A stretch of DNA of 64,000 bases, taken from positions 62,001-126,000 of the forward strand of contig NZ_VVIW01000008.1 in assembly GCF_011682045.1 (NCBI RefSeq), in the 5' to 3' direction. Below the pieces are notes generated by a model. The model was given only the letters and a program-made list of their open reading frames with translations, had not been told where the DNA came from and ran no database searches. Position 1 is the first letter of the stretch. Every line of letters begins with the position of its first letter. Below are positions 1-64,000 of this stretch, piece by piece. The position numbers and the translations under genes are program-made. This stretch comes from Massilia aquatica (GTDB lineage: Bacteria; Pseudomonadota; Gammaproteobacteria; Burkholderiales; Burkholderiaceae_D).

Positions 1-671
1 GGCTCGACCCGGACACCATCATGATCGGCGAGATCCGCGACAAGGCCTCGGCCCAGAGCGCGCTGCGGGCCTCGATGACCGGCCACCAGGTCTGGACCAC
101 GGTGCACGCCAACAGCGCCATTGCCATCGTCGACCGCCTGCTCGACCTGGGCCTGCCGATGAACATGGTGGCCGACCATACGGTGGTGACCGGCTTGATC
201 AGCCAGCGCCTGGTCAAGCTGCTTTGCCCGCACTGCAAGGTGAAGCTGGTTGATGCGCCCGACGCGCTGGCGGCGCCCATGCTGGCGCGGGTGCGCCAGG
301 CCACCGGCGGCGCTGTCGACCAGGTATGCCTGGCCGGCCCGGGCTGCGCGGCCTGCCGCCAGCAGGGTACGGCGGGGCGCAGCGTGGTGGCCGAGGTCAT
401 CACGCCGGACGCGCGCTTTTTCGAGTTCATTCGCAACGGCGCCAAAAGCCAGGCGCTGGAGTATTGGCGCCGCGAGCTGGGCGGCCAGACCCTGCTCGAA
501 CATACGCTGGCCAAGGTCGCGGCCGGCCTGGTCGATCCGCGCATGGCCGAGAAAATCGTCGGCCATCTGGCGCTTGAGGCGCCGCGTGTCGAGCGCCGTC
601 TGAACGTGGTGCTTGAGGCGCCGCGCGTCGAGCGCCGCCTGAACGTGGTGGGGTCGGTTCATGCAGGTTGA
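1..671 (+). CDS. pilQ: Type IVb pilus assembly ATPase, C-terminal part (cut by window edge)
   Basis: This is the C-terminal part of a GspE/PilB-family secretion ATPase that powers pilus assembly at the inner membrane. The reading frame is open from base 3, so the start and the Walker A region lie to the left of the window. The visible part has the Walker B-like MIGEIRD, the His-box region TVHANSA and a CPHCK zinc-type pair followed later by CAACR, as in PilB/GspE. The following genes (pilR, pilS, pilM-like, pilV and a lytic transglycosylase) match the plasmid R64 thin pilus set, so this is most likely PilQ of that system. The C-terminus carries a 13-residue tandem duplication. The stop overlaps the start of pilR by 11 bases, indicating translational coupling. 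Confidence 0.85.
   Translation, partial: LDPDTIMIGEIRDKASAQSALRASMTGHQVWTTVHANSAIAIVDRLLDLGLPMNMVADHTVVTGLISQRLVKLLCPHCKVKLVDAPDALAAPMLARVRQATGGAVDQVCLAGPGCAACRQQGTAGRSVVAEVITPDARFFEFIRNGAKSQALEYWRRELGGQTLLEHTLAKVAAGLVDPRMAEKIVGHLALEAPRVERRLNVVLEAPRVERRLNVVGSVHAG
573..650. repeat. 39-bp in-frame tandem duplication in pilQ
   Basis: Two adjacent 39-base units (573-611 and 612-650) encode the same 13 residues, LEAPRVERRLNVV, twice at the C-terminus of PilQ. The DNA copies differ only at silent positions. This may be a slippage duplication that has been kept in frame, just before the pilR start. Confidence 0.9.
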
Positions 672-1737
672 CCTGAACCGCTGGTGGGCGCGCGCCCAGT
701 TCGGCGAAGGGGTGCGGCTGCGCGTGTACCGCAAGATCGCCGCCATGCTGGGCAACGGCGTGCCGCTGCTGAAAATCCTCGACGAACTGTGGGAGCGGGC
801 GTCCTTCGACGGGCGCAAGCCGCAGGAGCCGCTCGCCATCGTGCTGGCCGACTGCCGCCGCACGGTGCAGAACGGGCGCTTTCTCGGGGACGGCCTGGAA
901 TACTGGATACCGAGCACCGAGCGCATGATCATCCTGGCCGGCGAACAGTCCGGCCGGCTGGAGGTCACCTTGCAGGTGCTGGCCGGGGTGGTCAAGTCGC
1001 AAAAGGAAATCAAGCGCGTGATCATCGGCGGGCTGTCGTATCCGCTGGCGATCTTCGGCATGGTGCTGGCCTATCTGTATGTGTTCGGCGTGACCGTGGT
1101 GCCGCAGTTCGCGCGCATGGTCGATCCGGAAAAGTGGCGCGGGTCGGCGCGCTCCCTGTACGTCATGTCGCAGCTGGTGCAGCAGTGGATGCTGCCGATC
1201 GTGGCCGGCATGCTGCTGGTGCTGGTCGCGATCGGACTGTCGATGCCGCGCTGGCGCGGCAATGTGCGCGTGGTGCTGGACCGCTATGCGCCGTATTCGA
1301 TTTACCGGTTGCAGGTCGGGAGCGGCTTCCTGATGGCGTTTTCGGCCTTGCAGTTCGCCGGCATCACGGTCGAAAAATCCTTGCAGCGCCTGTCCGGCCA
1401 GGCCCCGCCATGGCTGCGCGAACGGCTCGACGGCGCGCTGCTGGGGGTGAAGTCGGGCCTCAATTGCGGCGAAGCCTTACGCAACGCCGGCTACGGTTTT
1501 CCGTCGCCCGAAGTGGTCGACGATTTGTGCGTGTATGCCGAATACAAGGGCTTTGCCGACGCGCTCAAGATCCTGGCCGACGAATGGCTGGCCGAGGGTG
1601 TGGAGACGGTGAGCGCCCAGATGAAAGTACTGAACGGGTTTTCGGTGATTGCGCTGGCGCTGGTAATCGCCTGGCTGGTGACCGGGTTTTTCGGCATCCA
1701 GCAAGAGATCGCGAGCATGGCGCGCACCGGACGCTGA
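661..1737 (+). CDS. pilR: Type IVb pilus inner-membrane platform protein PilR (GspF family)
   Basis: A 358-residue polytopic protein of the T2SF/GspF family, the inner-membrane platform that couples the assembly ATPase to pilin polymerisation. It shows the family's soluble N-terminal helical domain with the GEQSGRLEVTLQ motif near residue 100. This is followed by membrane segments near 125-145 and 175-195, and a last one near 325-345. Length is normal for the family. The ATG lies inside the end of pilQ (11-base overlap), and pilS follows after 60 bases. The assignment as R64-type PilR rather than a type II secretion GspF rests on the neighbours. Confidence 0.85.
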   Translation: MQVDLNRWWARAQFGEGVRLRVYRKIAAMLGNGVPLLKILDELWERASFDGRKPQEPLAIVLADCRRTVQNGRFLGDGLEYWIPSTERMIILAGEQSGRLEVTLQVLAGVVKSQKEIKRVIIGGLSYPLAIFGMVLAYLYVFGVTVVPQFARMVDPEKWRGSARSLYVMSQLVQQWMLPIVAGMLLVLVAIGLSMPRWRGNVRVVLDRYAPYSIYRLQVGSGFLMAFSALQFAGITVEKSLQRLSGQAPPWLRERLDGALLGVKSGLNCGEALRNAGYGFPSPEVVDDLCVYAEYKGFADALKILADEWLAEGVETVSAQMKVLNGFSVIALALVIAWLVTGFFGIQQEIASMARTGR

Positions 1738-1797
1738 ACGGCGCCGCAGCTGCCGATATTATTTTTGATATTTTTTGACCATCCACTGGAGAACTTC

Positions 1798-2322
1798 ATG
1801 AAACAAGTCCGCTACCCACGCCGCCAATGCGGCGCTTCGCTGCTCGAAGCCATTGCCTATCTCGGCATCGCCGCCATCGTCATCCTGGGCGCGGTCTCGC
1901 TGCTGACCGGCGCGTTCAGCAGTGCGCAATCGAACCAGGCCGGCGAGGAAGTGACGGCGATCCGCACCGCCGTGCGCAAGCTGTACATGGGCCAGGGCTA
2001 CGGCACCGTGGCGATCAACGAGACGCTCAAGAAGGCCGGCGCCTTTCCCGGCACCCTGGCTGTGGCGGCGGACGGCACCGCGACCAATGTCTGGGGCGGC
2101 AATGTCGTCGTCACCGGCGCCACCGGCACTTTTACCATCGCTTACCCCGGCTTGCCGCAGGACGTATGCCTGGCCACCCTGGTAGCGGCCAGCGGCTGGC
2201 AGAAGATCTCGGCGCCCGGCGCTGCGACTATCACGACCTTCCCGGTCGCGCCGGCCGCCGCCGCCACCGCCTGCAGCGTCACCGCCGCCGGCGGCAATGC
2301 GCTGACCTTCACCTCCAATTAA
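1798..2322 (+). CDS. pilS: Major type IVb prepilin PilS
   Basis: A 174-residue prepilin, the subunit of the pilus filament. The N-terminal leader has the class IV cleavage site: Gly followed by ASLLE, with the conserved Glu at mature position 5, then a hydrophobic helix of about 20 residues. Two cysteines in the C-terminal half could form the usual pilin disulphide. An in-frame ATG 33 bases upstream exists, but 1798 is preferred because it gives a compact basic leader (MKQVRYPRRQ) and follows a GGAGA ribosome site. A prepilin peptidase should be needed for cleavage; none is seen in the window. Confidence 0.85.
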   Translation: MKQVRYPRRQCGASLLEAIAYLGIAAIVILGAVSLLTGAFSSAQSNQAGEEVTAIRTAVRKLYMGQGYGTVAINETLKKAGAFPGTLAVAADGTATNVWGGNVVVTGATGTFTIAYPGLPQDVCLATLVAASGWQKISAPGAATITTFPVAPAAAATACSVTAAGGNALTFTSN

Positions 2323-2339
2323 GCCATCAGCGACCGGCC

Positions 2340-2804
2340 ATGTTCAACGCCATGCTCATCGCCGTTCTGCTGGCGCTTACCACCTGGTACAGCGTCACGC
2401 GGATCGACGCCGGCGCCATGGCCGTGCACACCGCGCAGCACGGCCAGGCCAGTGCCATGGCGGCCTACCGCCAGGCGGTGGTGGCGTATTTTACCGCCCA
2501 TCCGGACCGCTACCGGGCCGCGCCAACCGCCGGGCTGATGGCGCCCGGCGCGCCGATGGCGCAGGCCGGCGAGGGCGCTTTTGCCAACTACCGCCTGGAC
2601 GACGGCACCATTGTGGTCTACGCACTGGCGCCGCAGCCCGGCCTGACCGGCGAGCTGCTGGCGTTGTCGCAGCGCTCGCGCATGGTCGGCCACTTCAGCG
2701 GCGGCGTGTTCCGGCCGGCGCTGTCGCCCGGGTCCGGCACGCTCGCCGCACCAGAGGTGGCGATTCCGAACGGCGGCCCGGTGTGGCTGGCTGCGGCCAA
2801 CTGA
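2340..2804 (+). CDS. PilM-like type IVb pilus accessory protein
   Basis: A 154-residue protein that begins with a hydrophobic segment (about residues 3-14) followed by a small mixed domain. Size, N-terminal anchor and position between the prepilin and the tip pilin fit the PilM protein of IncI plasmid thin pili, whose exact role is not well defined. It is read from 2340, where ATG directly follows the pilS stop by 17 bases. The gene ends 11 bases before pilV. The family call is by context and general resemblance only. Confidence 0.6.
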   Translation: MFNAMLIAVLLALTTWYSVTRIDAGAMAVHTAQHGQASAMAAYRQAVVAYFTAHPDRYRAAPTAGLMAPGAPMAQAGEGAFANYRLDDGTIVVYALAPQPGLTGELLALSQRSRMVGHFSGGVFRPALSPGSGTLAAPEVAIPNGGPVWLAAAN

Positions 2805-2815
2805 GGACACCTGCC

Positions 2816-4144
2816 ATGCACTTCAAACAGCGCGGCATCGCCATGATCGAAATCCTGGGCGCGCTGTTGATCGCGGCGATGCTGGTGGCTGGCCTGTCGT
2901 CGATGATCGAAACCGGCCTCGAAGACGCCAAGGCCCAGCGCAGCGCGCAATACCAGTCGGCCATGACGGCGGCGGCAAGCGCCTACCTGGCCGAGCACCA
3001 TGGCGCGCTGGCGCTGCCGGCCAATGTGGGCAAGACCTTGGTGATCACCCCGGCCATGCTGGACGCGGCCGGCATGCTGCCCCCCGGGATGTCCGACGCC
3101 AATCCCTACGGCCAGAGCGCCTGCCTGCTGGTGCGCCCGCGTGTGAAATCGGCGGCGGCGCCGGCCACCATCGTGCTCGATGCGTTGGTGGTGAGCGAAG
3201 GCGCGCCGATCCCGGACCGGGTGCTGGCCTTTGCCGCCGCCAGCGCCGGCGCCGGTTTCATCAGCAGCCGCGACCCGGCCCGGGCGCAGAGCGCGGCCGG
3301 CGCCTGGGCGCTCGGTCCGGCCACTTCGCCCACCCTGGCCAGCTTCACCGGCGCCACCTGCAGCGGCACGGCTGCCGGCATAGGCAGCCTGGTGTCGGCC
3401 CTGTTCTTCGACGGCGCCGGCCAGGCTGGCGATTTCCTGTACCGGAACAAGGTACCGGGCATGCCGGAGCTGAACCAGATGAACGCGCCGATCGGCATGG
3501 GCGCGGCGACGGTGGTGGCGGCCGAAGATGCGTGCAGCGGCGCCGGCATCGCCATCGACGCCGAACGCAACCTGATGAACTGCACCGTTGACGACCGCTG
3601 GCGCCGGGTCAGCCTGAGTTCTTGGAAGAACCCGGTGGCCGCCTACGCCGACCTGGCGCTCCAGCCGAACAGCAAGGATGGCGACGTGCGCCTGGTCACC
3701 GGCCTGGGCCTGGCCTTCAGCTACAGCGCGGCCACCAATGCGTGGCGCCCGCTGGCGGTGGACCAGAACGGCAACCTGGACATGGCGGGGACGCTCACGG
3801 CCGGCGCCGACGTCAACGCCGCTGGCGACATCAATGCCGGGCGCGATCTGACGGCGGTCAGGGACGGCTCGATCAAGGGCGACCTGAACGTGGTCGACAA
3901 GATCCAGGCCAACGGCGTGGTCGCCGACGACTACATGTGGGCGATGACCTATTCGATGGGCGGCCGGTATGCGCCGGGTGCGGGCTGCAACAAATGGTCG
4001 GCGACGGCCAAGCCGCCGCAGCGCATCGACATCATCGGTACCATCGCGCTCGATTCCTCGACGCCGCCGCTGCCGCTGATCTGCACCGGCAGCCATCCGG
4101 ACCACGCCGTGTGGAGGTACATCGACGGCTCGCTGAACCAATGA
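2816..4144 (+). CDS. pilV: Type IVb pilus tip/minor pilin PilV
   Basis: A 442-residue PilV-type minor pilin, expected at the pilus tip, where it would recognise the partner cell or surface. The N-terminus is a class IV leader: Gly then IAMIE, with Glu at position 5, followed by a hydrophobic helix. The body is long and Gly/Ala/Asn-rich, with a short repeated stretch of alternating Asp-Ile and Asn-Ala-Gly near residues 330-360 and cysteines in the last 60 residues. In R64 the 3' end is switched by a shufflon and the rci recombinase. No inverted 19-bp repeats or recombinase are seen here, so the C-terminus seems fixed. It overlaps the next gene by four bases. Confidence 0.8.
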   Translation: MHFKQRGIAMIEILGALLIAAMLVAGLSSMIETGLEDAKAQRSAQYQSAMTAAASAYLAEHHGALALPANVGKTLVITPAMLDAAGMLPPGMSDANPYGQSACLLVRPRVKSAAAPATIVLDALVVSEGAPIPDRVLAFAAASAGAGFISSRDPARAQSAAGAWALGPATSPTLASFTGATCSGTAAGIGSLVSALFFDGAGQAGDFLYRNKVPGMPELNQMNAPIGMGAATVVAAEDACSGAGIAIDAERNLMNCTVDDRWRRVSLSSWKNPVAAYADLALQPNSKDGDVRLVTGLGLAFSYSAATNAWRPLAVDQNGNLDMAGTLTAGADVNAAGDINAGRDLTAVRDGSIKGDLNVVDKIQANGVVADDYMWAMTYSMGGRYAPGAGCNKWSATAKPPQRIDIIGTIALDSSTPPLPLICTGSHPDHAVWRYIDGSLNQ

Positions 4145-4569
4145 GCGCGCGCCGCCCGCATCGGTGGCTGCTGGCCCTCGGGCTGCTGTGCGGGCAGGCT
4201 GACGCCTGCTGGCAGGATGCCGCCGAGCGCTTTGGCGTGAACGCCAGCTTGCTGTACGCGATCGGGCGCACCGAATCCGGCCTCAATCCGCTGGCGCGCG
4301 GCAAAATGAACGCCAACGGCTCCTACGACATCGGCCTGATGCAGATCAACAGCGGCTGGCTGCCGACCCTGCGCCGCCACGGCATCGACGAGAGCCAGCT
4401 GTACGACGCCTGCACCAGCATCCACGTCGGCGCGTGGATCCTGGCGCACAACATGCGCCGGCTCGGCAATTCGTGGGACGCGGTGGGGGCCTACAACGCC
4501 GCCGACCCGAAGAAGCGGTTGGCGTATGCGCTCAAGGTGTACCGCAACCTGCCGCGCGACGCGGGCTGA
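4141..4569 (+). CDS. Lytic transglycosylase of the pilus operon (VirB1/PilT-of-R64 type)
   Basis: A 142-residue exported muramidase-like protein with an SLT domain. It opens peptidoglycan locally for pilus passage. A signal peptide of about 22 residues ends ADA-CW. The catalytic Glu is in the motif GRTESGLNP, followed by GLMQIN, which is typical of this fold. In R64 the equivalent gene is called pilT; that name is avoided here because it also denotes the retraction ATPase. The ATGA overlap with pilV makes it the last clear member of the pilus operon. A short inverted repeat (GGCTA...TAGCC, 4573-4600) follows. Confidence 0.88.
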   Translation: MSARRPHRWLLALGLLCGQADACWQDAAERFGVNASLLYAIGRTESGLNPLARGKMNANGSYDIGLMQINSGWLPTLRRHGIDESQLYDACTSIHVGAWILAHNMRRLGNSWDAVGAYNAADPKKRLAYALKVYRNLPRDAG

Positions 4570-4707
4570 AACGGCTATTTATCCTATAGCGGATGTAGCC
4601 ATCCCCCAGCCGTCCCCTGGAAATCCAGAGGTGGAAGTAATGTGCTAAATTCAGTACGTAATTTGCTTGCGACGTGCTACGATCACTGTATCAATTTGGG
4701 AGGCGTT

Positions 4708-4992
4708 ATGAAATTTTCCAACATTCAACCAATTAGCTACTTGAAAACGAACACGAGCGACGTGATCAAACAAGTGCTGGAAACCCAAGACCCGATAGCG
4801 ATCACGGTGAACGGTAGGGTGCAGGCAGTGGTCCAGGACCATGTCAGCTATCAAAAGACGCAGGACCAACTTGCGATGCTTCGCATCCTTGCTCTTGGCC
4901 AAAAGCAGATTGAGGAAGGCAAGGTAGTTGATCACGATGACGTTATGGCGCTTCTTGAGGCGGAAGACAACGAGGCCTTATTAGTCAAATGA
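4708..4992 (+). CDS. Antitoxin, Phd/YefM family
   Basis: A 94-residue antitoxin expected to bind the toxin encoded next and to repress its own promoter. The N-terminal Phd/YefM fold is recognisable (serine-rich start, SYLKTNTSDVIKQV, then the ITVNGRVQAVVQ strand), and an acidic C-terminus would wrap the toxin. The start at 4708 has a GGGAGG site; the longer frame upstream lacks one. By eye the gene is clearly poorer in GC than the flanking pilus and secretion genes, which suggests acquisition by transfer. It overlaps the toxin start by four bases. Confidence 0.88.
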   Translation: MKFSNIQPISYLKTNTSDVIKQVLETQDPIAITVNGRVQAVVQDHVSYQKTQDQLAMLRILALGQKQIEEGKVVDHDDVMALLEAEDNEALLVK

Positions 4993-5315
4993 AAATCATT
5001 TGGACTCAGTATGCACTGAACGACTTGCAAGACATCCGGGAACATCTCAAAAGGAACGAATCCCCCGCCTTTGTGATGAAGGTGACTCAAGAGATTCTGG
5101 CTGAAGTTAATTCTCTCAAAGGCTGGAAAACAAAAGGCACTTTTGTGCCAGAGCTGGAAGACCTTCATCTGACGGCTCACCGTCAACTTCTGGCCGGTCA
5201 GAATCGCATCATCATCGAGCACGCACAGAACGATACTGTGTATGTTCATCTGATTGCTCATACCAGCCGCAACCTCGAGGCCTTGATTCGGCGTCGCTTG
5301 CTCAACGCTCAATGA
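4989..5315 (+). CDS. Toxin, RelE/ParE family
   Basis: A 108-residue RelE/ParE-superfamily toxin. Members either cleave mRNA on the ribosome or poison gyrase; the sequence does not say which. Family signs are the start KIIWTQYALNDLQDI, a basic middle, and the C-terminal strand pair around RIIIEHAQNDTVYVHLIAHTSR. It is coupled to the antitoxin by an ATGA overlap and shares its lower GC. Its 3' end overlaps the convergent gene on the other strand by seven bases. Confidence 0.87.
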   Translation: MKIIWTQYALNDLQDIREHLKRNESPAFVMKVTQEILAEVNSLKGWKTKGTFVPELEDLHLTAHRQLLAGQNRIIIEHAQNDTVYVHLIAHTSRNLEALIRRRLLNAQ

Positions 5316-5764
5316 GACTGGCCCGATGCCCTGCCGCCGCCCCGGCGGCGCCGGAACACGTGCGCCGCGGTGCTGCTTAACAGATAGGTGATGTACTGCG
5401 GGTCTTCGCCGATGCGCTGCCAGCCGCCGCCGTCCATGAAGCGGATGCAGCGCGCGTTATCGCGCTCGATGCGCACCTGCACCGGGTCGCACAGCGCGAA
5501 CAGCCAGTCCAGCGTGGGCGCGAGCAGCCAGGCCCAGCGGCCGTGGAAGCGCGGCAGCACGGCCAGGTGCAATTCGCGGCCGTCGAAGATGGCGCCGCCG
5601 GCGGGCACGCCATCGATCTCGTAGCCGACCGACGGGCACCCGGCGTAATGGGCCACGGCGCGCTCGCGCGTGACCAGCTCGGTCACGGCGCTGTCGTAGC
5701 GCGGCGATTCGATGTCGTACATGAGGCCCAGATCGGCCTTGTCGGTCAGGCGCAGGTCGGCCAT
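5309..5764 (-). CDS. GNAT-like acetyltransferase, putative
   Basis: A 151-residue soluble protein whose layout resembles GNAT N-acetyltransferases. It has a short charged N-terminus, a central strand-turn-strand (GVPAGGAIFDGRELHLAVLP), a helix after a Gly-containing stretch, and a C-terminal segment RCIRFMDGGGWQRIGE that recalls the family's 'asymmetric' motif near the end of the fold. The start at 5764 has a GGAG site; the longer frame does not. It may be co-transcribed with the 36-codon gene upstream, which stands behind an hrp box. That would make it a possible type III-associated enzyme, but this is inference. Confidence 0.55.
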   Translation of the reverse strand: MADLRLTDKADLGLMYDIESPRYDSAVTELVTRERAVAHYAGCPSVGYEIDGVPAGGAIFDGRELHLAVLPRFHGRWAWLLAPTLDWLFALCDPVQVRIERDNARCIRFMDGGGWQRIGEDPQYITYLLSSTAAHVFRRRRGGGRASGQSH

Positions 5765-5861
5765 GGCAACTCCGTGCGGAAAAAGAGGGAACATTTGGGG
5801 GGAACTGCGGAGGGTGAAACGCGCAGGACCGCTTGCGTGCGGCCCCGCGCCAGTGCCGGAT

Positions 5862-5972
5862 TTAGACGATTGCGCCGCCATCCGAGCCAGCTGGTGGTTG
5901 TGGCGGCGGTGGCGGTGGAACCATCGACATCACGGTGGACAGGGCGGTCAGGGCGGGGACGATCATTGGCAT
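5862..5972 (-). CDS. 36-residue Pro-rich small protein under an hrp box
   Basis: A very small gene with an AAGGA ribosome site six bases before ATG. The product has a hydrophobic, Met-containing N-terminal half (MPMIVPALTALSTVMSMV), then a run of six prolines and a short Gly/Asp tail. No family is recognised. The reason to believe it is the perfect hrp-box match ending 48 bases upstream (6020-6047), with no other open frame between. It could be a secreted peptide, a small membrane protein or a regulatory leader for the acetyltransferase-like gene downstream. Confidence 0.5.
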   Translation of the reverse strand: MPMIVPALTALSTVMSMVPPPPPPQPPAGSDGGAIV

Positions 5973-6019
5973 GGTAGTTCCTTGTGAGAGGTTGAACACA
6001 ACTCCGGTTGGAGTACAGA

Positions 6020-6047
6020 TGAGTGGTGGACGGCGGCACAAGGTTCC
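6020..6047 (-). promoter_or_regulatory. Hrp box (HrpL-type ECF promoter), perfect match
   Basis: On the minus strand the sequence reads GGAACC, 15 bases, CCACTCA, matching the published HrpL consensus GGAACC-N15/16-CCACNNA at every fixed position. It faces the 36-codon gene starting at 5972. Two HrpL-like sigma factors are encoded in the same island. Confidence 0.75.
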
Positions 6048-6093
6048 ATGCGGTGGCGCCACGGCGCCATATTTTTTCTTGTTGCGGGCGGCC

Positions 6094-6519
6094 CTAGGCG
6101 CGCTGGCCCGATACCGACAGCAGCCAGGCGCCGGCGCGGTCCTTGGCGGCCAGGATGGCGTCGAGCAGGCCCGGCTCGTCGGCCAGTTGGGCGATTTCGA
6201 TGCTGTGCAGGATGATATAACGGCCTTCGCTGGCATCCCACAGCCATTCGGCGCCGGGATAGGCGGGGCTGGCCAGCGGCGGCGCCGCCGCCGCCACCAG
6301 CGCGCACCTGGGCAGGTACACGGACACGCACAAGAACGGCTGCGGCGCATCGAACGCCAGCGACGTCAGGGTCAGGATGTCGCCGAACTGCAGTTCCAGC
6401 ACCGGAGGAGCGTCGGTACGGTCCTGGCCGGTCAGTTCGACCAGCTCGCGCAGACAGCGTAGAACCGCTGAGGCGGAACCACCGAACTGCTCCGGCGGGT
6501 CATAGTCGTGTTGCTGCAT
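6094..6519 (-). CDS. CesT-like type III secretion chaperone
   Basis: A 141-residue acidic protein with the size and strand order of class I type III chaperones (CesT/Tir chaperone family). Such chaperones bind the N-terminal region of effectors and keep them secretion-competent. The central LELQFGDILTLTSLAFDA and the following strand FLCVSVYLP resemble the beta-sheet core, flanked by an N-terminal helix with SAVLRCLRELVEL and a C-terminal helix LLDAILAAKDRAGAWLLSV. The start at 6519 has AAGG in place. It is the natural candidate chaperone for the 1359-residue effector. An hrp-box match lies 172 bases upstream. Confidence 0.65.
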   Translation of the reverse strand: MQQHDYDPPEQFGGSASAVLRCLRELVELTGQDRTDAPPVLELQFGDILTLTSLAFDAPQPFLCVSVYLPRCALVAAAAPPLASPAYPGAEWLWDASEGRYIILHSIEIAQLADEPGLLDAILAAKDRAGAWLLSVSGQRA

Positions 6520-6690
6520 AATACCTTGTCGTATAAGTAATGGGTCGGAGCGCAGGGCAAGGAGCGTTAGTCGAATGCTACGCCTTCCGCGCCCGATCGC
6601 CAAGGTCAAACAGTGCCGCCAGCCCCGGTAGCGAGGGCGCTGGCGCGCTGTGACGATCACGCGTGCTGATGCATTGTGCAAACGCCTGTT

Positions 6691-6719
6691 TCTGTGGTTC
6701 AAAAACGGCGCAGCGTTCC
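6691..6719 (-). promoter_or_regulatory. Hrp box upstream of the chaperone gene
   Basis: The minus strand reads GGAACG, 16 bases, CCACAGA. The -10 half matches the HrpL consensus fully and the -35 half differs at one position. It is the only such site before the CesT-like gene at 6519. Confidence 0.6.
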
Positions 6720-6933
6720 CCATTGTCGTCAACGGTTTGTCGACAGGGGCGGCCATTGGCGCGGCATGTGCCGGGGAGGGAGATGCTGGTGAAGGGGGAG
6801 TGGGGCGAGCGGGGTCGCCAGCCGGGGCGCGCGGGCAAGCAACCCGGACTCCGAAGCCGAACTTGAGGAGACTGCCAGCGCCGGCCCTCGGGCCAACGCA
6901 AGAAAACTGCGCGTTGCGCATTTTCAGCACGAA

Positions 6934-6959
6934 CAGGAGCCGCCAGCTGGTGGCTCCTG
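6934..6959 (-). terminator. Hairpin after the 49-codon gene
   Basis: An almost perfect 26-base inverted repeat (CAGGAGCC...GGCTCCTG) begins three bases after the stop of the 49-codon gene. There is only a weak T stretch after it on the minus strand, so termination is likely but not certain. Confidence 0.55.
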
Positions 6960-6961
6960 GA

Positions 6962-7111
6962 TTACTTCTGCTGCCCGGCCGGTGTGCTCGCCTGCTGCTG
7001 GCGATTTTTCAGCTGCGCGCTGAGCGCCTCGCTGGTCGCCATCGCCTTGGCGATCTTCTCCAGGCCCGCTGTGGTACCCGCTGCTGCTGCCGCTGCGACT
7101 GCTGAACCCAT
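6962..7111 (-). CDS. 49-residue Ala-rich small protein (micro-family member)
   Basis: A 49-residue protein starting MGSAVAAAAAAGTTAGLEKI with a GGAG site before the ATG. An Ala/Gly-rich hydrophobic start is followed by an amphipathic helix with MATSEALSA and a Gln-rich tail. The start and the (M)A.(N/S)EALSA core match the two 51-residue proteins nearby, so the three form one small paralogous family. It lies 27 bases after the 60-codon gene and is followed by a hairpin, so these two make a short operon. Its function is unknown; a secreted or needle-associated component of the type III system is possible. Confidence 0.6.
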   Translation of the reverse strand: MGSAVAAAAAAGTTAGLEKIAKAMATSEALSAQLKNRQQQASTPAGQQK

Positions 7112-7138
7112 GAGGTTCTCCTTGAAGGGTGATCGGGA

Positions 7139-7321
7139 TTACTGTTGTTCGTTGACCTGCTTGGCCATGGTGCTGAAGATTTGCAGCTTGGACAGGGCCT
7201 GACCCTGCGCCGCAGCCCACAGCACCAGGTCCGCTTCGTTGCCGAGGGCGGCCGGGCGCTCGAGGGCGGGGCCATTGGCCTGGCCGGGCAACTGCTGCAT
7301 ACGTTGATTCAGATAAGTCAT
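7139..7321 (-). CDS. 60-residue helical protein, candidate type III needle or inner-rod subunit
   Basis: A 60-residue protein with a good GGAGG site. The second half (EADLVLWAAAQGQALSKLQI then FSTMAKQVNEQ) is a predicted amphipathic helix. Its spacing of hydrophobic residues recalls the C-terminal helix of SctF needle or SctI rod proteins. It is shorter than typical needle subunits (about 80), and no conserved needle motif is complete, so the call is tentative. It is followed closely by the 49-codon gene. No hrp box is visible in the 67 bases before it, which instead hold the terminator of the upstream gene, so expression may depend on read-through. Confidence 0.45.
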   Translation of the reverse strand: MTYLNQRMQQLPGQANGPALERPAALGNEADLVLWAAAQGQALSKLQIFSTMAKQVNEQQ

Positions 7322-7355
7322 CGCGACCTCCGGTATCTACAGGGATAAAATGCCG

Positions 7356-7379
7356 AAGGCCGGAGCGGGGTCCGGCCTT
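7356..7379 (-). terminator. Rho-independent terminator after the first 51-codon gene
   Basis: A 9-bp perfect stem (AAGGCCGGA / TCCGGCCTT) with a six-base loop. On the minus strand it is followed by a T-containing stretch. It begins 10 bases after the stop of the 51-codon gene at 7389-7544. Confidence 0.65.
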
Positions 7380-7388
7380 CAGCGCTGC

Positions 7389-7544
7389 TTAGATGGCGTT
7401 CACGGCTGCGGTGTTGGCCTTCTTCTGGATCTGCGCCAGCATTTCGGCGGCGCTGAGCGCCTCGTTGGCGGCCATACCGGCGGTGATGGTTGCCAGACCC
7501 GTTGCGGTACCTGCTGCTGCTGCTCCTGTGACTGCTGCGCCCAT
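7389..7544 (-). CDS. 51-residue Ala-rich small protein, copy A
   Basis: A 51-residue protein beginning MGAAVTGAAAAGTATGLATI. A small-residue-rich hydrophobic stretch (about 2-25) could insert in a membrane or pack as a helix. It is followed by an amphipathic helix (NEALSAAEMLAQIQKKAN) and the end AAVNAI. It has no Cys, Trp, Tyr or Phe. The amino-acid sequence is identical to copy B at 7657-7812, while the DNA differs at eight silent sites. An hrp-box match ends 66 bases before the ATG, and a strong terminator follows, so it is a single-gene transcript. A secreted type III substrate such as a pilin-, needle- or harpin-like subunit is the leading guess. Confidence 0.7.
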   Translation of the reverse strand: MGAAVTGAAAAGTATGLATITAGMAANEALSAAEMLAQIQKKANTAAVNAI

Positions 7545-7609
7545 GGTGTGCTCCCTGAAAGGTGATGTTCATTGCCGCCGTGGCGATCCACGGCGGTGGT
7601 GGTCCTGCT

Positions 7610-7638
7610 TGAGTCGTGCTGCGGCGGCAATCAGTTCC
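7610..7638 (-). promoter_or_regulatory. Hrp box of the copy A small gene
   Basis: The minus strand reads GGAACT, 16 bases, CGACTCA, one change in each half from the HrpL consensus. It stands 66 bases from the start codon, exactly as for copy B. The -35 half lies in the loop of an 8-bp perfect inverted repeat (7624-7646) that is followed by six T on the plus strand. Confidence 0.6.
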
Positions 7639-7656
7639 ATTGCCGCTGCTTTTTTC

Positions 7657-7812
7657 TTAGATGGCGTTCACGGCTGCGGTGTTGGCCTTCTTCTGGATCT
7701 GCGCCAGCATCTCGGCCGCGCTGAGGGCCTCATTGGCGGCCATGCCCGCGGTGATCGTTGCCAGGCCCGTTGCGGTACCTGCTGCTGCTGCTCCTGTGAC
7801 TGCTGCGCCCAT
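7657..7812 (-). CDS. 51-residue Ala-rich small protein, copy B
   Basis: Same 51-residue product as copy A, residue for residue, encoded by DNA that differs at eight synonymous positions. The ribosome site AAGGAG precedes the ATG by seven bases. The hrp-box match lies 66 bases upstream. Two exact protein copies with independent silent changes argue that the protein is under strong purifying selection, or that high dosage is needed, which fits a structural subunit. No known family was recognised. Confidence 0.7.
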   Translation of the reverse strand: MGAAVTGAAAAGTATGLATITAGMAANEALSAAEMLAQIQKKANTAAVNAI

Positions 7813-7877
7813 GACTTGCTCCTTGAAGGTTGAGTGAGGTCGCCGCCACAGCCATGTGCGGCTGCGGCGGTCCTGAT

Positions 7878-7906
7878 TGAGTAGTTTCGCCGCGAACATA
7901 AGTTCC
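7878..7906 (-). promoter_or_regulatory. Hrp box of the copy B small gene
   Basis: The minus strand reads GGAACT, 16 bases, CTACTCA. It shares the CNACTCA -10 half with the copy A site and has the same 66-base distance to the start codon. Confidence 0.6.
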
Positions 7907-8048
7907 GTCGTCCCACAGGCTTTTTCGTCGCGCGCGCCGGGCGCTGAGATTTGTTGAGGAATCGCCGGTGCAGGCCAAGTATGATTGGTGTTGCATAGCC
8001 ACAGGGCAACAGGCAGCGGCGCCGCCGGGGCGTCATTTTTCGGGATAG

Positions 8049-9143
8049 ATGATGGGCGACGAATTTTTGGCGGGACGCGATTTGCTGTCGGAGCTGATTG
8101 CACTGGTCAACAAGGGCGAGGTGTTCTCCGATATCCATATCGAGCAGGACGCGCGCATCATGATCAAGACGCCGCGCGGCTGGACTGCGGCGGGCGAGGA
8201 GCCGGTCACGCTGGCCGAGATGACGCCGCTCCTGGCGGCCATCGACGAGGACTGGGAAGACAAGATACTCAGCGCCGCCATCGACCGCACCTTCGTGCTG
8301 ACCAACTGCCGCCTGCGCTGCAACCTGTACCGCATGTCGGGCGGGCGCGCGATCGGCATCGCCATCCGGCGCCTGCCGATGGATCCGATCTCGATCGAGA
8401 AGACCGGGCTGCCGTCGTACGTGCGCACCATGCTCGAGGCGACCAAGGGCGTGATCCTGGTCACCGGCCCGACCGGCTCCGGCAAGACCACCACCATGGC
8501 CGCGCTGCTCGACCATATCAACCGCACCCGCAGTGCCCACATCGTCACCATCGAAGAACCGATCGAGTACTACCTGCGGCGCGACCAGGCCATCATTTCG
8601 CAAAAGGAGGTGCCGACCGACACCGCCAGCTTCTCGAGCGGCCTGCGCGAGGCGATGCGGCAAAAGCCGGATGTGCTGATGGTGGGCGAAATCCGCGACT
8701 TCGACACCGCCGACACCGTGCTGCACGCCGGCGAATCGGGCCACCTGGTGCTGGCCACCATGCATACCAACAGCGCGCTGGGCGCGATCGGCAAGCTGCT
8801 GGGGTATTTTCCGGCCGATCAACAGGCGCAGCGCGCCGCCGCGCTGGCCAACTCGCTGATCGGCGTGATCTACCAGAACCTGCTGCCGAGCGAAGACGGG
8901 AAGAGCTTCGTGCTGGCCAGCGAGATGATCTTCAACCACAACCAGCAGGTGGCGCCGCTGATCAGCGATCCGTCCAAGCTGCACCTGATCGCCGATTTCC
9001 TCAAGCGCAAGGAAGACAATATGTCGCGCAGCCTGAACGACGTGCTGGCGCAGCTGGTCGGCAAGAAGATGATCGGCAGCAAGGACGCGATGCGCTCGTC
9101 GTACAACCGGCTGGAGCTGCATGAAATGCTGAACAAGCGCTAA
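8049..9143 (+). CDS. PilT-like secretion/retraction ATPase
   Basis: A 364-residue ATPase of the GspE/PilT superfamily, close to pilus retraction motors in length and layout. Motifs in order are the N-terminal PAS-like part (FSDIHIEQDARIMIKTP), Walker A GPTGSGKTT, an Asp-box VTIEEPIEY, Walker B VLMVGEIRD, and the His box TMHTNSALGAI followed by GYFP. The zinc-binding Cys cluster of PilB/GspE is absent, which favours a PilT/PilU or DotB-type hexamer. It sits alone on the plus strand between type III small genes and sctU, several kb from the R64-like pilus operon. It could serve that pilus, whose R64 counterpart has no retraction motor. Two ATG codons occur in a row at the start. Confidence 0.85.
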   Translation: MMGDEFLAGRDLLSELIALVNKGEVFSDIHIEQDARIMIKTPRGWTAAGEEPVTLAEMTPLLAAIDEDWEDKILSAAIDRTFVLTNCRLRCNLYRMSGGRAIGIAIRRLPMDPISIEKTGLPSYVRTMLEATKGVILVTGPTGSGKTTTMAALLDHINRTRSAHIVTIEEPIEYYLRRDQAIISQKEVPTDTASFSSGLREAMRQKPDVLMVGEIRDFDTADTVLHAGESGHLVLATMHTNSALGAIGKLLGYFPADQQAQRAAALANSLIGVIYQNLLPSEDGKSFVLASEMIFNHNQQVAPLISDPSKLHLIADFLKRKEDNMSRSLNDVLAQLVGKKMIGSKDAMRSSYNRLELHEMLNKR

Positions 9144-9152
9144 CGCGCCGCC

Positions 9153-9536
9153 TTACACCAGGTCGCGGCCGGGCTGGCACAGTTCGCAGCCGCCGCAGCC
9201 GCTCTCGAGGCACGGATCGCACGCGTCGTCGTCGCGCTCGCGCAGGCCGGCGCTGTGGCTGGCCGCCTTGACCGGCTTGATGGTGGGTTCGCGTTTGACC
9301 AAACCCTTGCGCAGCGGCGGCACCAGCGTCACCGCCACCAGCGCCAGGTGGTGCATGCGGTCGGCGCCGCTGCCGACCTCGTTGTCGACCTGTTTGGCGT
9401 CCTGCTCGTCCCGCTCGTCGCGTTCGGCATCGACATTGGCGCCGGCGCGCGTCACCCGGCGCGGCGTGAGAGTGCCAGCGCCGACCTGCTGCGCTCCCGC
9501 CGCCCCCAGGATGCCAATGGCGAGCTCAGGGCGCAT
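9153..9536 (-). CDS. Protein with C-terminal Cys cluster, last gene of the sct operon
   Basis: A 127-residue product that starts inside the end of sctU (11-base overlap), the coupling pattern seen throughout this operon. The middle is highly charged (AERDERDEQDAKQ). The last 25 residues hold six cysteines in the pattern CDPC-x4-CGGCELC, a likely zinc or iron-sulphur site. No family is recognised, and no standard Sct component has this cluster. It may be a system-specific accessory or a substrate. The reading depends on the overlapping ATG at 9536; a longer frame from 9575 is possible but overlaps sctU more. Confidence 0.55.
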   Translation of the reverse strand: MRPELAIGILGAAGAQQVGAGTLTPRRVTRAGANVDAERDERDEQDAKQVDNEVGSGADRMHHLALVAVTLVPPLRKGLVKREPTIKPVKAASHSAGLRERDDDACDPCLESGCGGCELCQPGRDLV

Positions 9537-10632
9537 GGGATTGGGGCGGCTCGCCGCGGCTTTCCAGCTCGACATCGCGGCCGGGATCGTTCTGCTCCAT
9601 CAGTTCCTGCACCACCGCGTACACATGCGCCACCGCCTCGTAACTGGCCTTCGGTACATACTGGTCGGCCTTGCCGGTCGCGTACAAGGTGCGCGCCAGC
9701 CACACGTGCCGGATGACCGGAATGCCACGGGCGCGCGCTTCGCGAATCATCGCCTGTGCCACTTCGTCCTTGCCCTTGGCCAGCAGCATGGGCGCGGCCG
9801 TCTGCGCGGCGTCGTAGAACAGGGCGACTGCGAAGTGGGTCGGATTGACCACCACCGCGTTGGCGCCGGCGGTCTTCGCGGCCGGCGCCTCCATCGACTG
9901 CTGCATCGCCATGCCCTTTCGGTGCGCCTTGACGTGCGGGTCGCCCTCGGCCTGCTTGTACTCGCGCCGGATTTCTTCCATGTCCATGCGCAGCGACTTG
10001 ATATGGAAGTATTTTTGCAGCGCGAAGTCGATGATGGCGAGCACCAGGCACACACCGACGACCGGATGGAGCACCATGCGCAGCAGCGCGATGAAGCCGA
10101 AATAGATATCCTTCGGCTCGCCGTTTGCCATCTGCAGGATCGACGGCAGCTGGCCGCGCACCGTGAACCAGATCATCAGGCCCAGGGTGCCTGCCTTGAC
10201 CACCGCCATCAGCAGTTCGCCCACTTTTTTCATGGCGAACAGCTGCTTGACGCCGTTGACGGGGTTGATCTTGTCGAACGTGGGAATCAGCGATTGCGGC
10301 GCGATCAGCACCCCGAACTGGCCCCAGTGGGCGGCAAAGGCAACCACGACGCACATCACGAAAAACACGCCGAAGACGGTCAGCAGCAGGGTGCCGGCGG
10401 CCGTCAGCACGACCGGCATGGCGGTGGCAAACGGCTGGCCGGCCTGGCGCAGGGACAGCTCGAACAGGGCGTCGATCGCGGCGCGCCACTGCGGTTCGGT
10501 GGCCAGGGCGAGCTCCGCCACGCAGATCAGCATGGCCACCCGCGCCAGGTCGCGGCTGACCGCGATCTGGCCCTTTTCGCGGGCCTCGCGCAGCTTCTGG
10601 TCGGTGGGTTGTTCTGTTTTTTCGTCGCTCAT
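9526..10632 (-). CDS. sctU: Type III secretion export switch protein SctU
   Basis: A 368-residue inner-membrane protein with four N-terminal membrane segments (residues about 28-210) and a cytoplasmic autoproteolytic domain. The NPTH cleavage motif is at residues 263-266, the same position as in YscU. SctU cleaves itself between Asn and Pro to allow the switch from early to late substrates. The N-terminus EKTEQPTDQKLREAREKGQ is the family signature. It overlaps sctT by four bases and the Cys-cluster gene by eleven, within the hrcRSTU-type gene block. Confidence 0.96.
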   Translation of the reverse strand: MSDEKTEQPTDQKLREAREKGQIAVSRDLARVAMLICVAELALATEPQWRAAIDALFELSLRQAGQPFATAMPVVLTAAGTLLLTVFGVFFVMCVVVAFAAHWGQFGVLIAPQSLIPTFDKINPVNGVKQLFAMKKVGELLMAVVKAGTLGLMIWFTVRGQLPSILQMANGEPKDIYFGFIALLRMVLHPVVGVCLVLAIIDFALQKYFHIKSLRMDMEEIRREYKQAEGDPHVKAHRKGMAMQQSMEAPAAKTAGANAVVVNPTHFAVALFYDAAQTAAPMLLAKGKDEVAQAMIREARARGIPVIRHVWLARTLYATGKADQYVPKASYEAVAHVYAVVQELMEQNDPGRDVELESRGEPPQSHAP

Positions 10633-11414
10633 TGGCGGCCGTAGTCCAGCATTTGCGGGATGAAGTCGAGCATGTGGGCAAAGTCGCCCGCCACGTAGTG
10701 CGAAAAGATCGGCCAGTAGACCAGCAGGATGAACAGCCCCACCAGGCTTTTGAGCGGCGCCGACAGGAACGAGACCTGCAGGTTGGCGGCGAAGATGCCG
10801 ATCACGGCCAGGCCGAAATCGATCATCAGCAGCGGAATGATCACCGGGCCGCCGTAGACCGCGATATGCCAGAAGAATTCGCCGAAGCGCTTGATCAACA
10901 GGTCCAGGTGGCCGGGCTCGAACGGGGGCGTCAGGCTCAGCGCCGGCCACAGGCCGTAGCTGTCCATCAGCACGCGCACCAGCGCCACGAACAGCCCGGC
11001 TTCGACCATGACCAGCACCACGGCCTGGAGCAGCATGCTGCCCAGGGCGCTGGCGTCCTGGTCGAGGTTGGACTGGATCTGGATCGGCGAGCGCTGGGTG
11101 TCGAGGATCGAGCCGATCGACTGCGCCACCCACAGCGGGATCGACAGCAGCACCCCCAGCATCAGGCCGATGCCGGCTTCCTTGAGCGCCAGCGCGGCGG
11201 CCACCAGCAGGCCGGGCGTGGACTGCTGGAGCGACAAGAAGGCCGGCGCCACCGCCGGCAGCGCGATGGCGACGGCCACCGCGTTGCGCATCTGGCCCTG
11301 CAAGGTGCGCCCGGAAAAACCCGGCAGGATCGCCAGGCACACGGCGGTGCGCGGGATCGTCAGCGCCAGCGCGACCAGGAAGGTTTGCATGTCGACCGCC
11401 AGCGAAGCTTGCAT
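10629..11414 (-). CDS. sctT: Type III secretion export gate protein SctT
   Basis: A 261-residue polytopic inner-membrane protein of the SpaR/YscT/HrcT family, part of the SctRST export gate that forms the substrate entry pore. At least six hydrophobic segments are visible, with the conserved GxxxDxxxG-type stretch near SIGSILDTQRSP and a C-terminal segment LLVYWPIFSHYV. It begins one base after the sctS stop and ends in an ATGA overlap with sctU. Length is standard for the family. Confidence 0.95.
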   Translation of the reverse strand: MQASLAVDMQTFLVALALTIPRTAVCLAILPGFSGRTLQGQMRNAVAVAIALPAVAPAFLSLQQSTPGLLVAAALALKEAGIGLMLGVLLSIPLWVAQSIGSILDTQRSPIQIQSNLDQDASALGSMLLQAVVLVMVEAGLFVALVRVLMDSYGLWPALSLTPPFEPGHLDLLIKRFGEFFWHIAVYGGPVIIPLLMIDFGLAVIGIFAANLQVSFLSAPLKSLVGLFILLVYWPIFSHYVAGDFAHMLDFIPQMLDYGRQ

Positions 11415-11415
11415 G

Positions 11416-11679
11416 TCAGCGTCCGATGGTGGGGATCAGCAGGAAGGCCTTGTCGGCCAGCTGCATGATCTCGGCGCCGAACCAGCGCCCCAGCACGGCG
11501 ACGGTGAGCGCCACCGACATCAGCTTGACCACGTAGGGCAGGGTCTGGTCCTGCACCTGCGTGATCGCCTGCACCAGCGAGACCAGCACGCCGAACAGGG
11601 TGGCGATGAGCAGCGGCGGCGCCGAGATGACGATCGCCAGCCACAGGCCCTGCTGGAAGAATTGGAGGGTATCGCCCAT
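11416..11679 (-). CDS. sctS: Type III secretion export gate protein SctS
   Basis: An 87-residue protein with two hydrophobic helices (about residues 12-35 and 48-75), the full length of the FliQ/YscS/HrcS family. The helix pair forms part of the spiral export gate with SctR and SctT. The middle stretch QAITQVQDQTLPYVVKL is highly typical of the family. It lies 22 bases after sctR and one base before sctT. Confidence 0.96.
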   Translation of the reverse strand: MGDTLQFFQQGLWLAIVISAPPLLIATLFGVLVSLVQAITQVQDQTLPYVVKLMSVALTVAVLGRWFGAEIMQLADKAFLLIPTIGR

Positions 11680-11701
11680 GGCGCGCCTTAAGAGTGATAG
11701 A

Positions 11702-12361
11702 TCAAAGATACGACATGGCCAGGGCGTTGAGCAGCTTGCCCCAACCGCCGACCATGGCGAACAACAGCAGCTTGAGCGGAATCGTGATGGTCTGCGGGCT
11801 GACTTGCTGCATCCCGAGCGCCATCAGCAGGTTCGACACCAGCAGGTCGATCACGACGAACGGAATGTAGATCAGGAAGCCGATCTGGTAGCCGGTCTGG
11901 AGTTCCGAGACCACGAACGCCGGCACCAGCACCAGCAGGTCGCCCGAGGTGGCGGCCTGCGCCATGTCCTTGGGCCACAGCTTCCTGGCCGAGTCGAGGA
12001 ACAGCTCGCGCTGCTCCGGATTGCTGAACTTGAGCATGAACTCGCGCAGCGGTTCGATCGCCTCGCGTCCCTGCGACAGCAACTGGCCGCTGCCGCCGGA
12101 AACGCCGCGCGCCTCGATGGCCAGCGCACGCACGCCGATCTGCTGCGCGGTGGGGGCCATGATGAAGATGCTCATGGCCAGGGAAATGCCGTAGATGGCC
12201 ATGGTCGGCGGCACCTGCTGCACGCCGATGGCGTTGCGCAGCACCAGCAGCACCAGCGAGATTTTCAGGAAGGAAGTGGTGACGACGACGATCAAAGGAA
12301 TCAGCGACATCATCCCGAGCAGAATCGCAAACGAGACGACGTCGTACTGGCTGCTCATCAT
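11702..12361 (-). CDS. sctR: Type III secretion export gate protein SctR
   Basis: A 219-residue FliP/YscR/HrcR-family membrane protein, five copies of which form the core of the export gate. Typical pieces are LIVVVTTSFLKISLVLLVLR, the periplasmic FSNPEQRELFL region, and the C-terminal block FLIYIPFVVIDLLVSNLLMALGM, given here in part. The first of two consecutive ATG codons (12361, 12358) overlaps the sctQ stop. Confidence 0.96.
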   Translation of the reverse strand: MMSSQYDVVSFAILLGMMSLIPLIVVVTTSFLKISLVLLVLRNAIGVQQVPPTMAIYGISLAMSIFIMAPTAQQIGVRALAIEARGVSGGSGQLLSQGREAIEPLREFMLKFSNPEQRELFLDSARKLWPKDMAQAATSGDLLVLVPAFVVSELQTGYQIGFLIYIPFVVIDLLVSNLLMALGMQQVSPQTITIPLKLLLFAMVGGWGKLLNALAMSYL

Positions 12362-13353
12362 GCCGCGCTCCACTCGGTAATGCGCACGCCCAGGCGGCCG
12401 TCGACGTCGACCGCTTCGGCGCGTCCGAGCAGTTGGCCGCCGCAGCGGATCTCGAGCGCGCCCGGGTCGGCGCCGGCCAGCAGCAGGGTGCTGCCGACGG
12501 CCAGGCTGCGCAGCGCGCCCAGGCTGAGCGTGAGCTTGCCCAGTTCGATGTCGAGGGTGGCGGGAAGCTGGTCCAGCGCCATGTCGTGCGATGCGTCCAT
12601 CCGGTTCTCCAAAGCTAAAATGATCAAACTGCATGGCGCCTGGTAGCGCACGGTGGCGCTCAGGCCACCGAGGGTGAGGCGGCCTTCGCCGCTGCTATCG
12701 AAGGCGCTGTTGTCGGGCTGTAGTACGTCGCCGGGACGCAGGCCGGCCAGCATGGCGTGCGGGAGGCTGTGGCGCGCCAGCCGTACCGGCCATTGCGGTG
12801 CCAGGCCGGCGTAGGTGTCGAGCGGCGCTTGCAGATGCCGCCAGCCTGGGCCGGCCAGCAGTTGCAGCCAGTCGGCGGCGCTGGCGCGGCCGTGGGTGGA
12901 GATCATGTGGCCGCCGCCGCGCAGGGTCAGGCCCAGGGTGACCATGTCAGGTCCCGCGTCGACCGGTTCGAGGAACAGACCGACGGCGCCGGCCAGCGGC
13001 GTAGCGGCCAGGCGCGCGCACACGGCGCCTTGCAGCCATTCCCAGTGCGGGCCATGGCCGTCGTCGCCGAGGTCGATGCCGGTGAGGGCGCGCAGCAGGC
13101 GCGCCCCGCGCACCAGTTCTATTTGTCCAAAGCTGCCATGCACGGTCAGCGGATCGGGCCACGAGGGCGCCGCCCCGGTGGCCGCGTGCAGCGTCAGGGT
13201 GGCATCGGGCGCCAGTTCTGGCAGCGCCGCCTGGCGTCCGCGCCCGGTCAGGCGCGCCAGCTCGGCCTGGGCGGCGCTGACGCGGGCCACGGGTAGCGCT
13301 CGCACGGGGTGCGTGCTTGCGAACGGAATAATCGGGCAGCTCGGCATGGTCAT
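12358..13353 (-). CDS. sctQ: Type III secretion cytoplasmic C-ring protein SctQ
   Basis: A 331-residue C-ring (sorting platform) protein. The C-terminal 75 residues form a SPOA domain, seen in TLDIELGKLTLSLGALRSLA and the following GSTLLLAG and EAVDVDGRLGVRI. The N-terminal two thirds are divergent, as usual. In Pseudomonas the homologue is split into HrcQa and HrcQb; here it is one frame. An internal start giving the SPOA part alone, known in several systems, is possible but no clear site was verified. A 62-base gap, the largest in the operon, separates it from sctP. Confidence 0.88.
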   Translation of the reverse strand: MTMPSCPIIPFASTHPVRALPVARVSAAQAELARLTGRGRQAALPELAPDATLTLHAATGAAPSWPDPLTVHGSFGQIELVRGARLLRALTGIDLGDDGHGPHWEWLQGAVCARLAATPLAGAVGLFLEPVDAGPDMVTLGLTLRGGGHMISTHGRASAADWLQLLAGPGWRHLQAPLDTYAGLAPQWPVRLARHSLPHAMLAGLRPGDVLQPDNSAFDSSGEGRLTLGGLSATVRYQAPCSLIILALENRMDASHDMALDQLPATLDIELGKLTLSLGALRSLAVGSTLLLAGADPGALEIRCGGQLLGRAEAVDVDGRLGVRITEWSAA

Positions 13354-13415
13354 CGATCCGGGTAGGCCGGCGGCGTCGCGATGGCGGCGCCCGCATGGCG
13401 GGGAAGGGTGGGCCG

Positions 13416-14015
13416 CTAGAGCAGGGCGATCCGCACATCCTTCTGCATACGTTGCTGTAAACGCCGTTCCAGTTCCATTCTATTTTTGCGCAGGCGCTGT
13501 TCAAGCGCGCCGCCGCCGGCGCTGAGTAGAAAATGAATGCTGCCCGGCGCCGATTGCACCACCACCCCGATTGACTGCCCGCCTGGCAGCAGCAGCTCGA
13601 AAATGCCTTGCCGCCCCTCCAGCCCATGCAGGCCGGCTTCCAGTTCGGCCTGCGCATCGAAGTCAGCGCACGCTTGGCCTGCGCCCGTCGCCCCGGCCGC
13701 ACCGGCGTGCGCGCCTGCGCCATCGTCGCCGCTGTCCGCGCAGTGCTCGCGCAGGGCGGCGGCGTGCGTGGGCACGTTGACGCCGGCCGGCTCGTGGCCG
13801 GGCGGATCGCGGCGCTGGTCGGACTGGCGCGATGACTGCGCCTCGCGCGTTCTGGCGCGCGCTGGTGGCACGGCGCTGCGCGCGGGCGCCGGCGTGGGCG
13901 TGGCGGCCTGCGGCTGCGCCCTGGGTGCATACGGCGGCGGGCGCCGGCGCACCGGCGGCGCCGGGTCGTCCTCGCGCGCCGGGGTGGGCGTGCGGGCGCG
14001 GATCTCAATCGTCAT
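13416..14015 (-). CDS. sctP: Needle-length/substrate-switch regulator SctP
   Basis: A 199-residue protein with a long Pro/Ala/Arg-rich, probably disordered N-terminal half. It has a C-terminal folded domain of about 80 residues (GIFELLLPGGQSIGVVVQSA then LEQRLRKNRMELERRLQQRM). This arrangement and the position between sctO and sctQ match HrpP/HpaP/SctP proteins, which act as molecular rulers and help switch substrate specificity through SctU. The sequence is too divergent for certainty on its own; the gene order carries the call. It overlaps sctO by 11 bases. Confidence 0.75.
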   Translation of the reverse strand: MTIEIRARTPTPAREDDPAPPVRRRPPPYAPRAQPQAATPTPAPARSAVPPARARTREAQSSRQSDQRRDPPGHEPAGVNVPTHAAALREHCADSGDDGAGAHAGAAGATGAGQACADFDAQAELEAGLHGLEGRQGIFELLLPGGQSIGVVVQSAPGSIHFLLSAGGGALEQRLRKNRMELERRLQQRMQKDVRIALL

Positions 14016-14484
14016 GGCGGCGCTCCGTGGCTTTGATGTGTTCGCGCAGGATGTCGAGCTTTTCCTGCTGGCGGCGGGCCTCGCGCAGCTGGCGGTGGGC
14101 GGCGAAGAACACGGCGCCGGCCGCGCGCCCGGCCACGGCGCTTTCGCGCCAGGCCAGCAGGCGCTGGCCGGTGTCGCGCTTCATGCGCTCGTAGCCGCCC
14201 TGGTCGGCGCGGAACTGGCGGCTGTCGGTTTCCATCGCAAAGAACTGCCGGCGCGCGTTCTGCCAGTGCCGGTCCGCCGCCAGGCGCGCGCCGCGCCACA
14301 GCAGCTTGGCCTGGCGCAGCGCGCCGCGCCGCTCGCGCCAGTGCTCGCGGGCGTCGCGCTGTTCGCGTTCGAGCCGTTCCAGCCGGTGCTTGCGCACGCC
14401 CAGCAGGCGTTCGAGCGTGCGGTCGGGAACGCGCGGCTCGGCCAGTTCCACCGGTTCGCGCCGGGCCGCGCCGCGCGCCATCAT
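14005..14484 (-). CDS. sctO: Type III ATPase stalk protein SctO
   Basis: A 159-residue highly charged protein that is nearly all helical with heptad-like spacing, as expected for the YscO/HrpO/FliJ-type antiparallel coiled coil. SctO sits in the centre of the ATPase ring and couples it to the export gate. The composition is very rich in Arg and Glu (for example VRKHRLERLEREQRDAREHW). It overlaps sctN by four bases upstream and sctP by eleven downstream. Confidence 0.8.
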   Translation of the reverse strand: MMARGAARREPVELAEPRVPDRTLERLLGVRKHRLERLEREQRDAREHWRERRGALRQAKLLWRGARLAADRHWQNARRQFFAMETDSRQFRADQGGYERMKRDTGQRLLAWRESAVAGRAAGAVFFAAHRQLREARRQQEKLDILREHIKATERRHDD

Positions 14485-15845
14485 GCGGCCAGCGCCGTCA
14501 GGCGTTCGAGGGTCTGCGCGTACGGCGTCTGGCCGCTGGTGTCCTGGCGCAGGAAGTCGAGCTGGGCCTCGCGCAGCGCCACCGCCTGGTCGGCCAGCGG
14601 ATCGCCGCCGCTGCGGTACTCGCCCAGGCGGATCAGCAATTCCATCTCCTGGTAGCGTGATTGCAGCGCGCGGAAGCGAAACGCCGCCTTGCGGTGTGCC
14701 CCCTCGGTCACGTTGCCCATGGTGCGGCTGATGCTGGCGAGGACGTCGATGGCCGGGTAGTGGCCCTGTTCCGCCAGCTTCTTGCTCAGCACAATATGCC
14801 CGTCCAGCAGCGACTTGGCTTCGTCGCCGATCGGGTCCGATGCCGACTCGCCGTCCACCAGCACCGTGTACATGGCGGTAATAGCCCCGCCGGCGGTGGC
14901 GCCGGCGCGTTCCACCAGGCGTGGCAGCATGGTGTAGACCGAGGGCGTAAAGCCGCCGCGCGCCGGCGGCTCGCCCGCGGCCAGGCCGATCTCGCGCTGG
15001 GCGCGGGCGAAGCGGGTGAGCGAGTCGACCAGCAGCAGTACCTGCTTGCCGCGCGCGCGAAAGCCTTCGGCAATCGCGGTGGCGGTAAAGGCGGCGCGGG
15101 CGCGCTCCATCGAGGTGCGGTCGGACGTGGCGCAGACGATGATGGTCTTGGCCACCAGTTCGGGGTCCAGCTCATGTTCGAGGAATTCGTTCAGTTCGCG
15201 CCCGCGCTCGCCGATCAGGCCGAACACGATGGCGTCGGCTTGGCAGCCGCGCGCCACCGCCGCCATCAGCGTGGTCTTGCCGCAGCCAGGGCCGGCGAAC
15301 ACGCCGACCCGTTGGCCGCGCCCCAGGGTCAGCAGGCCGTCGATGGCGCGCACGCCGGTCGGCAAGGCGGTGGCGATGCGCGGGCGGTCGACGGCGGCGG
15401 GCGCCTCGCGCACCACCGGCACCGTTTCGCGCCAGCCGTCGGCGCGTAGCGGCGGCGCGTGCGGGGAACGAAACAGCACGCGGCCAAAGCCATCGAGCAC
15501 GCAGCCGAACAGGTGTTCGCCGCTGTCGATGGTGTGCACGCGCCCAAGCGGCTCGACGATGGTGCTGCGCGAGACGCCTTCGAGCGGACTGAGTCCCGAC
15601 AGCAGCGTGGCCTGCTCGGAAAAGCCGATCACCTCGGCCAGCATGGGCTGCGCGCCGGGGCTGTGCAGGTGACATAGCTCACCGATGCGGGCGGGCGGCA
15701 TGTGCGCTTCGATCAGGGTGCCCAGCACCTGCGCCACGCGGCCGTAGCGTTGCAGTCCCGGCGTAGCCGGCAGGCCGGCCAGCCAGGCTGGCGCGTGCGC
15801 GGCCAGCGCCGCCATGCGCTGCGCCGCCGCAGGGTCGCGGTTCAC
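14481..15845 (-). CDS. sctN: Type III secretion ATPase SctN
   Basis: A 454-residue FliI/YscN/HrcN-family ATPase that detaches chaperones and unfolds substrates at the base of the injectisome. Walker A is GPGCGKTT at residues 185-192, preceded by GRGQRVGVFA; Walker B follows in VLLLVDSLTRFARAQREIGL. The Cys and Thr in the P-loop replace the more common Val and Ser but keep the essential Lys. The C-terminal substrate-binding region is complete. The gene shares an ATGA overlap with both neighbours. Confidence 0.96.
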   Translation of the reverse strand: MNRDPAAAQRMAALAAHAPAWLAGLPATPGLQRYGRVAQVLGTLIEAHMPPARIGELCHLHSPGAQPMLAEVIGFSEQATLLSGLSPLEGVSRSTIVEPLGRVHTIDSGEHLFGCVLDGFGRVLFRSPHAPPLRADGWRETVPVVREAPAAVDRPRIATALPTGVRAIDGLLTLGRGQRVGVFAGPGCGKTTLMAAVARGCQADAIVFGLIGERGRELNEFLEHELDPELVAKTIIVCATSDRTSMERARAAFTATAIAEGFRARGKQVLLLVDSLTRFARAQREIGLAAGEPPARGGFTPSVYTMLPRLVERAGATAGGAITAMYTVLVDGESASDPIGDEAKSLLDGHIVLSKKLAEQGHYPAIDVLASISRTMGNVTEGAHRKAAFRFRALQSRYQEMELLIRLGEYRSGGDPLADQAVALREAQLDFLRQDTSGQTPYAQTLERLTALAA

Positions 15846-16834
15846 CAGATCACCTCGATCTTGCGCTTGCCGAAGAAGGTCACGCGGCTGGGCGCGATCG
15901 CCACCAGACGCACGCCGCGATAGTCGTCGCCCACGTACAGGCGCGCGCCGTCGTTTGTGACCACGGCGGCGTTGGCGCCCGAGATCACCTGGCCGATGCG
16001 AAACGGCAGCATCGCTTCGGCTGTCACCGCCTTGGCGCGCACCGGGAAGGTGATGTTGTGTTCCTTGATGAAGGCGTTCAGGACGCGTTCGAAACGCGCC
16101 GATTCGTCGTCGTCGAGGTGCGCCTGCATGCTCCAGTCGTTCGGATCGAGCGTCAGGTCGAAGCGGTTGATCAATTCGGCGTCGGTCAGGCGCTTGCGGA
16201 ACAGCGCGGCCAGCGCCGCCGCGTCGAGGCCCACTGGCGCCGCCGCCGCCGCCGGCGCGGCCGGCTTGGGCACGGGACGTGGCGCCGCATGGTCCAGCGT
16301 CCGCAGGTCGGGCGCGGCCGGCGCCGGCAGCGGTGCGCGGGTGGTCAGCGCGTAGGCGGTGGCGGCCAGCATCGCCGCCACGGCGGCGACCAGGGCTCCC
16401 GCACTACGGCGGCGCCAATGCCCGCGCGGCCGGGGTGGCGGCACGGGCGTATCGGCCGGTGTTTCGGCGGGTGCTTCCTCGGCGGCGGCGCGCGCATCGA
16501 ACTGCGGTTCGGGGGCGGGCAGCGGCGGTGGCGGCTGCCAAGGCGCATCCTGCCAGTCGATGCACAGCCAGATGTCGCCCACCCGCGCGCACTCGCCGGC
16601 CTGGAGTTCGACCAGTTCCCGCGCGTCGCTGTGATCGGCCGCGTAGACGGCGCCGCCGCTGGAAGAGAGCAGCCAGCCGTCGCCGTGCGGCGCCAGGTGC
16701 GCATGGTCGTCCTCGATGCCGTGGTCGGCCATGACGACGTCGGCCGCCTCGCCGGCGCCAATATCGACGGCCTGCGCATCGAGCGGCAAGGTGGCGCCGC
16801 GATGCAGGCCGTTGAGGATTCGCAGTTCAAGCAT
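15842..16834 (-). CDS. sctD: Type III inner-membrane ring protein SctD
   Basis: A 330-residue SctD/HrpQ-type protein, the outer of the two inner-membrane ring components. An N-terminal FHA-like cytoplasmic domain (residues 1-95, with LRILNGLHRGATLPL) is followed by a Pro/Ala linker, one membrane helix (about 144-164) and a periplasmic ring-building domain (about 215-330). Length agrees with HrpQ of Hrp1-type systems and is shorter than YscD. The start at 16834 is chosen because it begins the FHA strand directly. It is the first gene of the operon, with hrp-box matches 97 and 32 bases upstream. The usual preceding genes hrpJ and hrcV are absent. Confidence 0.87.
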   Translation of the reverse strand: MLELRILNGLHRGATLPLDAQAVDIGAGEAADVVMADHGIEDDHAHLAPHGDGWLLSSSGGAVYAADHSDARELVELQAGECARVGDIWLCIDWQDAPWQPPPPLPAPEPQFDARAAAEEAPAETPADTPVPPPRPRGHWRRRSAGALVAAVAAMLAATAYALTTRAPLPAPAAPDLRTLDHAAPRPVPKPAAPAAAAAPVGLDAAALAALFRKRLTDAELINRFDLTLDPNDWSMQAHLDDDESARFERVLNAFIKEHNITFPVRAKAVTAEAMLPFRIGQVISGANAAVVTNDGARLYVGDDYRGVRLVAIAPSRVTFFGKRKIEVIW

Positions 16835-16865
16835 GGTGTGGTCCCGGTTTCTGGTTGGATACCGG

Positions 16866-16893
16866 TAAGTGCCGGCGGCGACGGATTGGTTCC
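16866..16893 (-). promoter_or_regulatory. Second, weaker hrp-box-like site before sctD
   Basis: The minus strand reads GGAACC, 15 bases, GCACTTA, with one mismatch at the first base of the -10 half. It is 32 bases from the sctD start and downstream of the better match at 16931-16956. Confidence 0.45.
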
Positions 16894-16930
16894 GCGCTCG
16901 CCTCGTCAACTATGCGGCGGACCTCGCGCA

Positions 16931-16956
16931 GTGGACGCCGGCCGGCCGAAGGTTCC
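16931..16956 (-). promoter_or_regulatory. Hrp box of the sctD-sctU operon
   Basis: The minus strand reads GGAACC, 16 bases, CCAC, a full match to the core HrpL consensus. The outer A of CCACNNA is C. It lies 97 bases before the sctD ATG and is the best candidate promoter for the whole sctD-N-O-P-Q-R-S-T-U transcript. Confidence 0.7.
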
Positions 16957-16986
16957 AGCGCCGGCGCGGCATTTTTGGCCGATTTC

Positions 16987-17013
16987 CTCAACGTTTTTCA
17001 AAGTCTCACGAAT
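16987..17013 (+). promoter_or_regulatory. 27-bp AT-rich element upstream of sigma factor 1 (copy 1)
   Basis: A 27-base block starting CTCAACG and ending ACGAAT is found here and again at 17754-17780, with 23 of 27 positions identical. Each copy precedes one of the two ECF sigma genes (121 and 87 bases from the starts). It is much more AT-rich than its surroundings and probably a promoter or activator site kept after duplication. Confidence 0.55.
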
Positions 17014-17134
17014 TCTCATAGTTTCAAAAAAAGCCATTTTTTTGCTGATATCTTGAGTTCCATGGTGCTGCGAAACCAGCCGACAGCGGCGCGCATTGCC
17101 CATCTCAACGAAGCCAACCAACGGAGCTCGCATC

Positions 17135-17677
17135 ATGAACGCCCAACCCGCCGCAACCCTGAACACCACCACCCCCGCGATCGACGTCCGGCGCCTGTTC
17201 ATGGCGCACCGGCAGCACCTGGTGCGCTTCGTTCAGCGCTACGTGCGCAGCCTGGAAGACGCGGAGGACGTGGTGCAGAACACCTTCATCGAAGCGATGC
17301 GCTGCGCCGACCGGTTTTCGGGCCTGTCGAAGCCGTCGACCTGGCTGTTCGGCATTGCGCTGAACCTGGCGCGCAACCAGGTGCGCCGCAACAGCGCCGA
17401 CCTGTATGAAACGGTGGAAGAGGGTTTCATGGAACAGATCGCCGACCAGCATGCCAATCCGGCCGACCTGTTCGAGTCGCGCCAGATCACCTTGCAGGTT
17501 GACGCCCTGCTGCGCAGCATGCCGCCGAAAATCCGCGAAACCTTCGACGTGGTGGTCAACGGCGACGCCAGCTACGAAGAGGCGGCCGCCTACCTGGTGA
17601 TCCCGGTCGGCACGGTGCGTTCGCGGGTGTCGCGGGTGCGCGCCGCCGTGCGCCAGCAGTTCGGCAGCGTTGCCTGA
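17135..17677 (+). CDS. ECF sigma factor, HrpL-like (copy 1)
   Basis: A 180-residue ECF sigma factor. Region 2 (about residues 17-85) has RFVQRYVRSLEDAEDVVQNT and the STWLFGIALNLARN core helix. Region 4 (about 120-175) ends in the helix-turn-helix VGTVRSRVSRVRAAV. No anti-sigma gene is adjacent. Its place beside a Hrp1-type operon and the many hrp boxes around support an HrpL-like role in transcribing the secretion genes. The start at 17135 has a GGAG site; the longer frame does not. It is strongly similar along its full length to the next gene. Confidence 0.88.
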   Translation: MNAQPAATLNTTTPAIDVRRLFMAHRQHLVRFVQRYVRSLEDAEDVVQNTFIEAMRCADRFSGLSKPSTWLFGIALNLARNQVRRNSADLYETVEEGFMEQIADQHANPADLFESRQITLQVDALLRSMPPKIRETFDVVVNGDASYEEAAAYLVIPVGTVRSRVSRVRAAVRQQFGSVA

Positions 17678-17753
17678 CACGCCGCTGACAACATGGCTGT
17701 TTGTGCCTCTTTTTTTCGTCGCATGTTGTTTTGATGAGAATGTTGAGCAACTT

Positions 17754-17780
17754 CTCAACGATGTTCAAAATCTAACGAAT
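17754..17780 (+). promoter_or_regulatory. 27-bp AT-rich element upstream of sigma factor 2 (copy 2)
   Basis: Second copy of the element at 16987-17013, with changes at four of 27 positions. It lies in the 190-base gap between the two sigma genes, so the second gene probably has its own promoter. Confidence 0.55.
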
Positions 17781-17867
17781 AACCACGGAAAAATAGGTCA
17801 GAATCAGGGCTGCCAAGTAGTAACCTGGCCACCCTGCCGCAGCCAGCCACCCCATGGAGATAAAGTG

Positions 17868-18416
17868 ATGATGTTCGCCCCAGTTTCCTGCGACGCCGTA
17901 TCGCCCGCCGAACCGGCCGTCAACGTCGAGCGCCTGTTCCTGGCACACCGCCAGCAGCTGCTGCGCTTCGTGCAGCGCTACACGCGCAGCCTGGAAGACG
18001 CCGAGGATGTGGTGCAGAATACCTTCATCGAAGCGATGCGCTGCGCGGAGCGCTTTGCTGGCCTGTCGAAAGCGTCGACCTGGCTGTTCGGCATTGCGCT
18101 GAACCTGGCGCGCAACCAGATGCGCCGCAACAGCGCCGACCTGTACGACGCGGTGGAAGAGGGATATTTCGAGCAGATCATGGACCTGCGCGCCAATCCG
18201 GCCGAGCTGTGCGAGTCGCGCCAGTTCAGCGCCAGGGTGGACGCGCTGCTACGCAGTTTTCCGCCGAAGATACGCGAGACCTTCGACGTCGTGGTCAGCC
18301 ACGACATCACCTACGAGGAAGCGGCTGTCTATCTGGATGTGCCGGTCGGCACCGTGCGTTCGCGCGTGTCGCGGGTTCGCGCCGCCGTGCGCGAACAGTT
18401 CGGCGCGCACGCCTGA
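17868..18416 (+). CDS. ECF sigma factor, HrpL-like (copy 2)
   Basis: A 182-residue ECF sigma factor, clearly a tandem duplicate of the gene before it. The region 2 block AEDVVQNTFIEAMRCA and the region 4 end VGTVRSRVSRVRAAVR are identical or nearly so in both. Differences concentrate in the N-terminus and the linker between regions 2 and 4. Two ATG codons (17868, 17871) follow a GGAG site. Both copies keep all conserved parts, so both may be active, with shared or slightly different promoter choice. Confidence 0.88.
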   Translation: MMFAPVSCDAVSPAEPAVNVERLFLAHRQQLLRFVQRYTRSLEDAEDVVQNTFIEAMRCAERFAGLSKASTWLFGIALNLARNQMRRNSADLYDAVEEGYFEQIMDLRANPAELCESRQFSARVDALLRSFPPKIRETFDVVVSHDITYEEAAVYLDVPVGTVRSRVSRVRAAVREQFGAHA

Positions 18417-18495
18417 GGGCGGGTGCAGGCAGGTCTGCTGCGGCAGGCCGCCCTGGCGTCGATGGCTGCGGCGGTGCCCGCAGCGACGCCGAAGT

Positions 18496-18900
18496 CTAGA
18501 CCGTGTTTTTCAACTGCCGTAAAACGATCAGATCGAAGGGATCCGGCTGCGCACACGGGTCCTGCGCGGCGTCGTCCGGCAGCGCCGCGTGCTCCAGGGC
18601 GCGGTCATCCCTGGCGTCACGCGCCAGCATGAGCGCGGTCCCGAACATCGACCTCGGCAAGGTGGTTTGCGGCGGCCAGCCGGCCCCGTTCGAGAGCGCC
18701 TCGACAAACGCCGTCTGCACCACGTCTTCCGCATCCGCATGACAGCGCGTATAGCGCGTGATGAAGCCGACCAGCAGGTGACGGTAATTTTCAAACAGAC
18801 TCGTCAGGTCGGCATTGGCGCCAGGCGCGGACTTACTCATACTAAACATATCGGTCACTGAGTTCATTCTTGCATTCATTTTCGTCTGGAACGCGTTCAT
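18496..18900 (-). pseudogene. Truncated ECF sigma-like gene, region 2 only
   Basis: A 134-residue frame with a recognisable sigma-70 region 2 (LFENYRHLLVGFITRYTRCH, then ADAEDVVQTAFVEAL). After the linker it stops and no region 4 is present. It appears to be a third, degraded member of the sigma family of this island, on the opposite strand. A region-2-only protein could still bind core polymerase or act as a competitor, so loss of function is not proven. The most probable start, 18900, has AAGG upstream. It lies 82 bases after the effector gene in the same direction. Confidence 0.6.
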
Positions 18901-18982
18901 CGCGGACCTTGGCGCCGTAATACGCCACGAAACGCTAATGTGACACAGTTGCATTACGACGCAATGACACGCCGGCGCGCTC

Positions 18983-21900
18983 TTACTCGCATTTGAAGGC
19001 CCGCAATTCGCGCGCACCCTCGGCCTGGCGCACCCCGAAGGCGCGCAGGCCGGCTTTGAGGCCGGTTGTATCCTTGTCGCTGATTTTCTCGCTGGTTGCC
19101 AGTTTTGCCGGGAGCCAACTCTTAGGGTCGGCCAGCAGCAGGCGTTTCTGCTCCTCGCAGTCGCCCTGGCCGAACTTGCTGCCGGCCTGTTTGGCGATAT
19201 CCGACAGATGGTCGTATTTTTCAGCCGCTTCCGGCTTCATGCGCATGCGCACCAGATACTTGAAATTGGGCTTGGCCTCGGCGCGCGCGGTGGCGATGAG
19301 CTCATCGAACTGGCGCGTGCCTTCGGCCTTGTCTTCCGTGGTGAAGGCCTTGAACATGGCCTCGCCAATTTCCGGTTTCGGCACCCCGGCGCCGCCGCGG
19401 TCGCGCACGTGCACGCTGGTCATGGTCCTGACCCACAGCTCGCGCTGCTGCTCGAGCTTCTCGACGTAGGCATCGACGCCGACAAACTCGTGATCGAGGT
19501 AGGTCGAGCGGCTGATGAGTTTACCGTCCAGGGTGGGCAAGCTCACCTTGACCGACTGGTTCTGTTCCGCCAGGACGGTCTGGGCGTTGAGCAGGTCGAG
19601 TCCGCCGCTCGAAATAGCGGTGCCGCTTTTCTTTTCCGCCTCGGCGGCGACGGCGCCGGTGCTGCCACTGGCCTTCGGATCGCTCGCCCCCACCGTAGTG
19701 CCCATGCCCATGCCGATATTGACGCCGGTGGTCACGTTGGCGGCGGTGCCGAATTTGCGCTGTTCCAGGTTGCCCGTGCCGCCCACTTCGCTGACCGTGT
19801 TGTGCTGGCCCGAGGTGTTTTCGGCCGCGAGGTTGATGCTGGCGCCGGCGCGCAGGCTTACATCACCGAACTTTGCCGAGGCGGCGGCGCCGAAGTCGAT
19901 CGCCAGCTTCTGGCGGTTGGTCGTGGTTTTATTGTCTTGCCACCCGACCGAGACGCCCTCGCCGAAGTCGGCCGCCAGCTTGTTCCACAGTCCCTCTTCG
20001 GACATGCCGCTGCTGCCGGCGTCGAGCAGGAAGCCCATCAGCCGCTGCGTGGTGTCGATCATGCGGGCGTCGTCGAAGGCGACCGAGGCCCATTCCTTGT
20101 CCAGATTGGGGCGCGTGGCGTCGGTGACCGGGCGCTCGACCCGGAAGATGATGCCGCGCCCGTGGCTGTTTTCGTAATCGACCGGCGTGACCGTGGCGCC
20201 GGCGCCCACCCGCACCTTGGTCTGCACGCCCGCGTCCTTGGAACCGACCTTGATATCGTGCCCGAGTTTGACGCCCACGCCGCCCTGGGCCCGATGGTTA
20301 TCGGTGGTGCCGAGGAAAATCTCGTAGCCCTGGCCGGTGCGCGCCAGCTCCATCGTGGTGTGGCGGCCGTAGTCGTAGCGCAGGTCGGCGCGCACGCCCA
20401 CCATCAGGGCGCCCTCCAGCGCCTTGGACACGATGGCCGAGGCGCCCGCCGTGCTGATGCCCTTGATGGCGCCGTCGCTCAGCTTGAGACGCGAATTGGA
20501 CTGCATCTTGCCGATCAGCGTGTTCATGAGCGCGGCCATCTCGTCGCGCGTCATGGCCGCCGGTTTCAGGTCGGCGGCTTGCTCCATCGCGCGCGCGCCG
20601 GCCAAGGTGTTCTCGATGGCGGGCGCGGGCAGCTTGACGTGCTTGGCCAGATGGGTCAGCAGGTCGAGCGTGACCGGCTTGTCGGCCAGTTCGCGCAAGG
20701 CCGAGCCCTCGGGCGCGCCGGCCAGCGCGGCGCAGGAGAATTTGTCGGGCGTCTTGGGCTTGGGCGTCATGCCGGCCCACTGGTCGAGCAGGCCGGCCAC
20801 GGCGGCGCGCTCGTCGGCAGCCAGGCCGGGCGAGGCCGCCGGCATGTCCGCCACGGCGTCGCCCAAGGTGTCGCAAGCGTCCTGGAAGGCGCCGCAGTAG
20901 TTTTCCAGTTCCTTGGGCAGGTTGGCCAGGTGCGTGCCCTGCACGCCCTTGGCCAGCGGCGTCAGGGCCGAATTGCTGATGCCCGCCATATTCTTCAGCG
21001 CCTTGGTCTTGCCGGTCGTTTCCGCGCGCGGCACGGCGGTTTTCACGAATTTGCGCAGACGCCCCGTCAGCATCGCGTGGGTGCTGCCCTTGCCGTCTTC
21101 GCGGAAGCCTTGGCGCCATGCGAACAGGTCGCCTTTGGCCTTTTCGGCGCGGGCCTGGTTGCGCGGCGCGGTGCCGGACAGGATGTCGGCGCTGGCCCGG
21201 ATGGTGCGGCTGGCCAGGGTATCGCCGAAGGTGTTGGTCGACGCCAGTTGCATGATGGCGTTGGGATGCTCGTCGGGGCGCACAGTCGCACGCTGGGGCG
21301 TGTTGCGCAAGGTGTCTGACGCCTGCAGGAACGAGCGCATCGCCTCGCGCGTCGGTCCGGGCGGCGGCGGATGCGCCATTTTGTCCATCAACACCTCGAA
21401 ACCGTGGCTGGTGCGCGACAGTACTTCGGCACTCTGCCAGGCCCGCGCGGCCTCGGGCGGGCGCGTTCTGGCCGGCGTGGTCAGCTGGCTCACGTCCATC
21501 GTCTCGGTCATGTACGCCAGGGCTTTGAGCGCATCGCCGCCGGTGAGCAGCGTTGGCGCCGCACCGTCGCGCACCAGCGGCGGGGTCAGGGCGTGCGCCA
21601 GCAGCACTTCGCTGCCGAGCTTGTCGGGCGCCTCGGCATGGGTCGCCGGCAACAGTTTGTTGATCAGGGTGGCGGTCGCGTCGCTCTCGCCCAGCTGCGC
21701 GGTGGCCAGGCGGCTAAACGACTCCTTGCTGGTCATGGCATGGGCGAAACCGGGCGCGGCGCTGTCCTTGAGGACCGCGGCGCTGGCCTGCAAGGCGCGG
21801 CCGGCGGGCGAGTTGCCCATGCGCGCGGCGTTCTGCAGAATTGCGTGCGGCATGACGTGCTGGTTATGCGCCAGCCTGGGCTGCTGGCGCAGCTGATCGG

Positions 21901-23062
21901 CGGCTTGCAGGAAGGTGTGCAGGCTGTCGCGCTTGTACGCTTCGGGCGCCTTGTGCATCAAGTCCATCAGGACCCCGAAGCCGGCGTCGCTGCGCGAGAG
22001 TACTTCGGCGGCGCGCCAGGCCAGTTGCGCGTCGGGCCGGTCGGTGGGGGCGGGGCCGGTCAGGGCGTTCCAGTTCATCTCTGTGGTCAGGTACGCGGCT
22101 GCGGCCAGGGCTTCGGCGCCGTTGGGTGGGCGCCGCTCGCTGGTCGCGGCGTCATGCACGGTCGGCTCGGTGAGCGCCTGCGCAACCAGCACCGACTCCA
22201 GCGGAACCGGTACTGGCACCGGCGCGGCGTCCCCGACTGCGGGGAGGTCGGCATGGTCCTGGAGCAGGGCGTCGGCCAATTCGTGGGTGGCTTCGCTGGC
22301 GCCCAGGTGCTGGTCCATGCTCTGGCGAAAGGCGGCGTTGCCGCTGCGCGCGCTCAGCATGCGGTCCTGCACCATGGGCGCGCTGCGGTCGAGCGACTTG
22401 AGCATGGCCGCGCGCGCCGCGCTGGAAGCGTTTACCATGCCCTGGGCGCGGCCAGGGGGTGTCTTGAGCAGGCGGTCGCGCGCGGCGTCCGAGCGCGCGA
22501 CCGAGCCGAAGTGCCTGCCGACCACGCCATGCTCCTTTTGCTTCGGGGGCGCGGCCGCGGCTGGCTTCAGCCTGGCGGCAGCGACGGCCGACGCGATGTT
22601 GCCGGTGCGTGTTTCGCCCTTCGGCCCGATATCGATATCGACCTGTGGCGTGCGCTCGAGCATGCGGCGCATGCCCGCCGAGCGGTCTTCTTTTTTGATC
22701 GCGGGCGGCTCGGACGGCTGCTGCGCTTCCTGTGCGGGGACGGGCGCGGGTGCGGCGGCTGGGCTTTGCGCAGGGCGCGGGGCAAGGACCTCCATCTCGG
22801 TGCCTGCGGTGCCTGCCGGGGCGGCTGGGGCGGCGGCCGGCGCCGCGCGCAAGTGCAGGAATCGCATGACACCGTCGCGACGGCGCGCGTTGCGCGCCGC
22901 CGGCGCCTGCGCATCGTTCGGGTTGACGGCGGCGCCGGCAGTGCTGTTGGGCGGGGGCGGGGGCGGCGGTGCGGCCGACGCCGCCGGCGCTGGCGCTGGC
23001 GCTGGCGTGTGCGGGCGCATGGCGGCGGCGACGTAAGGGGAAATTAAGTTCGTGCCAAACAT
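18983..23062 (-). CDS. Large putative type III effector, 1359 residues
   Basis: The longest protein of the secretion island. The N-terminal 120 residues are Pro/Ala-rich and disordered-looking, as in secreted effectors. Residues about 245-440 and 449-635 form a tandem duplication; shared segments include AEVLSR and FGVLMD/FEVLMD, and each ends FLQA(A/S)D. Residues about 885-980 and 1035-1125 are Gly-rich with alternating hydrophobic residues, suggesting amphipathic beta strands as in a barrel. The C-terminal 200 residues are helical and charged. No catalytic motif was recognised. A perfect -10 hrp box lies 33 bases upstream and a CesT-like chaperone is encoded in the island. The very large size with a beta-rich C-terminal half recalls AvrE-family effectors, but this is only a structural impression. 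The start at 23062 has a GGAG site. Confidence 0.75.
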   Translation of the reverse strand: MFGTNLISPYVAAAMRPHTPAPAPAPAASAAPPPPPPPNSTAGAAVNPNDAQAPAARNARRRDGVMRFLHLRAAPAAAPAAPAGTAGTEMEVLAPRPAQSPAAAPAPVPAQEAQQPSEPPAIKKEDRSAGMRRMLERTPQVDIDIGPKGETRTGNIASAVAAARLKPAAAAPPKQKEHGVVGRHFGSVARSDAARDRLLKTPPGRAQGMVNASSAARAAMLKSLDRSAPMVQDRMLSARSGNAAFRQSMDQHLGASEATHELADALLQDHADLPAVGDAAPVPVPVPLESVLVAQALTEPTVHDAATSERRPPNGAEALAAAAYLTTEMNWNALTGPAPTDRPDAQLAWRAAEVLSRSDAGFGVLMDLMHKAPEAYKRDSLHTFLQAADQLRQQPRLAHNQHVMPHAILQNAARMGNSPAGRALQASAAVLKDSAAPGFAHAMTSKESFSRLATAQLGESDATATLINKLLPATHAEAPDKLGSEVLLAHALTPPLVRDGAAPTLLTGGDALKALAYMTETMDVSQLTTPARTRPPEAARAWQSAEVLSRTSHGFEVLMDKMAHPPPPGPTREAMRSFLQASDTLRNTPQRATVRPDEHPNAIMQLASTNTFGDTLASRTIRASADILSGTAPRNQARAEKAKGDLFAWRQGFREDGKGSTHAMLTGRLRKFVKTAVPRAETTGKTKALKNMAGISNSALTPLAKGVQGTHLANLPKELENYCGAFQDACDTLGDAVADMPAASPGLAADERAAVAGLLDQWAGMTPKPKTPDKFSCAALAGAPEGSALRELADKPVTLDLLTHLAKHVKLPAPAIENTLAGARAMEQAADLKPAAMTRDEMAALMNTLIGKMQSNSRLKLSDGAIKGISTAGASAIVSKALEGALMVGVRADLRYDYGRHTTMELARTGQGYEIFLGTTDNHRAQGGVGVKLGHDIKVGSKDAGVQTKVRVGAGATVTPVDYENSHGRGIIFRVERPVTDATRPNLDKEWASVAFDDARMIDTTQRLMGFLLDAGSSGMSEEGLWNKLAADFGEGVSVGWQDNKTTTNRQKLAIDFGAAASAKFGDVSLRAGASINLAAENTSGQHNTVSEVGGTGNLEQRKFGTAANVTTGVNIGMGMGTTVGASDPKASGSTGAVAAEAEKKSGTAISSGGLDLLNAQTVLAEQNQSVKVSLPTLDGKLISRSTYLDHEFVGVDAYVEKLEQQRELWVRTMTSVHVRDRGGAGVPKPEIGEAMFKAFTTEDKAEGTRQFDELIATARAEAKPNFKYLVRMRMKPEAAEKYDHLSDIAKQAGSKFGQGDCEEQKRLLLADPKSWLPAKLATSEKISDKDTTGLKAGLRAFGVRQAEGARELRAFKCE

Positions 23063-23094
23063 GATCAGCTCCGCGAATGAGGGTCGTTGGAAGC

Positions 23095-23123
23095 TGTGTG
23101 GTGGCGCAGGCGTCCGGAGTTCC
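23095..23123 (-). promoter_or_regulatory. Hrp box of the large effector gene
   Basis: The minus strand reads GGAACT, 16 bases, CCACACA, matching the HrpL consensus except for the sixth base of the -35 half. It is 33 bases before the effector start codon. Confidence 0.72.
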
Positions 23124-23213
23124 CTCTTATCAATAACCGCGTACACGGCTTGTACAATCGGGGATGCCGCCCGCAGCGGGCAGCGCGACAACCCGAGACC
23201 GCCAGGAGGCTGA

Positions 23214-23552
23214 ATGATGACGATCCACCACGGTTTTTTTGCTCTAAGACAGACGATAGACCAGTTTCCACCGGCCGGAAGAATTTTCACGCGGCCGAAA
23301 ATTGAACGCGGCACGATCATGGACGCGGAATTTGTCGTCGTTCCCAGCCGCGAGGTGGAAGGCTACTCGGAAGAAAGCGGCGGTGGCATCCCGTATCAGA
23401 TCGCCGGAAAGGATTATCAGTCCTGGCTGGAGGCGCCCGTGGTGCAAGACATCATCGTCTACTGGCTCGAACGCCATCCCGGCGCGTCCCTGGAAGAGCT
23501 GGTCGACGCGGTGTTCCACTACGATGAATACGATGCCTTCAAGGACGCTTAG
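23214..23552 (+). CDS. Small acidic protein of unknown function
   Basis: A 112-residue protein with an acidic C-terminal half (EELVDAVFHYDEYDAFKDA). The start is 23214 or 23217, because a strong AGGAGG site precedes these adjacent ATG codons; an internal ATG at 23319 has none. No family is recognised. It lies divergent from the effector gene and overlaps the end of the DUF4303 gene by four bases. It may be a partner of either, but nothing in the sequence proves this. Confidence 0.6.
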   Translation: MMTIHHGFFALRQTIDQFPPAGRIFTRPKIERGTIMDAEFVVVPSREVEGYSEESGGGIPYQIAGKDYQSWLEAPVVQDIIVYWLERHPGASLEELVDAVFHYDEYDAFKDA

Positions 23553-24100
23553 ACTGGCGGCGGTTCGGCGCAGTCGCGCAGCCAGTCGTCCAGCAGGGCG
23601 CCGGCTGGATTGAGTAGCACGGCGCGCTCGGTGTTGGTGTAATCGGGCGGGCTCACTTCCGCGCTGATGAGGATGGCCGAACGCCGTTCGCCGCTGCCGA
23701 ACAATCCCTGTGCATCAAGATTGGCGAGCGCCTTGGCCATGCACGCCAGTCGAACATCCAGCTCACGCGCACTTTCCTCATCCGTGCGGAGTCGCATCAT
23801 GGCGTCTCGTTTCAAAAACAGGTCCTTGACCGGCCCGAAAAACTCGTCTCCGTACGCGAGATAGGGGGAATCGCCCCACGACCATTGCAGCCACTGGCGC
23901 GCCTGCGCGTCGGACTGGCCGGCCGCGCGCTCCAAGGCCTCCCACGACCATGCCGCCAGGCAGGGTGCAAGTCCTTCGCCGGTGGTGATCAGCACGCAGT
24001 AGTAAAAGGATTCGGGAACGGTGTTGAAAAGCTGCTCAAGCGCGCTGCGGGTGGCAATTTCGATCGCACTCGACATCTCTGCGGCGGAAGGCATACTCAC
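23549..24100 (-). CDS. DUF4303 family protein
   Basis: A 183-residue soluble protein that resembles DUF4303. The N-terminal helix is followed by FYYCVLITTGEGLAPCLAAW, then a Trp-rich loop with QWLQWSWGDSPYLAYG, and a C-terminal alpha/beta part. Members of this family often occur near toxin systems and are suspected to be immunity-like, but no activity is established. It ends in a four-base overlap with the convergent small acidic gene. Confidence 0.65.
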   Translation of the reverse strand: MSMPSAAEMSSAIEIATRSALEQLFNTVPESFYYCVLITTGEGLAPCLAAWSWEALERAAGQSDAQARQWLQWSWGDSPYLAYGDEFFGPVKDLFLKRDAMMRLRTDEESARELDVRLACMAKALANLDAQGLFGSGERRSAILISAEVSPPDYTNTERAVLLNPAGALLDDWLRDCAEPPPV

Positions 24101-24121
24101 ATCAATTTCCTTTTTTGTCGG

Positions 24122-26578
24122 CTAAGCGCGGAAGATGGTCAGCAGCAGCCATGCCGGCAGGCCGACGAACAGCGCAACGTGCCCGCCGCGTTCGAGCCGC
24201 TGGCGGATGTCGACGGCGCGCGCGGGCCGCAGCCACGCCGCCAGCAGGGTAGCGCTCTCAATGGCCGAACGCAACAGTGCGCCGCTCAGCACCACGCCGA
24301 TGGTCCAGGCCGCCCACCATAGCGCAAAGGCGGTCAGGTAAGCCCGCAGCCCGAAACTGTAGTATTCGCCGAACGGGCCGCCGTACGAAATATGCTGGTG
24401 CAGGTGGAAGGCCGGAATCGCCAGCGCGAGCGGCAGCAGCACGAAGCTGGCGGCCGGATGATCGAGCCGCGAGCGCCGGATCGCCAGGGCGGCTTGCGCA
24501 TACGCCTGCATCGCCGCGCGCGCCGGGGTGCGTTCCTGGACGGCGGGACCGGCGGCGGCCGCCAGGTGCGCGGCCAGCATGCCGGGGTCGGACAGCGCCA
24601 GCGCGTAACGCTGCCCGCCAGCGAGCCGCAGCGAGATCCCGGGGCAGGGCAGCGGCAGGCGCCAGCATTGCACGGTGGTGATGTCGCCCAGCGCAATATC
24701 GAGCCGGCGCGCGTCGCTTTGCAGGACCAGATGGCCATCGACGATCGACGCCCTGGCGGAGAAGATGAACAGCACGCACCACGCAGCCGCTTCCGGGGCG
24801 AGGAAGACGGCGGCGAACATGCGCATTTGCGCCAAGGTGTTGGTGCGCAAGGCGTCGTCGAGCAGCAGCGCCACGCACATCCACAGCAGGCCGGCGCGGG
24901 CGCACGCGCGCAGCAGGCCTGCCACGAGACGGGCGGGGGGCGTCAGTACGGCCACATCGGCCGGGGCCAGCACGCCGCAGAGCGCTGCCGGCGCATGCGT
25001 GGCATGCGGACGCCACGACGGCATGGCCGAGCACGCCGCCAGCAGCACCAGAAAGGCAGCGGCGGCCAGTCCGACCCAGTCGCCCCAGAGCACCATCAGC
25101 GTCGGTGCGGGAGTGTGCACCGGCACGGCGGCGATGACCAGGGTGCGCTCGCCCATGCGGGTGCCGGCAAGCACGCTGCCATGGGCGTCGATCACCGCGC
25201 TGAACCCGTTGGTGGTGGCGCGAAACTGCGGCAGGCGGGTTTCGATACTGCGAAATGCGGCCGCCGTCTGGTGCATCCGTGCGCCCAACGGGCTGGCGCT
25301 GAACCAGGAATCGTTCGACATGGTGAGAATGGCTTGCGCCCCCAGGCGCGCCCCGTCGATCGCCATGGCGGGGACCACATCGTCGAGGCAGATCAGGGGC
25401 AGCACCGGGATCTCGCGTCCATCGGCCAGGCGCAGGGGAAACACGCGTGCGCCGTTCCCGGCCCGCCAGTCGCCAGTCCATGGGAGGGCACGGCGCAGGC
25501 GCGGCCCGTCCAGCCAGGCCGGCACGGTTTCGGTGAGCGGAAACAGGTGCGTCTTGCGATAAAAACCCATCAGGCCGGTGCCCGGCTGCACGAACGCGGC
25601 CGCGTTGTATTCGCCGGCGCTGTCGCGATCGTAGGTGCCGAACACGAAGGGCACGCCGGCGGCGTTGACGATGGCCAGGATCTCGCGGTCGAAATCGGCG
25701 CCGGCTTCGCTTTTCGGATTGCCGAAGGTGGTGGGGTAGGCGGTCTCCGGCCACAGCACCGCGTCGGCGCGCTGGCGCACGACGGCGTCGTAGCTCATGG
25801 CGAAGTGCGTATCGAGGATTTCGCGCACCACCGCGTGGGTTCCGCGTTCCTGGCGCTGGCGGTCGTAGGCGACGATGTTCGACTGGATCAAGCCCACCCG
25901 CAGCGGCTTGGCCGCAGGCCCGGGGCTGGCCGACAGCACCATCAGGCCGTAGCCGGCCAGCAGCAAGGGGGCCAGTGCGGCGGCGGCGAGCGGGCGGACG
26001 GCGGCGCGCCAGCCATCGGCCCGCCGTGCCAGCGCCGCCGCCACGCCTTCGTTGGCGAGCAGCAGCAGGAAGGTCAAGCCGGCCGTGCCGCCCAGGTCGG
26101 CGCCCTGGCGCAGCAGGCGGGAGGGATAGAGTCCGTGGCCGAGCGTGTCGCCCAGCAGCCCGGGCGCCAGCCGTTGGCTCGCCACCCAGGCCGCCGCGCC
26201 AGCCAGCGCGCCGAGCAGCGCGCCATGGTGGCGCAGGGTGATGTGGCGCACCAGCGCGAACACCAAAAACTGCGGCTGGAACAGCGGGGCGGCGATCAGC
26301 AGCAGCGCCACGCCGGTGGCCGCGCCCACCTGCGCGTACAGCCCGAGCGCGCTGCCGAACCAGGCGAAGGCCGCCGCCGTGTAGGCCACCGACATGAGCC
26401 AGCCGCGCACCAACGCTGCGCCCAGGGTGGGGCTGGCGTCGAGCGTGCGCAGCCACGGCACCAGCAGCACGAAGCCGAGCAGCCAGGCGGCGCCGCCGCG
26501 CGCGTACAGCGCCACCATGAGGCCACTGGCGAGGATGCCCCCGGCACTGCGCACTGTCGCGTTGGTCGATATGTTCAT
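24122..26578 (-). CDS. Apolipoprotein N-acyltransferase-like protein with extra C-terminal membrane domain
   Basis: An 818-residue inner-membrane protein. Residues 1-500 match Lnt, which adds the third acyl chain to lipoproteins: several membrane helices, then a nitrilase-type domain. The catalytic triad is E278 (LWPETAYP), K342 (FYRKTHLFP) and C397 (LICLDDV), very close to E. coli Lnt spacing. The final 300 residues are not part of Lnt. They contain two more membrane helices, a PH-like strand-rich stretch (near residues 610-680), and two helices near residues 700-770. This resembles a fused membrane protein. It may be a second Lnt specialised for a subset of lipoproteins. It is coupled to the gene upstream, five bases away. 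Confidence 0.8.
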   Translation of the reverse strand: MNISTNATVRSAGGILASGLMVALYARGGAAWLLGFVLLVPWLRTLDASPTLGAALVRGWLMSVAYTAAAFAWFGSALGLYAQVGAATGVALLLIAAPLFQPQFLVFALVRHITLRHHGALLGALAGAAAWVASQRLAPGLLGDTLGHGLYPSRLLRQGADLGGTAGLTFLLLLANEGVAAALARRADGWRAAVRPLAAAALAPLLLAGYGLMVLSASPGPAAKPLRVGLIQSNIVAYDRQRQERGTHAVVREILDTHFAMSYDAVVRQRADAVLWPETAYPTTFGNPKSEAGADFDREILAIVNAAGVPFVFGTYDRDSAGEYNAAAFVQPGTGLMGFYRKTHLFPLTETVPAWLDGPRLRRALPWTGDWRAGNGARVFPLRLADGREIPVLPLICLDDVVPAMAIDGARLGAQAILTMSNDSWFSASPLGARMHQTAAAFRSIETRLPQFRATTNGFSAVIDAHGSVLAGTRMGERTLVIAAVPVHTPAPTLMVLWGDWVGLAAAAFLVLLAACSAMPSWRPHATHAPAALCGVLAPADVAVLTPPARLVAGLLRACARAGLLWMCVALLLDDALRTNTLAQMRMFAAVFLAPEAAAWCVLFIFSARASIVDGHLVLQSDARRLDIALGDITTVQCWRLPLPCPGISLRLAGGQRYALALSDPGMLAAHLAAAAGPAVQERTPARAAMQAYAQAALAIRRSRLDHPAASFVLLPLALAIPAFHLHQHISYGGPFGEYYSFGLRAYLTAFALWWAAWTIGVVLSGALLRSAIESATLLAAWLRPARAVDIRQRLERGGHVALFVGLPAWLLLTIFRA

Positions 26579-26583
26579 GATGG

Positions 26584-27258
26584 TCAGCGCCCCGTACTTG
26601 CGGGGGGAACCACAATGCGCCGGATCGGCAGGCCGGGCGGCGCCAGTTCCGGCGGCACGACCAAATCCTTGGGCATCCCGACCGGCTTGTTGCTGGCGTC
26701 GCGTAGTTGAAAATCAGGTGCGAACATCAGGACCGCTTCGATGCGCTGGCCGTCATCGGTGGCCTGGTGGTGGCGCACATAGCCCTTGGGCAGCACGAAG
26801 TCTTCCGGTACCGCCAGCCCTACCAGCGGCGGGCTGGTTCCCGGCGGCGAAAAGGCGCCCAGGCCGGAATGGATGCCGCGCTCGTGAAGGCGCTCAATCA
26901 CTTGCGCCATGCTGGGATTGTCGCCGCGCGCGACGTAATTGCGCAGGTCGGGCGTGGGGTCGGCATCGACCTCGGGGTCGGGCTTTGCCTGCGCGCGCGC
27001 GAGCTGGCCGGGCTGGCCCGGTTGGCCAGGCAGGGCGGCCGGCGGCGGCATCGCCGGCGCGGGTGCGGGGGCGGCCGCGACGTCGGCCTGACCGGCCGGC
27101 GGGCCGGATGGCATCCACAGCATCGCCAGCGCCACGCCGGCGGCAATGGCGAGCAGCAGCGCGATGGCGATGCGGCCGTGCGATGGTCGCCAGGCGCGGC
27201 CAGCAGCGCTTGTGTCGCTGCTGGCTGGCGCTGGCCTGGAACGCGGTGGCGTATCCAA
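26584..27258 (-). CDS. Membrane-anchored periplasmic protein of unknown function
   Basis: A 224-residue protein with a cytoplasmic start, one membrane helix (about residues 30-47) and a Pro/Ala-rich linker. A small C-terminal domain contains PSMAQVIERLHERGIHSGLGAF and PEDFVLPKGYVRHHQATDDGQ. No family is recognised. Its stop is five bases before the Lnt-like gene, so the two are almost surely one transcript and may act together in the envelope. Confidence 0.6.
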   Translation of the reverse strand: MDTPPRSRPAPASSDTSAAGRAWRPSHGRIAIALLLAIAAGVALAMLWMPSGPPAGQADVAAAPAPAPAMPPPAALPGQPGQPGQLARAQAKPDPEVDADPTPDLRNYVARGDNPSMAQVIERLHERGIHSGLGAFSPPGTSPPLVGLAVPEDFVLPKGYVRHHQATDDGQRIEAVLMFAPDFQLRDASNKPVGMPKDLVVPPELAPPGLPIRRIVVPPASTGR

Positions 27259-27272
27259 GTCGGCGCCCGGGG

Positions 27273-28361
27273 TTACGGCGTGGCCGGATTGTAGGTCGAC
27301 ACCGCCCAGCCCATGCGCTCATGCCCGTACTGGTTCCAGATCGGGCTCTTGCCGCCGTTGATGGTGCTGTAGCGCGGCGCGCCGCTGCCGGTGGCGCTGC
27401 CGAACAGGCCGGAGCTGACGGTGCTGCCGCTGTAGGTCGGGTGGGTGTCGTCCGACTGGATGTAGTCGTAGCTGCTGCCCGACGAGACGAAGTGCGTGTT
27501 GGCGTCGCGGATGGTCGAGCGCAGTCCCGTGGTCAGGCGCGTCACGTAGCTCGTTTCGCTCTCGCCGCTCACATAGCGCAAGCCCTCGGCGTCGATGCGG
27601 CCGTCGCCGTTGCTGTCGTAGTCGGCGCCCATGTACTGGGCAAAATTATCCGCGCACTGGAAGCCCTTCTGGCGCGCCACGTCGCACATCATGAAGTTCA
27701 TGCGGGCCAGCGCCGGCAGGAACTTGTCCTGCATCTTGACGGTGGCGCCTGTGCCCGCATCCTTGCAGGTGCTTTGCACATTGTCGACCGCATAGCCCGG
27801 GTAGTGCAGGTTGGAGATGATCTTCAGCTTGACCCCCGCATAGGCGTTGGCGTTAATGTAGTCCATCGCGGCCGTCACGTATTTCTTGCAGCTGGTCTCG
27901 GCGGCGGCCAGCACGTTGTAGTTGCAGGTGCCGGTCTGGCTCTTGAAGCTGGCGCGCGCCTGCAAGCCATCGTTGCCGCACATCTCGAAGGTGACCACGC
28001 GCGTGCTGCTCGCTTGCATGTACGAGCGCTCGGCCACGATCTTGTTGTTGTACACATCCTCGGCAATCGCCCCGGACTTGGTGCGGCGCACGCTTTCGAT
28101 GTCGGCGCCCCACTGGGCCGAGAGATATTCGGCGTTGACCGTGGGCGCCGCGTATTTTGCCGCGCTGGTGACGGAGCCGTTAAAGCCGGCGTAGATCGAA
28201 TCGCCATACGCCACCGAGCGGTACTTGGTGCTGGTGCCGGCCCGGTCGATGGTCCACGAGGCGTTCTGGGTGATGGTGCTGGCGGCGATGTCGGCAGCCG
28301 GGACGAGAAGGACGAGGAAGGGTAACAGGGTGTGCAAAGAACGACGAAAGCGGTTGCTCAT
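27273..28361 (-). CDS. Secreted SGNH/GDSL hydrolase with EF-hand-like loop
   Basis: A 362-residue exported protein with a signal peptide of about 27 residues. SGNH blocks are visible: GDS at 53-55 (Ser 55 nucleophile), CGND at 128-131 and a late DDTH at 304-307 supplying Asp and His. This supports an esterase or lipase-like activity. Between them, residues 247-259 (DYDSNGDGRIDAE) form an EF-hand or dockerin-like calcium loop, which suggests calcium-dependent folding outside the cell. Six or more cysteines may form disulphides. It is transcribed away from the cobalamin riboswitch locus. Confidence 0.78.
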   Translation of the reverse strand: MSNRFRRSLHTLLPFLVLLVPAADIAASTITQNASWTIDRAGTSTKYRSVAYGDSIYAGFNGSVTSAAKYAAPTVNAEYLSAQWGADIESVRRTKSGAIAEDVYNNKIVAERSYMQASSTRVVTFEMCGNDGLQARASFKSQTGTCNYNVLAAAETSCKKYVTAAMDYINANAYAGVKLKIISNLHYPGYAVDNVQSTCKDAGTGATVKMQDKFLPALARMNFMMCDVARQKGFQCADNFAQYMGADYDSNGDGRIDAEGLRYVSGESETSYVTRLTTGLRSTIRDANTHFVSSGSSYDYIQSDDTHPTYSGSTVSSGLFGSATGSGAPRYSTINGGKSPIWNQYGHERMGWAVSTYNPATP

Positions 28362-28577
28362 GAAGCGTCTCCTTTTTAGTTGGCCCGTCTGCCAGGCTGC
28401 TCATGCAAAAGATCCTGAACGCGGGTGTCCCAATGTATTGCAAATACGAACAGGCGTGCTAATTAACCAATCGTCTTGTACAGGAAACATCAATATTCGG
28501 TGGATTTGTTGTAAATATGCAGTGGGGGCAGGAGGCCTGCATCCTCCCGCCATCCATGCGGCTGGCGCGGGAAAAAT

Positions 28578-28607
28578 GTGACAACAATGCTTTTCCAGAT
28601 GTAAAAT
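28578..28607 (+). promoter_or_regulatory. Sigma-70-like promoter of the riboswitch transcript
   Basis: GTGACA (28578) and TAAAAT (28602) are separated by 18 bases. Transcription would begin near 28614, just before the first paired bases of the riboswitch. Confidence 0.5.
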
Positions 28608-28618
28608 GCGCGCCAATA

Positions 28619-28815
28619 CGTGAATGGTGCCCTCCCGCTTGTCGGCTGGAGGGTGAAACGGGAAGCCGGTGACGCGCGAGATTTTCATCTTGCGCCAGTC
28701 CGGCGCAGCCCCCGCTGCTGTAAGCCTGACGACTTTGATCGAACGCCACTGTGCATCGCATGGGAAGGCAAGACCAGGGAAGGATGACGGCGAGCCAGAA
28801 GACCGGCCAGTCACG
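28619..28815 (+). promoter_or_regulatory. Cobalamin (vitamin B12) riboswitch
   Basis: The conserved blocks occur in order: GGTGCC, GGGAAGCCGGTG, GCAGCCCCCGCTGCTGTAA, CCACTG with GGGAAGGC, and the B12 box AGCCAGAAGACCGGCC. CGTGA at 28619 pairs with TCACG at 28811 to close P1. A GC-rich hairpin at about 28820-28845 could be the expression platform. The RNA should reduce expression of the TonB receptor when adenosyl- or other cobalamin is abundant. Confidence 0.9.
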
Positions 28816-29017
28816 ATGCACGCGCAACGCCCGGGGTGTGGGGTTGCCTGTTATTTGTCGTCCTTTTTTGTTCTGCCAATGCAATCGCACGCCGCCGGCG
28901 TACGCGTCCCCGTTCGCATTTTTTCTTTGCGTGTGCGGCGCGTGCCATGGCGCTGGCGCTCGCATGCGCGAACGTAACCGCCGGCCGAACCGGCCATTTA
29001 CTACGTCAGACGCTTCC

Positions 29018-31114
29018 ATGATCCATTTCCGCCACGCCTGTTCCACACCCATTCGCCCCATCGCCGCCGCCATCGCACTGCTGTGCGTCCCAGCCGCCTG
29101 GGCCCAGACACCGGCGACGATGCCGGTCGTGACCATCCAGGCGGCGCACGAGGGCCTGGGCCTGCAGCGCGAGAATGGCACCGCCAGCCGGCTCGCACTG
29201 GCGGCGCAGGACTTGCCGGCCAGCGTGGAGTCGCTCGGCGCGGCCAGCATCGAGGCGCGCGGCGACGTGCAGATGAAGGATGCCGTCACCCGTACCACCG
29301 GCCTGACCGACATCAGTTCGCCCGGCAATGGCATCGCCTATTCGGCACGCGGTTTCAGCGGCAACAGCGCCATCGCCATCCTGGAAAACGGCCAACGCCC
29401 GCAGGTGGGATCGGGCACGGCGACGTATCCGTCCGATCCGTGGGGCTATGAATACGTCGAAGTACTGCGCGGCCCGGGTTCGGTGATCCACGGCAGCGGC
29501 ACCACGGGCGCGACCATCAACGCCGTGCGCAAGGCGCCCACCCGCGCTGCTGCGTTCGAGGCGATGGCCGGCATTGGCGCGGGGCGCGCCTTGCGCGCCG
29601 GGGTGGGCGCCAGCGGGGCGCTGGGGCAGGGTGGGGCGTTCCGGGTCGACGCGTACGCCGACCGTAGCGACGGCCTGATCGAGCGCGGCGACGCCCGCCA
29701 TGGCAAGCTGCTGGCCAGCGCGGCGTATGCGCTGGCGCCCGGCCTCGATCTGGATGTCCAGCTGGACCACCTGGAACAGAAGCCGCAGCGCTACTTCGGC
29801 ACGCCGCTGGTCGGCGGCGGCCTGGCGCGCGCGCTGCGCCGGCAGAACTACAACGTTGCCGACGCCGACATCGGCTTCGACGACGACAAGGCGCTGGCCC
29901 GCCTGACGTGGCGCGTGGCGCCGGCGCTCACCATCAGCAACGAGCTGGCTTACCTGAAGGCGCGCCGCCACTGGCGCAATGCGGAGAGCTATGCGTATGA
30001 GCCGACAAGCAAGCTGGTCGAGCGCAGCGACTATATCGCCATCGCGCACGACCAGGAGCAGGCCGGCAACCGCCTGGAGGCGCGCTGGGACGGCGGCGCC
30101 AACCGGCTGGTGGCCGGCTGGGAGGCGGCCACCATCAATTTCACCCATACCAATAACGCGCCTTATGGCGGTGCTTCGAGCGTGGCGCCGACGGGATTTG
30201 ATCCGGGCGTGTTCGACAGCCCCGATCCGCTGCGCCCGAACTTCAGCACCGATACCGCCACGCATGCGCTGTACGCGGAAGACGCGTATCGATTCAGCGA
30301 GCGCCTGCTGCTGCTGGCGGGCCTGCGCCACGACCGCTACAAGGTCGAGCGCACCAGCCTGCAAGGGGCGGCTGGATTTGATGCGCGCTTGCAGTCGACT
30401 GCGGCGCGCCTGGGCTTGAGCTGGAAGGTGCTGCCCGCGACCTCGCTGTACGCGCAGGCCAGCAGCGGCAGCGATCCGGTAACCAGCCTGTTGTCGCTGA
30501 ACCTGGCCAACAGCCGCTACAAGCTGACCCGCTCGCGCCAGGTCGAAACGGGCGTGAAGCAATCGCTGGCCGGCGGCCGCGCCGAGTGGACCGCCGCGCT
30601 GTACCGCATTCGCAAGGATGACATCATCACGCGCGACCCGGCCAACCCGGCGCTGTCGATCCAGGGCGGGGCGCAGTCGTCGCGCGGGGTGGAGCTGAGC
30701 GCGAGCGTGGCTTTAGCGCCGGCATGGCGGGTCGAAGCGAACGCGGTCTACCTCGATGCCAAATTCGACCAGTTGTTCGAAGCCGGCAACGTGTCGCGCG
30801 CGGGTAACCGTCCGTCCGACGCGCCCAAGTCCTCGGCCAACCTCTGGCTCAGCTACCGCAGCGGCGACTGGCGCGCGGGAGGCGGCGCGCGCCATGTCGG
30901 CCAGCGCTTCATCGACAACGCCAACACGCAGTCGCTGCCGGCCTACACGGTGCTCGACGCCAGCGCCGGCTGGCAGGCCAGCCGCCACGTGCTGGTGCAG
31001 TTGAACCTGCGCAACCTGGCTGACAGACTGTACGCCAGCACCTCGTACGGCGGCAGCCAGTACCTGCTTGGCGCACGCCGCCATGCGGAACTGACGGTGC
31101 AGTGGCGTTACTGA
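29018..31114 (+). CDS. TonB-dependent outer-membrane receptor under B12 control
   Basis: A 698-residue receptor with a signal peptide ending AWA-Q and a plug domain containing YSARGFSGNSAI, YEYVEVLRGPGSVIHGSGTTG and a 22-strand-type barrel ending in aromatic Tyr (VQWRY). The plug resembles siderophore receptors (FhuE/FpvA-like RGFS motif) more than BtuB. It is nevertheless placed behind a cobalamin riboswitch, so the likely cargo is a corrinoid or a cobalt complex. No TonB box could be fixed with confidence. ATG at 29018 starts the signal peptide; longer frames have none. Confidence 0.85.
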   Translation: MIHFRHACSTPIRPIAAAIALLCVPAAWAQTPATMPVVTIQAAHEGLGLQRENGTASRLALAAQDLPASVESLGAASIEARGDVQMKDAVTRTTGLTDISSPGNGIAYSARGFSGNSAIAILENGQRPQVGSGTATYPSDPWGYEYVEVLRGPGSVIHGSGTTGATINAVRKAPTRAAAFEAMAGIGAGRALRAGVGASGALGQGGAFRVDAYADRSDGLIERGDARHGKLLASAAYALAPGLDLDVQLDHLEQKPQRYFGTPLVGGGLARALRRQNYNVADADIGFDDDKALARLTWRVAPALTISNELAYLKARRHWRNAESYAYEPTSKLVERSDYIAIAHDQEQAGNRLEARWDGGANRLVAGWEAATINFTHTNNAPYGGASSVAPTGFDPGVFDSPDPLRPNFSTDTATHALYAEDAYRFSERLLLLAGLRHDRYKVERTSLQGAAGFDARLQSTAARLGLSWKVLPATSLYAQASSGSDPVTSLLSLNLANSRYKLTRSRQVETGVKQSLAGGRAEWTAALYRIRKDDIITRDPANPALSIQGGAQSSRGVELSASVALAPAWRVEANAVYLDAKFDQLFEAGNVSRAGNRPSDAPKSSANLWLSYRSGDWRAGGGARHVGQRFIDNANTQSLPAYTVLDASAGWQASRHVLVQLNLRNLADRLYASTSYGGSQYLLGARRHAELTVQWRY

Positions 31115-31519
31115 TGGCGGCCTGATACGGCTCATGCAAGCGGCCGCTGCCGGGCATCGGCAGCGGTGCGGCTGCCGCCGCTAATGCAGAGTTCGCTTAG
31201 CGGCAACGTCGACGGCGAAATGTGTCATTGGCGGCACATTTGTGTAAATATGCATGCGCACGTAACGAACATACTGGTCGTTCAATGCGAATTTGCGTAT
31301 TGTCAAATCCTGCACTACAAAAACATGCTGCGCGCAGAAACGCCAGCATCCTACAGTCGGGCCCGAGCAATTCCGGCCCGCAGCACAGCCACCATCGCAG
31401 CACTGATTGACCATGCTGGTCCGTCGATATCACGTCACGCGCTGAGCGTACGCGCTTGTCACGGATGAGCCAGTCCGGGTACGCCTGTTGCGTACCTTTA
31501 CGTACCATGGGACCAGATC
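31115..31519. other. 405-bp intergenic region before the two-partner secretion operon
   Basis: It starts with a 9-bp hairpin (31144-31166) after the receptor gene. It contains a possible promoter: TTGCGT at 31293, 17 bases, TACAAA at 31316. The AT-rich centre contrasts with the flanks. No gene is supported here. Confidence 0.5.
31144..31166 (+). terminator. Hairpin after the TonB receptor gene
   Basis: A perfect 9-bp stem (CCGCTGCCG / CGGCAGCGG) with a five-base loop lies 30 bases after the stop codon. No T-run follows, so it may act with Rho or only protect the mRNA end. Confidence 0.4.
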
Positions 31520-33214
31520 ATGCCACTCGTTCGACATCGGAAATGCCTTGTTGCCGTTGCACTGTTTTACTTGCAAACCGTTCACGCCCAAACGACGCCG
31601 GATGCGGGCTCCCTGCTGCAGCAAATTGAAAAAGGGCGTCCACCGCCGCCGCCCAGGACCAGCGCGCCTGCGGTCGGCGTGCCGCCGCCGATGCGGGCCT
31701 TGAGCGGCTCGGCCGTCACAGTGACGGCGTTTCGCTTCGTCGGCAATACGCTGCTCAGTAATGATCAGCTCGGCGCGGCGCTCGCCGGCCTGCGCGGACG
31801 GCCACTCGACTTCACCCAGCTGCAACAGGCGCCGGCCGCGGTCGCCGCCCTGTACCGCCAGTCCGGATGGATTGTGCGCGCCTATCTGCCGCACCAGGAA
31901 ATTGTCGACGGCGTGGTCACGATCCAGATTGTCGAAGCGATCTTCGGCGAAGTCCGCCTCGACGGCGGCGCGGCTGCGGCCCGCATCGCGCCGCAGCGCC
32001 TGGTCGCCATGGTCGACGCGGCGCAAAGCAAGGGCGCGCTGCTTAATGCCGACGCGCTCGACCGGGCCCTGCTGCTGCTGGGCGACCTGCCAGGCGTCAC
32101 CGTGACCGGCAGCCTGAGCGCCGGCCGCAACGAGCGCGAAACCGATCTGCTGTTGAAAGTGGAAGACGCGCCGCTGCTGAGCGGCGTCGTGAGCGTCGAT
32201 AACGCCGGCTCGCGCTCCACCGGACGGGCGCGCGCGAGCGGCGACATCTACCTTAACAGCCCCTTTCGCCTGGGCGACCAGATCGGACTAAGCCTGCAGC
32301 ATTCGGAAGGAATCGATTATGCGCGGCTCGATGCCAGCATGCCCGTCGGCAGCAGCGGTGCGCGCGCCGGCGCCCATGTGTCGGCCTTGCGATACAAGCT
32401 CGTCAGTGATGACACGGCGGCGCTCGACGCGCGCGGCAAATCCTCGACAAGCGGGCTCGATGGCAGCTACCCGCTGATCCGCTCGCGCCTGAAAAACCTG
32501 TCGCTCGCGGTCAATTACGATCACCGCCGTTTCGACAACGACGCCCTTGGCGCCACCGTGAGCGATTACCGCATCGATACCTTGAGCGCTTCGCTGTACG
32601 GCAATGTGCTCGATCAGCTGGGCGGCGGCGGCAACAACACCGGCAGCCTGAGCCTGGTGCGCGGGGAGGTCGACCTGGATGACTCGCCCACGCGCGCGGC
32701 CGACGCCGCCACGGTGAAATCGGCCGGGCGCTTCACCAAGCTGCGCTATGCGGCCGCGCGCACCCAGGTATTGAGCGACGCCCTGCTGCTGTACATGACT
32801 GTGGCGGGGCAGGCGGCGCGCAAGAATCTCGATTCGGCCGAAAAATTTTATCTGGGCGGCCCGAGCGGCGTGCGCGCCTATCCCATCAATGAAGGCGGCG
32901 GCGCGTCCGGCCAGCTGGCCAGCATCGAGCTGCGCGCCCAGTTGCCGCATAGCCTGTCGCTGGCCGGGTTCTACGACTGGGGGCATGTCAGGATCAACCA
33001 CGACAACCGCTTCGCCGGGGCCGAAACGCGCAATGCCTATTCCTTGCGCGGCGCCGGTATTGCCTTGAGCTGGCTGGCGCCCAAAGGCGTCAGCCTCAAG
33101 TCCACCTGGGCGCGCCGGATCGGCGCCAATCCCAATCCGAGCGCCAGCGGTAGCGACCAGGATGGTTCGCTGACCCGCAACCGCTTCTGGCTGCAAGCCA
33201 GTCTGCCATTTTGA
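31520..33214 (+). CDS. Two-partner secretion outer-membrane transporter (TpsB, FhaC/ShlB family)
   Basis: A 564-residue Omp85-superfamily translocator for the large exoprotein encoded next. A signal peptide of about 23 residues ends VHA-Q. It is followed by a Pro-rich linker and two POTRA domains (about residues 65-230; VTAFRFVGNTLLS begins the first). A 16-strand barrel follows, carrying the loop-6 motif LGGPSGVRAYP. The last residue is Phe, as needed for BAM insertion. The tpsA start lies 15 bases after its stop. Confidence 0.93.
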   Translation: MPLVRHRKCLVAVALFYLQTVHAQTTPDAGSLLQQIEKGRPPPPPRTSAPAVGVPPPMRALSGSAVTVTAFRFVGNTLLSNDQLGAALAGLRGRPLDFTQLQQAPAAVAALYRQSGWIVRAYLPHQEIVDGVVTIQIVEAIFGEVRLDGGAAAARIAPQRLVAMVDAAQSKGALLNADALDRALLLLGDLPGVTVTGSLSAGRNERETDLLLKVEDAPLLSGVVSVDNAGSRSTGRARASGDIYLNSPFRLGDQIGLSLQHSEGIDYARLDASMPVGSSGARAGAHVSALRYKLVSDDTAALDARGKSSTSGLDGSYPLIRSRLKNLSLAVNYDHRRFDNDALGATVSDYRIDTLSASLYGNVLDQLGGGGNNTGSLSLVRGEVDLDDSPTRAADAATVKSAGRFTKLRYAAARTQVLSDALLLYMTVAGQAARKNLDSAEKFYLGGPSGVRAYPINEGGGASGQLASIELRAQLPHSLSLAGFYDWGHVRINHDNRFAGAETRNAYSLRGAGIALSWLAPKGVSLKSTWARRIGANPNPSASGSDQDGSLTRNRFWLQASLPF

Positions 33215-33229
33215 ATGAAGGGAGTCATC

Positions 33230-36200
33230 ATGTTCGCACATGCTTCGATGAACCGCTTTTATCGCCTGATCTGGAGCGACCAGTACGGCTGCTGGGTTGC
33301 CGTTGCCGAGCACGCCAAAGGGCGGAGCAAGGGCGGGCGCCGGCCGCTCGCCGCCGTGCTCGCCGCGCTGGGGCTGGTGGCGGGGTTCGCCGATGCGGCG
33401 CTGGCGCAGACGGCGCCGGCCGCGGGCGTCTTGCCGGGCGGGGCCAATGTGGTGGCTGGGAACGCGCAAGTGAGCCAGGCCGGCGCCGCCATGTCGATCC
33501 AGCAGAGTACCGAACGCGGCGCCATCGAGTGGCAGAGCTTCAATATCGGGCAGGGCGCCAGCGTCAATTTCGTGCAGCCGTCGAGCCGCTCGGTGACGCT
33601 CAACCGCGTCCTGGGCGCCAGCCCGAGCCAGATTTTCGGCAAACTGACGGCCAACGGACAGGTGTTCCTGTCGAATTCGGCGGGCGTCTATTTCGGCCGC
33701 TCGGCCACGGTCGACGTGGGCGGGCTGGTGGCGACCACGCATGCGATGTCGACCGCCGACTTCATGGCTGGAAGCAATACGTTCACCCGCGCCGGGGCGG
33801 CCGGGAGCGTCGTCAACGAGGGTCGGTTGCAGGCGTCGCTGGGCGGCTATATCGCGCTGCTGGCCCCCGAGGTGCGCAACAGCGGCATCGTGCTCGCGCA
33901 GCAGGGTGCGGTGGCGTTCGCCGCCGGCGAAGCGCTCACCTTGCAGTTCAACGACAGCAATACCCTGGCCTCGGTAAGCGTCACGCCGTCGGTGATCGCG
34001 GCCCTGGTCGAGAATCGCCAGGCGGTGATCGCACCCGGCGGCCTGATCGTATTGTCGGCCCAGGCCAGCAACAGCTTGCAGGGCGGGGTGGTGAACAACA
34101 GCGGCGTGCTCGAGGCGAGCGGCCTGGTCAACGACGGCGGGCGCATTCTGCTCAGCGGGTCCGGCCAGGTCAATCATGCCGGCACGATCCGCGCCGACGC
34201 CGCCCCCGGATCGCATGGCAGCGGCGGTTCGGTGGTTCTGATGGGCGACCTGGGCAACCACGCCAGCAAGACCACGGTCGATGGCGCGATCAGCGTGCGT
34301 GGCGGCGAAAACGGCGGCAACGGCGGCTTTGTGGAAACCTCGGGCAGCCGCCTGGCGGTTGGTGCGGCCGCCCGGGTCGATGCGCGCGCCATGGCCGGCA
34401 AGACCGGGACCTGGCTGCTCGACCCGGATGGTTTCACGATTGCGCCCAGCGGCGGCGATATCAGCGGCGCGACCCTGAGCAGCAACCTGGCGCTGGCCGA
34501 CGTTGCGCTGGCCAGCACCGGCGGCAGCGGCAGCGATGGCAGCATCAACGTCAATGACGCGGTCAGCTGGAGCGCCAACAAGCTGACCCTGACCGCCACC
34601 AACGCCATCAACATCAAGGCGGTCATGAGCGCCACCGGCAGCGCCAGCCTGGACCTGGCGCCGGCCAGCCTGAAAGTCAACACCGCGTTCGGCGCCAACA
34701 ATACCTTTGCCGGCAAAGTCAATTTCAGCGGCAGCGGTGCCCTGACCATCAATGGCAATCTGTACACCGTCATCAACAGCCTGGGGGCGGATCGCGGCGA
34801 CATGACGCCCGGCACCCTGCAGGGTGCGCAACTGAGCCAGAATGCGTATTACGCGCTCGGCAGCGATATCGATGCGTCCGCCACGGCGGGATGGAACGAT
34901 GGCAATGGCGGCACCGGCTTCACGCCCTTCGGCGTGTCATGGGGCGCGTTCGAGGGCCTGGGCCATACCATCAGCGGGATGTTCATCAACCAGAGCGGGC
35001 CGGCGATGATCACCAGCTTGTATGGCAACAACACGGTCCAGTTGCGCAATCTGGGCATGCTGGGCGGGTCGGTCAATCGCGGCACCAATGCGGCCGGCAT
35101 GGTCGGCATCAATTACGGCACCATCAGCAATGCCTTTTCGACCATGGCGGTGACGGGGTTCAACGAGATGGGCGGGCTGGTCGGCGACAACCGGGCCGGC
35201 ATCATCACCAACAGCTATGCCACCGGCGCCGTGTCCGGCACCAGCCAGGTGGGCGGGCTGGTCGGAAAAAATACCGGCATCATCGAAAACAGTTATGCCA
35301 CCGGCAGCGTCACCGGGACCACGGCCTTTATCGGCGGACTGGCGGGATTGAACTATTTCGGCACCATACGGCGCAGCTACGCCAGCGGCGCCGTGACGGG
35401 CAGCCAGTCGGTGGGCGGGCTGGTTGGCATCAATCAGGCCGCCGGCGGCACGCGCAGCAATATCATCGATACGTACGCGCTCGGCGCGGTGTCGGGCAAC
35501 ACCAATGTGGGCGGCCTGGTGGGCGAGAACGGCTCGGTGATCACCAACAGTTACGCGGTCGGCGCAGTGACCATTGGCAACGGCAACACCAGCGTCGGCG
35601 GCCTGGTCGGCTACGAAACGATGGACGGGGGCGTCACGACGTCGGAGATCAACAACAGCTTTTGGGACATCAACACGTCCGGCCAGGCGGCTAGCGCCGG
35701 CGGGGTGGGCAAGACCAGCGCGCAAATGAAGGCGCGCGCCACCTTCACCGACGCCGGATGGGATTTCCTGGCGCCGGTCTGGCAAATCAAGCCGGGCGCC
35801 AACAATGGCTATCCCTGCCTGGCGGTGTTCGCGTCGTGCCCGAGTTCGCAGCCGCTGTCGGTGCGGGTGAACGCCAGCCAGGCCGGCAATGTGTATGGCG
35901 ACCCGGTCGGCACATTGACCTATTCGCTGTTTAACGGCGCCAACCTGCTCGACGCCAGCGCGCTCGCCGCCCTCGGGCTCAATGTCGGCGGCACGGCGCT
36001 GTTCGGCGGCGCCCCGACCTCCACGTCGAACGCCGGCCTGTACCAGATCGTGTACAGCTCCGGGCTGACCCTGGGCGGCGCCAACGCCGACAATTACGCC
36101 TTCGTGCCAGGCGCCGGGGTCGCCTACACGATCTCGAAACGGCCGCTGGCCCTGGCCGGCAGCCGTCCCTACGATGGCACCACGGTGTTCAATGCCGCCG

Positions 36201-39013
36201 CCATCGGCGCCACCAATCTGGTCGGCAGCGATTGCGCCGGCGGACTTGCCGCGTGCGGCTTGACCGGCAGCGGCAGCGTGCCGAGCAAGAACGTCAGCGC
36301 CGGAATACAGCCGCTGGCGCTCGGTACGCTGGCGCTGGCCGGCGCCATCGATACCAACTATGTCTTGAGCGGCGCCAATGCCAGCGCGACGATCACGCCG
36401 CGCGCGCTGGCGATCAGCGCGGAAGGCAACAGCCGCGTGTATGACGGCAGCCGTAACGCCACGGTGTCGCTGTTCGACGATCGGCTCAACGGCGATGTGC
36501 TGACCATCAACAATACCGCGCTGTTCGACACAAAAAACGTGGGCGTCGGCAAGACCATTACGGTGTCGGGCATTACCCTCGGCGGCGCTGACGCGGGCAA
36601 TTATGCGCCGAACACCAGCGTGACCACCAGCGGCAATATCACCCCGCGCAACCTGGAAATTTTCGCCAGCGGCATCAACCGGCCGTATGACGGCGGGGTC
36701 GCCGCCACCGTCACGCTGCTCCCCGACGATGCTGTCGTGGCGAGCGATATCCTGACGTATTCCTATGGCGCTGCCAGTTTCGCCGACAAGAACGCGGGCA
36801 CTGGCAAGCCTGTCCAGGTCACCGGCATCGCGCTCGGCGGCGCCGATGCCGGCAATTACCTGGTCAATACCAGCGCCAACACCTCGGCCACGATCACCAA
36901 GCGTACACTGGAATTGAGCGCTGTCGCCGCCAACCGCGAATACAACGGCACCACGATCGCGACCGCCACGCTCGCGCCGAGCGGGCTGCTCGGCACCGAT
37001 GAAGTCACCCTGGCCTATACCGCCGCCAACTTCGCCGACAAGCATGCCGGCAACGGCAAGACGGTCACGCTCAGCGGCATCAGCGCCGGCGGCGCCGACC
37101 TTGCCAACTACGAGGTCGCCACCAGCGCCAGCACCACGGCCAACATCACCAAGCGGCCGGTGCTCGTGAGCGCGCTCGGCACCAGTCGCCAGTACAACGG
37201 CAGCACCGCCGCCACTGCGACCATCAGCGTCGGCGACGGCTTGATCGATGGCGATGCGGTGAGCGTCAGTCCGGGCACAGGCAGTTTTAACGACAAGAAC
37301 GTCGGCGTCGACAAGCCGATCAGCGTGAGCGGATATGCATTCGGCGGCCCTGATGGCGGCAACTACAGCTTCAATCCGGTGGCCACCGCATTTGCAAGCA
37401 TTACGCCGCGCCCGCTGACCGTGAGCGCCAGCGGCGCCAGCCGCGTGTACGACGGCACCACGACCAGCGGCGCGACGCTGGCGGACGACCGCATCGCTGG
37501 CGACCAATTGGTGGTCGCCGGGGGCGTGAGCGACTTTGCCGACAAGAACGTCGGCACCGGCAAGGCGATCGTCATCAGCGGGATCACGATGAGCGGTGCC
37601 GACAGCGCCAATTACAGCTTGCCAAGTTCGACAGCGACGGCGACCGGAGCGATCACGCCCCGCTTGCTCAATATCAGCGCTAGCGCGGCCGACCGCGAGT
37701 ACGACGGCACCACGCGCGATGCCGTCACGTTCGCCGACGACCGTGTGGCGGGCGACAATCTGACCCTGACAGGTAACGGCAATTTTATTGACAAGAACGC
37801 CGGTACGGCGAAACGCGTCAATATTACCGATATCGTGCTCACCGGGCCCGACAGTAGCAATTACGCGTTCTCGACGACGGCGGCCGCCGCGGCGAGCATT
37901 GCGCCGCGCCGTTTGCTGATCAGTGTGAAGGGGAACGACAAAGTCTACGACGGCACCACGGCCGGCACGGCGACCTTTGCCGACAACCGCATCGCCGGCG
38001 ACGTGCTCGCTTTTGCCGGCACGACCAGGTTCGCGGACAAACGGGTGGGCGTGGCCAAGGAGTTGCGCGTTTCCGGGATTGCCGTCAGCGGCCCCGACGC
38101 CGCTAACTATGTGCCGGCGGACACCACTGCAAGCACCACCGCAAGTATCAGCGCACGGCCCTTGACGGTCGGCGCTGCGGGGATCGATCGGGTGTTTGAT
38201 GGCAGTACCATTGCCTCAGTGCGCTTGAGCGACGACCGGGTCGCCGGCGACGTCCTCCAGCTTGCCAGCCTCGGCGCCAATTTCGTCGACGCCGCCCCCG
38301 GCGTTGCGAAACGGATCAACGTGAACGGTATCGGCGTCGCCGGGCTCGATGCGCCGAACTATGCGCTGCTCACGACCTCGGCCATCACGACCGCCACGAT
38401 TGTTCCCGCTGCGGGCGATCCGGTTCCCACGGTTCCTGAAGTACCGACCGTGCCAACAGTGCCCACCGTGCCAACAGTACCCACAGTACCCAGCGTGCCA
38501 ACAGTGCCGCCGGAACCGCCGCCGGTGGTGCCGCTTCCGGCGGCAGTTGCCGAACTTGTGTTGCCTCAGTTGCCGGTAAATCAGCCAGTCGCCCCGGTGG
38601 CGACCAGGGTACCGTCGCCGTTGAAACTGGAGCTCCCGCCCGTGCCAGGCGCGGGTGTGCAGCGGGTCGCCGGTGCGCAAACGCGAGAAGCCATCACCGT
38701 GTCGCTGGTGCGTCCCTCATCAAGCCAGGCGGCTGGCTTGGTCGCGGTAGGCATTCCCAAGGAAATCATCGGCAGCGGCGAACGCTTCAGCATCGCCTTG
38801 CCGAAACAGTTGAGCGCAGCGATGGCCGTTGGCGGTGCGTCGGTGCAGGTTACCCGCACCGACGCGTCGCCTTTGCCGGGTTGGCTGGTCTACAACGCGC
38901 AGACCCAAAGCTTCGATGTCTCGGCCGCTCCGGCCGGCGCGCTGCCGTTCGAGGTTCTGATCGTCATTGACGGCCAGCGCTGGACCATGGTGCTGGCGCA
39001 GAGCGGCCAATAG
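33230..39013 (+). CDS. Two-partner secretion exoprotein (TpsA) with GLUG and YDG repeats
   Basis: A 1927-residue secreted protein. It starts with an extended signal peptide region (MNRFYRLIWSDQYGCWVAVA is its hallmark), with cleavage near ALA-Q at about residue 60, then the TPS/haemagglutinin domain with NVVAGNAQVSQ, the NRVLG motif and an SNSAGVYFG stretch. A beta-helix follows, then about seven GLUG-type repeats (GGLVG), about nine YDG/MBG repeats of some 82 residues, a Pro-Thr-Val spacer and a compact C-terminal domain. The protein is probably a surface adhesin or biofilm factor. The start at 33230 is preferred over 33215 because GGGAG precedes it. Confidence 0.92.
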   Translation: MFAHASMNRFYRLIWSDQYGCWVAVAEHAKGRSKGGRRPLAAVLAALGLVAGFADAALAQTAPAAGVLPGGANVVAGNAQVSQAGAAMSIQQSTERGAIEWQSFNIGQGASVNFVQPSSRSVTLNRVLGASPSQIFGKLTANGQVFLSNSAGVYFGRSATVDVGGLVATTHAMSTADFMAGSNTFTRAGAAGSVVNEGRLQASLGGYIALLAPEVRNSGIVLAQQGAVAFAAGEALTLQFNDSNTLASVSVTPSVIAALVENRQAVIAPGGLIVLSAQASNSLQGGVVNNSGVLEASGLVNDGGRILLSGSGQVNHAGTIRADAAPGSHGSGGSVVLMGDLGNHASKTTVDGAISVRGGENGGNGGFVETSGSRLAVGAAARVDARAMAGKTGTWLLDPDGFTIAPSGGDISGATLSSNLALADVALASTGGSGSDGSINVNDAVSWSANKLTLTATNAINIKAVMSATGSASLDLAPASLKVNTAFGANNTFAGKVNFSGSGALTINGNLYTVINSLGADRGDMTPGTLQGAQLSQNAYYALGSDIDASATAGWNDGNGGTGFTPFGVSWGAFEGLGHTISGMFINQSGPAMITSLYGNNTVQLRNLGMLGGSVNRGTNAAGMVGINYGTISNAFSTMAVTGFNEMGGLVGDNRAGIITNSYATGAVSGTSQVGGLVGKNTGIIENSYATGSVTGTTAFIGGLAGLNYFGTIRRSYASGAVTGSQSVGGLVGINQAAGGTRSNIIDTYALGAVSGNTNVGGLVGENGSVITNSYAVGAVTIGNGNTSVGGLVGYETMDGGVTTSEINNSFWDINTSGQAASAGGVGKTSAQMKARATFTDAGWDFLAPVWQIKPGANNGYPCLAVFASCPSSQPLSVRVNASQAGNVYGDPVGTLTYSLFNGANLLDASALAALGLNVGGTALFGGAPTSTSNAGLYQIVYSSGLTLGGANADNYAFVPGAGVAYTISKRPLALAGSRPYDGTTVFNAAAIGATNLVGSDCAGGLAACGLTGSGSVPSKNVSAGIQPLALGTLALAGAIDTNYVLSGANASATITPRALAISAEGNSRVYDGSRNATVSLFDDRLNGDVLTINNTALFDTKNVGVGKTITVSGITLGGADAGNYAPNTSVTTSGNITPRNLEIFASGINRPYDGGVAATVTLLPDDAVVASDILTYSYGAASFADKNAGTGKPVQVTGIALGGADAGNYLVNTSANTSATITKRTLELSAVAANREYNGTTIATATLAPSGLLGTDEVTLAYTAANFADKHAGNGKTVTLSGISAGGADLANYEVATSASTTANITKRPVLVSALGTSRQYNGSTAATATISVGDGLIDGDAVSVSPGTGSFNDKNVGVDKPISVSGYAFGGPDGGNYSFNPVATAFASITPRPLTVSASGASRVYDGTTTSGATLADDRIAGDQLVVAGGVSDFADKNVGTGKAIVISGITMSGADSANYSLPSSTATATGAITPRLLNISASAADREYDGTTRDAVTFADDRVAGDNLTLTGNGNFIDKNAGTAKRVNITDIVLTGPDSSNYAFSTTAAAAASIAPRRLLISVKGNDKVYDGTTAGTATFADNRIAGDVLAFAGTTRFADKRVGVAKELRVSGIAVSGPDAANYVPADTTASTTASISARPLTVGAAGIDRVFDGSTIASVRLSDDRVAGDVLQLASLGANFVDAAPGVAKRINVNGIGVAGLDAPNYALLTTSAITTATIVPAAGDPVPTVPEVPTVPTVPTVPTVPTVPSVPTVPPEPPPVVPLPAAVAELVLPQLPVNQPVAPVATRVPSPLKLELPPVPGAGVQRVAGAQTREAITVSLVRPSSSQAAGLVAVGIPKEIIGSGERFSIALPKQLSAAMAVGGASVQVTRTDASPLPGWLVYNAQTQSFDVSAAPAGALPFEVLIVIDGQRWTMVLAQSGQ
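35085..35640 (+). repeat. GLUG repeat region in TpsA
   Basis: About seven imperfect repeats, each containing a GG-LVG-type core followed by N-rich text and a (N)SYA-GAVSG-type strand. They encode part of the beta-helical stalk of the exoprotein. Confidence 0.8.
36160..38405 (+). repeat. YDG (MBG-type) domain repeats in TpsA
   Basis: About nine consecutive units of roughly 82 residues, recognised by R-x-Y-(D/N)-G-(S/T)-T near the start and FADKNVG-x-GK plus GISxxGxDxxNY near the end of each. The DNA copies are clearly diverged, so this is an old array. Confidence 0.85.
38443..38508 (+). repeat. Short Pro-Thr-Val tandem repeat in TpsA
   Basis: Six to seven 9-base units encode a repeated P-T-V spacer between the YDG array and the C-terminal domain. 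Such short units are prone to length change. Confidence 0.8.
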
Positions 39014-39115
39014 CGCGAATCCTGCGCGTGCACTCAAGGTCGTGTCGCCATTCCAGGCGGGCCTTGACGTGCTCGTCCGCCGGGATTCTTCTGCAACGCC
39101 CAGTTGAGAATGAGC

Positions 39116-39130
39116 TAGACGACCGGTCTA
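39116..39130. promoter_or_regulatory. TetR/NemR-type operator 1
   Basis: The 15-base site TAGACGACCGGTCTA has arms TAGAC and GTCTA. It lies 20 bases before the TetR start and is identical to the site at 39806. Confidence 0.75.
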
Positions 39131-39150
39131 ATCTCGGTTATAGTGAACAC

Positions 39151-39759
39151 ATGAACACAAGAACTGCATCCGACTCTGCCGATGTGCGCGGCAACATCCT
39201 CGCCACCGGCCAGCGCATCATGGCCGCGAAGGGGTTCTCGGCGGTCGGCCTGAACGAGATCCTGCTCGCCGCGGGGGTGCCGAAAGGCTCCTTCTATCAT
39301 TACTTCGGGTCGAAGGATGCGTTCGGGGAAGCCTTGCTTGAAGCTTATTTCGAGGACTACCTCGCGCAAATCGACGCCACGCTCAGCGCGCCCGGCATCG
39401 ACATGGCACAGCGCCTGATGAATTACTGGAAAAGCTGGCAGGCCGCGCAATCGTCCTTCGAATGCCAGGGCAAGTGCCTGGCCGTCAAGCTGGGCGCGGA
39501 AGTGGCGGACTTGTCCGAGGCGATGCGCCTGTCGCTCAAGCGCGGCACCTCCGGCATCGTGTCCCGCCTGGCCGGTGCGATCGAGGCCGGCGTGGCGGAA
39601 GGATCGCTGTCGATCGACAGCGATGTCGATACAACCGCCAACAGCCTGTACCAGCTGTGGCTGGGCGCGAGCATCATGGTGAAGATCGGCCGCAATACCC
39701 AGCCGTTCGACTGGGCGCTGTCGACCACGCGCCAACTGTTGCACCTCTCCCCGGAGTAA
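39151..39759 (+). CDS. TetR-family repressor, NemR-like
   Basis: A 202-residue regulator. The N-terminal helix-turn-helix is typical (LNEILLAAGVPKGSFYHYFGSKDAF), and the ligand domain contains SSFECQGKC with two cysteines. NemR senses electrophiles through Cys residues, and the neighbours here are a DJ-1-like protein, an old-yellow-enzyme remnant and an SDR, matching that theme. Identical 15-bp operators stand before this gene and before the next one, so it should control itself and the downstream reductase transcript. The start at 39151 is the only one inside the family alignment. Confidence 0.88.
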   Translation: MNTRTASDSADVRGNILATGQRIMAAKGFSAVGLNEILLAAGVPKGSFYHYFGSKDAFGEALLEAYFEDYLAQIDATLSAPGIDMAQRLMNYWKSWQAAQSSFECQGKCLAVKLGAEVADLSEAMRLSLKRGTSGIVSRLAGAIEAGVAEGSLSIDSDVDTTANSLYQLWLGASIMVKIGRNTQPFDWALSTTRQLLHLSPE

Positions 39760-39805
39760 GGGGAGCTTGATGGCGGTTCAACCGCCGATTTTTTCGCCCT
39801 TGAAC

Positions 39806-39820
39806 TAGACGACCGGTCTA
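39806..39820. promoter_or_regulatory. TetR/NemR-type operator 2
   Basis: A second exact copy of TAGACGACCGGTCTA, 37 bases before the DJ-1-like gene. Its preceding context (GA then CTAGAC) also resembles that of operator 1. Confidence 0.75.
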
Positions 39821-39857
39821 CTCGGCGCCACATTTTGATCTACTTAGGAGAAATACC

Positions 39858-40535
39858 ATGAAAGTTCTGATCGTACTGACCTCGCATAGCGAACTTGGCA
39901 ACACTGGCCGCAAAACCGGCTTCTGGCTGGAAGAATTGGCCGCGCCGTATTACACATTCAAGGATGCTGGCGTCGAACTGGTGCTGGCCTCGCCCGAAGG
40001 CGGCCAGCCACCGCTCGATCCGAAGAGCAACGAACCGGCCAACCAGACCGAGATGACGCACCGTTTCGAGGCCGATGCCGAAGCGATCGCGCAATTGGCA
40101 GCGACCGTGCGTCTAGACAGTGTCCAGCAATCGGACTTTGACGCGGTGTTCTATCCGGGCGGCCACGGCCCGCTGTGGGACCTGGCCAAGGACAAGCATT
40201 CGATCGCCCTGATCGAAGCGTTCATCGCCGCCAACAAGCCGGTGGCGCTGGTCTGCCATGCGCCAGGCGTGCTGCGCGATGTCAAAACCCCGGCCGGCCG
40301 TCCGCTGGTCGAAGGCAAAAAGGTCACCGGCTTCACCAACACGGAAGAAGACGGCGTCGGCCTGACCGATGTGGTGCCGTTCCTGGTGGAAGACATGCTC
40401 AAGGCGAACGGCGGCGTGTATTCCAAAGGCGCTGACTGGGGCTCGTACGTGGTCACCGACGGCCTCTTGATCACTGGCCAGAACCCGGCGTCGTCGGCGG
40501 AAGGGGCCGCCGTGCTGGTCAAGCGACTGGCCTAA
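39858..40535 (+). CDS. DJ-1/PfpI-family protein (HchA-like)
   Basis: A 225-residue type 1 glutamine amidotransferase-like protein. The nucleophile Cys 133 sits in ALVCHAPGVL. The early Glu-containing strand and the YPGGHGP oxyanion loop are present. Related proteins detoxify methylglyoxal or repair glycated molecules. It is the first gene after operator 2 and is probably induced by electrophiles through the TetR regulator. AGGAG is placed correctly before the ATG. Confidence 0.88.
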   Translation: MKVLIVLTSHSELGNTGRKTGFWLEELAAPYYTFKDAGVELVLASPEGGQPPLDPKSNEPANQTEMTHRFEADAEAIAQLAATVRLDSVQQSDFDAVFYPGGHGPLWDLAKDKHSIALIEAFIAANKPVALVCHAPGVLRDVKTPAGRPLVEGKKVTGFTNTEEDGVGLTDVVPFLVEDMLKANGGVYSKGADWGSYVVTDGLLITGQNPASSAEGAAVLVKRLA

Positions 40536-40592
40536 GTATCTGGCTGTCCACCGGCGCCGCGCCGGTGGACAGCGTCATTAACAAGGAACACC

Positions 40593-41205
40593 ATGCAAAA
40601 CAAGTCACTCTTTGGTCAATCAGTTCATCTCTGACCACGCCAATACGCGGAGCGACGAATACGGCGGCTCGCTGCAAAACCGGCTGCGCTTCCTGCGCGA
40701 GGTGGTGGCCGCTGTCGCCGCCGTGGTCGGGCCGGAGCGCATGGGCGTGCGCTTTTCGCCCTTGTTTACCAGTACCGACGACGAACGCGTGTATCTCGGC
40801 TTCGTGGAAGACGATCCTCAGCAGACCTACCTCGAAGCGGTCAAGGTACTGGAGCAGGCCGGCGTGGCCTACCTGTCGATCGCCGAGGCGGACTGGGAAA
40901 ATGCGCCCGAGATGCCGGTGACGTTCCGGCGCGCGGTCAGGGCGGCATTTTCCGGTCGCATCATGTACGCGGGAGGCTACACCGCCGAACGCGCCGCCGC
41001 GCTGCTCGACGCCAAGGTTGCCGACCTGGTCGCTTTCGGCCGCACCTTCATCGCCAACCCCGATCTGCCGGCTCGCCTGGCGAACGGCTGGCCGCTCAAC
41101 GCCGTCGACGCCGGCTCGCTCTATGGCGGAACGGAAAAAGGCTTCACCGACTACCCCACGTATTCACAGGCAGATTCTGCCGCAATCACAAGGAAAGCAG
41201 CATGA
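40593..41205 (+). pseudogene. Broken old-yellow-enzyme (NemA-type) alkene reductase
   Basis: A good ribosome site and ATG at 40593 begin MQNKSLF, the usual start of this family. The frame then runs into a stop at 40632. From about 40612 another frame encodes the C-terminal half of an FMN ene-reductase (NQFISDHANTRSDEYGGS, then RIMYAGGYTAERAAALL and VAFGRTFIANPDLPARL). About 160 central codons that should join the two parts are missing, so an internal deletion removed the FMN and substrate site and shifted the frame. It could only be expressed from a TTG at 40612, without a signal for it. The stop overlaps the SDR gene start by four bases. Confidence 0.8.
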
Positions 41206-41942
41206 GCAAAGGTATTCAAGACAAGGTCGTCCTGATCACGGGCGGCGGCACCGGCATCGGCGCCGAAGTGGCGCGCCTGCTGGCAAGCCAGGGCGCCAAA
41301 GTGGCCATCGCCGCGCGCCGCAAGGACAAACTCGACGAGGTGGTTGCCGCCATCGAGGCCAGCGGCGGGATGGCCCGCGCTTACAGCATGGACGTCACCG
41401 ACAAGAAGCAGGTCGAGGCGGTGGTTGCCGCCACGGTGGCCGATTTCGGCAAGGTCGACGTCCTCATTAACAACGCCGGATTGATGCCGATCCGTCCTAT
41501 GTCGGAAGTGAACACCGACGAGTGGGACCAGATGATCGACGTCAACCTGAAAGGCACCCTGTACGGCATCGCCGCTGTGCTCCCGCGTTTTATCGCGCAG
41601 GAGAGCGGTCATATCATCAACCTGAGCTCGGTGGCGGGCACCAAGGTGTTCGCACCGGGCGGCACGGTGTATTCGGGCACCAAGTTTGCCGTCTCGGCGA
41701 TTTCGGAAGGCCTGCGCCAGGAAGTCGGCGACAAGATCCGGGTCACCTCGATTGCGCCGGGCGCCGTGGACAGCGAGCTGAAACACAGCACTTCCGGCAC
41801 CTCGGCCGAGGCGATCCTCGACTTCTACAAGCAGGCCATTCCCGCCTCTGCGGTGGCACGCGCGATCGCCTTTGCGATCGAGCAGCCGGCCGATGTCGAT
41901 ATCAACGAAATCGTGCTGCGCCCGACCATCCAGGTGTTCTGA
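41202..41942 (+). CDS. Short-chain dehydrogenase/reductase
   Basis: A 246-residue classical SDR using NAD(P). The cofactor loop TGGGTGIG is at residues 13-20, with an Arg-rich AARRKDK after strand 2 that favours NADPH. NNAG is at 90-93, Ser 143 and the catalytic Y157-x3-K161 follow. It is translationally coupled to the broken ene-reductase gene by an ATGA overlap, so loss of that gene may reduce its translation unless it has its own start. Confidence 0.9.
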   Translation: MSKGIQDKVVLITGGGTGIGAEVARLLASQGAKVAIAARRKDKLDEVVAAIEASGGMARAYSMDVTDKKQVEAVVAATVADFGKVDVLINNAGLMPIRPMSEVNTDEWDQMIDVNLKGTLYGIAAVLPRFIAQESGHIINLSSVAGTKVFAPGGTVYSGTKFAVSAISEGLRQEVGDKIRVTSIAPGAVDSELKHSTSGTSAEAILDFYKQAIPASAVARAIAFAIEQPADVDINEIVLRPTIQVF

Positions 41943-41951
41943 GCGCGGCCG

Positions 41952-42263
41952 TCACACGCTGCCGGCGCGCTCGATGACCAGGATGCGCGCCTGTCCCAGC
42001 GGGTGCGCGCTGTGGGCGTCGCCCTCGGCGGCGTAGAAAATGTCGCCCGCGCCCAGGTGCGCCACCAGCTCGCGCCCATCTTCGCGGTAGTGCATCGCCA
42101 CTTCGCCATCGAGCACCGCGAACACCTCCTGGCCGTCGTTGACGTGCCAGGGGTAGGGCTGGTCGGTCCAGTGCAGGCGCACGGTGGCGTCTTGCATGGC
42201 GGCGATCAGCTGCGCGTCCCAGGCGCGCGCGCCAACGTAGTCCTTGCTGCGCACGATTCTCAT
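41952..42263 (-). CDS. Small cupin-domain protein
   Basis: A 103-residue single cupin fold. The metal-binding motifs are partly visible: PWHVNDGQEVFAVLDGEV, then GDIFYAAEGDAHSAHPLG. It may sense or bind a small molecule. It follows the DJ-1/PfpI gene on the same strand by ten bases and probably shares its transcript. Confidence 0.82.
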   Translation of the reverse strand: MRIVRSKDYVGARAWDAQLIAAMQDATVRLHWTDQPYPWHVNDGQEVFAVLDGEVAMHYREDGRELVAHLGAGDIFYAAEGDAHSAHPLGQARILVIERAGSV

Positions 42264-42273
42264 CTTCGCCCCC

Positions 42274-42876
42274 TCATCCCTCGTTCCAATCGTATTCCAT
42301 CAGGTGCGCCGTGCGCAGCGCCAGTTCGCGCCCCGCCAGCCGTTCGACCAGGTGCAGCGACATGTCGATGCCGGCCGAAATGCCGCCCGAGGTGACAATG
42401 GCGCCGTTGTCGATCCAGCGCCGCCGCTCGAGCACCCGTACCAGCGGGAACCCTGCGCGCAGCTCCTCCACGTCGGCCCAGTGGGTGGTGGCCTCCTGCC
42501 CGTCGAGCAGACCCGCCTGCGCCAGCAGGATGGCACCGGTGCAGACCGACGCGGTCAGTTCCGACCTGGCGGCGGTGGCGGCGATCCAGGCGATGACGTC
42601 AGGCTTGGACTGTTCCTTTGTGACTACGCCGCCCGGCACGATCAGCACATCGATGGCGCCGGCATCGGTAAAATCGGCTTCCGGCAGCACGCTCAGGCCG
42701 GCCCGCGCGCGCAGCATCGCCGTCGTCGCGCCGATGGTGCGCACCCGGAACGGTGCCGCCGCATCCGGCGTGAGCTTGGCGGCCATGCGCGTGGCGCAGG
42801 TGAACACTTCGTAAGGCCCGGCGAAGTCGAGTACTTCAACGTCGTCAAAAACATAGATACCGATGGTGCGTGTCAT
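42274..42876 (-). CDS. DJ-1/PfpI-family protein (isonitrile hydratase-like)
   Basis: A 200-residue protein of the DJ-1/PfpI superfamily, closest in style to isonitrile hydratase and the N-terminal part of GlxA regulators. The nucleophile Cys is in TASVCTGAILLAQAGLL. The start GIYVFDDVEVLDFAGPYEVF is typical. It is divergent from the GlxA-type regulator gene with a 78-base gap, so that regulator may control it. Confidence 0.87.
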   Translation of the reverse strand: MTRTIGIYVFDDVEVLDFAGPYEVFTCATRMAAKLTPDAAAPFRVRTIGATTAMLRARAGLSVLPEADFTDAGAIDVLIVPGGVVTKEQSKPDVIAWIAATAARSELTASVCTGAILLAQAGLLDGQEATTHWADVEELRAGFPLVRVLERRRWIDNGAIVTSGGISAGIDMSLHLVERLAGRELALRTAHLMEYDWNEG

Positions 42877-42954
42877 GCTCGCTCCTTGAAAGAAAACCCA
42901 TCATGTCACGGGCGCGATTGACATAAATGACATTGATGGTGGAATATCTGCCAC

Positions 42955-43935
42955 ATGAACATAATCGACATTTGGCTGCTGGTCTTCCCCGGCTTCGCCC
43001 TGCTGGACGCGACCGGCCCCGCCCAGGTCTTCGGCAGCGCCAACGACGAGGCGCGCGACGCGCTGCTGCCGCAGTCCTACCAAATCCGCATGATCGCGCC
43101 CGGCGGCGGCCCGGTGGCGTCGAGCTGCGGGGTGACGGTGCTGACCGAGCCGCTGCCGCCGGCCGGGCGCAACCTGGCCGGGGCCACGCTGATTGTCTCC
43201 GGTGGTAGCGGCGTCGAATTGGCGGACCACGGCGCTCACGACCCGGCCATGGCGCGCTGGGTGGCGCGCGCCGCAGGCCGGGTGGCGCGCTGCTGCGCGG
43301 TGTGCACCGGCGCCTTCGTTCTGGCGCGCGCGGGCCTGCTGGACGGGCGCCGCGCCGTCACCCACTGGCGCGACGCGGCGCTGTTGCAGGCGCAGTTCCC
43401 GGCCATCGACGTGCACGACGACGCGATCTATATCAAGGACGGTGCGCTGTACACCTCGGCCGGCATCGCCGCCGGCATGGACCTGGCGCTCAGTCTTGTG
43501 GAAGAAGACCAGGGCCGCGCTACCGGCCTGGCGGTCGCCAAGCGCATGGTGGTGTACTTCAAGCGCCCTGGCGGCCAGCGCCAGTTCAGTTCCCAGCTTC
43601 TGGCGCAGGCCGATCCGCAGGATGTGCACGCCCAGCTGACCGACTGGCTGCGCCCGCGCCTGCGCCAGCAGATCGACGTCGAGCAGATGGCGGCGGCATG
43701 CGCGCTGTCGGTGCGCACCCTGCATCGCCAGCTGCGCCAGGCGGCCGGCCTGTCGCCGGCGCAGTTGCTGCTGCGGCTGCGCATGGAAGCGGCCTGCGGC
43801 CTCTTGGAGCGCCCCGGCATGACGGTCAAGCGCGCCGCCAGCCAGAGCGGCTTCGGCAACGAGTACAATCTGCGGCGTGCCTTCGCCGCGCAATTGGGCG
43901 TGGTACCGAGCGACTACCAGGCGCGCTTCGGCTGA
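42955..43935 (+). CDS. GlxA-family transcription regulator (DJ-1 plus AraC HTH)
   Basis: A 326-residue regulator. The N-terminal 190 residues form a DJ-1/PfpI-like sensor (LVFPGFALLDATGPAQVF, CCAVCTGAFVLARAGLL). The C-terminal 100 residues are an AraC helix-turn-helix pair (CALSVRTLHRQLRQAAGLSP, then ASQSGFGNEYNLRRAFAAQ). It probably activates the divergent DJ-1 and cupin genes. Confidence 0.9.
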   Translation: MNIIDIWLLVFPGFALLDATGPAQVFGSANDEARDALLPQSYQIRMIAPGGGPVASSCGVTVLTEPLPPAGRNLAGATLIVSGGSGVELADHGAHDPAMARWVARAAGRVARCCAVCTGAFVLARAGLLDGRRAVTHWRDAALLQAQFPAIDVHDDAIYIKDGALYTSAGIAAGMDLALSLVEEDQGRATGLAVAKRMVVYFKRPGGQRQFSSQLLAQADPQDVHAQLTDWLRPRLRQQIDVEQMAAACALSVRTLHRQLRQAAGLSPAQLLLRLRMEAACGLLERPGMTVKRAASQSGFGNEYNLRRAFAAQLGVVPSDYQARFG

Positions 43936-43955
43936 TCTTTTGAAAAGGGACTGTT

Positions 43956-44396
43956 TTGGACTGGGACTATGAAAATCCATTCGTGCAGGCGATCACGCCG
44001 CAAGCGGGCGATATCGACGGACTCGATCACACCAACAATGCCGTTTATGTGCGCTGGTGCGAGCAGATCGGCTGGGCGCATTCGGAGCAGCTTGGCCTGG
44101 ACCTGGACGATTACCGCCGCCTCGACCGGGCCATGGCGATCCGGCGCGGCGAGTACGAGTACCTGTTGCCGACGGTGTTGGGCGAGTCGTTGACCCTGGC
44201 GACGTGGCTGACCGGCGGCGACGGCAAGATTGCGATGGAACGCCGCTTTCAACTGATCCGGGAGCGCGATGGCGCCACCGTGCTGCGCGGGCGCTGGGAT
44301 CTGGTGTGCATCGACATCAGCAGCGGCAAGGTGCGCCGCATGCCGCCCGAGTTCCTGGACGCCTATTTGCCGAGCGTGGCGCAAGCGGGTGAGTGA
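43956..44396 (+). CDS. Acyl-CoA thioesterase (4-hydroxybenzoyl-CoA thioesterase type)
   Basis: A 146-residue single hot-dog fold. The DIDGLDHTNNAVYVRWCEQI block contains the catalytic-type Asp and the D-x-x-(N/G)H pattern of YbgC/4HBT enzymes. It reads from a TTG codon at 43956 behind AAGGGA; no ATG would include the first strand. The following GTG-start gene begins directly after its stop. Confidence 0.85.
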   Translation: MDWDYENPFVQAITPQAGDIDGLDHTNNAVYVRWCEQIGWAHSEQLGLDLDDYRRLDRAMAIRRGEYEYLLPTVLGESLTLATWLTGGDGKIAMERRFQLIRERDGATVLRGRWDLVCIDISSGKVRRMPPEFLDAYLPSVAQAGE

Positions 44397-44711
44397 GTGA
44401 AGTATCCGACCACGCCCGACGGCCGCTATTTTGTCGTTGCCGGCCGCCTGTGGCGCACCAGTAATCCCGACCTGGCGCCGGATCTAAGGCAGCAGTTGGT
44501 CGATCAGCTCATGACGGCAAGGCGCCAGGTCGGTGCCGCCAAAAAAGCCGGTGACGCCGACGCCGAGCGCGCCGCCCGCGCGGCGGTCGATGCCGCCAAG
44601 CGCGCCCTGGGCGAACGGGGGCCGGTGTGGTGGACCGATGGCGCGCTTGATTTCAACCGGCGCATGGTCGCCAATACGCCTTACGCGCAGTGGTACGCCG
44701 ACCTGGCTTGA
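44397..44711 (+). CDS. Conserved small hypothetical protein
   Basis: A 104-residue basic soluble protein. It begins with TTPDGRYFVVAGRLWRTSNP, has a central helix rich in Ala/Arg and ends with VWWTDGALDFNRRMV. The pattern is familiar from uncharacterised proteobacterial proteins with no assigned role. It starts with GTG immediately after the thioesterase stop. Confidence 0.72.
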   Translation: MKYPTTPDGRYFVVAGRLWRTSNPDLAPDLRQQLVDQLMTARRQVGAAKKAGDADAERAARAAVDAAKRALGERGPVWWTDGALDFNRRMVANTPYAQWYADLA

Positions 44712-44735
44712 ACCGCGCGGCACCCCAACAAGCGC

Positions 44736-45434
44736 CTACGCCGGGCGGGCAAAGTCGCTCGCCACGATCGCCACCATGGTGTCGCCGAAGCCGCCGCGCG
44801 CCCGCGCATCGGTCCTGGCGCTGGTGACCACCCGTGGCGCTGCGCTCCACGCAAAACGCGCGCTGCTGCGCTGCAGGGCCGCCACCAGCAGCACATCTTC
44901 ATGGCAGGCGACCGGCTCGAAGCCGCCCGCGCTGCGGTAGGCCGCGGCCGATACGCCCAGGTTGGCGCCGTGGATATGATGGTGGCCGTCGCGGTCGTGA
45001 TAGGTGCGCTTGAAATGCGCCTGCAACTGCGCCGCATGCGACGCGTGCGCGCTCCAGTCGTCTACCGCCACCGTGCCGCACACTACGTCCACGTCGAGCG
45101 CCAGCTGCTGCACCAGCCAGTCGGGTGTAACGCGGGTGTCGGCGTCGGTAAACGCCAGCCAGCGCGCATCGGCGGCTAGCAGATGGCGGGCGCCCGTGGC
45201 GCGCGCGGTGCCGACCTGGCGGCAGGTGAGGGCGATCGCGGTGATGGTGCAGCCGGCGCCGCCCGCGCGCTGCGCCACCACGTCGGCCGAGCCATCGTCG
45301 CAGTCGTCCAGCACGACCACGATCTCGACCGCTTCACCGAGCAGCGCGGGGTGCGCTGCCGCCGCGATCAGGGCGTCGAGGCAGGCGCCGAGCAGGACTT
45401 CTTCGTTGTGCGCAGGGACGACGATGCCGATCAT
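44736..45434 (-). CDS. Family 2 glycosyltransferase
   Basis: A 232-residue GT-A type enzyme with IGIVVPAHNEEVLLGACL at the start, VVLDDCDDGSADV as the nucleotide-binding segment and FTDADTRVTPDWL as the DxD region. There is no membrane segment. It is the last gene of a four-gene minus-strand set (acyl-CoA dehydrogenase-like, PIG-L deacetylase, NodS-like methyltransferase, glycosyltransferase). This combination recurs in bacteria and is thought to make a modified glycan or glycolipid of unknown structure. It overlaps the methyltransferase stop by four bases. Confidence 0.88.
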   Translation of the reverse strand: MIGIVVPAHNEEVLLGACLDALIAAAAHPALLGEAVEIVVVLDDCDDGSADVVAQRAGGAGCTITAIALTCRQVGTARATGARHLLAADARWLAFTDADTRVTPDWLVQQLALDVDVVCGTVAVDDWSAHASHAAQLQAHFKRTYHDRDGHHHIHGANLGVSAAAYRSAGGFEPVACHEDVLLVAALQRSSARFAWSAAPRVVTSARTDARARGGFGDTMVAIVASDFARPA

Positions 45435-46033
45435 GCCGCCTCTCCCGGCGCGCGCGTCCAGATATCGAGCAGGAAGTCGGTTTCCCGATGATGCAGCGCG
45501 TGCGCCAGTGCGGGCAGCGCCGTCATGGCGTCGTGCAGGGCCTCGGTGCCTTGCAGGCGGTCGTCGAACGGGTGGCGCCAGTGGCAGAACACCAGCGTGC
45601 CTTCCGGCGCCAGGCTGGCAAGGATGCGCGCTTGCAGTTGATCGAAGCCGTCCGGGCCCAGGTAGTACGCCAGTTCGCTGACCACGATCAGGTCGAACGG
45701 CCCGCGTTCGGGTGCGGGCCAGTCGCGCGGCAGCACGTGCCGCTCGACGCTTGCTTCGCCTGGGCCGGATAGGCGCTTTTCGGTCAGGGCCACGGCCGCC
45801 GGGCTGGCGTCACTGGCCAGCAAGCGCGCGCAGCGCTGCGCCAGTGCCGCGCTCAATTCGCCGTTGCCGCAGCCGGGTTCATACGCGTTGCGGTAATGCT
45901 TGAGCGGGAGCGCGGCCAGGATCAGGGCGCGCTTGCGCTGTTCGTACCAGCTCTCGCGCACGCGCCAGGGGTCGTCGCTGGCACTGTAGAGGCGCTCGAA
46001 ATGGTCCAGTCCCGCTTGCGTCATCGATGTCAT
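45431..46033 (-). CDS. SAM-dependent methyltransferase (NodS-like)
   Basis: A 200-residue class I methyltransferase. The SAM-binding motif is AYEPGCGNGELSAALA, with LASDASPAAVALTEKRL as motif II and FDLIVVSELAYYLG as the post-motif. The N-terminal LDHFERLYSASDDPWRVRES is characteristic of NodS-type N-methyltransferases, which act on an amino sugar after deacetylation. It overlaps both neighbours by four bases. Confidence 0.87.
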   Translation of the reverse strand: MTSMTQAGLDHFERLYSASDDPWRVRESWYEQRKRALILAALPLKHYRNAYEPGCGNGELSAALAQRCARLLASDASPAAVALTEKRLSGPGEASVERHVLPRDWPAPERGPFDLIVVSELAYYLGPDGFDQLQARILASLAPEGTLVFCHWRHPFDDRLQGTEALHDAMTALPALAHALHHRETDFLLDIWTRAPGEAA

Positions 46034-46794
46034 AAAAAGTAGAGTTCCTGATGGGTGACAAGGCGCGCCAGGGCCGATTGGGGCAGCACCGGGCCGTCAT
46101 GGTCGCGTTCTTCGGTCTGGCTGCAAAACGCGGCGGCGGCCCGGCGTTTGCGCTCCTTCTGGTCTGGCGCGAGCAGCAGTTTCCTGGCGCGTGGCCAGGG
46201 CAGGGCCGACGAATCCGGCGTGGCCCAATGCCAGGCCCACACCGGAAACTCGATCAGCCGGTTCCCGCTCGCGGCCGCAGCGGCGGCGCAGGCGCGCCCG
46301 CACGCCTCGTGGTCGGGATGGCCGTCGAAACGCCAGGTGGTCAGCAGCACGTCGCCCGGCTGCATGCACATGGCGATGGCGCGATGCAGCGCCGCTTCAT
46401 GCTGCGCCACGGCGCCGTCGGGCACGTGCAGGCGCTGCGCCGCCAGCGCCGGCATTCCCAGGCGGTCCAGCGCCGCGCGCAGCTCTTGCGCGCGCCGTTC
46501 GGCCAGCGCCGCCGGCGGCCACAGCGCCGAGCCAGGGTGGCTGGCGTTGCCGTCGGTGACCGACATGATCCGCACGTCGCGCCCGGCCGCGTGCAAAGCC
46601 TGGATCAAGCCGCCGCACGCAAGGGTTTCGTCGTCGGGGTGGGGCGCGACGATGATGGCGCGCGCGCCCGGCGGCACCAGTTCGGCGGCTGCGATGAAAG
46701 GGACCGCTGCCAGCAGGCCGCAGGCGTGCCAGGCCTCGGCCGTGGTGCCGGCGCCGGAAATATGGCGCGAGCCGGACTGGGTCACAACTGCCAT
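46030..46794 (-). CDS. PIG-L family deacetylase
   Basis: A 254-residue zinc-dependent N-acetyl-sugar deacetylase. The metal-site motif APHPDDE is at residues 50-56 and the second part is DGHPDHEACGRA. It should expose an amine on a sugar, which the adjacent NodS-like enzyme could methylate. The start at 46794 lies 13 bases inside the end of the upstream acyl-CoA dehydrogenase gene. Confidence 0.87.
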   Translation of the reverse strand: MAVVTQSGSRHISGAGTTAEAWHACGLLAAVPFIAAAELVPPGARAIIVAPHPDDETLACGGLIQALHAAGRDVRIMSVTDGNASHPGSALWPPAALAERRAQELRAALDRLGMPALAAQRLHVPDGAVAQHEAALHRAIAMCMQPGDVLLTTWRFDGHPDHEACGRACAAAAAASGNRLIEFPVWAWHWATPDSSALPWPRARKLLLAPDQKERKRRAAAAFCSQTEERDHDGPVLPQSALARLVTHQELYFL

Positions 46795-47783
46795 GGTGCA
46801 TGCTCCAGGTGGCTGATCTGTTTGCCGAGTGCGGCGAAATCGCGTTGGTCGTGGCCCTGGCGCAGGAACACCGGCAAGTCCGCCGCCAGTTGCGCGAAGC
46901 GCGCGTCCTTGCACAAGGGGCCGGCGCCCAGGGCGCGCGTTGCCAGCGACAATACTGCCGTGGCGGCGCTGTCCACGGCCAGGCGCACGCGCAGCGCGTC
47001 CCGCATGGCGTCGGCTTGGGGGGCGCGGTCGATCGCGTCGGCGGTGCTGCGGATCAGCGCCGCGCAAGACGCCAGGGCGACGTCGATTTCGCCCAGCTGG
47101 GCCAGGCGCAACTCGTGTTCGGGAGCGTCGGCGCATGCTGCCCACAACTGCGCCGCCAGCGTGGTCGCCGCGCCGTACCAGCAGGCGGCCACGCCAGCGC
47201 CGCCATGCCAGAAGCCGGGCCGCGCCAGGTAGGCGCCAGGCTGGCCGATGAGGCGCGCCGGCACGCGCTCGAACAGCACATCGACACTGGCGCTGTCGCG
47301 CATGCCGACCGCCGGCCAGCCGTCGCTGCTGACCGTGACGCCCGAGTGGCGCATGTCGACCGCCGCAAGGCAGGCTTCGCCGGCGGCGTTCCAGCAACTG
47401 ACCAGGGCATGCGTTACTCCGTGGGCGCCGGAGCACCAGGATTTCCTGCCATTGACATGGAAGCTTCCGTCGCCACCCTCGACCAGCGCCAGGCGCGCCT
47501 GCGGCGGTTCGGCGCACCAGACGCCCCAGATGGCGTGCGCCGGGCCGTCGCTTTGGTCCAGCTCGGCCAGGATGGCGAGGGCGTCGGTGTGGCCTTCGTA
47601 CAGCTTGGCCAGGCTGAGGTTGTGCGACCCGACCAGCGCCAGGGCTTGCCAGCGCTCCAGCGTCGCGCCTGCGCCGGGCAGGGGCAGGCGGTCCAGCCGG
47701 TCATGGACCAGCCGCTGCAATTGGTCTATGACGGCTTGGCCGCTACCTGCGTCCAGTGCTGCGGATAAGATGGTGCGCTTCAT
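46782..47783 (-). CDS. Acyl-CoA dehydrogenase-like protein
   Basis: A 333-residue flavoenzyme-like protein with the shape of the acyl-CoA dehydrogenase superfamily: an N-terminal helical part, a middle beta domain (ARLALVEGGDGSFHVNGRKSWCSGAHGVTHALV) and a C-terminal four-helix part. Residue matches to the catalytic Glu of true dehydrogenases are uncertain, and it is slightly short, so it may be a divergent member. It is the first gene of the four-gene set; AGGA precedes the chosen ATG. Confidence 0.8.
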   Translation of the reverse strand: MKRTILSAALDAGSGQAVIDQLQRLVHDRLDRLPLPGAGATLERWQALALVGSHNLSLAKLYEGHTDALAILAELDQSDGPAHAIWGVWCAEPPQARLALVEGGDGSFHVNGRKSWCSGAHGVTHALVSCWNAAGEACLAAVDMRHSGVTVSSDGWPAVGMRDSASVDVLFERVPARLIGQPGAYLARPGFWHGGAGVAACWYGAATTLAAQLWAACADAPEHELRLAQLGEIDVALASCAALIRSTADAIDRAPQADAMRDALRVRLAVDSAATAVLSLATRALGAGPLCKDARFAQLAADLPVFLRQGHDQRDFAALGKQISHLEHAPWQL

Positions 47784-47872
47784 GAAGGAGTCCTGTGGCA
47801 AGACTGCCTAGGTTCTCACGGGCACCTTCAAAGCTGTGTGCGTTCACGCACCATTTTGCTCAATGGAAGGAG

Positions 47873-49963
47873 TTAAAAACCAACACTTATTCCCAGTTCC
47901 AGCGAGCGGCCGTGCGCGGGCAAGGCCTGCAAGGCCCCGCGCTGCGCGATCAGGCCCGACAGATAAACGCCGCCGAGCGGATCGGCGTACTGCTTGTCGA
48001 GCAGGTTGGTCACGCCGGCCGACAGGCGCACGTTCTTGCGCAGCTGGTAGCCGGTGCGCGCGTTGAGCAGCGCGTAGCCTGCCGTGTGCGGCTCCAGCCG
48101 GCGCGCATCGGCGTGGTCCTTGCGCGCCACCAGTTTGGACTCGAACTGGCCGCTCAGGGCGCCGCTGCTGTAGTCGAGCGAGAGCAGGGCGTTGGGCGGC
48201 GCGATGTGATACAGGTCGCCGCCGTCGGCGCGCTTGCCGCGCGTGTAGGCGGCGTTGCCGGTGAATGCCAGCGCGCCTGTCAGCGGCATGCGCCATGACA
48301 AATTGGCGCCATACAGCCTGGCGTCGTGATTGGCGAAGCGCAGCAGGGCGCCGCGCGCGCTCTTGATCATGTACGGATTGAACTGGCCCAGCGTATCGGC
48401 GTCGATATAGTCGCTGACCCGGTTGTAGTAGGGGTTGAGCTTGACGAACCAGCCGTTCGCCCCGCCGCCATGCCAGTGCGCGGTAAACGCCAGCGTGGTG
48501 GCCGTTTCGGGTTTGAGGGCGATGTCGCCGACATAGCCGTTGCCATCGCCGAACCAGTTGGTCATGGTCATGGCCATCGTGCCGCGGCCCCACGAATAGC
48601 GCTCGTACAGATTTGGGGAACGCGTCTTGCGCGCCGCCGCCAGCTCGTAGGTGGTATTGGCGTCCGCTTCGAAGCGGGCCAGCGCGGTCAGGTCCAGGTT
48701 GCCGTCGCGCTGGCGCCGCGCGCGCGCGTTGAAGGCCCTGGCCGCCGCCGCGTCGGCCGCGTTCATCATGTTGCTCGAATACGGCTGGACGGCGCCGGCA
48801 TCCATCGTCACCGATTCCCAGCGCGCGCCGAACAGCGAGGTCCAGCGCGCACCGTGGCGGGTTTCGGCTTCGCCGTAGACCGCGATGCGGTCGCGCCGGC
48901 CATCGTTGATGTTTACATAGGTGTGCGGTCCCATCATCATCGAACCGGGAACGGCGGGCCAGAAGTCGTCCAGCCGGAAGGTGTGCAGTTCGTGGCCGAG
49001 GCGCACGCTGACGGCATCGCCCGCAGGGACGCTGAGCTTGAGTACATAGCCGGCATTGCGGCCGTCGGTCAGCATCGGCATGGTGCCGGGGCGCTCGGGC
49101 GTGAAGAAGCCCATGTCGTGTTTGGTGGACTGCCAGTAGGCGCTGGCGTCCAGGTCGCCCCAGCCGAAGGTCGACAGCCAGTTCAGGTTGGCGAAGGTGA
49201 CGTCGTTGCCGGTCATGTCCATGTACTGGTTGGGGAAGCCCTGGTAGGGAATGCGCTGCGTGCCGGCGCGCAGGGTCACGCGCTGGCCGTCGCCGCGCAG
49301 GGCCAGCACGGCCGACTGGTTGGTGCTGCGGTACAGGCTGCCCAGCACCCGTTGGCCGCTGCCGTCCTCGTAGCTGTGGCCGCGCGCCTGGGCGATGCTG
49401 TAGCCGACGCTCATGCGCTCGCTGGCGATGCTGGCCGACAGGCCGGCGTTGACCGCCTCGCCGTTGCTGCGCCCTCCCAGGGTGAATTTGCCGCTGGTGA
49501 CGAGGCGCTCGGCCTGGTCGGCAAAGACTGGCGCGTTTGACTTGACGGTCAGGGTGCCGCCGGTGCTGTCGCCGCCGGCGCTGACCGGCGTGACTCCGGC
49601 CAGCACCTCGATGTGGCCGATCTGGGTCGGGTCGATGTACGACAGCGGCGCGTTCATGTGGTTGGCGCAGGCGGAGGTGATTTCCATGCCGTCGATGCGG
49701 ATTTTCAGGCGGTCGTCGCCCAGGCCGTTGATGAAAGGCAGGCCGGAGACGCCGCCGCCCTGGGCCACGCTGTAGCCGGGCGTGGCGCCCAGCAGCGAGG
49801 CGGCGTCGCCGCTGCCGTTGTGCGGTGCGCGCCAGCCTTCGCCGATGGCCGAGACGATGACCCGCATGCGTGGTTCGATCGGGCCGTCGGGTGCGCCCTG
49901 GGCGCCGGCGTTGAGGGCCGCGCCGGCCAGTGCCAGCAGGGTGGGAAGGTGAAGGTGTTTCAT
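47873..49963 (-). CDS. TonB-dependent copper receptor (OprC/NosA-like)
   Basis: A 696-residue receptor with a signal peptide of about 21 residues. The plug contains ITSACANHMNAPLSYIDPTQ, where C99-x3-M103 matches the copper-binding CxxxM of OprC/NosA. Met-rich loops (MMMGPHTY, MAMTMTNW) also fit copper. The barrel ends in Phe. It overlaps the small membrane gene upstream by four bases and forms a unit with the DUF2946 gene, another copper-linked family. Confidence 0.88.
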   Translation of the reverse strand: MKHLHLPTLLALAGAALNAGAQGAPDGPIEPRMRVIVSAIGEGWRAPHNGSGDAASLLGATPGYSVAQGGGVSGLPFINGLGDDRLKIRIDGMEITSACANHMNAPLSYIDPTQIGHIEVLAGVTPVSAGGDSTGGTLTVKSNAPVFADQAERLVTSGKFTLGGRSNGEAVNAGLSASIASERMSVGYSIAQARGHSYEDGSGQRVLGSLYRSTNQSAVLALRGDGQRVTLRAGTQRIPYQGFPNQYMDMTGNDVTFANLNWLSTFGWGDLDASAYWQSTKHDMGFFTPERPGTMPMLTDGRNAGYVLKLSVPAGDAVSVRLGHELHTFRLDDFWPAVPGSMMMGPHTYVNINDGRRDRIAVYGEAETRHGARWTSLFGARWESVTMDAGAVQPYSSNMMNAADAAAARAFNARARRQRDGNLDLTALARFEADANTTYELAAARKTRSPNLYERYSWGRGTMAMTMTNWFGDGNGYVGDIALKPETATTLAFTAHWHGGGANGWFVKLNPYYNRVSDYIDADTLGQFNPYMIKSARGALLRFANHDARLYGANLSWRMPLTGALAFTGNAAYTRGKRADGGDLYHIAPPNALLSLDYSSGALSGQFESKLVARKDHADARRLEPHTAGYALLNARTGYQLRKNVRLSAGVTNLLDKQYADPLGGVYLSGLIAQRGALQALPAHGRSLELGISVGF

Positions 49964-50175
49964 GGTGCGTCCTTGCTGGCGGAAAGCGATGGCGTGGTGA
50001 AGAGGGGCGTGGCGGCGGCCGGCACGAGTTGCAGTGCGAAGAAGGGCGCCGCCGGCAGGCAGTACGACGCAAAGTAGAAGAAGGCCAGCGCGGTGAAGGC
50101 GGCGGCGTTAAAGCAGCGCAGCGTGCGCAGCGCGATGGCGAGCGTGGTCGCCGAAGCGACAGGGGTCGGTTTCAA
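49960..50175 (-). CDS. Small membrane protein in the copper cluster
   Basis: A 71-residue protein with one or two hydrophobic stretches (TLAIALRTLRCFNAAAFTAL, then FFYFASYCLPAAPFFALQLV). No family is recognised. Its stop overlaps the copper receptor start by four bases, so it is very probably translated and co-expressed. Confidence 0.6.
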   Translation of the reverse strand: MKPTPVASATTLAIALRTLRCFNAAAFTALAFFYFASYCLPAAPFFALQLVPAAATPLFTTPSLSASKDAP

Positions 50176-50263
50176 GGTAAATCCTCGTCACACAGGTTTC
50201 AGGTTGCCGCGCAAAAGGCGGCACAAGGCCCCGGCATGCCGGTGGCCAGACTGGTACGGACGG

Positions 50264-50629
50264 TCAGGCGAGGAGGGGAGGGGCGCGCGGGTTGGCCGCG
50301 GACCAGGCGTGCAGCGGTTGCGGCGCGCGGTAGAACAGCGATGGGTAGGGGCTGCGGCCGATATCGACCATCAGCATGCCGGTGGGCGGCGCCGGCGGCA
50401 GATGCGTGCCGGCGTGGGTGGTGCAGAAGGCGCAGTGCTGCATTGCGTGATGCGCCGAGCCGTCGTCGTTGGCGTCGACCTGGATCAGCCTGACGCCTTC
50501 GCTGGTACATACTTCCATCGTCGCGGAGGCCATGGCGGCGCTGCCGATGGCGGGCGCGAAGGCACTGAACAGAATGGCCAGGAAGGCGATCCAGATGTGC
50601 AGTGTTTGTCGCTTTGCCAGGGTGCTCAT
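50264..50629 (-). CDS. DUF2946 family protein, copper-associated
   Basis: A 121-residue protein with an N-terminal membrane helix or signal segment, then CTSEGVRLIQVD and HHAMQHCAFCTTHAG, whose His and Cys residues could bind copper. DUF2946 genes are regularly found beside copper receptors. ATG at 50629 begins MSTLAKRQTLHIW; the longer frame has no advantage. Confidence 0.82.
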   Translation of the reverse strand: MSTLAKRQTLHIWIAFLAILFSAFAPAIGSAAMASATMEVCTSEGVRLIQVDANDDGSAHHAMQHCAFCTTHAGTHLPPAPPTGMLMVDIGRSPYPSLFYRAPQPLHAWSAANPRAPPLLA

Positions 50630-50677
50630 GCGGGCATTATAGCTGCGCGCGTGCTGTTTGCCCACTGGCAAAAACGT

Positions 50678-52117
50678 TCAGATCGCTGCGGCGCCCTGCG
50701 CCAGCTCTTCGCCGCTGTCCACCTGCGCCAGGCCTGGCTCTTTGAACAGGATCGACAAGGCGATTTGCTTGACCTCGCGCGCGTCCACCGCGCCGCCGGC
50801 CAGCGCGCCGGGGGCGTCGGTCATGATCAGGGGGCCCATGGCCGGGTCGTCGACCGGACGTCCATGCGAGCCTTTGACGATCGACGCGTCCAGGCCGATC
50901 ACGTTCATCAAGGTGCGCAAACCGAGCTTGCGGCGCAGCAGGCGGGCCAGCACCGCCAGCCTGGGGAAGCGCAGGGCCGGATCGAAAAACAGTTCGGCCG
51001 GGTCGTAACCGGGCTTGCGGTGGATCTCCACGGTGCGCGCGAAGTCGGGCGCGCGGCGCTCGTCGAGCCAGTAGTAATAGCTGAACCAGGAACGGGCGTC
51101 GGCCATCACCACCAGTTCGCCCGAGCGCGGATGGTCCAGGCCCACGGCGGCGCGCTGCGCACCGCTCCAGACCGCCTCGACTCCGGGCACTGCGGCCAGC
51201 AGGGCGCGTACCGCCTCGACCTGGCCGGGGTCGGCCACGTAGACGTGCGCCAGCTGATGGTCGACCACCGCAAACGCGGCGCTGGCGATGGGGTCGAGCA
51301 GTTCGGCGCCGTCTTCCTCGCGCACCGCCAGCAAGCCCGCCTCGCGCAGATGCCGGTTCAGGTGCACCGGCCGGTCGACTGCCGTGATGCCGTATTCCGA
51401 CAGCACCAGCACGCGCCGTCCGGCGGCCTGGGCGTGCGCGATCAGCTCACCCGCCACCCGGTCCACGTCGGCCAGCGACTGGCGTACCGCCGCATGCTGT
51501 TCGTCCGGACCATGGCGTTGCAGGTCGTAGTCGAGATGGGGCAGGTAGACCATGGTCAGGGTGGGGTCATGCTCGTCGATCGCCATCTTCGCGGCGGCGG
51601 CGATCCAGGCGCTCGAGGCGATCGAGGTGCCCGGACCCCAGAACTGGAACAGGGGGAACTTGCCCAGCGCCGCGCCGAGCGTGTCGCGCCAGGCCGCCGG
51701 CTTGGTATAGCAATCGGGCAGCTTGCGGCCGTCGGCCTTGTAGATGGGACGCGGCGTGGCGCCGATATCATGGCTGGACGCCATGTTGAACCACCAAAAC
51801 AGGTTGGCGCAGGTGAAAGCGGGATCGCGCCGTTTTGCGCTTTCCCACAGCTTTTCGCCAGCGACCAGCTGGTTCGATTGCTTCCAGAAGCCGATCTCGG
51901 CCGTGTCGCGGAAATACCAGCCGTTGCCGACAATGCCATGCCTGGCCGGCGCCAGGCCGGTCATGAACGTCGCCTGGACCGAACAGGTGACGGCCGGCGT
52001 GACGCTGGTCAGCGGGCGCATCGTGCCGCGCGCCGCAAAGGCGGCCAGGTTGGGCGTCAAGGGTCCGAGGTGGCGCGGCGTCAGGCCGACGATGTTCAGG
52101 ATAAGCAGGGTTTGCAT
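50678..52117 (-). CDS. eboF: EboF-like alkaline phosphatase-superfamily protein
   Basis: A 479-residue enzyme of the type I phosphodiesterase/nucleotide pyrophosphatase fold. The start region LILNIVGLTPRHLGPLTPNL is followed by TPAVTCSVQATFMTGLAPARHGIVGNGW, where the nucleophile Thr/Ser and first metal ligands should lie. VYLPHLDYDLQRHGP and LSEYGITAVDRPVHLN supply further ligands. It is divergent from eboDECAB. It fits EboF, which belongs to the ebo set implicated in moving or processing small metabolites across the inner membrane. Confidence 0.8.
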   Translation of the reverse strand: MQTLLILNIVGLTPRHLGPLTPNLAAFAARGTMRPLTSVTPAVTCSVQATFMTGLAPARHGIVGNGWYFRDTAEIGFWKQSNQLVAGEKLWESAKRRDPAFTCANLFWWFNMASSHDIGATPRPIYKADGRKLPDCYTKPAAWRDTLGAALGKFPLFQFWGPGTSIASSAWIAAAAKMAIDEHDPTLTMVYLPHLDYDLQRHGPDEQHAAVRQSLADVDRVAGELIAHAQAAGRRVLVLSEYGITAVDRPVHLNRHLREAGLLAVREEDGAELLDPIASAAFAVVDHQLAHVYVADPGQVEAVRALLAAVPGVEAVWSGAQRAAVGLDHPRSGELVVMADARSWFSYYYWLDERRAPDFARTVEIHRKPGYDPAELFFDPALRFPRLAVLARLLRRKLGLRTLMNVIGLDASIVKGSHGRPVDDPAMGPLIMTDAPGALAGGAVDAREVKQIALSILFKEPGLAQVDSGEELAQGAAAI

Positions 52118-52363
52118 CGGCGTACCTCGCATTCGGTGACGGATCGGGACAACGCTGGCAGGACATCGCGGCACCCGAGCTTACTCCACTTTCTTGCGGA
52201 AAGTCTAACAATATCGCTACGCTCATCTATTTATTTAAATTGCGACATTCGCTGGTTTTTTCACAATAAAATCTGTGTATATTCATGTCTATCAAGAATG
52301 TTATGGCGTGCATGCCTTGGGTTTCCGCAGTGATCGACGATGTCTATCCGGGAGAGAAAGCAC
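52118..52363. promoter_or_regulatory. Divergent promoter region between eboF and eboD
   Basis: A 246-base AT-rich gap, strongly different from the GC-rich flanks. The centre (52200-52290) contains several TA-rich hexamers but no pair of boxes with correct spacing could be fixed. Both arms of the ebo cluster should start here. Confidence 0.5.
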
Positions 52364-53569
52364 ATGATGGAACGGGCCGACAGCAGTTTGTCCGACGCCT
52401 TGCGCACGGTGGCGTTCAGCGTCGAGTACCGCATCCCGGTGGTGTTTACGCGCAGCGCCTTCGATCCCGCCAATCCGCATCTGTGCACGCTGCTCACCTT
52501 GCGCGAGCCGCACCGGCGCCACCGCATGATCGTCTTTGCCGACGCCGGCGTGGTGGCCGCGATGCCGCACCTGGCCGACCAGGTGGCCGCTTACGCCGGC
52601 GCGCATGCGGCCCATATCGAGCTGGCCGCCGCGCTGGTGGTGCTGCCCGGCGGCGAGGCGTGCAAGAACGATGCGGAGCTGGTGCCGCAGTTGCTGGCAT
52701 GCCTGGCCAGGCATGCCATCGACCGCCATTCCTACGTGCTGGCCATCGGCGGCGGCGCGCTGCTCGACGCCGTCGGCTACGCGGCCGCGATCTTTCATCG
52801 GGGCGTGCGGCATATCCGCTTTCCGAGCACGGTGCTGGCGCAGGCCGACAGCGGGGTGGGCGTCAAGAATGCGGTCAACTGGCATGGCCAGAAAAACCTG
52901 CTCGGCACCTTCAGCCCGGCCTGGGGCATCGTCAACGACGGCGATTTCATCGACCTGCTGCCGGCGCGCGAAAAGCGGGCCGGCATGGCCGAAGCGGTCA
53001 AGGTCGCGCTGATCCGCGACCGCGCGTTCTTCCTCCAGATCGAACGGCAGATGCAGGCCCTGGCGCGCTTCGAGCCGGCCGCGCTGGCGGCGCTGATCGC
53101 GCGCTCGGCCGCGCTGCATCTGCACCAGATCGCCAGCGGGGGCGACCCGTTCGAACGCGGCTCGGCGCGCCCGCTCGACTACGGCCACTGGGCCGCGCAC
53201 AAGCTCGAACAACTGAGCGGGCATGCGCTTTCGCACGGCGAAGCGGTGGCCATCGGGATCGCCCTCGACGCCCGCTATTCGGTGCTGGCGGGCTTGCTGC
53301 CCGCCGGCGACGACGCCCGCATCCACCGTCTGCTGGCCGGCCTCGGGTTTCGCCTGTGGCACGAGCAGCTCCTGAGCCGGGGCGACGATGGCGGCCTGGC
53401 CGTGCTGCGGGGACTGGCCGAGTTTCGCCAGCACCTGGGCGGCGATCTGACCATCACCCTGCTGGCGGGGCTAGGCAGCGGAGTCGAAGTGCACTGGATG
53501 GACAGCGGCCTGGTGGCCGACGCCATCGGCTGGCTGCGGCAACTGGACCGGGAGGCGCCATGCGCCTGA
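52364..53569 (+). CDS. eboD: EboD, dehydroquinate synthase-like sugar-phosphate cyclase
   Basis: A 401-residue protein of the dehydroquinate synthase superfamily. The NAD loop is AIGGGALLDAVGY. Zinc ligands are suggested by GMAEAVKVALIRD (Glu), ALSHGEAVAIG (His) and the DYGHWAAHKLEQL stretch (His). The ebo clusters encode this as EboD, which may use a sedoheptulose-type sugar phosphate rather than the shikimate substrate. The start is 52364 or 52367 behind GGGAG. It overlaps eboE by ten bases. Confidence 0.87.
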   Translation: MMERADSSLSDALRTVAFSVEYRIPVVFTRSAFDPANPHLCTLLTLREPHRRHRMIVFADAGVVAAMPHLADQVAAYAGAHAAHIELAAALVVLPGGEACKNDAELVPQLLACLARHAIDRHSYVLAIGGGALLDAVGYAAAIFHRGVRHIRFPSTVLAQADSGVGVKNAVNWHGQKNLLGTFSPAWGIVNDGDFIDLLPAREKRAGMAEAVKVALIRDRAFFLQIERQMQALARFEPAALAALIARSAALHLHQIASGGDPFERGSARPLDYGHWAAHKLEQLSGHALSHGEAVAIGIALDARYSVLAGLLPAGDDARIHRLLAGLGFRLWHEQLLSRGDDGGLAVLRGLAEFRQHLGGDLTITLLAGLGSGVEVHWMDSGLVADAIGWLRQLDREAPCA

Positions 53570-54768
53570 TCCACGCGGGACGGCTGGCGCACCTGAGCTA
53601 CTGCACCAATATCCATCCGGGCGAGAGCTGGGACGAGATCGGCGCCGCGCTCGACCGGTACATTCCGCAGGTGCGCGCACGCCTGGCGCAGTCGGGGCAT
53701 GCGCCGCCGGGGCCGTTCGGCATCGGCCTGCGCCTGTCCGCGGCGGCGGCGGCGTCCCTGAGCGAGGCGCCGGCGCTGCGCGCCTTCCAGCAGCAGCTGG
53801 CGCGCCTGGACGCCTATGTGTTCACCATTAACGCCTTTCCGTTCGGCGCCTTTCACGGCGGACGCGTCAAGGAACAGGTGTACCAGCCGGACTGGCGCCA
53901 TGCGCAGCGGCTCGACTTTACGCTGCACGCCGCGCATATCCTGGCGCAGCTGTTGCCCGTTGGGGTCGAGGGCAGCATCTCGACCGTGCCGGGCGCCTTC
54001 GGGGACGCCGGCGAGCAGGCCGGCGCGCCGATTGCCGCCAACCTGATCGGCGCGGTCGCGCAGCTGGCCGCGCTCGAACGCGCTAGCGGCAAGCGCATCG
54101 TGCTGGCGCTGGAACCGGAGCCGGCCTGCCTGCTCGAGAGCGTGGACGACGTGCTGGCCTTCTTTGCGGCGCACCTGTCCGGGCCCGCCGCGAACGCCCG
54201 CCTGGCCGCACTGGCCGGCTGCGACGAGGCCGCGGCGCAGGTGCTGCTGCGGCGCCACCTGGGCGTGTGCTTCGACGTCTGTCACGCCGCGGTCGGCTTC
54301 GAAGACCCGCTGGCGGCGCTGGCGCGGCTGCACCAGGCCGGCATCGCGGTGCCCAAGATCCAGCTCTCGTGCGCGGTGCGCATCGCGCGCATGCACGCCG
54401 GCCTGGCCGAGGCGGTGGCGCGCCTTGACGACGGCGTCTACCTGCACCAGGTGTCGGTGCGCGGCGCGCAGCTGCGCCGCTACACCGACCTGCCGCAGGC
54501 CCTGCAAGCGTTCCGGCGCGGCGAGGCCGAGGGCGAATGGCGTATCCATTGCCATGTGCCGGTGCTGGCCGGCGCGGACGGCGAGCTGGCTTCGACCGAC
54601 GAGCAGTTGCGCGCGGTGCTCGGCGCGCTGGGCGGCATGGCGCGCCTGCCGCACCTCGAAGTGGAAACCTACACCTGGGATGTGCTGCCCGCCGCCTATC
54701 GCGGCGGCCCGAAAGCGCATGCCATCGCGCGCGAACTGGCGGCCGTCATCGACGCGCTGGCGGCATGA
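53560..54768 (+). CDS. eboE: EboE, TIM-barrel metabolite traffic protein
   Basis: A 402-residue protein of the xylose isomerase-like TIM-barrel type. It starts LAHLSYCTNIHPGESWDEIG, with FTINAFPFGAFHGGRVKEQV, IVLALEPEPACLLESVDDVL and VCFDVCHAAVGFEDP as barrel segments bearing Glu, His and Asp metal ligands. It is the family named EboE. It overlaps eboD by 10 bases and eboC by four. Confidence 0.88.
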   Translation: MRLIHAGRLAHLSYCTNIHPGESWDEIGAALDRYIPQVRARLAQSGHAPPGPFGIGLRLSAAAAASLSEAPALRAFQQQLARLDAYVFTINAFPFGAFHGGRVKEQVYQPDWRHAQRLDFTLHAAHILAQLLPVGVEGSISTVPGAFGDAGEQAGAPIAANLIGAVAQLAALERASGKRIVLALEPEPACLLESVDDVLAFFAAHLSGPAANARLAALAGCDEAAAQVLLRRHLGVCFDVCHAAVGFEDPLAALARLHQAGIAVPKIQLSCAVRIARMHAGLAEAVARLDDGVYLHQVSVRGAQLRRYTDLPQALQAFRRGEAEGEWRIHCHVPVLAGADGELASTDEQLRAVLGALGGMARLPHLEVETYTWDVLPAAYRGGPKAHAIARELAAVIDALAA

Positions 54769-55658
54769 GCAGCGCGGCGCGCAAGCTGCCCGCGGCCGGC
54801 GTGTATCTGCGCCTGGGGCGGGTGTCGAACCTGCCCACCGTGTGGACCAATGTGCTGGCCGGCGTCTACCTCGGCGGCGGCAGCGCGGCGGCGGCCTCGG
54901 CCACCCTGCCGATCGTGATGGCGGCGGTGTCGGCCTGCTATGTGGCCGGCATGTACCTCAACGATGCCTTCGACCGCGCGGTCGATGCGCGCGAACGGCC
55001 CGAGCGCCCGATCCCGGCCGGCGAAATCAGCGCCGCCTCGGTGTTTTCGATCGGCTTCGCGCTGCTGGCGCTGGGGCTGTTCGGGCTGGCGCTGTGCGGC
55101 CAGCGCGCCGGACTGGCCGGCGCGGGACTGGTCGCCACCATCCTGGTGTATGACATCTGGCACAAGGGCAATCCGGCCAGCCCGCTGGTGATGGGGGCCT
55201 GCCGCGCGCTGGTGTATGTGGCCGCCGCGGCGGCGGCCGGCATGGCGGCGGGCGGCGCGGGCGCGCTGGCGCTGGCGGCGCTGGCCATGCTGGCCCATGT
55301 GGCGGGCCTGACCTACGCGGCCAAGCAGGAAAGCCTGGACCGGATCGGGCGGCTGTGGCCACTGGCCTTGCTGGCCTTGCCGCTGGCGCTGTATGGCTGG
55401 AGGGCGGGGGCCGGCGGCGCCGCCGGGCTGGCGATCTGGGCGGCGCTGGCGCTGGCCAATGCGGCCGCCGTGCGGCGCCTGGCGCGCCGCAGCGCGCGCG
55501 GCGCTGTGCCCGGCGCGGTGGCGCAGCTGATCGCCGCCACCGCGCTGCTGGACGGGGTGGTGATGGCGGCGGCGGGCGCTTCGCCGGCGCTGGTATGCGC
55601 CTGCGCCGGCGCCTATCTGTGCACGCGCCTTCTGCAACGCCTGGTGGCCGGCACATGA
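54765..55658 (+). CDS. eboC: EboC, UbiA-family prenyltransferase
   Basis: A 297-residue membrane protein with about eight helices. The first Asp motif is NDAFDRAVDARERPERPIP, as in UbiA enzymes. The second motif is weak (VYDIWHKGNP). It should attach a prenyl chain to a small molecule, as proposed for the ebo pathway. It overlaps eboE and eboA by four bases each. Confidence 0.9.
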   Translation: MSSAARKLPAAGVYLRLGRVSNLPTVWTNVLAGVYLGGGSAAAASATLPIVMAAVSACYVAGMYLNDAFDRAVDARERPERPIPAGEISAASVFSIGFALLALGLFGLALCGQRAGLAGAGLVATILVYDIWHKGNPASPLVMGACRALVYVAAAAAAGMAAGGAGALALAALAMLAHVAGLTYAAKQESLDRIGRLWPLALLALPLALYGWRAGAGGAAGLAIWAALALANAAAVRRLARRSARGAVPGAVAQLIAATALLDGVVMAAAGASPALVCACAGAYLCTRLLQRLVAGT

Positions 55659-56524
55659 AGGCGCGCATTGCCATGCTGGGGAACTGGGTGCGGCGCCGCG
55701 TCACGCCCGCTTGCGCCCAGTGGTTCGACGGCGCGCTACGGGAGGTCGCACACGAGGGCGGCGAGCCGGCCCTGGCGCGCGCGCTCGGCTGGGCGCCGCG
55801 CAAGCTGGGCAAGGCCGACCTGGGATTGTCGGACAGCGAGGCGGAGCAGGCGGCGGCGCTGCGCCCGGGGCTCGATGCGGCGCTCTGGAGCGTCGACCAG
55901 GCGGCCCGCATCGCCTTCATTCTGGCCGGCTTGGGGGGCGAGCCGGAAGCGTTCGCGGGCCGCCTCGACAGCCTGGCCGATACGGCCGAACTGAACGAAG
56001 CGATCGCCCTGTACCGCGGTTTTCCGCTGTACCCGGCGGCGGCGGCGATCGAAGCGCGTGCGCGCGCCGCGGTGCGCTCGGCGATGCGCCCGCTGTTCGA
56101 GGCCATCGCCCACCGCAATCCGTATCCGGCCGAGCAGTTCGACGAGGCGGCCTGGAACCAGATGGTGGTCAAGACGTTTTTCCTGGACAGTCCCTTGTGG
56201 CCGGTGCAGGGCATCGAGCGGCGCGCCAATCCGGCCCTGGCCGCGATCCTGCTGGATCTGGCCCATGAGCGCTGGGCCGCCGGGCGCGCGGTCAGCGCCG
56301 AGTTGTGGCGTTGCGTCGCCCCGTATCCGGGGCCGGCCGCCTGTGCCGCGATGGAACGGGTGCTGGCCGGTGGGTCCGAGCCCGAGCGCCTCGGCGTGGC
56401 GCTGGCCCTGGCGCGCGCCGAGGGCAGCGATGCCGCGCTGCTGCGCGCCGCCTGCGCGCGCCAAGGCCTGGACCAGCGCGCCGCGCGCGCCGGCTGGGCT
56501 GCGCTGGCCGCCGCCAGCGGCTAG
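55655..56524 (+). CDS. eboA: EboA domain protein
   Basis: A 289-residue soluble helical protein. The segment ARALGWAPRKLGKADLGL, the PAEQFDEAAWNQMVVKTFF block and the LWPVQGIERRANPALAAIL motif are typical of the EboA family, whose biochemical role is unknown. It is coupled to eboC by ATGA and lies 53 bases before eboB. Confidence 0.87.
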   Translation: MKARIAMLGNWVRRRVTPACAQWFDGALREVAHEGGEPALARALGWAPRKLGKADLGLSDSEAEQAAALRPGLDAALWSVDQAARIAFILAGLGGEPEAFAGRLDSLADTAELNEAIALYRGFPLYPAAAAIEARARAAVRSAMRPLFEAIAHRNPYPAEQFDEAAWNQMVVKTFFLDSPLWPVQGIERRANPALAAILLDLAHERWAAGRAVSAELWRCVAPYPGPAACAAMERVLAGGSEPERLGVALALARAEGSDAALLRAACARQGLDQRAARAGWAALAAASG

Positions 56525-56577
56525 CGCCCCGGGCGCGGCGGTGCCGGTCATTCATTTCAATCAGAGGGGAGCAGACG

Positions 56578-57681
56578 ATGACACACAGTGCGGACGACCA
56601 TCAGTTCGGCGCCGACGAAGCCTTGATCGATGAAATGTTCGGCGGGCGCTCGGCCGCCTGCCCCTGCTGCGGCGGCACGCTCAGTCCGGCGATGATCGAG
56701 CGCATCGTGGCCGAGGCGGGGCAGATGAACAGCGCGCGCCAGGCCGCGCGGCGCCTGCCGCCCGGCGCCAGCGGCATGCTGATCGACCCGCACGCGCACA
56801 TGATCGCCCGCACCACCGACGATTACGAGGCCATGGCGCGGGCCGGCATCGTGGCGGTGATCGAGCCGGCTTTCTGGCTGGGCCAGCTGCGCACCAATGT
56901 GGGCAGCTTCATCGACTACTTTTCCACCATCAGCGGCTTCGAGCGCTTTCGCGCCGGCCAGTTCGGGATCCGCCACTACTGCACCATCGGCCTCAATCCG
57001 AAGGAGGCCAACAACGAGGCGCTGGCCGAGGCCGTGCTCGACGTGCTGCCGCGCTACCTGGCCAAGGAGGGCGTGGTGGCGCTGGGCGAGATCGGCTACG
57101 ACGAGCAGACGGCGCTGGAAGACAAGGCCCTGCGCGCCCAGATCGCGCTGGCCAGGCAGTTCGAGCTGCCGATCATGATCCATACGCCGCACCGCGACAA
57201 GAAGCGCGGCACCACGCGCACCATGGACGTGCTGGAGGAGTGCGGGGCCGACCCGGCGCGCTGCGTGATCGACCATAACAACGAAGAGACGGTGGCCGAG
57301 GTGCTCGACCGGGGCTACTGGTGCGCCTTCACGATTTATCCATCGACCAAGATGGGCAACGAACGCCTGGCCGCCATCGTGGCGCAGTATGGCGCGGAGC
57401 GCCTGATCGTCGATTCGGCCTGCGACTGGGGCGTGTCCGATCCGCTGGCGGTGCCCAAATCGGCGCGCCTGATGGCCAGCCGGGGCATCCCGGCCGAGGT
57501 GATTCACCAGGTGTGCTACGCCAATGCGCTGGCCGTCTACGGGCTCAATGGCGAAATGCGCGAACAGGACTGGCTGGCGCCGCCCCCGATCGACCAGCGC
57601 AACCTCTACAGCGGCAACTCGGTATTGCGCGGACAAGCGCCGCGCATCGACGCGGCGGCCGGTAGCGATGTGATCAGTTAG
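56578..57681 (+). CDS. eboB: EboB, TatD-family metal hydrolase with N-terminal Cys extension
   Basis: A 367-residue protein. The TatD-like barrel begins at about residue 67 with MLIDPHAHMIART (HxH motif), has VALGEIGYDEQTALEDKALR and MIHTPHRDK, and ends with IVDSACDWGVSDPLAVP. EboB proteins are usually about 285 residues. Here some 65 residues precede the barrel, with ACPCCGGTLSPAMIERI forming a CPCC zinc- or redox-like motif. Ribosome site GGGGAG precedes the ATG. It closes the ebo operon. Confidence 0.88.
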   Translation: MTHSADDHQFGADEALIDEMFGGRSAACPCCGGTLSPAMIERIVAEAGQMNSARQAARRLPPGASGMLIDPHAHMIARTTDDYEAMARAGIVAVIEPAFWLGQLRTNVGSFIDYFSTISGFERFRAGQFGIRHYCTIGLNPKEANNEALAEAVLDVLPRYLAKEGVVALGEIGYDEQTALEDKALRAQIALARQFELPIMIHTPHRDKKRGTTRTMDVLEECGADPARCVIDHNNEETVAEVLDRGYWCAFTIYPSTKMGNERLAAIVAQYGAERLIVDSACDWGVSDPLAVPKSARLMASRGIPAEVIHQVCYANALAVYGLNGEMREQDWLAPPPIDQRNLYSGNSVLRGQAPRIDAAAGSDVIS

Positions 57682-57729
57682 TTTCCCGAGCCTGGAGCAC
57701 GCTCATCCCCACCCACCAAAGGAGCGGCA

Positions 57730-58500
57730 ATGCAGCAAGCAAACTCAACGACGGTCAGCCTGACCTCGACCTGGTTCATCCGGCCCGGTTGCGAAAGCGA
57801 GGCGCTGGCCGGCCTGCGCAAGCTGGCCGAGGAGGTGCAGGCGCAGGAGCCGGGCACCCTGATCTACCGCGTGCACACCCCGTTCACGGCCGACGCACGT
57901 TTGCAGGCGCTGCCGCCGGCCGCTGCGCACAGCGTGGTGTTCTTCGAAGAGTACCGCGACGCCGACGCCTTCCTGGCGCACCTGAACGGGCCGGCCTTCA
58001 CCGGCTTCACGCAAACGTACGGGGCGCTGTTCGTCTCGTCCCACGGCAAGCCATATACGACGGTCGATTTCCTGTCGCAGCAGGCCGGTTTCGTGCGCCC
58101 CGGCCGCACGGCGGCGCCGCCAGCGCCAGGCAATGGCCACCCGTCGCGTATGTTCGAGATCATCGCCAGGGACCAGGAGCGGGCGCTGACCTTTTACGGC
58201 ACGGTGTTCGGCTGGACCTTCGTGCGCGGCAGCCATGACTTTGCCTACGTTCATTTCGGCAGCGGCAGCGCGGCCAGCATGGGCGGCATCGGACAGATGG
58301 ACCCGGCCGTTCCGGGCGAAGCGCCCGGCTGCCGCTTCTATCTCACGGTCGAGCACCTCGAGACGGCCATCGCGCGCGCGCTCGCGGCAGGCGGGTGGCG
58401 CCTGATGGACCCTACCCAGGCCGATGGCTACCGCTTCGCCATGATCACCGATCCCGAAGGCAATGAGATCGGGCTGCTGGAGCCGTTCAGCGCCGCGTAG
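57730..58500 (+). CDS. Fusion of an antibiotic-monooxygenase-type and a glyoxalase/VOC domain
   Basis: A 256-residue protein. Residues about 10-110 form an ABM-like dimeric alpha/beta domain (FIRPGCESEALAGLRKLAEEVQAQE). Residues about 139-254 form a glyoxalase/VOC domain (SRMFEIIARDQERALTFYGTVFGWTF, ending MITDPEGNEIGLLEP). Such folds work on small aromatic or quinone substrates. It follows eboB after 48 bases and precedes the VioB-like pair, suggesting a role in one pathway. Confidence 0.85.
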   Translation: MQQANSTTVSLTSTWFIRPGCESEALAGLRKLAEEVQAQEPGTLIYRVHTPFTADARLQALPPAAAHSVVFFEEYRDADAFLAHLNGPAFTGFTQTYGALFVSSHGKPYTTVDFLSQQAGFVRPGRTAAPPAPGNGHPSRMFEIIARDQERALTFYGTVFGWTFVRGSHDFAYVHFGSGSAASMGGIGQMDPAVPGEAPGCRFYLTVEHLETAIARALAAGGWRLMDPTQADGYRFAMITDPEGNEIGLLEPFSAA

Positions 58501-58528
58501 ACCGCATTTTGGACCAACCAGGGAGTAC

Positions 58529-60391
58529 ATGATGAGCTACTTGAACCCGCTGCGCCTGCATTTTTCCGGCCGCTTCCAGGCCAATGTCTCGACCGTCAAC
58601 AACGATCCCGGCCATTTCGACAATGCCACCTTCGATCCCAGTTACCAGCAGATGCAGACTGCCGCCGCGGCCAACGGCTGGTTCAATCCGGAGGGCGACG
58701 CTTCGTGGCGCCTGCTCGGCTGCGCGATCACGGCGGCCTGGACCCCGGACGGCGCGGTCGCGGCGTCCGACCCGGTACTGGCTTGCCAGGTGGCCGACGC
58801 CAACAGCCGCGTCAGCGCCAAGCTGGCCGATCTCGACAGCGAGCAGCAAATGGTGTCGGAGATCTGGGGCCTGCAGGTGCGCATCGCCGATGCGGCCGGC
58901 AACACCTTGCTGCTCGGCGACTACACGCCGGCCGCCTTCATGGATATCTGGAACCGTGCCACCGGCGGCAATTCCGGTGGCGACAACGCCGCCGGCGCCA
59001 TGTACCAGTCGGTGCTGACCAATCTGCAATGGGGCGACATCGCGGGCTCGCCGTTCCTGCTGGCGCTGCGCGGCGCCGCCGGCTCGGGCAAACTGTCGAT
59101 CAAGTTCAACGTCGACGGCATCAACCTCAACTTCGGCGACCCCGAATTCATGTGCGGGCGCCTGGTCGGCACGATCGGTCCGGCCGCTGCCGGCGAGCCG
59201 GATCATTTGTTGCTGGGGCGCCAGTTCATGGCTGTCAGCACCCAGCCGCCTTCCGGATTTTTCGCGCCGCAAGGGGGGATCAATTTTTTCGCCGCCCAGG
59301 TCGATACCTCCGCCGGCTGTATCTTTCTCGACCTGGGCAATGCGCTCAGCACACCCACGCCGGGAGGCCCAATGAGCGACCTCGGGCGGTTGACGCTGGG
59401 CGTGGCCACGGCGGACGGGAAGACCCCGGGCCTGGGGTCGATCGAGCCGCACGGTCCCGCTGGGTATACCGATCCCGCGTGGTATGGCCGGACGGCGGGC
59501 GTGGTCGTCATCAACTTGACTGCGGAGCAATTGAAGGCGGTCGAGGAGCAGGCGCTGGTGCTCAGCGGCGACCTGGCGCCGGCCGATGCCTTCATCATGG
59601 AGTCGCCTTTGGGCGCGTTCGTGCGTGCCGACCGGTATGTGTACCGCCTCAGTCCGGGCGATACGGTGCGGGTGCCGGTGTACGCGACCCGCTGGGGCCG
59701 CCCCTTTGCCGGCGCCGACCTGACCTTTGTCGCCGATGCCGGCGGGCTGCAGCCGAGTAACAGTATCAATGCGCAGGATGTACCGAATGTCGCCGTGCCG
59801 CTCTCGGCCATGCCGTTCGAGCGCAGCGCATGCACCGACAGGAACGGCGTGGCGTGGCTGGCGCTGGCGCCGACCGACCCGGGCACGCCGCGCTACTTCA
59901 ATGGCGGCCAGGATTACGGTATCGACGGGCAGGTGTACGGGATCCGCGTGCGCTTCACCGACCAGCGCTTCGCGTACAACGAGAACCAGTGGAATTTCAT
60001 CAGCATCTTGCTGTGGAGCGATTTCGCCCCGCCAGCCCCGGTCACCTGGGACGCGCTGCAGCCGATCTTCCAGCAGTATGCCAATCTGTATCCGGTCATG
60101 AAGCGCTTTCTCGACCTGGGCAATTTCCAGGACGTGGTGGCCAATGCGGCCCTGCTCAAGCTGGCGTTCGGACTCGATCCGTCCAATCCGAACGCCATGC
60201 CGGTCACGCGCGACCTGTCGCCGGCCAAGCGCAACGCGATTCTCTCCTGGCTCGACAACCCGCTGTCGGGCAACGGCGCGGCGCCGGCGCGGCGGCTGCG
60301 CGCGAACACCGCGCCCAGCCCCGAAGCGGACGCCATGAAAGCCAGGGGCGGCAAGGCCTACGCCGCCTCGCGCCGCCTGTGCCTGCGCTAA
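58529..60391 (+). CDS. VioB N-terminal-domain-like protein
   Basis: A 620-residue soluble protein. Its start (YLNPLRLHFSGRFQANVSTV then NNDPGHFD) follows the same pattern as the VioB start (ILDFPRIHFRGWARVNAPTA then NRD). Its C-terminal end (NLYPVMKRF, MPVTRDLSPAKRNAIL) parallels VioB's VYPFMSD and MPSTRELSAPKARLFL, in the segment just before VioB's ferritin-like domain. VioB couples two imines of indole-3-pyruvate in violacein synthesis. Here the N-terminal region is a protein of its own. The comparison is from memory of VioB and not an alignment. The start is 58529 or 58532 behind GGGAG. Confidence 0.7.
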   Translation: MMSYLNPLRLHFSGRFQANVSTVNNDPGHFDNATFDPSYQQMQTAAAANGWFNPEGDASWRLLGCAITAAWTPDGAVAASDPVLACQVADANSRVSAKLADLDSEQQMVSEIWGLQVRIADAAGNTLLLGDYTPAAFMDIWNRATGGNSGGDNAAGAMYQSVLTNLQWGDIAGSPFLLALRGAAGSGKLSIKFNVDGINLNFGDPEFMCGRLVGTIGPAAAGEPDHLLLGRQFMAVSTQPPSGFFAPQGGINFFAAQVDTSAGCIFLDLGNALSTPTPGGPMSDLGRLTLGVATADGKTPGLGSIEPHGPAGYTDPAWYGRTAGVVVINLTAEQLKAVEEQALVLSGDLAPADAFIMESPLGAFVRADRYVYRLSPGDTVRVPVYATRWGRPFAGADLTFVADAGGLQPSNSINAQDVPNVAVPLSAMPFERSACTDRNGVAWLALAPTDPGTPRYFNGGQDYGIDGQVYGIRVRFTDQRFAYNENQWNFISILLWSDFAPPAPVTWDALQPIFQQYANLYPVMKRFLDLGNFQDVVANAALLKLAFGLDPSNPNAMPVTRDLSPAKRNAILSWLDNPLSGNGAAPARRLRANTAPSPEADAMKARGGKAYAASRRLCLR

Positions 60392-60421
60392 CGCCCATCG
60401 CCCATCGACCAGGAGAACAGC

Positions 60422-61483
60422 ATGATCCTCATTCAAAACAGCTTGCTCGCGGGCCTCGATGGCCCGGCCCCCGCGCTCGCCGACGTCCACACCGCCCTGC
60501 AGAACGCGCTCGAACTTGAGCACGCCACCATTCCACCCTATTTGTACGCGCTGTATTCGCTTGACGCCTCCCGCAATACGCAGATCGCGGCCATTCTCAA
60601 GTCGGTCGTCACCGAAGAGATGCTGCACATGACCCTGGTGGCGAATGTGCTCAATGCGCTGGGCGGCACCCCACGGGTCGACCGTCCCGACTTCGTGCCG
60701 CATTATCCGGGGCCCTTGCCGGGCGGCGTCGACAGCCAGTTGACGGTCAACCTGGCGCCGTTTTCGATGACCCAGCTCGATGCCTTCCTGTCGATCGAGG
60801 AACCGGAGCACCCGCTGCATTTCAGGCGCGGGCCCAGCGATGCGCTGGAAGAGCAGGTCACCATCGGCCAGTTCTACCGCAAGATCAGGGAAGCGCTGGC
60901 GCTGCTGCCGCCCGGGTCCTTCGTCCAGCCCGCGCGCAACCAGGTCGGACCGGGCCTGATGCGCGAGGTGGTCGTGGTCGACGACCTGGCGAGCGCGCAG
61001 CGGGCGCTCGACACCATCATCGAGCAGGGCGAGGGCAGCCTGCTTTCGCCCGACGAAGGCGCGGGCGACGGCTACGCCCACTACTACCGCTTCATGCAGA
61101 TCAAGAAGGGCAGGATGCTGGTGCGCTCGGGCACCACCTATGCCTACGCCGGCGCGGCCATCTCGTTCGACGAGGGCGGAGTGTACCGGCTGCCGGTCAA
61201 TCCCACCGCCGCCTTGTACCAGAAGACGGCGAACGGGAACCAGCTGTTCGCCTTCGATAACTTCAACTACACCTACACCAGTCTGCTCAATGCGCTGCAA
61301 GCGGTGTTTAACGGACGGGACAACAGCGACGAATTCAACGTCGCCATCGGCCTGATGATGTCGCTCAAGCTGCAAGCCCAGGTCATGGCCGCAGGCGTTG
61401 CCTACGGCAACATCCCGACCGGGCCAAGTTTTCAATACCAGCCAAGCAATCCAGCGCTGGACCAATCCCACCGTTCGAGATGA
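60422..61483 (+). CDS. Ferritin-like VioB C-terminal-domain-like protein
   Basis: A 353-residue protein with an iron-binding ferritin-like bundle of the iminophenyl-pyruvate dimer synthase type. LQNALELEHATIPPYLYALY and VTEEMLHMTLVANVLNALGG hold the Glu and His ligands (E-x2-H and EExxH). They parallel VioB's LELSVMLQYLYAAYS and HEEMIHYLVVNNLLMALG. It follows the VioB N-like gene by 30 bases. Together the two could form the dimer synthase as two chains. VioA- or RebO-type amino-acid oxidase genes are not in the window. Confidence 0.75.
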   Translation: MILIQNSLLAGLDGPAPALADVHTALQNALELEHATIPPYLYALYSLDASRNTQIAAILKSVVTEEMLHMTLVANVLNALGGTPRVDRPDFVPHYPGPLPGGVDSQLTVNLAPFSMTQLDAFLSIEEPEHPLHFRRGPSDALEEQVTIGQFYRKIREALALLPPGSFVQPARNQVGPGLMREVVVVDDLASAQRALDTIIEQGEGSLLSPDEGAGDGYAHYYRFMQIKKGRMLVRSGTTYAYAGAAISFDEGGVYRLPVNPTAALYQKTANGNQLFAFDNFNYTYTSLLNALQAVFNGRDNSDEFNVAIGLMMSLKLQAQVMAAGVAYGNIPTGPSFQYQPSNPALDQSHRSR

Positions 61484-61548
61484 AGGAAAGAACGATGAAA
61501 CAACTGCTTCGCGCTCGCGCCGAATAGCCAGCCGTTAAAGGACCCGCC

Positions 61549-62520
61549 ATGACGATCCGGATTTCCCTGTACCTGCCGCTGACCGCGGCATGGTTTGCCT
61601 GGAGCATGGCGGCCACCGTGCCGGCGGCGGCGCAAAGTCCCGCCGAACGCCATGTGTACCCCACCGGCGGCGTGCACAATACCAAAGGTTGCACGCCGCC
61701 GTCGAACTGCATTGCGCCGCGCAAGCCGGGCGAGCCTACCGATCCGCTGTATCCGGCTACCTGGTCGAGCGAATGGATCATGTACCGGGTGTTCAGGAAT
61801 GCCGACAGATTCCCGCCGCCGTACGCCTCCCCGCCGGACGGCCTGACGCCGTCCGACTACGAGATTTCGCACGGCGCCACGTATTACGACGCCAACTACC
61901 GCCCGCGCGATGGCGACGGCAGCGGGGCGATGATGGAATACTATCGCAAGCGCTGCCTGCCGATCTTCCCGATGAAAAACGACTTCAGTTGCGCGTTCAT
62001 TTCGCTCGGCAACAAGGCATATTTCCTGCGCTATGCGGACCGGCCCGCCGGCACGCCCGCGTGCTGCCAGTTCTCGCTGGAGAATCACCCACCCCGGCGC
62101 GATTTCATCAAGCACTTGCCGTACGATGCGGCGCGCAGCGCGCATCTGGGCGGCAGCCTGCAAGCTTACGCCACGGGCGGGGCCGGACCGCTGTTCGGCT
62201 ATGCCTTCGAAAAACGGGCGCGGCGCGACAGTTATAACAAGGCGGCGCCGGCCTACCGCCATCCGCAATCGTTCTACTTTTCCGGCTTTCCGGGCGACCC
62301 GCCGAACGCGCCCATCGTCAGCCAGAACTACCGCAACTTCCGCATGCAGCCGCCCGATCCGCGCACGACCTGGGATCAAGTGGCCAGGACATGCCGGCCG
62401 CAGCCGCAATGGTGCTGCCTGTTCGACGGCGATTGCGAGGGCGGCGAGAGCAAGGCCGCGACCAGCCACCAGCAATGGAACGGGGTGCCGTCCGGCGCCG
62501 GGGACAAGGTGCCGCACTGA
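61549..62520 (+). CDS. Secreted Cys-containing protein of unknown function
   Basis: A 323-residue exported protein. A signal peptide ends at AAAQ around residue 29. The mature part has about nine cysteines, including CCQFS near the middle and CCLFDGDCEGGE near the end, and is rich in Pro, Tyr and Arg. AAGGA precedes the ATG. No family is recognised. It follows the ferritin-like gene by 65 bases on the same strand and may belong to the same unit. Confidence 0.65.
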   Translation: MTIRISLYLPLTAAWFAWSMAATVPAAAQSPAERHVYPTGGVHNTKGCTPPSNCIAPRKPGEPTDPLYPATWSSEWIMYRVFRNADRFPPPYASPPDGLTPSDYEISHGATYYDANYRPRDGDGSGAMMEYYRKRCLPIFPMKNDFSCAFISLGNKAYFLRYADRPAGTPACCQFSLENHPPRRDFIKHLPYDAARSAHLGGSLQAYATGGAGPLFGYAFEKRARRDSYNKAAPAYRHPQSFYFSGFPGDPPNAPIVSQNYRNFRMQPPDPRTTWDQVARTCRPQPQWCCLFDGDCEGGESKAATSHQQWNGVPSGAGDKVPH

Positions 62521-62525
62521 CCTTG

Positions 62526-62541
62526 CCAGGCCGGCGCCTGG
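62526..62541. terminator. Short hairpin between convergent genes
   Basis: CCAGGC and GCCTGG form a six-base stem with a four-base loop, directly between the secreted protein gene and rfbA. No T-run is seen, so it is a weak candidate for bidirectional termination. Confidence 0.35.
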
Positions 62542-62543
62542 TG

Positions 62544-63434
62544 TCAGAAAATCTGGTCGTACAAGACCCGCAGCAAATATTTGCCGTAGGCATTGTCCTT
62601 GATCGGCCGCGCCAGCGCTTCCAGTTCTTCGGCGCCGATGAAGCCCTTGCGGTACGCGACTTCTTCCGGCACCGCGATTTTGAGGCCCTGGCGCTTTTCG
62701 ATGGTGGCGATGAACTGCGAGGCGTCCAGCAGCGATTCGTGGGTCCCGGTATCGAGCCAGGCCATGCCGCGCCCCATCACTTCCACGTGCAACTGGCCGG
62801 CCGCCAGATACGCGCGGTTGACATCGGTAATTTCCAGCTCCCCGCGCGCCGATGGACGGATTTCGGCCGCGATGTCGCACACCTGGCGGTCGTAGAAATA
62901 CAGGCCGGTGACCGCGTAGTTCGATTTCGGGACCTTGGGTTTTTCTTCGATCGACAGCGCATTCTGTTCGTCGCCGAATTCGACCACGCCGTAGCGTTCC
63001 GGGTCGAGCACGTGATACGCGAACACGGTGGCGCCGTCGTGGTGGTCGTTGGCCTTTTTCAGCTTGTTATCGAGTTCGTGGCCGTAATAGATATTGTCGC
63101 CCAAAATCAGCGCCGACGGCCGGTTGCCGACAAAATGGCGTCCGATAATGAAGGCCTGCGCCAGCCCGTCCGGCGACGGCTGCACCGCGTATTCCAGGTT
63201 GATGCCCCAGGCGCTGCCATCGCCCAGCAGCTCGCGAAAACGCGGCGTGTCCTGCGGCGTCGAAATGATCAATATATCGCGTATCCCGGCCAGCATCAGC
63301 GTGGTGAGCGGATAGTAAATCATTGGCTTGTCGTACACCGGCAGCAGTTGCTTGGAGATGCTGGTCGTGACCGGATACAGGCGCGAACCGGAACCACCGG
63401 CCAGGATGATGCCCTTGCGTTCAAGCGCGCTCAT
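62544..63434 (-). CDS. rfbA: Glucose-1-phosphate thymidylyltransferase
   Basis: A 296-residue RmlA/RfbA enzyme that makes dTDP-glucose. The nucleotide loop [17 protein letters not shown] is complete, with [14 protein letters not shown] and [20 protein letters not shown] as further signatures. It overlaps rfbB by four bases, and the two begin dTDP-rhamnose or related sugar synthesis for surface polysaccharide. Confidence 0.96.
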
Positions 63435-64000
63435 GGAGCCACTCCCGCCGGCCAGCGCAGTTCCCGATACGCACCCGAGGCAATCGCCGCCGCCCAGTCG
63501 CGGTGCGCGAGGTACCAGCGCACCGTGCGCGCCAGTCCGCTGGCAAAGTTTTCGGCAGGCGCCCAGCCCAGTTCGCGTTGCAGCTTGCCGGCATCGACCG
63601 CGTAACGGCGGTCATGGCCGGCGCGGTCGGTCACGTGCGCGATCTGGCCGCGGTACGATTGCGCGCCCGGCGCCTCGGCGTCCAGCAGGTCGCACAGGGT
63701 GTGCACCACGTCGATATTGGTCATTTCCTTATTCCCTCCCACGTTATAGACCTCGCCCGGACGGCCGGCCTCGAGAATGCGGCGCAGCGCCGCGCAATGG
63801 TCGCCCACATACAGCCAGTCGCGGATCTGGCGCCCGTCGCCATACACCGGCAGCGCTTTTCCGGCCAGCGCATTGGCGATCATTAAAGGAATGAGTTTTT
63901 CCGGGAATTGGCAGGGCCCGTAATTGTTCGAGCAATTGCTGGTCAGGGTCGGCAAGCCATAGGTGTGATAACAGGCGCGCACCAGATGGTCGGATGCCGC
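63431..64000 (-). CDS. rfbB: dTDP-glucose 4,6-dehydratase, C-terminal part (cut by window edge)
   Basis: The last 189 codons of an RmlB/RfbB dehydratase, with the 5' part beyond the right edge. The visible sequence starts [17 protein letters not shown] and contains [37 protein letters not shown] and [12 protein letters not shown], all family hallmarks. The NAD loop and the catalytic Tyr-x3-Lys lie to the right of the window. Confidence 0.95.

What the first reader, a model, noticed from the sequence alone, without database searches (positions are those of the whole stretch)
50678..61483. Complete ebo cluster followed by a split VioB-like dimer synthase
The ebo genes (eboF divergent from eboDECAB) are known for moving small-molecule precursors across the inner membrane in cyanobacteria and for an unknown product elsewhere. 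Here they are followed on the same strand by an ABM/VOC fusion and by two proteins that match the N- and C-terminal halves of VioB. This gives a possible pathway for an aromatic dimer (bis-indole- or bis-phenyl-like) that is prenylated or exported through the ebo system, a combination I do not know as described.
Basis: partly seen in the sequence, partly recalled or inferred. Interest (0 to 1): 0.8.

Follow-up and report, generated by a model that had tools for sequence, protein, structure and literature searches.

The report
Export cluster with VioB-like enzyme pair
A six-gene cluster (ebo) thought to carry small molecules out of the cell sits in one gene row with a two-part relative of the violacein enzyme VioB and a conserved, probably secreted protein, and the same partnership recurs in other bacteria, which gives a way to find out what both systems make.

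Summary
eboF is divergent to eboDECAB, an ABM/VOC fusion and two proteins that match VioB residues 1-581 and 597-933 by profile-profile comparison (E about 1e-17 each; reversed and shuffled controls 0.3 or worse). The ferritin-like half keeps E33, E66, H69, E126, E204 and H220 in 66 of 66 unfused family members and 5 of 5 true VioBs. A ninth plus-strand gene, 61549-62520, also belongs. Linkage depends on lineage: from the ebo side, 31 of 31 clusters in one Pseudomonas-like genus have a VioB-N relative close to eboF, but only 1 of 19 other Burkholderiales and 1 of 16 Bacteroidota. Against a bis-indole: no VioA in this genome, scores far below the VioB cut-off, and EDB-type clusters lack the ferritin half. 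I read it as an oxidising or coupling enzyme pair that feeds the ebo export module, akin to the EDB nematode-repellent cluster. The chemistry is inferred. New variant of a known kind.

The parts
50678..52117 (-). eboF, type I phosphodiesterase/nucleotide pyrophosphatase family, divergent from the rest
   Evidence: PF01663 E 5e-63; homologue in 31 of 31 Pseudomonas-like ebo clusters and in the 28 loci that carry ebo
52364..53569 (+). eboD, 3-dehydroquinate-synthase-like sugar phosphate cyclase
   Evidence: NF004852 552 bits, over cut-off 333; start chosen by my own gene caller, earlier in-frame starts exist
53560..54768 (+). eboE, TIM-barrel metabolite traffic protein
   Evidence: NF035939 412.6 bits, over cut-off 250
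54765..55658 (+). eboC, UbiA-type prenyltransferase
   Evidence: PF01040 E 2e-14; best NCBIfam NF035940 (EboC) but under its cut-off
55655..56524 (+). eboA
   Evidence: NF035938 EboA domain 145 bits, over cut-off 50; NF035937 200.7 bits, under its cut-off 320
56578..57681 (+). eboB, TatD-family metal hydrolase
   Evidence: PF01026 E 1e-18; homologues in 27 of 83 loci, in the ebo rows
57730..58500 (+). ABM/VOC fusion (antibiotic biosynthesis monooxygenase domain + glyoxalase-like domain)
   Evidence: PF03992 E 1e-10, PF18029 E 5e-9; homologue in 22 of 80 loci fetched through the pair, 11 of them with ebo; in Flavobacterium L061 a lone VOC gene lies between the ferritin-like gene and eboA, its cluster recurring in 11 loci
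58532..60391 (+). VioB N-terminal-half homologue, 619 aa (start 58529 also possible)
   Evidence: hhalign to VioB 1-581, E 1.4e-17 with controls; alignment of 34; model pLDDT 84.5, pTM 0.88
60422..61483 (+). ferritin-like PF12902 protein, VioB C-terminal-half homologue, 353 aa
   Evidence: PF12902 E 1.6e-61; hhalign to VioB 597-933, E 9.9e-18; E33, E66, H69, E126, E204, H220 the same in 66 of 66 unfused family members (this one counted) and 5 of 5 VioBs
   Evidence: homologues in 9 of 80 loci fetched through the pair, in 22 of 31 Pseudomonas-like ebo clusters, and on plasmids of Mycetohabitans (between eboD and eboE), Gloeothece and Azospirillum; alignments; no Pfam or NCBIfam match

Best explanation
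The row eboDECAB - ABM/VOC - VioB-N - ferritin-like - orf10 (with divergent eboF) is one pathway for a small, probably aromatic, cell-associated or exported metabolite. SHOWN here: the two proteins are homologues of the two halves of VioB as separate genes; the ferritin-like half keeps four Glu and two His residues, shared with true VioB, that look like a two-metal site; the set ebo + pair recurs in four phyla in different gene orders. INFERRED: the two proteins form one complex that uses the di-metal site and O2 to oxidise or couple an aromatic amino-acid-derived imine or keto acid, as VioB does in violacein; the imine comes from an unlinked oxidase or transaminase; the ABM/VOC protein tailors the product; the Ebo proteins (cyclitol made by EboD, prenyl transfer by EboC) move it over the inner membrane, as deduced from mutants for the scytonemin monomer in Nostoc (PMC6282210); orf10 acts on it or holds it outside the inner membrane. 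By analogy with the EDB cluster of P. fluorescens NZI7 (which contains ebo and makes the bacterium repellent to C. elegans) a role against grazers is the likeliest use.
For: Homology with controls. Metal-ligand pattern. Linkage: 26 of 80 fetched loci have three or more ebo genes near the pair, 22 have all six; 27 of the 48 searched genomes without local ebo have EboE elsewhere, against 3 of 398 Pseudomonadota, 20 of 399 Burkholderiales, 31 of 249 in one Pseudomonas-like genus and 16 of 198 in the phylum of G542 (the first two counts include this genome, the last two their centre genomes, which were known to have EboE). The ebo label needs at least 13 changes on the VioB-N tree, 9 forced by well supported branches. 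The window is a mosaic: its VioB-N groups with its own second copy and Pseudoduganella flava (96*), while its EboE groups with Massilia BJB1822, P. violacea, G017, Chromobacterium and Jeongeupia (96*), away from P. flava. In the Pseudomonas-like genus 31 of 31 ebo clusters carry a VioB-N relative close to eboF, 22 of 31 an orf10. Two of three Mycetohabitans plasmid loci have an amino-acid-oxidase-type gene (LodA/GoxA) upstream of pair + ebo.
Against: No VioA or other dedicated amino-acid oxidase lies in the row; the genome's nearest VioA match is 21.4 bits and its nearest LodA match is distant and unlinked (32% identity, contig 12). The EDB-type clusters have VioB-N relatives without a ferritin half, so the N-half seems able to act without it. 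Many pairs stand without ebo: 54 of 80 loci locally, and 21 of 48 searched genomes of that set have no EboE (many are MAGs by title). Most ebo clusters sampled outside that genus show no pair in the stretch read: 18 of 19 Burkholderiales, 15 of 16 Bacteroidota, some cut by contig ends. In the even Pseudomonadota sample, leaving out this genome, EboE (2 of 397) and the VioB-N model (1 of 397) overlap in no genome, though that model missed the EDB-type relative that G257 has. The di-metal site is read from conservation, not from a structure.
Confidence: 0.45

Rival explanations
1. The pair is part of the ebo chemistry itself rather than a separate product pathway: a metal-dependent oxidase or a stabilising protein that works on the cyclitol-isoprenoid (carrier) that ebo is thought to make, with no aromatic coupling involved.
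For: orf10 sits inside the ebo row in Mycetohabitans; the pair sits between eboF and eboD in G017 and in Massilia; no oxidase partner in the window row and no VioA in the genome.
Against: Most ebo clusters sampled outside the Pseudomonas-like genus show no pair, so ebo does not need it; pairs occur in genomes without EboE (21 of 48); VioB, the named relative, works in aromatic coupling (family name, role recalled).
Confidence: 0.27
2. One reading: the pair makes a true bis-indole or bis-phenyl imine dimer as VioB does, which ebo prenylates or exports.
For: Homology over both halves of VioB with the metal-ligand pattern kept; the EDB cluster was reported to turn tryptophan into indole products in E. 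coli (review PMC9655573, passages read; primary paper not held).
Against: No VioA in cluster or genome (RebO not tested); far under the VioB equivalog cut-off; [quoted passage not shown]
Confidence: 0.13
3. The pair is a stand-alone stress or iron-handling protein that happens to lie beside ebo by repeated local rearrangement.
For: Pairs without local ebo are common (54 of 80 loci), and this genome has a second pair on contig 24 with no ebo gene found by phmmer or HMM in the 56 kb of that 76-kb contig that were read.
Against: At least 13 changes of the label on the tree, linkage in four phyla, and EboE elsewhere in 27 of 48 genomes speak against chance; the window pairs two modules of different kin anew.
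Confidence: 0.05

Closest known systems
EDB ('edible') cluster of Pseudomonas fluorescens NZI7 (Burlinson 2013; Zhou, Vergis and Mahmud 2022; neither held, seen only through passages or sections of PMC6282210, PMC9655573, PMC4406715, PMC5736907)
   Same: Contains a full ebo cluster (PMC6282210). The ebo clusters of the Pseudomonas-like genus that fit this description carry VioB-N relatives (31 of 31) and orf10 (22 of 31) like the window.
   Different: No ferritin-like or ABM/VOC match in those 31 stretches; instead secreted proteins, with CxxCH motifs in the one cluster inspected for it (L109).
VioB, iminophenyl-pyruvate dimer synthase of violacein biosynthesis (TIGR04492)
   Same: Both halves homologous and in the same order; N-terminal sequence motif and the Glu/His set of the ferritin-like half kept.
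   Different: Two genes, not one of about 1000 aa; ferritin-like half 21-24 bits against a cut-off of 1250; no VioA in the genome.
ebo cluster of cyanobacteria and eustigmatophytes (scytonemin precursor traffic; PMC5133447 passages, PMC6282210 Introduction and Discussion)
   Same: All six genes eboA-F.
   Different: Partner genes differ: the terms ferritin, VioB and violacein do not occur in either main text.
LodA/GoxA-type CTQ oxidase loci with a VioB-like pair (Mycetohabitans, Hymenobacter, Spirosoma, Verrucomicrobiaceae, Streptomyces)
   Same: VioB-N and ferritin-like genes; in two Mycetohabitans plasmids and one Streptomyces also ebo.
   Different: An amino-acid-oxidase-type gene is linked there, not in the window.

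Membership tests
ebo cluster (eboA-F) | all six genes present and clustered | tested here: met
ebo cluster (eboA-F) | EboE over its curated cut-off | tested here: met
   412.6 against 250 bits
ebo cluster (eboA-F) | EboC over its curated cut-off | tested here: not met
   107 against 250 bits, though it is the best-scoring NCBIfam family; placed by neighbours and homologues
ebo cluster (eboA-F) | moves a metabolite over the inner membrane | not testable with these tools
   deduced from mutants in Nostoc (PMC6282210)
VioB equivalog (TIGR04492) | score over 1250 bits in one protein of about 1000 aa | tested here: not met
   best match in the genome 23.7 bits, the contig-24 ferritin-like copy; window ferritin-like protein 21.5 bits
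VioB superfamily (homology of both halves) | N-half and ferritin-like half both align with VioB in register | tested here: met
   VioB 1-581 and 597-933, E about 1e-17; controls 0.15-0.86
VioB superfamily (homology of both halves) | ferritin-like Glu/His ligand set kept | tested here: met
   E33, E66, H69, E126, E204, H220 in 66 of 66 unfused members and 5 of 5 VioB; metal binding itself not tested
violacein / bis-indole pathway | VioA-type amino-acid oxidase in the genome | tested here: not met
   VioA query: 21.4 bits over residues 6-75 only; RebO was not used as a query
EDB-type cluster (as seen in the Pseudomonas-like genus) | ebo + VioB-N relative + orf10 | tested here: met
   (orf10 in 22 of the 31 themselves)
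EDB-type cluster (as seen in the Pseudomonas-like genus) | VioB-N without ferritin half, with secreted CxxCH-type proteins | tested here: not met
   window has one VioB-N with a ferritin partner; the search with the two secreted proteins of L109 covered the window's 20-kb copy L010 without a hit
scytonemin cluster | scyABC core genes | not tested
   no ScyA-C query was run

The most novel reading that the evidence does not exclude
The ebo export module has been joined many times, in at least four phyla, to VioB-family di-metal coupling enzymes (split or fused), so that 'ebo + VioB-like + orf10' defines a large, uncharacterised class of metabolites finished in the periplasm or at the cell surface, of which the EDB nematode repellent is the only member with a known phenotype.
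Probability: 0.4. Interest if true: 0.8.

Novelty: new variant of a known kind. Interest (0 to 1): 0.62.

Why it matters
What ebo makes or carries outside scytonemin producers has been open since the cluster was named in 2016 (PMC5133447). A recurrent partner with a definable chemistry (a VioB-family pair with a di-metal signature) and a conserved, probably secreted protein turn that into a directly testable pathway, tie it to the EDB cluster with its repellence phenotype, and give search handles (VioB-N motif, orf10) for ebo-dependent metabolites in many genomes. It also suggests that VioB is a fusion within an older family of two-gene enzymes; that order of events was not tested.
Full report
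What is there. The window lies in a 7.47-Mb genome in 99 contigs. eboF reads on the minus strand (50678-52117); divergent from it run eboD, eboE, eboC, eboA, eboB, an ABM/VOC fusion, a 619-aa protein, a 353-aa PF12902 ferritin-like protein and a 323-aa protein with a leader that by eye looks like a signal peptide. Three neighbours overlap and the other gaps are 30-65 bases.

Relation to VioB. Alone, the 619-aa protein matches nothing in Pfam, NCBIfam or the PDB sequences. True VioBs came from genomes reached through the loci (5 of 12 genomes over the cut-off). A profile of 69 N-half proteins aligns with VioB 1-581 and one of 66 ferritin-like proteins with VioB 597-933, both at probability 98.9 and E about 1e-17; reversed and column-shuffled VioB gave E 0.32-0.68 and four other cluster families 0.15-0.86. 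The VioB model itself touches both halves weakly in several genomes (N-half at VioB 515-591, ferritin-like half within 659-889). The consensus start of 34 aligned N-halves is MSYLxxPRLxFSGxFQADVSTVNNDP, with M1, Y3, L4, R8, F11, G13, F15, Q16, T21, N23 and N24 invariant. In the ferritin-like half E33, E66, H69, E126, E204 and H220 are the same in 66 of 66 unfused members and 5 of 5 VioBs; I read this as a two-metal site, which is inference.

Linkage. A scan of the collection of 84,980 species genomes with the N-half gave 80 loci (cap; 81 confirmed). All 80 carry a ferritin-like gene, 17 of them as one fused frame; 26 of 80 carry three or more ebo genes in the fetched flanks of up to 10 kb, 22 all six, in Betaproteobacteria, Alphaproteobacteria, Bacteroidota, Streptomyces and a cyanobacterium. 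Orders differ: pair between eboF and eboD in G017, behind eboC and ABM/VOC in Cupriavidus and Paraburkholderia, in front of eboA in Flavobacterium. Of the 54 loci without local ebo I sent 50; 48 genomes were searched and 27 have EboE elsewhere. In the stretches around those EboE genes (29 stretches, L140-L168), 8 carry a further VioB-N and 5 of these also the ferritin-like gene. Eight plasmid records hold the N-half; ebo genes adjoin in 5 of 8 (three Mycetohabitans, Aureibacter, and in Gloeothece only TatD and DHQ-synthase genes in PLSDB's incomplete table), none in three Azospirillum.

Sampling from the ebo side. EboE is found in 3 of 398 Pseudomonadota and 20 of 399 Burkholderiales (this genome counted in both), 31 of 249 genomes of the genus of G257 and 16 of 198 of the phylum of G542 (the two centre genomes, known beforehand to have EboE, are counted). 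G542 is the genome of an Algoriphagus record, hence Bacteroidota. Neighbourhoods: a VioB-N relative in 1 of 19 (other Burkholderiales), 31 of 31 and 1 of 16; some stretches are cut by contig ends. In the Pseudomonas-like clusters one gene for a secreted protein lies between eboF and the VioB-N gene (seen in L109). In the even Pseudomonadota sample the VioB-N model is found in 2 of 398 genomes, this one and one without EboE; it missed the more distant EDB-type relative in G257, so it undercounts.

Evolution. On a tree of 103 VioB-N rows the ebo label needs 13 changes, 9 of them forced by well supported branches. On a tree of 100 EboE rows the VioB label needs 10, 8 forced. The window's VioB-N groups with its own second copy (contig 24) and Pseudoduganella flava, while its EboE groups with Massilia BJB1822, P. 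violacea, Chromobacterium, Jeongeupia and G017, away from P. flava. So the window joins two modules of different kin. These are quick trees with long-branch warnings.

The ninth gene. orf10 has no known family but a highly conserved core. It is found in 9 of 80 loci gathered through the pair, in 22 of 31 Pseudomonas-like ebo clusters, between eboD and eboE in two Mycetohabitans plasmids, and behind the ferritin-like gene in Gloeothece and one Azospirillum plasmid.

EDB. Klicki et al. (PMC6282210; [quoted passage not shown] A review (PMC9655573; passages) reports that EDB expressed in E. coli turns tryptophan into indoles, two of which repelled C. elegans moderately. The Pseudomonas-like clusters seen here fit this: ebo, VioB-N relatives, mostly orf10, and secreted proteins with CxxCH in the one inspected (L109). 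The primary papers are not held, so the identity is inferred.

Mechanism. Step 1, an aromatic imine or keto acid from an unlinked enzyme (inferred; no VioA; a distant LodA-like gene on contig 12). Step 2, O2-dependent oxidation or coupling by the VioB-like pair (inferred from homology and ligand pattern). Step 3, tailoring by ABM/VOC (inferred from domains). Step 4, ebo-dependent passage over the inner membrane (deduced from mutants elsewhere for scytonemin, inferred here). Step 5, a role of orf10 outside the inner membrane (inferred from its leader). A dimer is possible but not favoured.

Novelty. Of ten searches of the held open-access library (listings, some of them capped), ask the question directly: no held paper has an ebo term together with 'ferritin-like' or with 'VioB'. 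Subscription papers are mostly not held. The parts are known kinds; the recurrent combination and the orf10 link appear new on that evidence.

Noticed in passing
L007:10107-12999 (own genome, contig 24): A second VioB-N (59-60% identical to the window's) and ferritin-like pair, with no ebo gene or ABM/VOC hit in the 20 kb around it.
   Followed up: partly
window 47873-50665 (minus strand): TonB-dependent receptor and a DUF2946 protein directly beside eboF; in some Lysobacterales and Ramlibacter loci another TonB receptor (not clustered with this one) and a VTT-domain membrane protein adjoin orf10 or ABM/VOC and the pair.
   Followed up: partly
L305:5498-8559, L309:5498-8559: Two Mycetohabitans endofungorum megaplasmids: LodA/GoxA-type CTQ oxidase and an FAD protein annotated as tryptophan 7-halogenase upstream of VioB-N, ferritin-like gene and ebo; LodA relatives also within a few kb of VioB-N in L031, L033, L034 and L060.
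   Followed up: partly
L109:2454-3746 and 7141-8280 (minus strand): Secreted proteins of this EDB-type cluster carry CxxCH motifs, so periplasmic c-type haem proteins may act on the exported compound.
   Followed up: partly
L058 (Nitrospirillum amazonense): One locus holds ebo, a VioB-N/ferritin-like pair and an EDB-type VioB-N with a relative of the secreted EDB proteins: a bridge between the two cluster types.
   Followed up: no
window 9526-16834 (minus strand) and 661-4569 (plus): By the look of their first residues, genes of a type III secretion/flagellar-type export apparatus and of a type IV pilus; judged by eye only.
   Followed up: no
window 44736-47783 (minus strand): A tight row that by eye reads as glycosyltransferase, methyltransferase and PIG-L-type deacetylase, then a gene with an acyl-CoA dehydrogenase middle domain (PF02770).
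   Followed up: no
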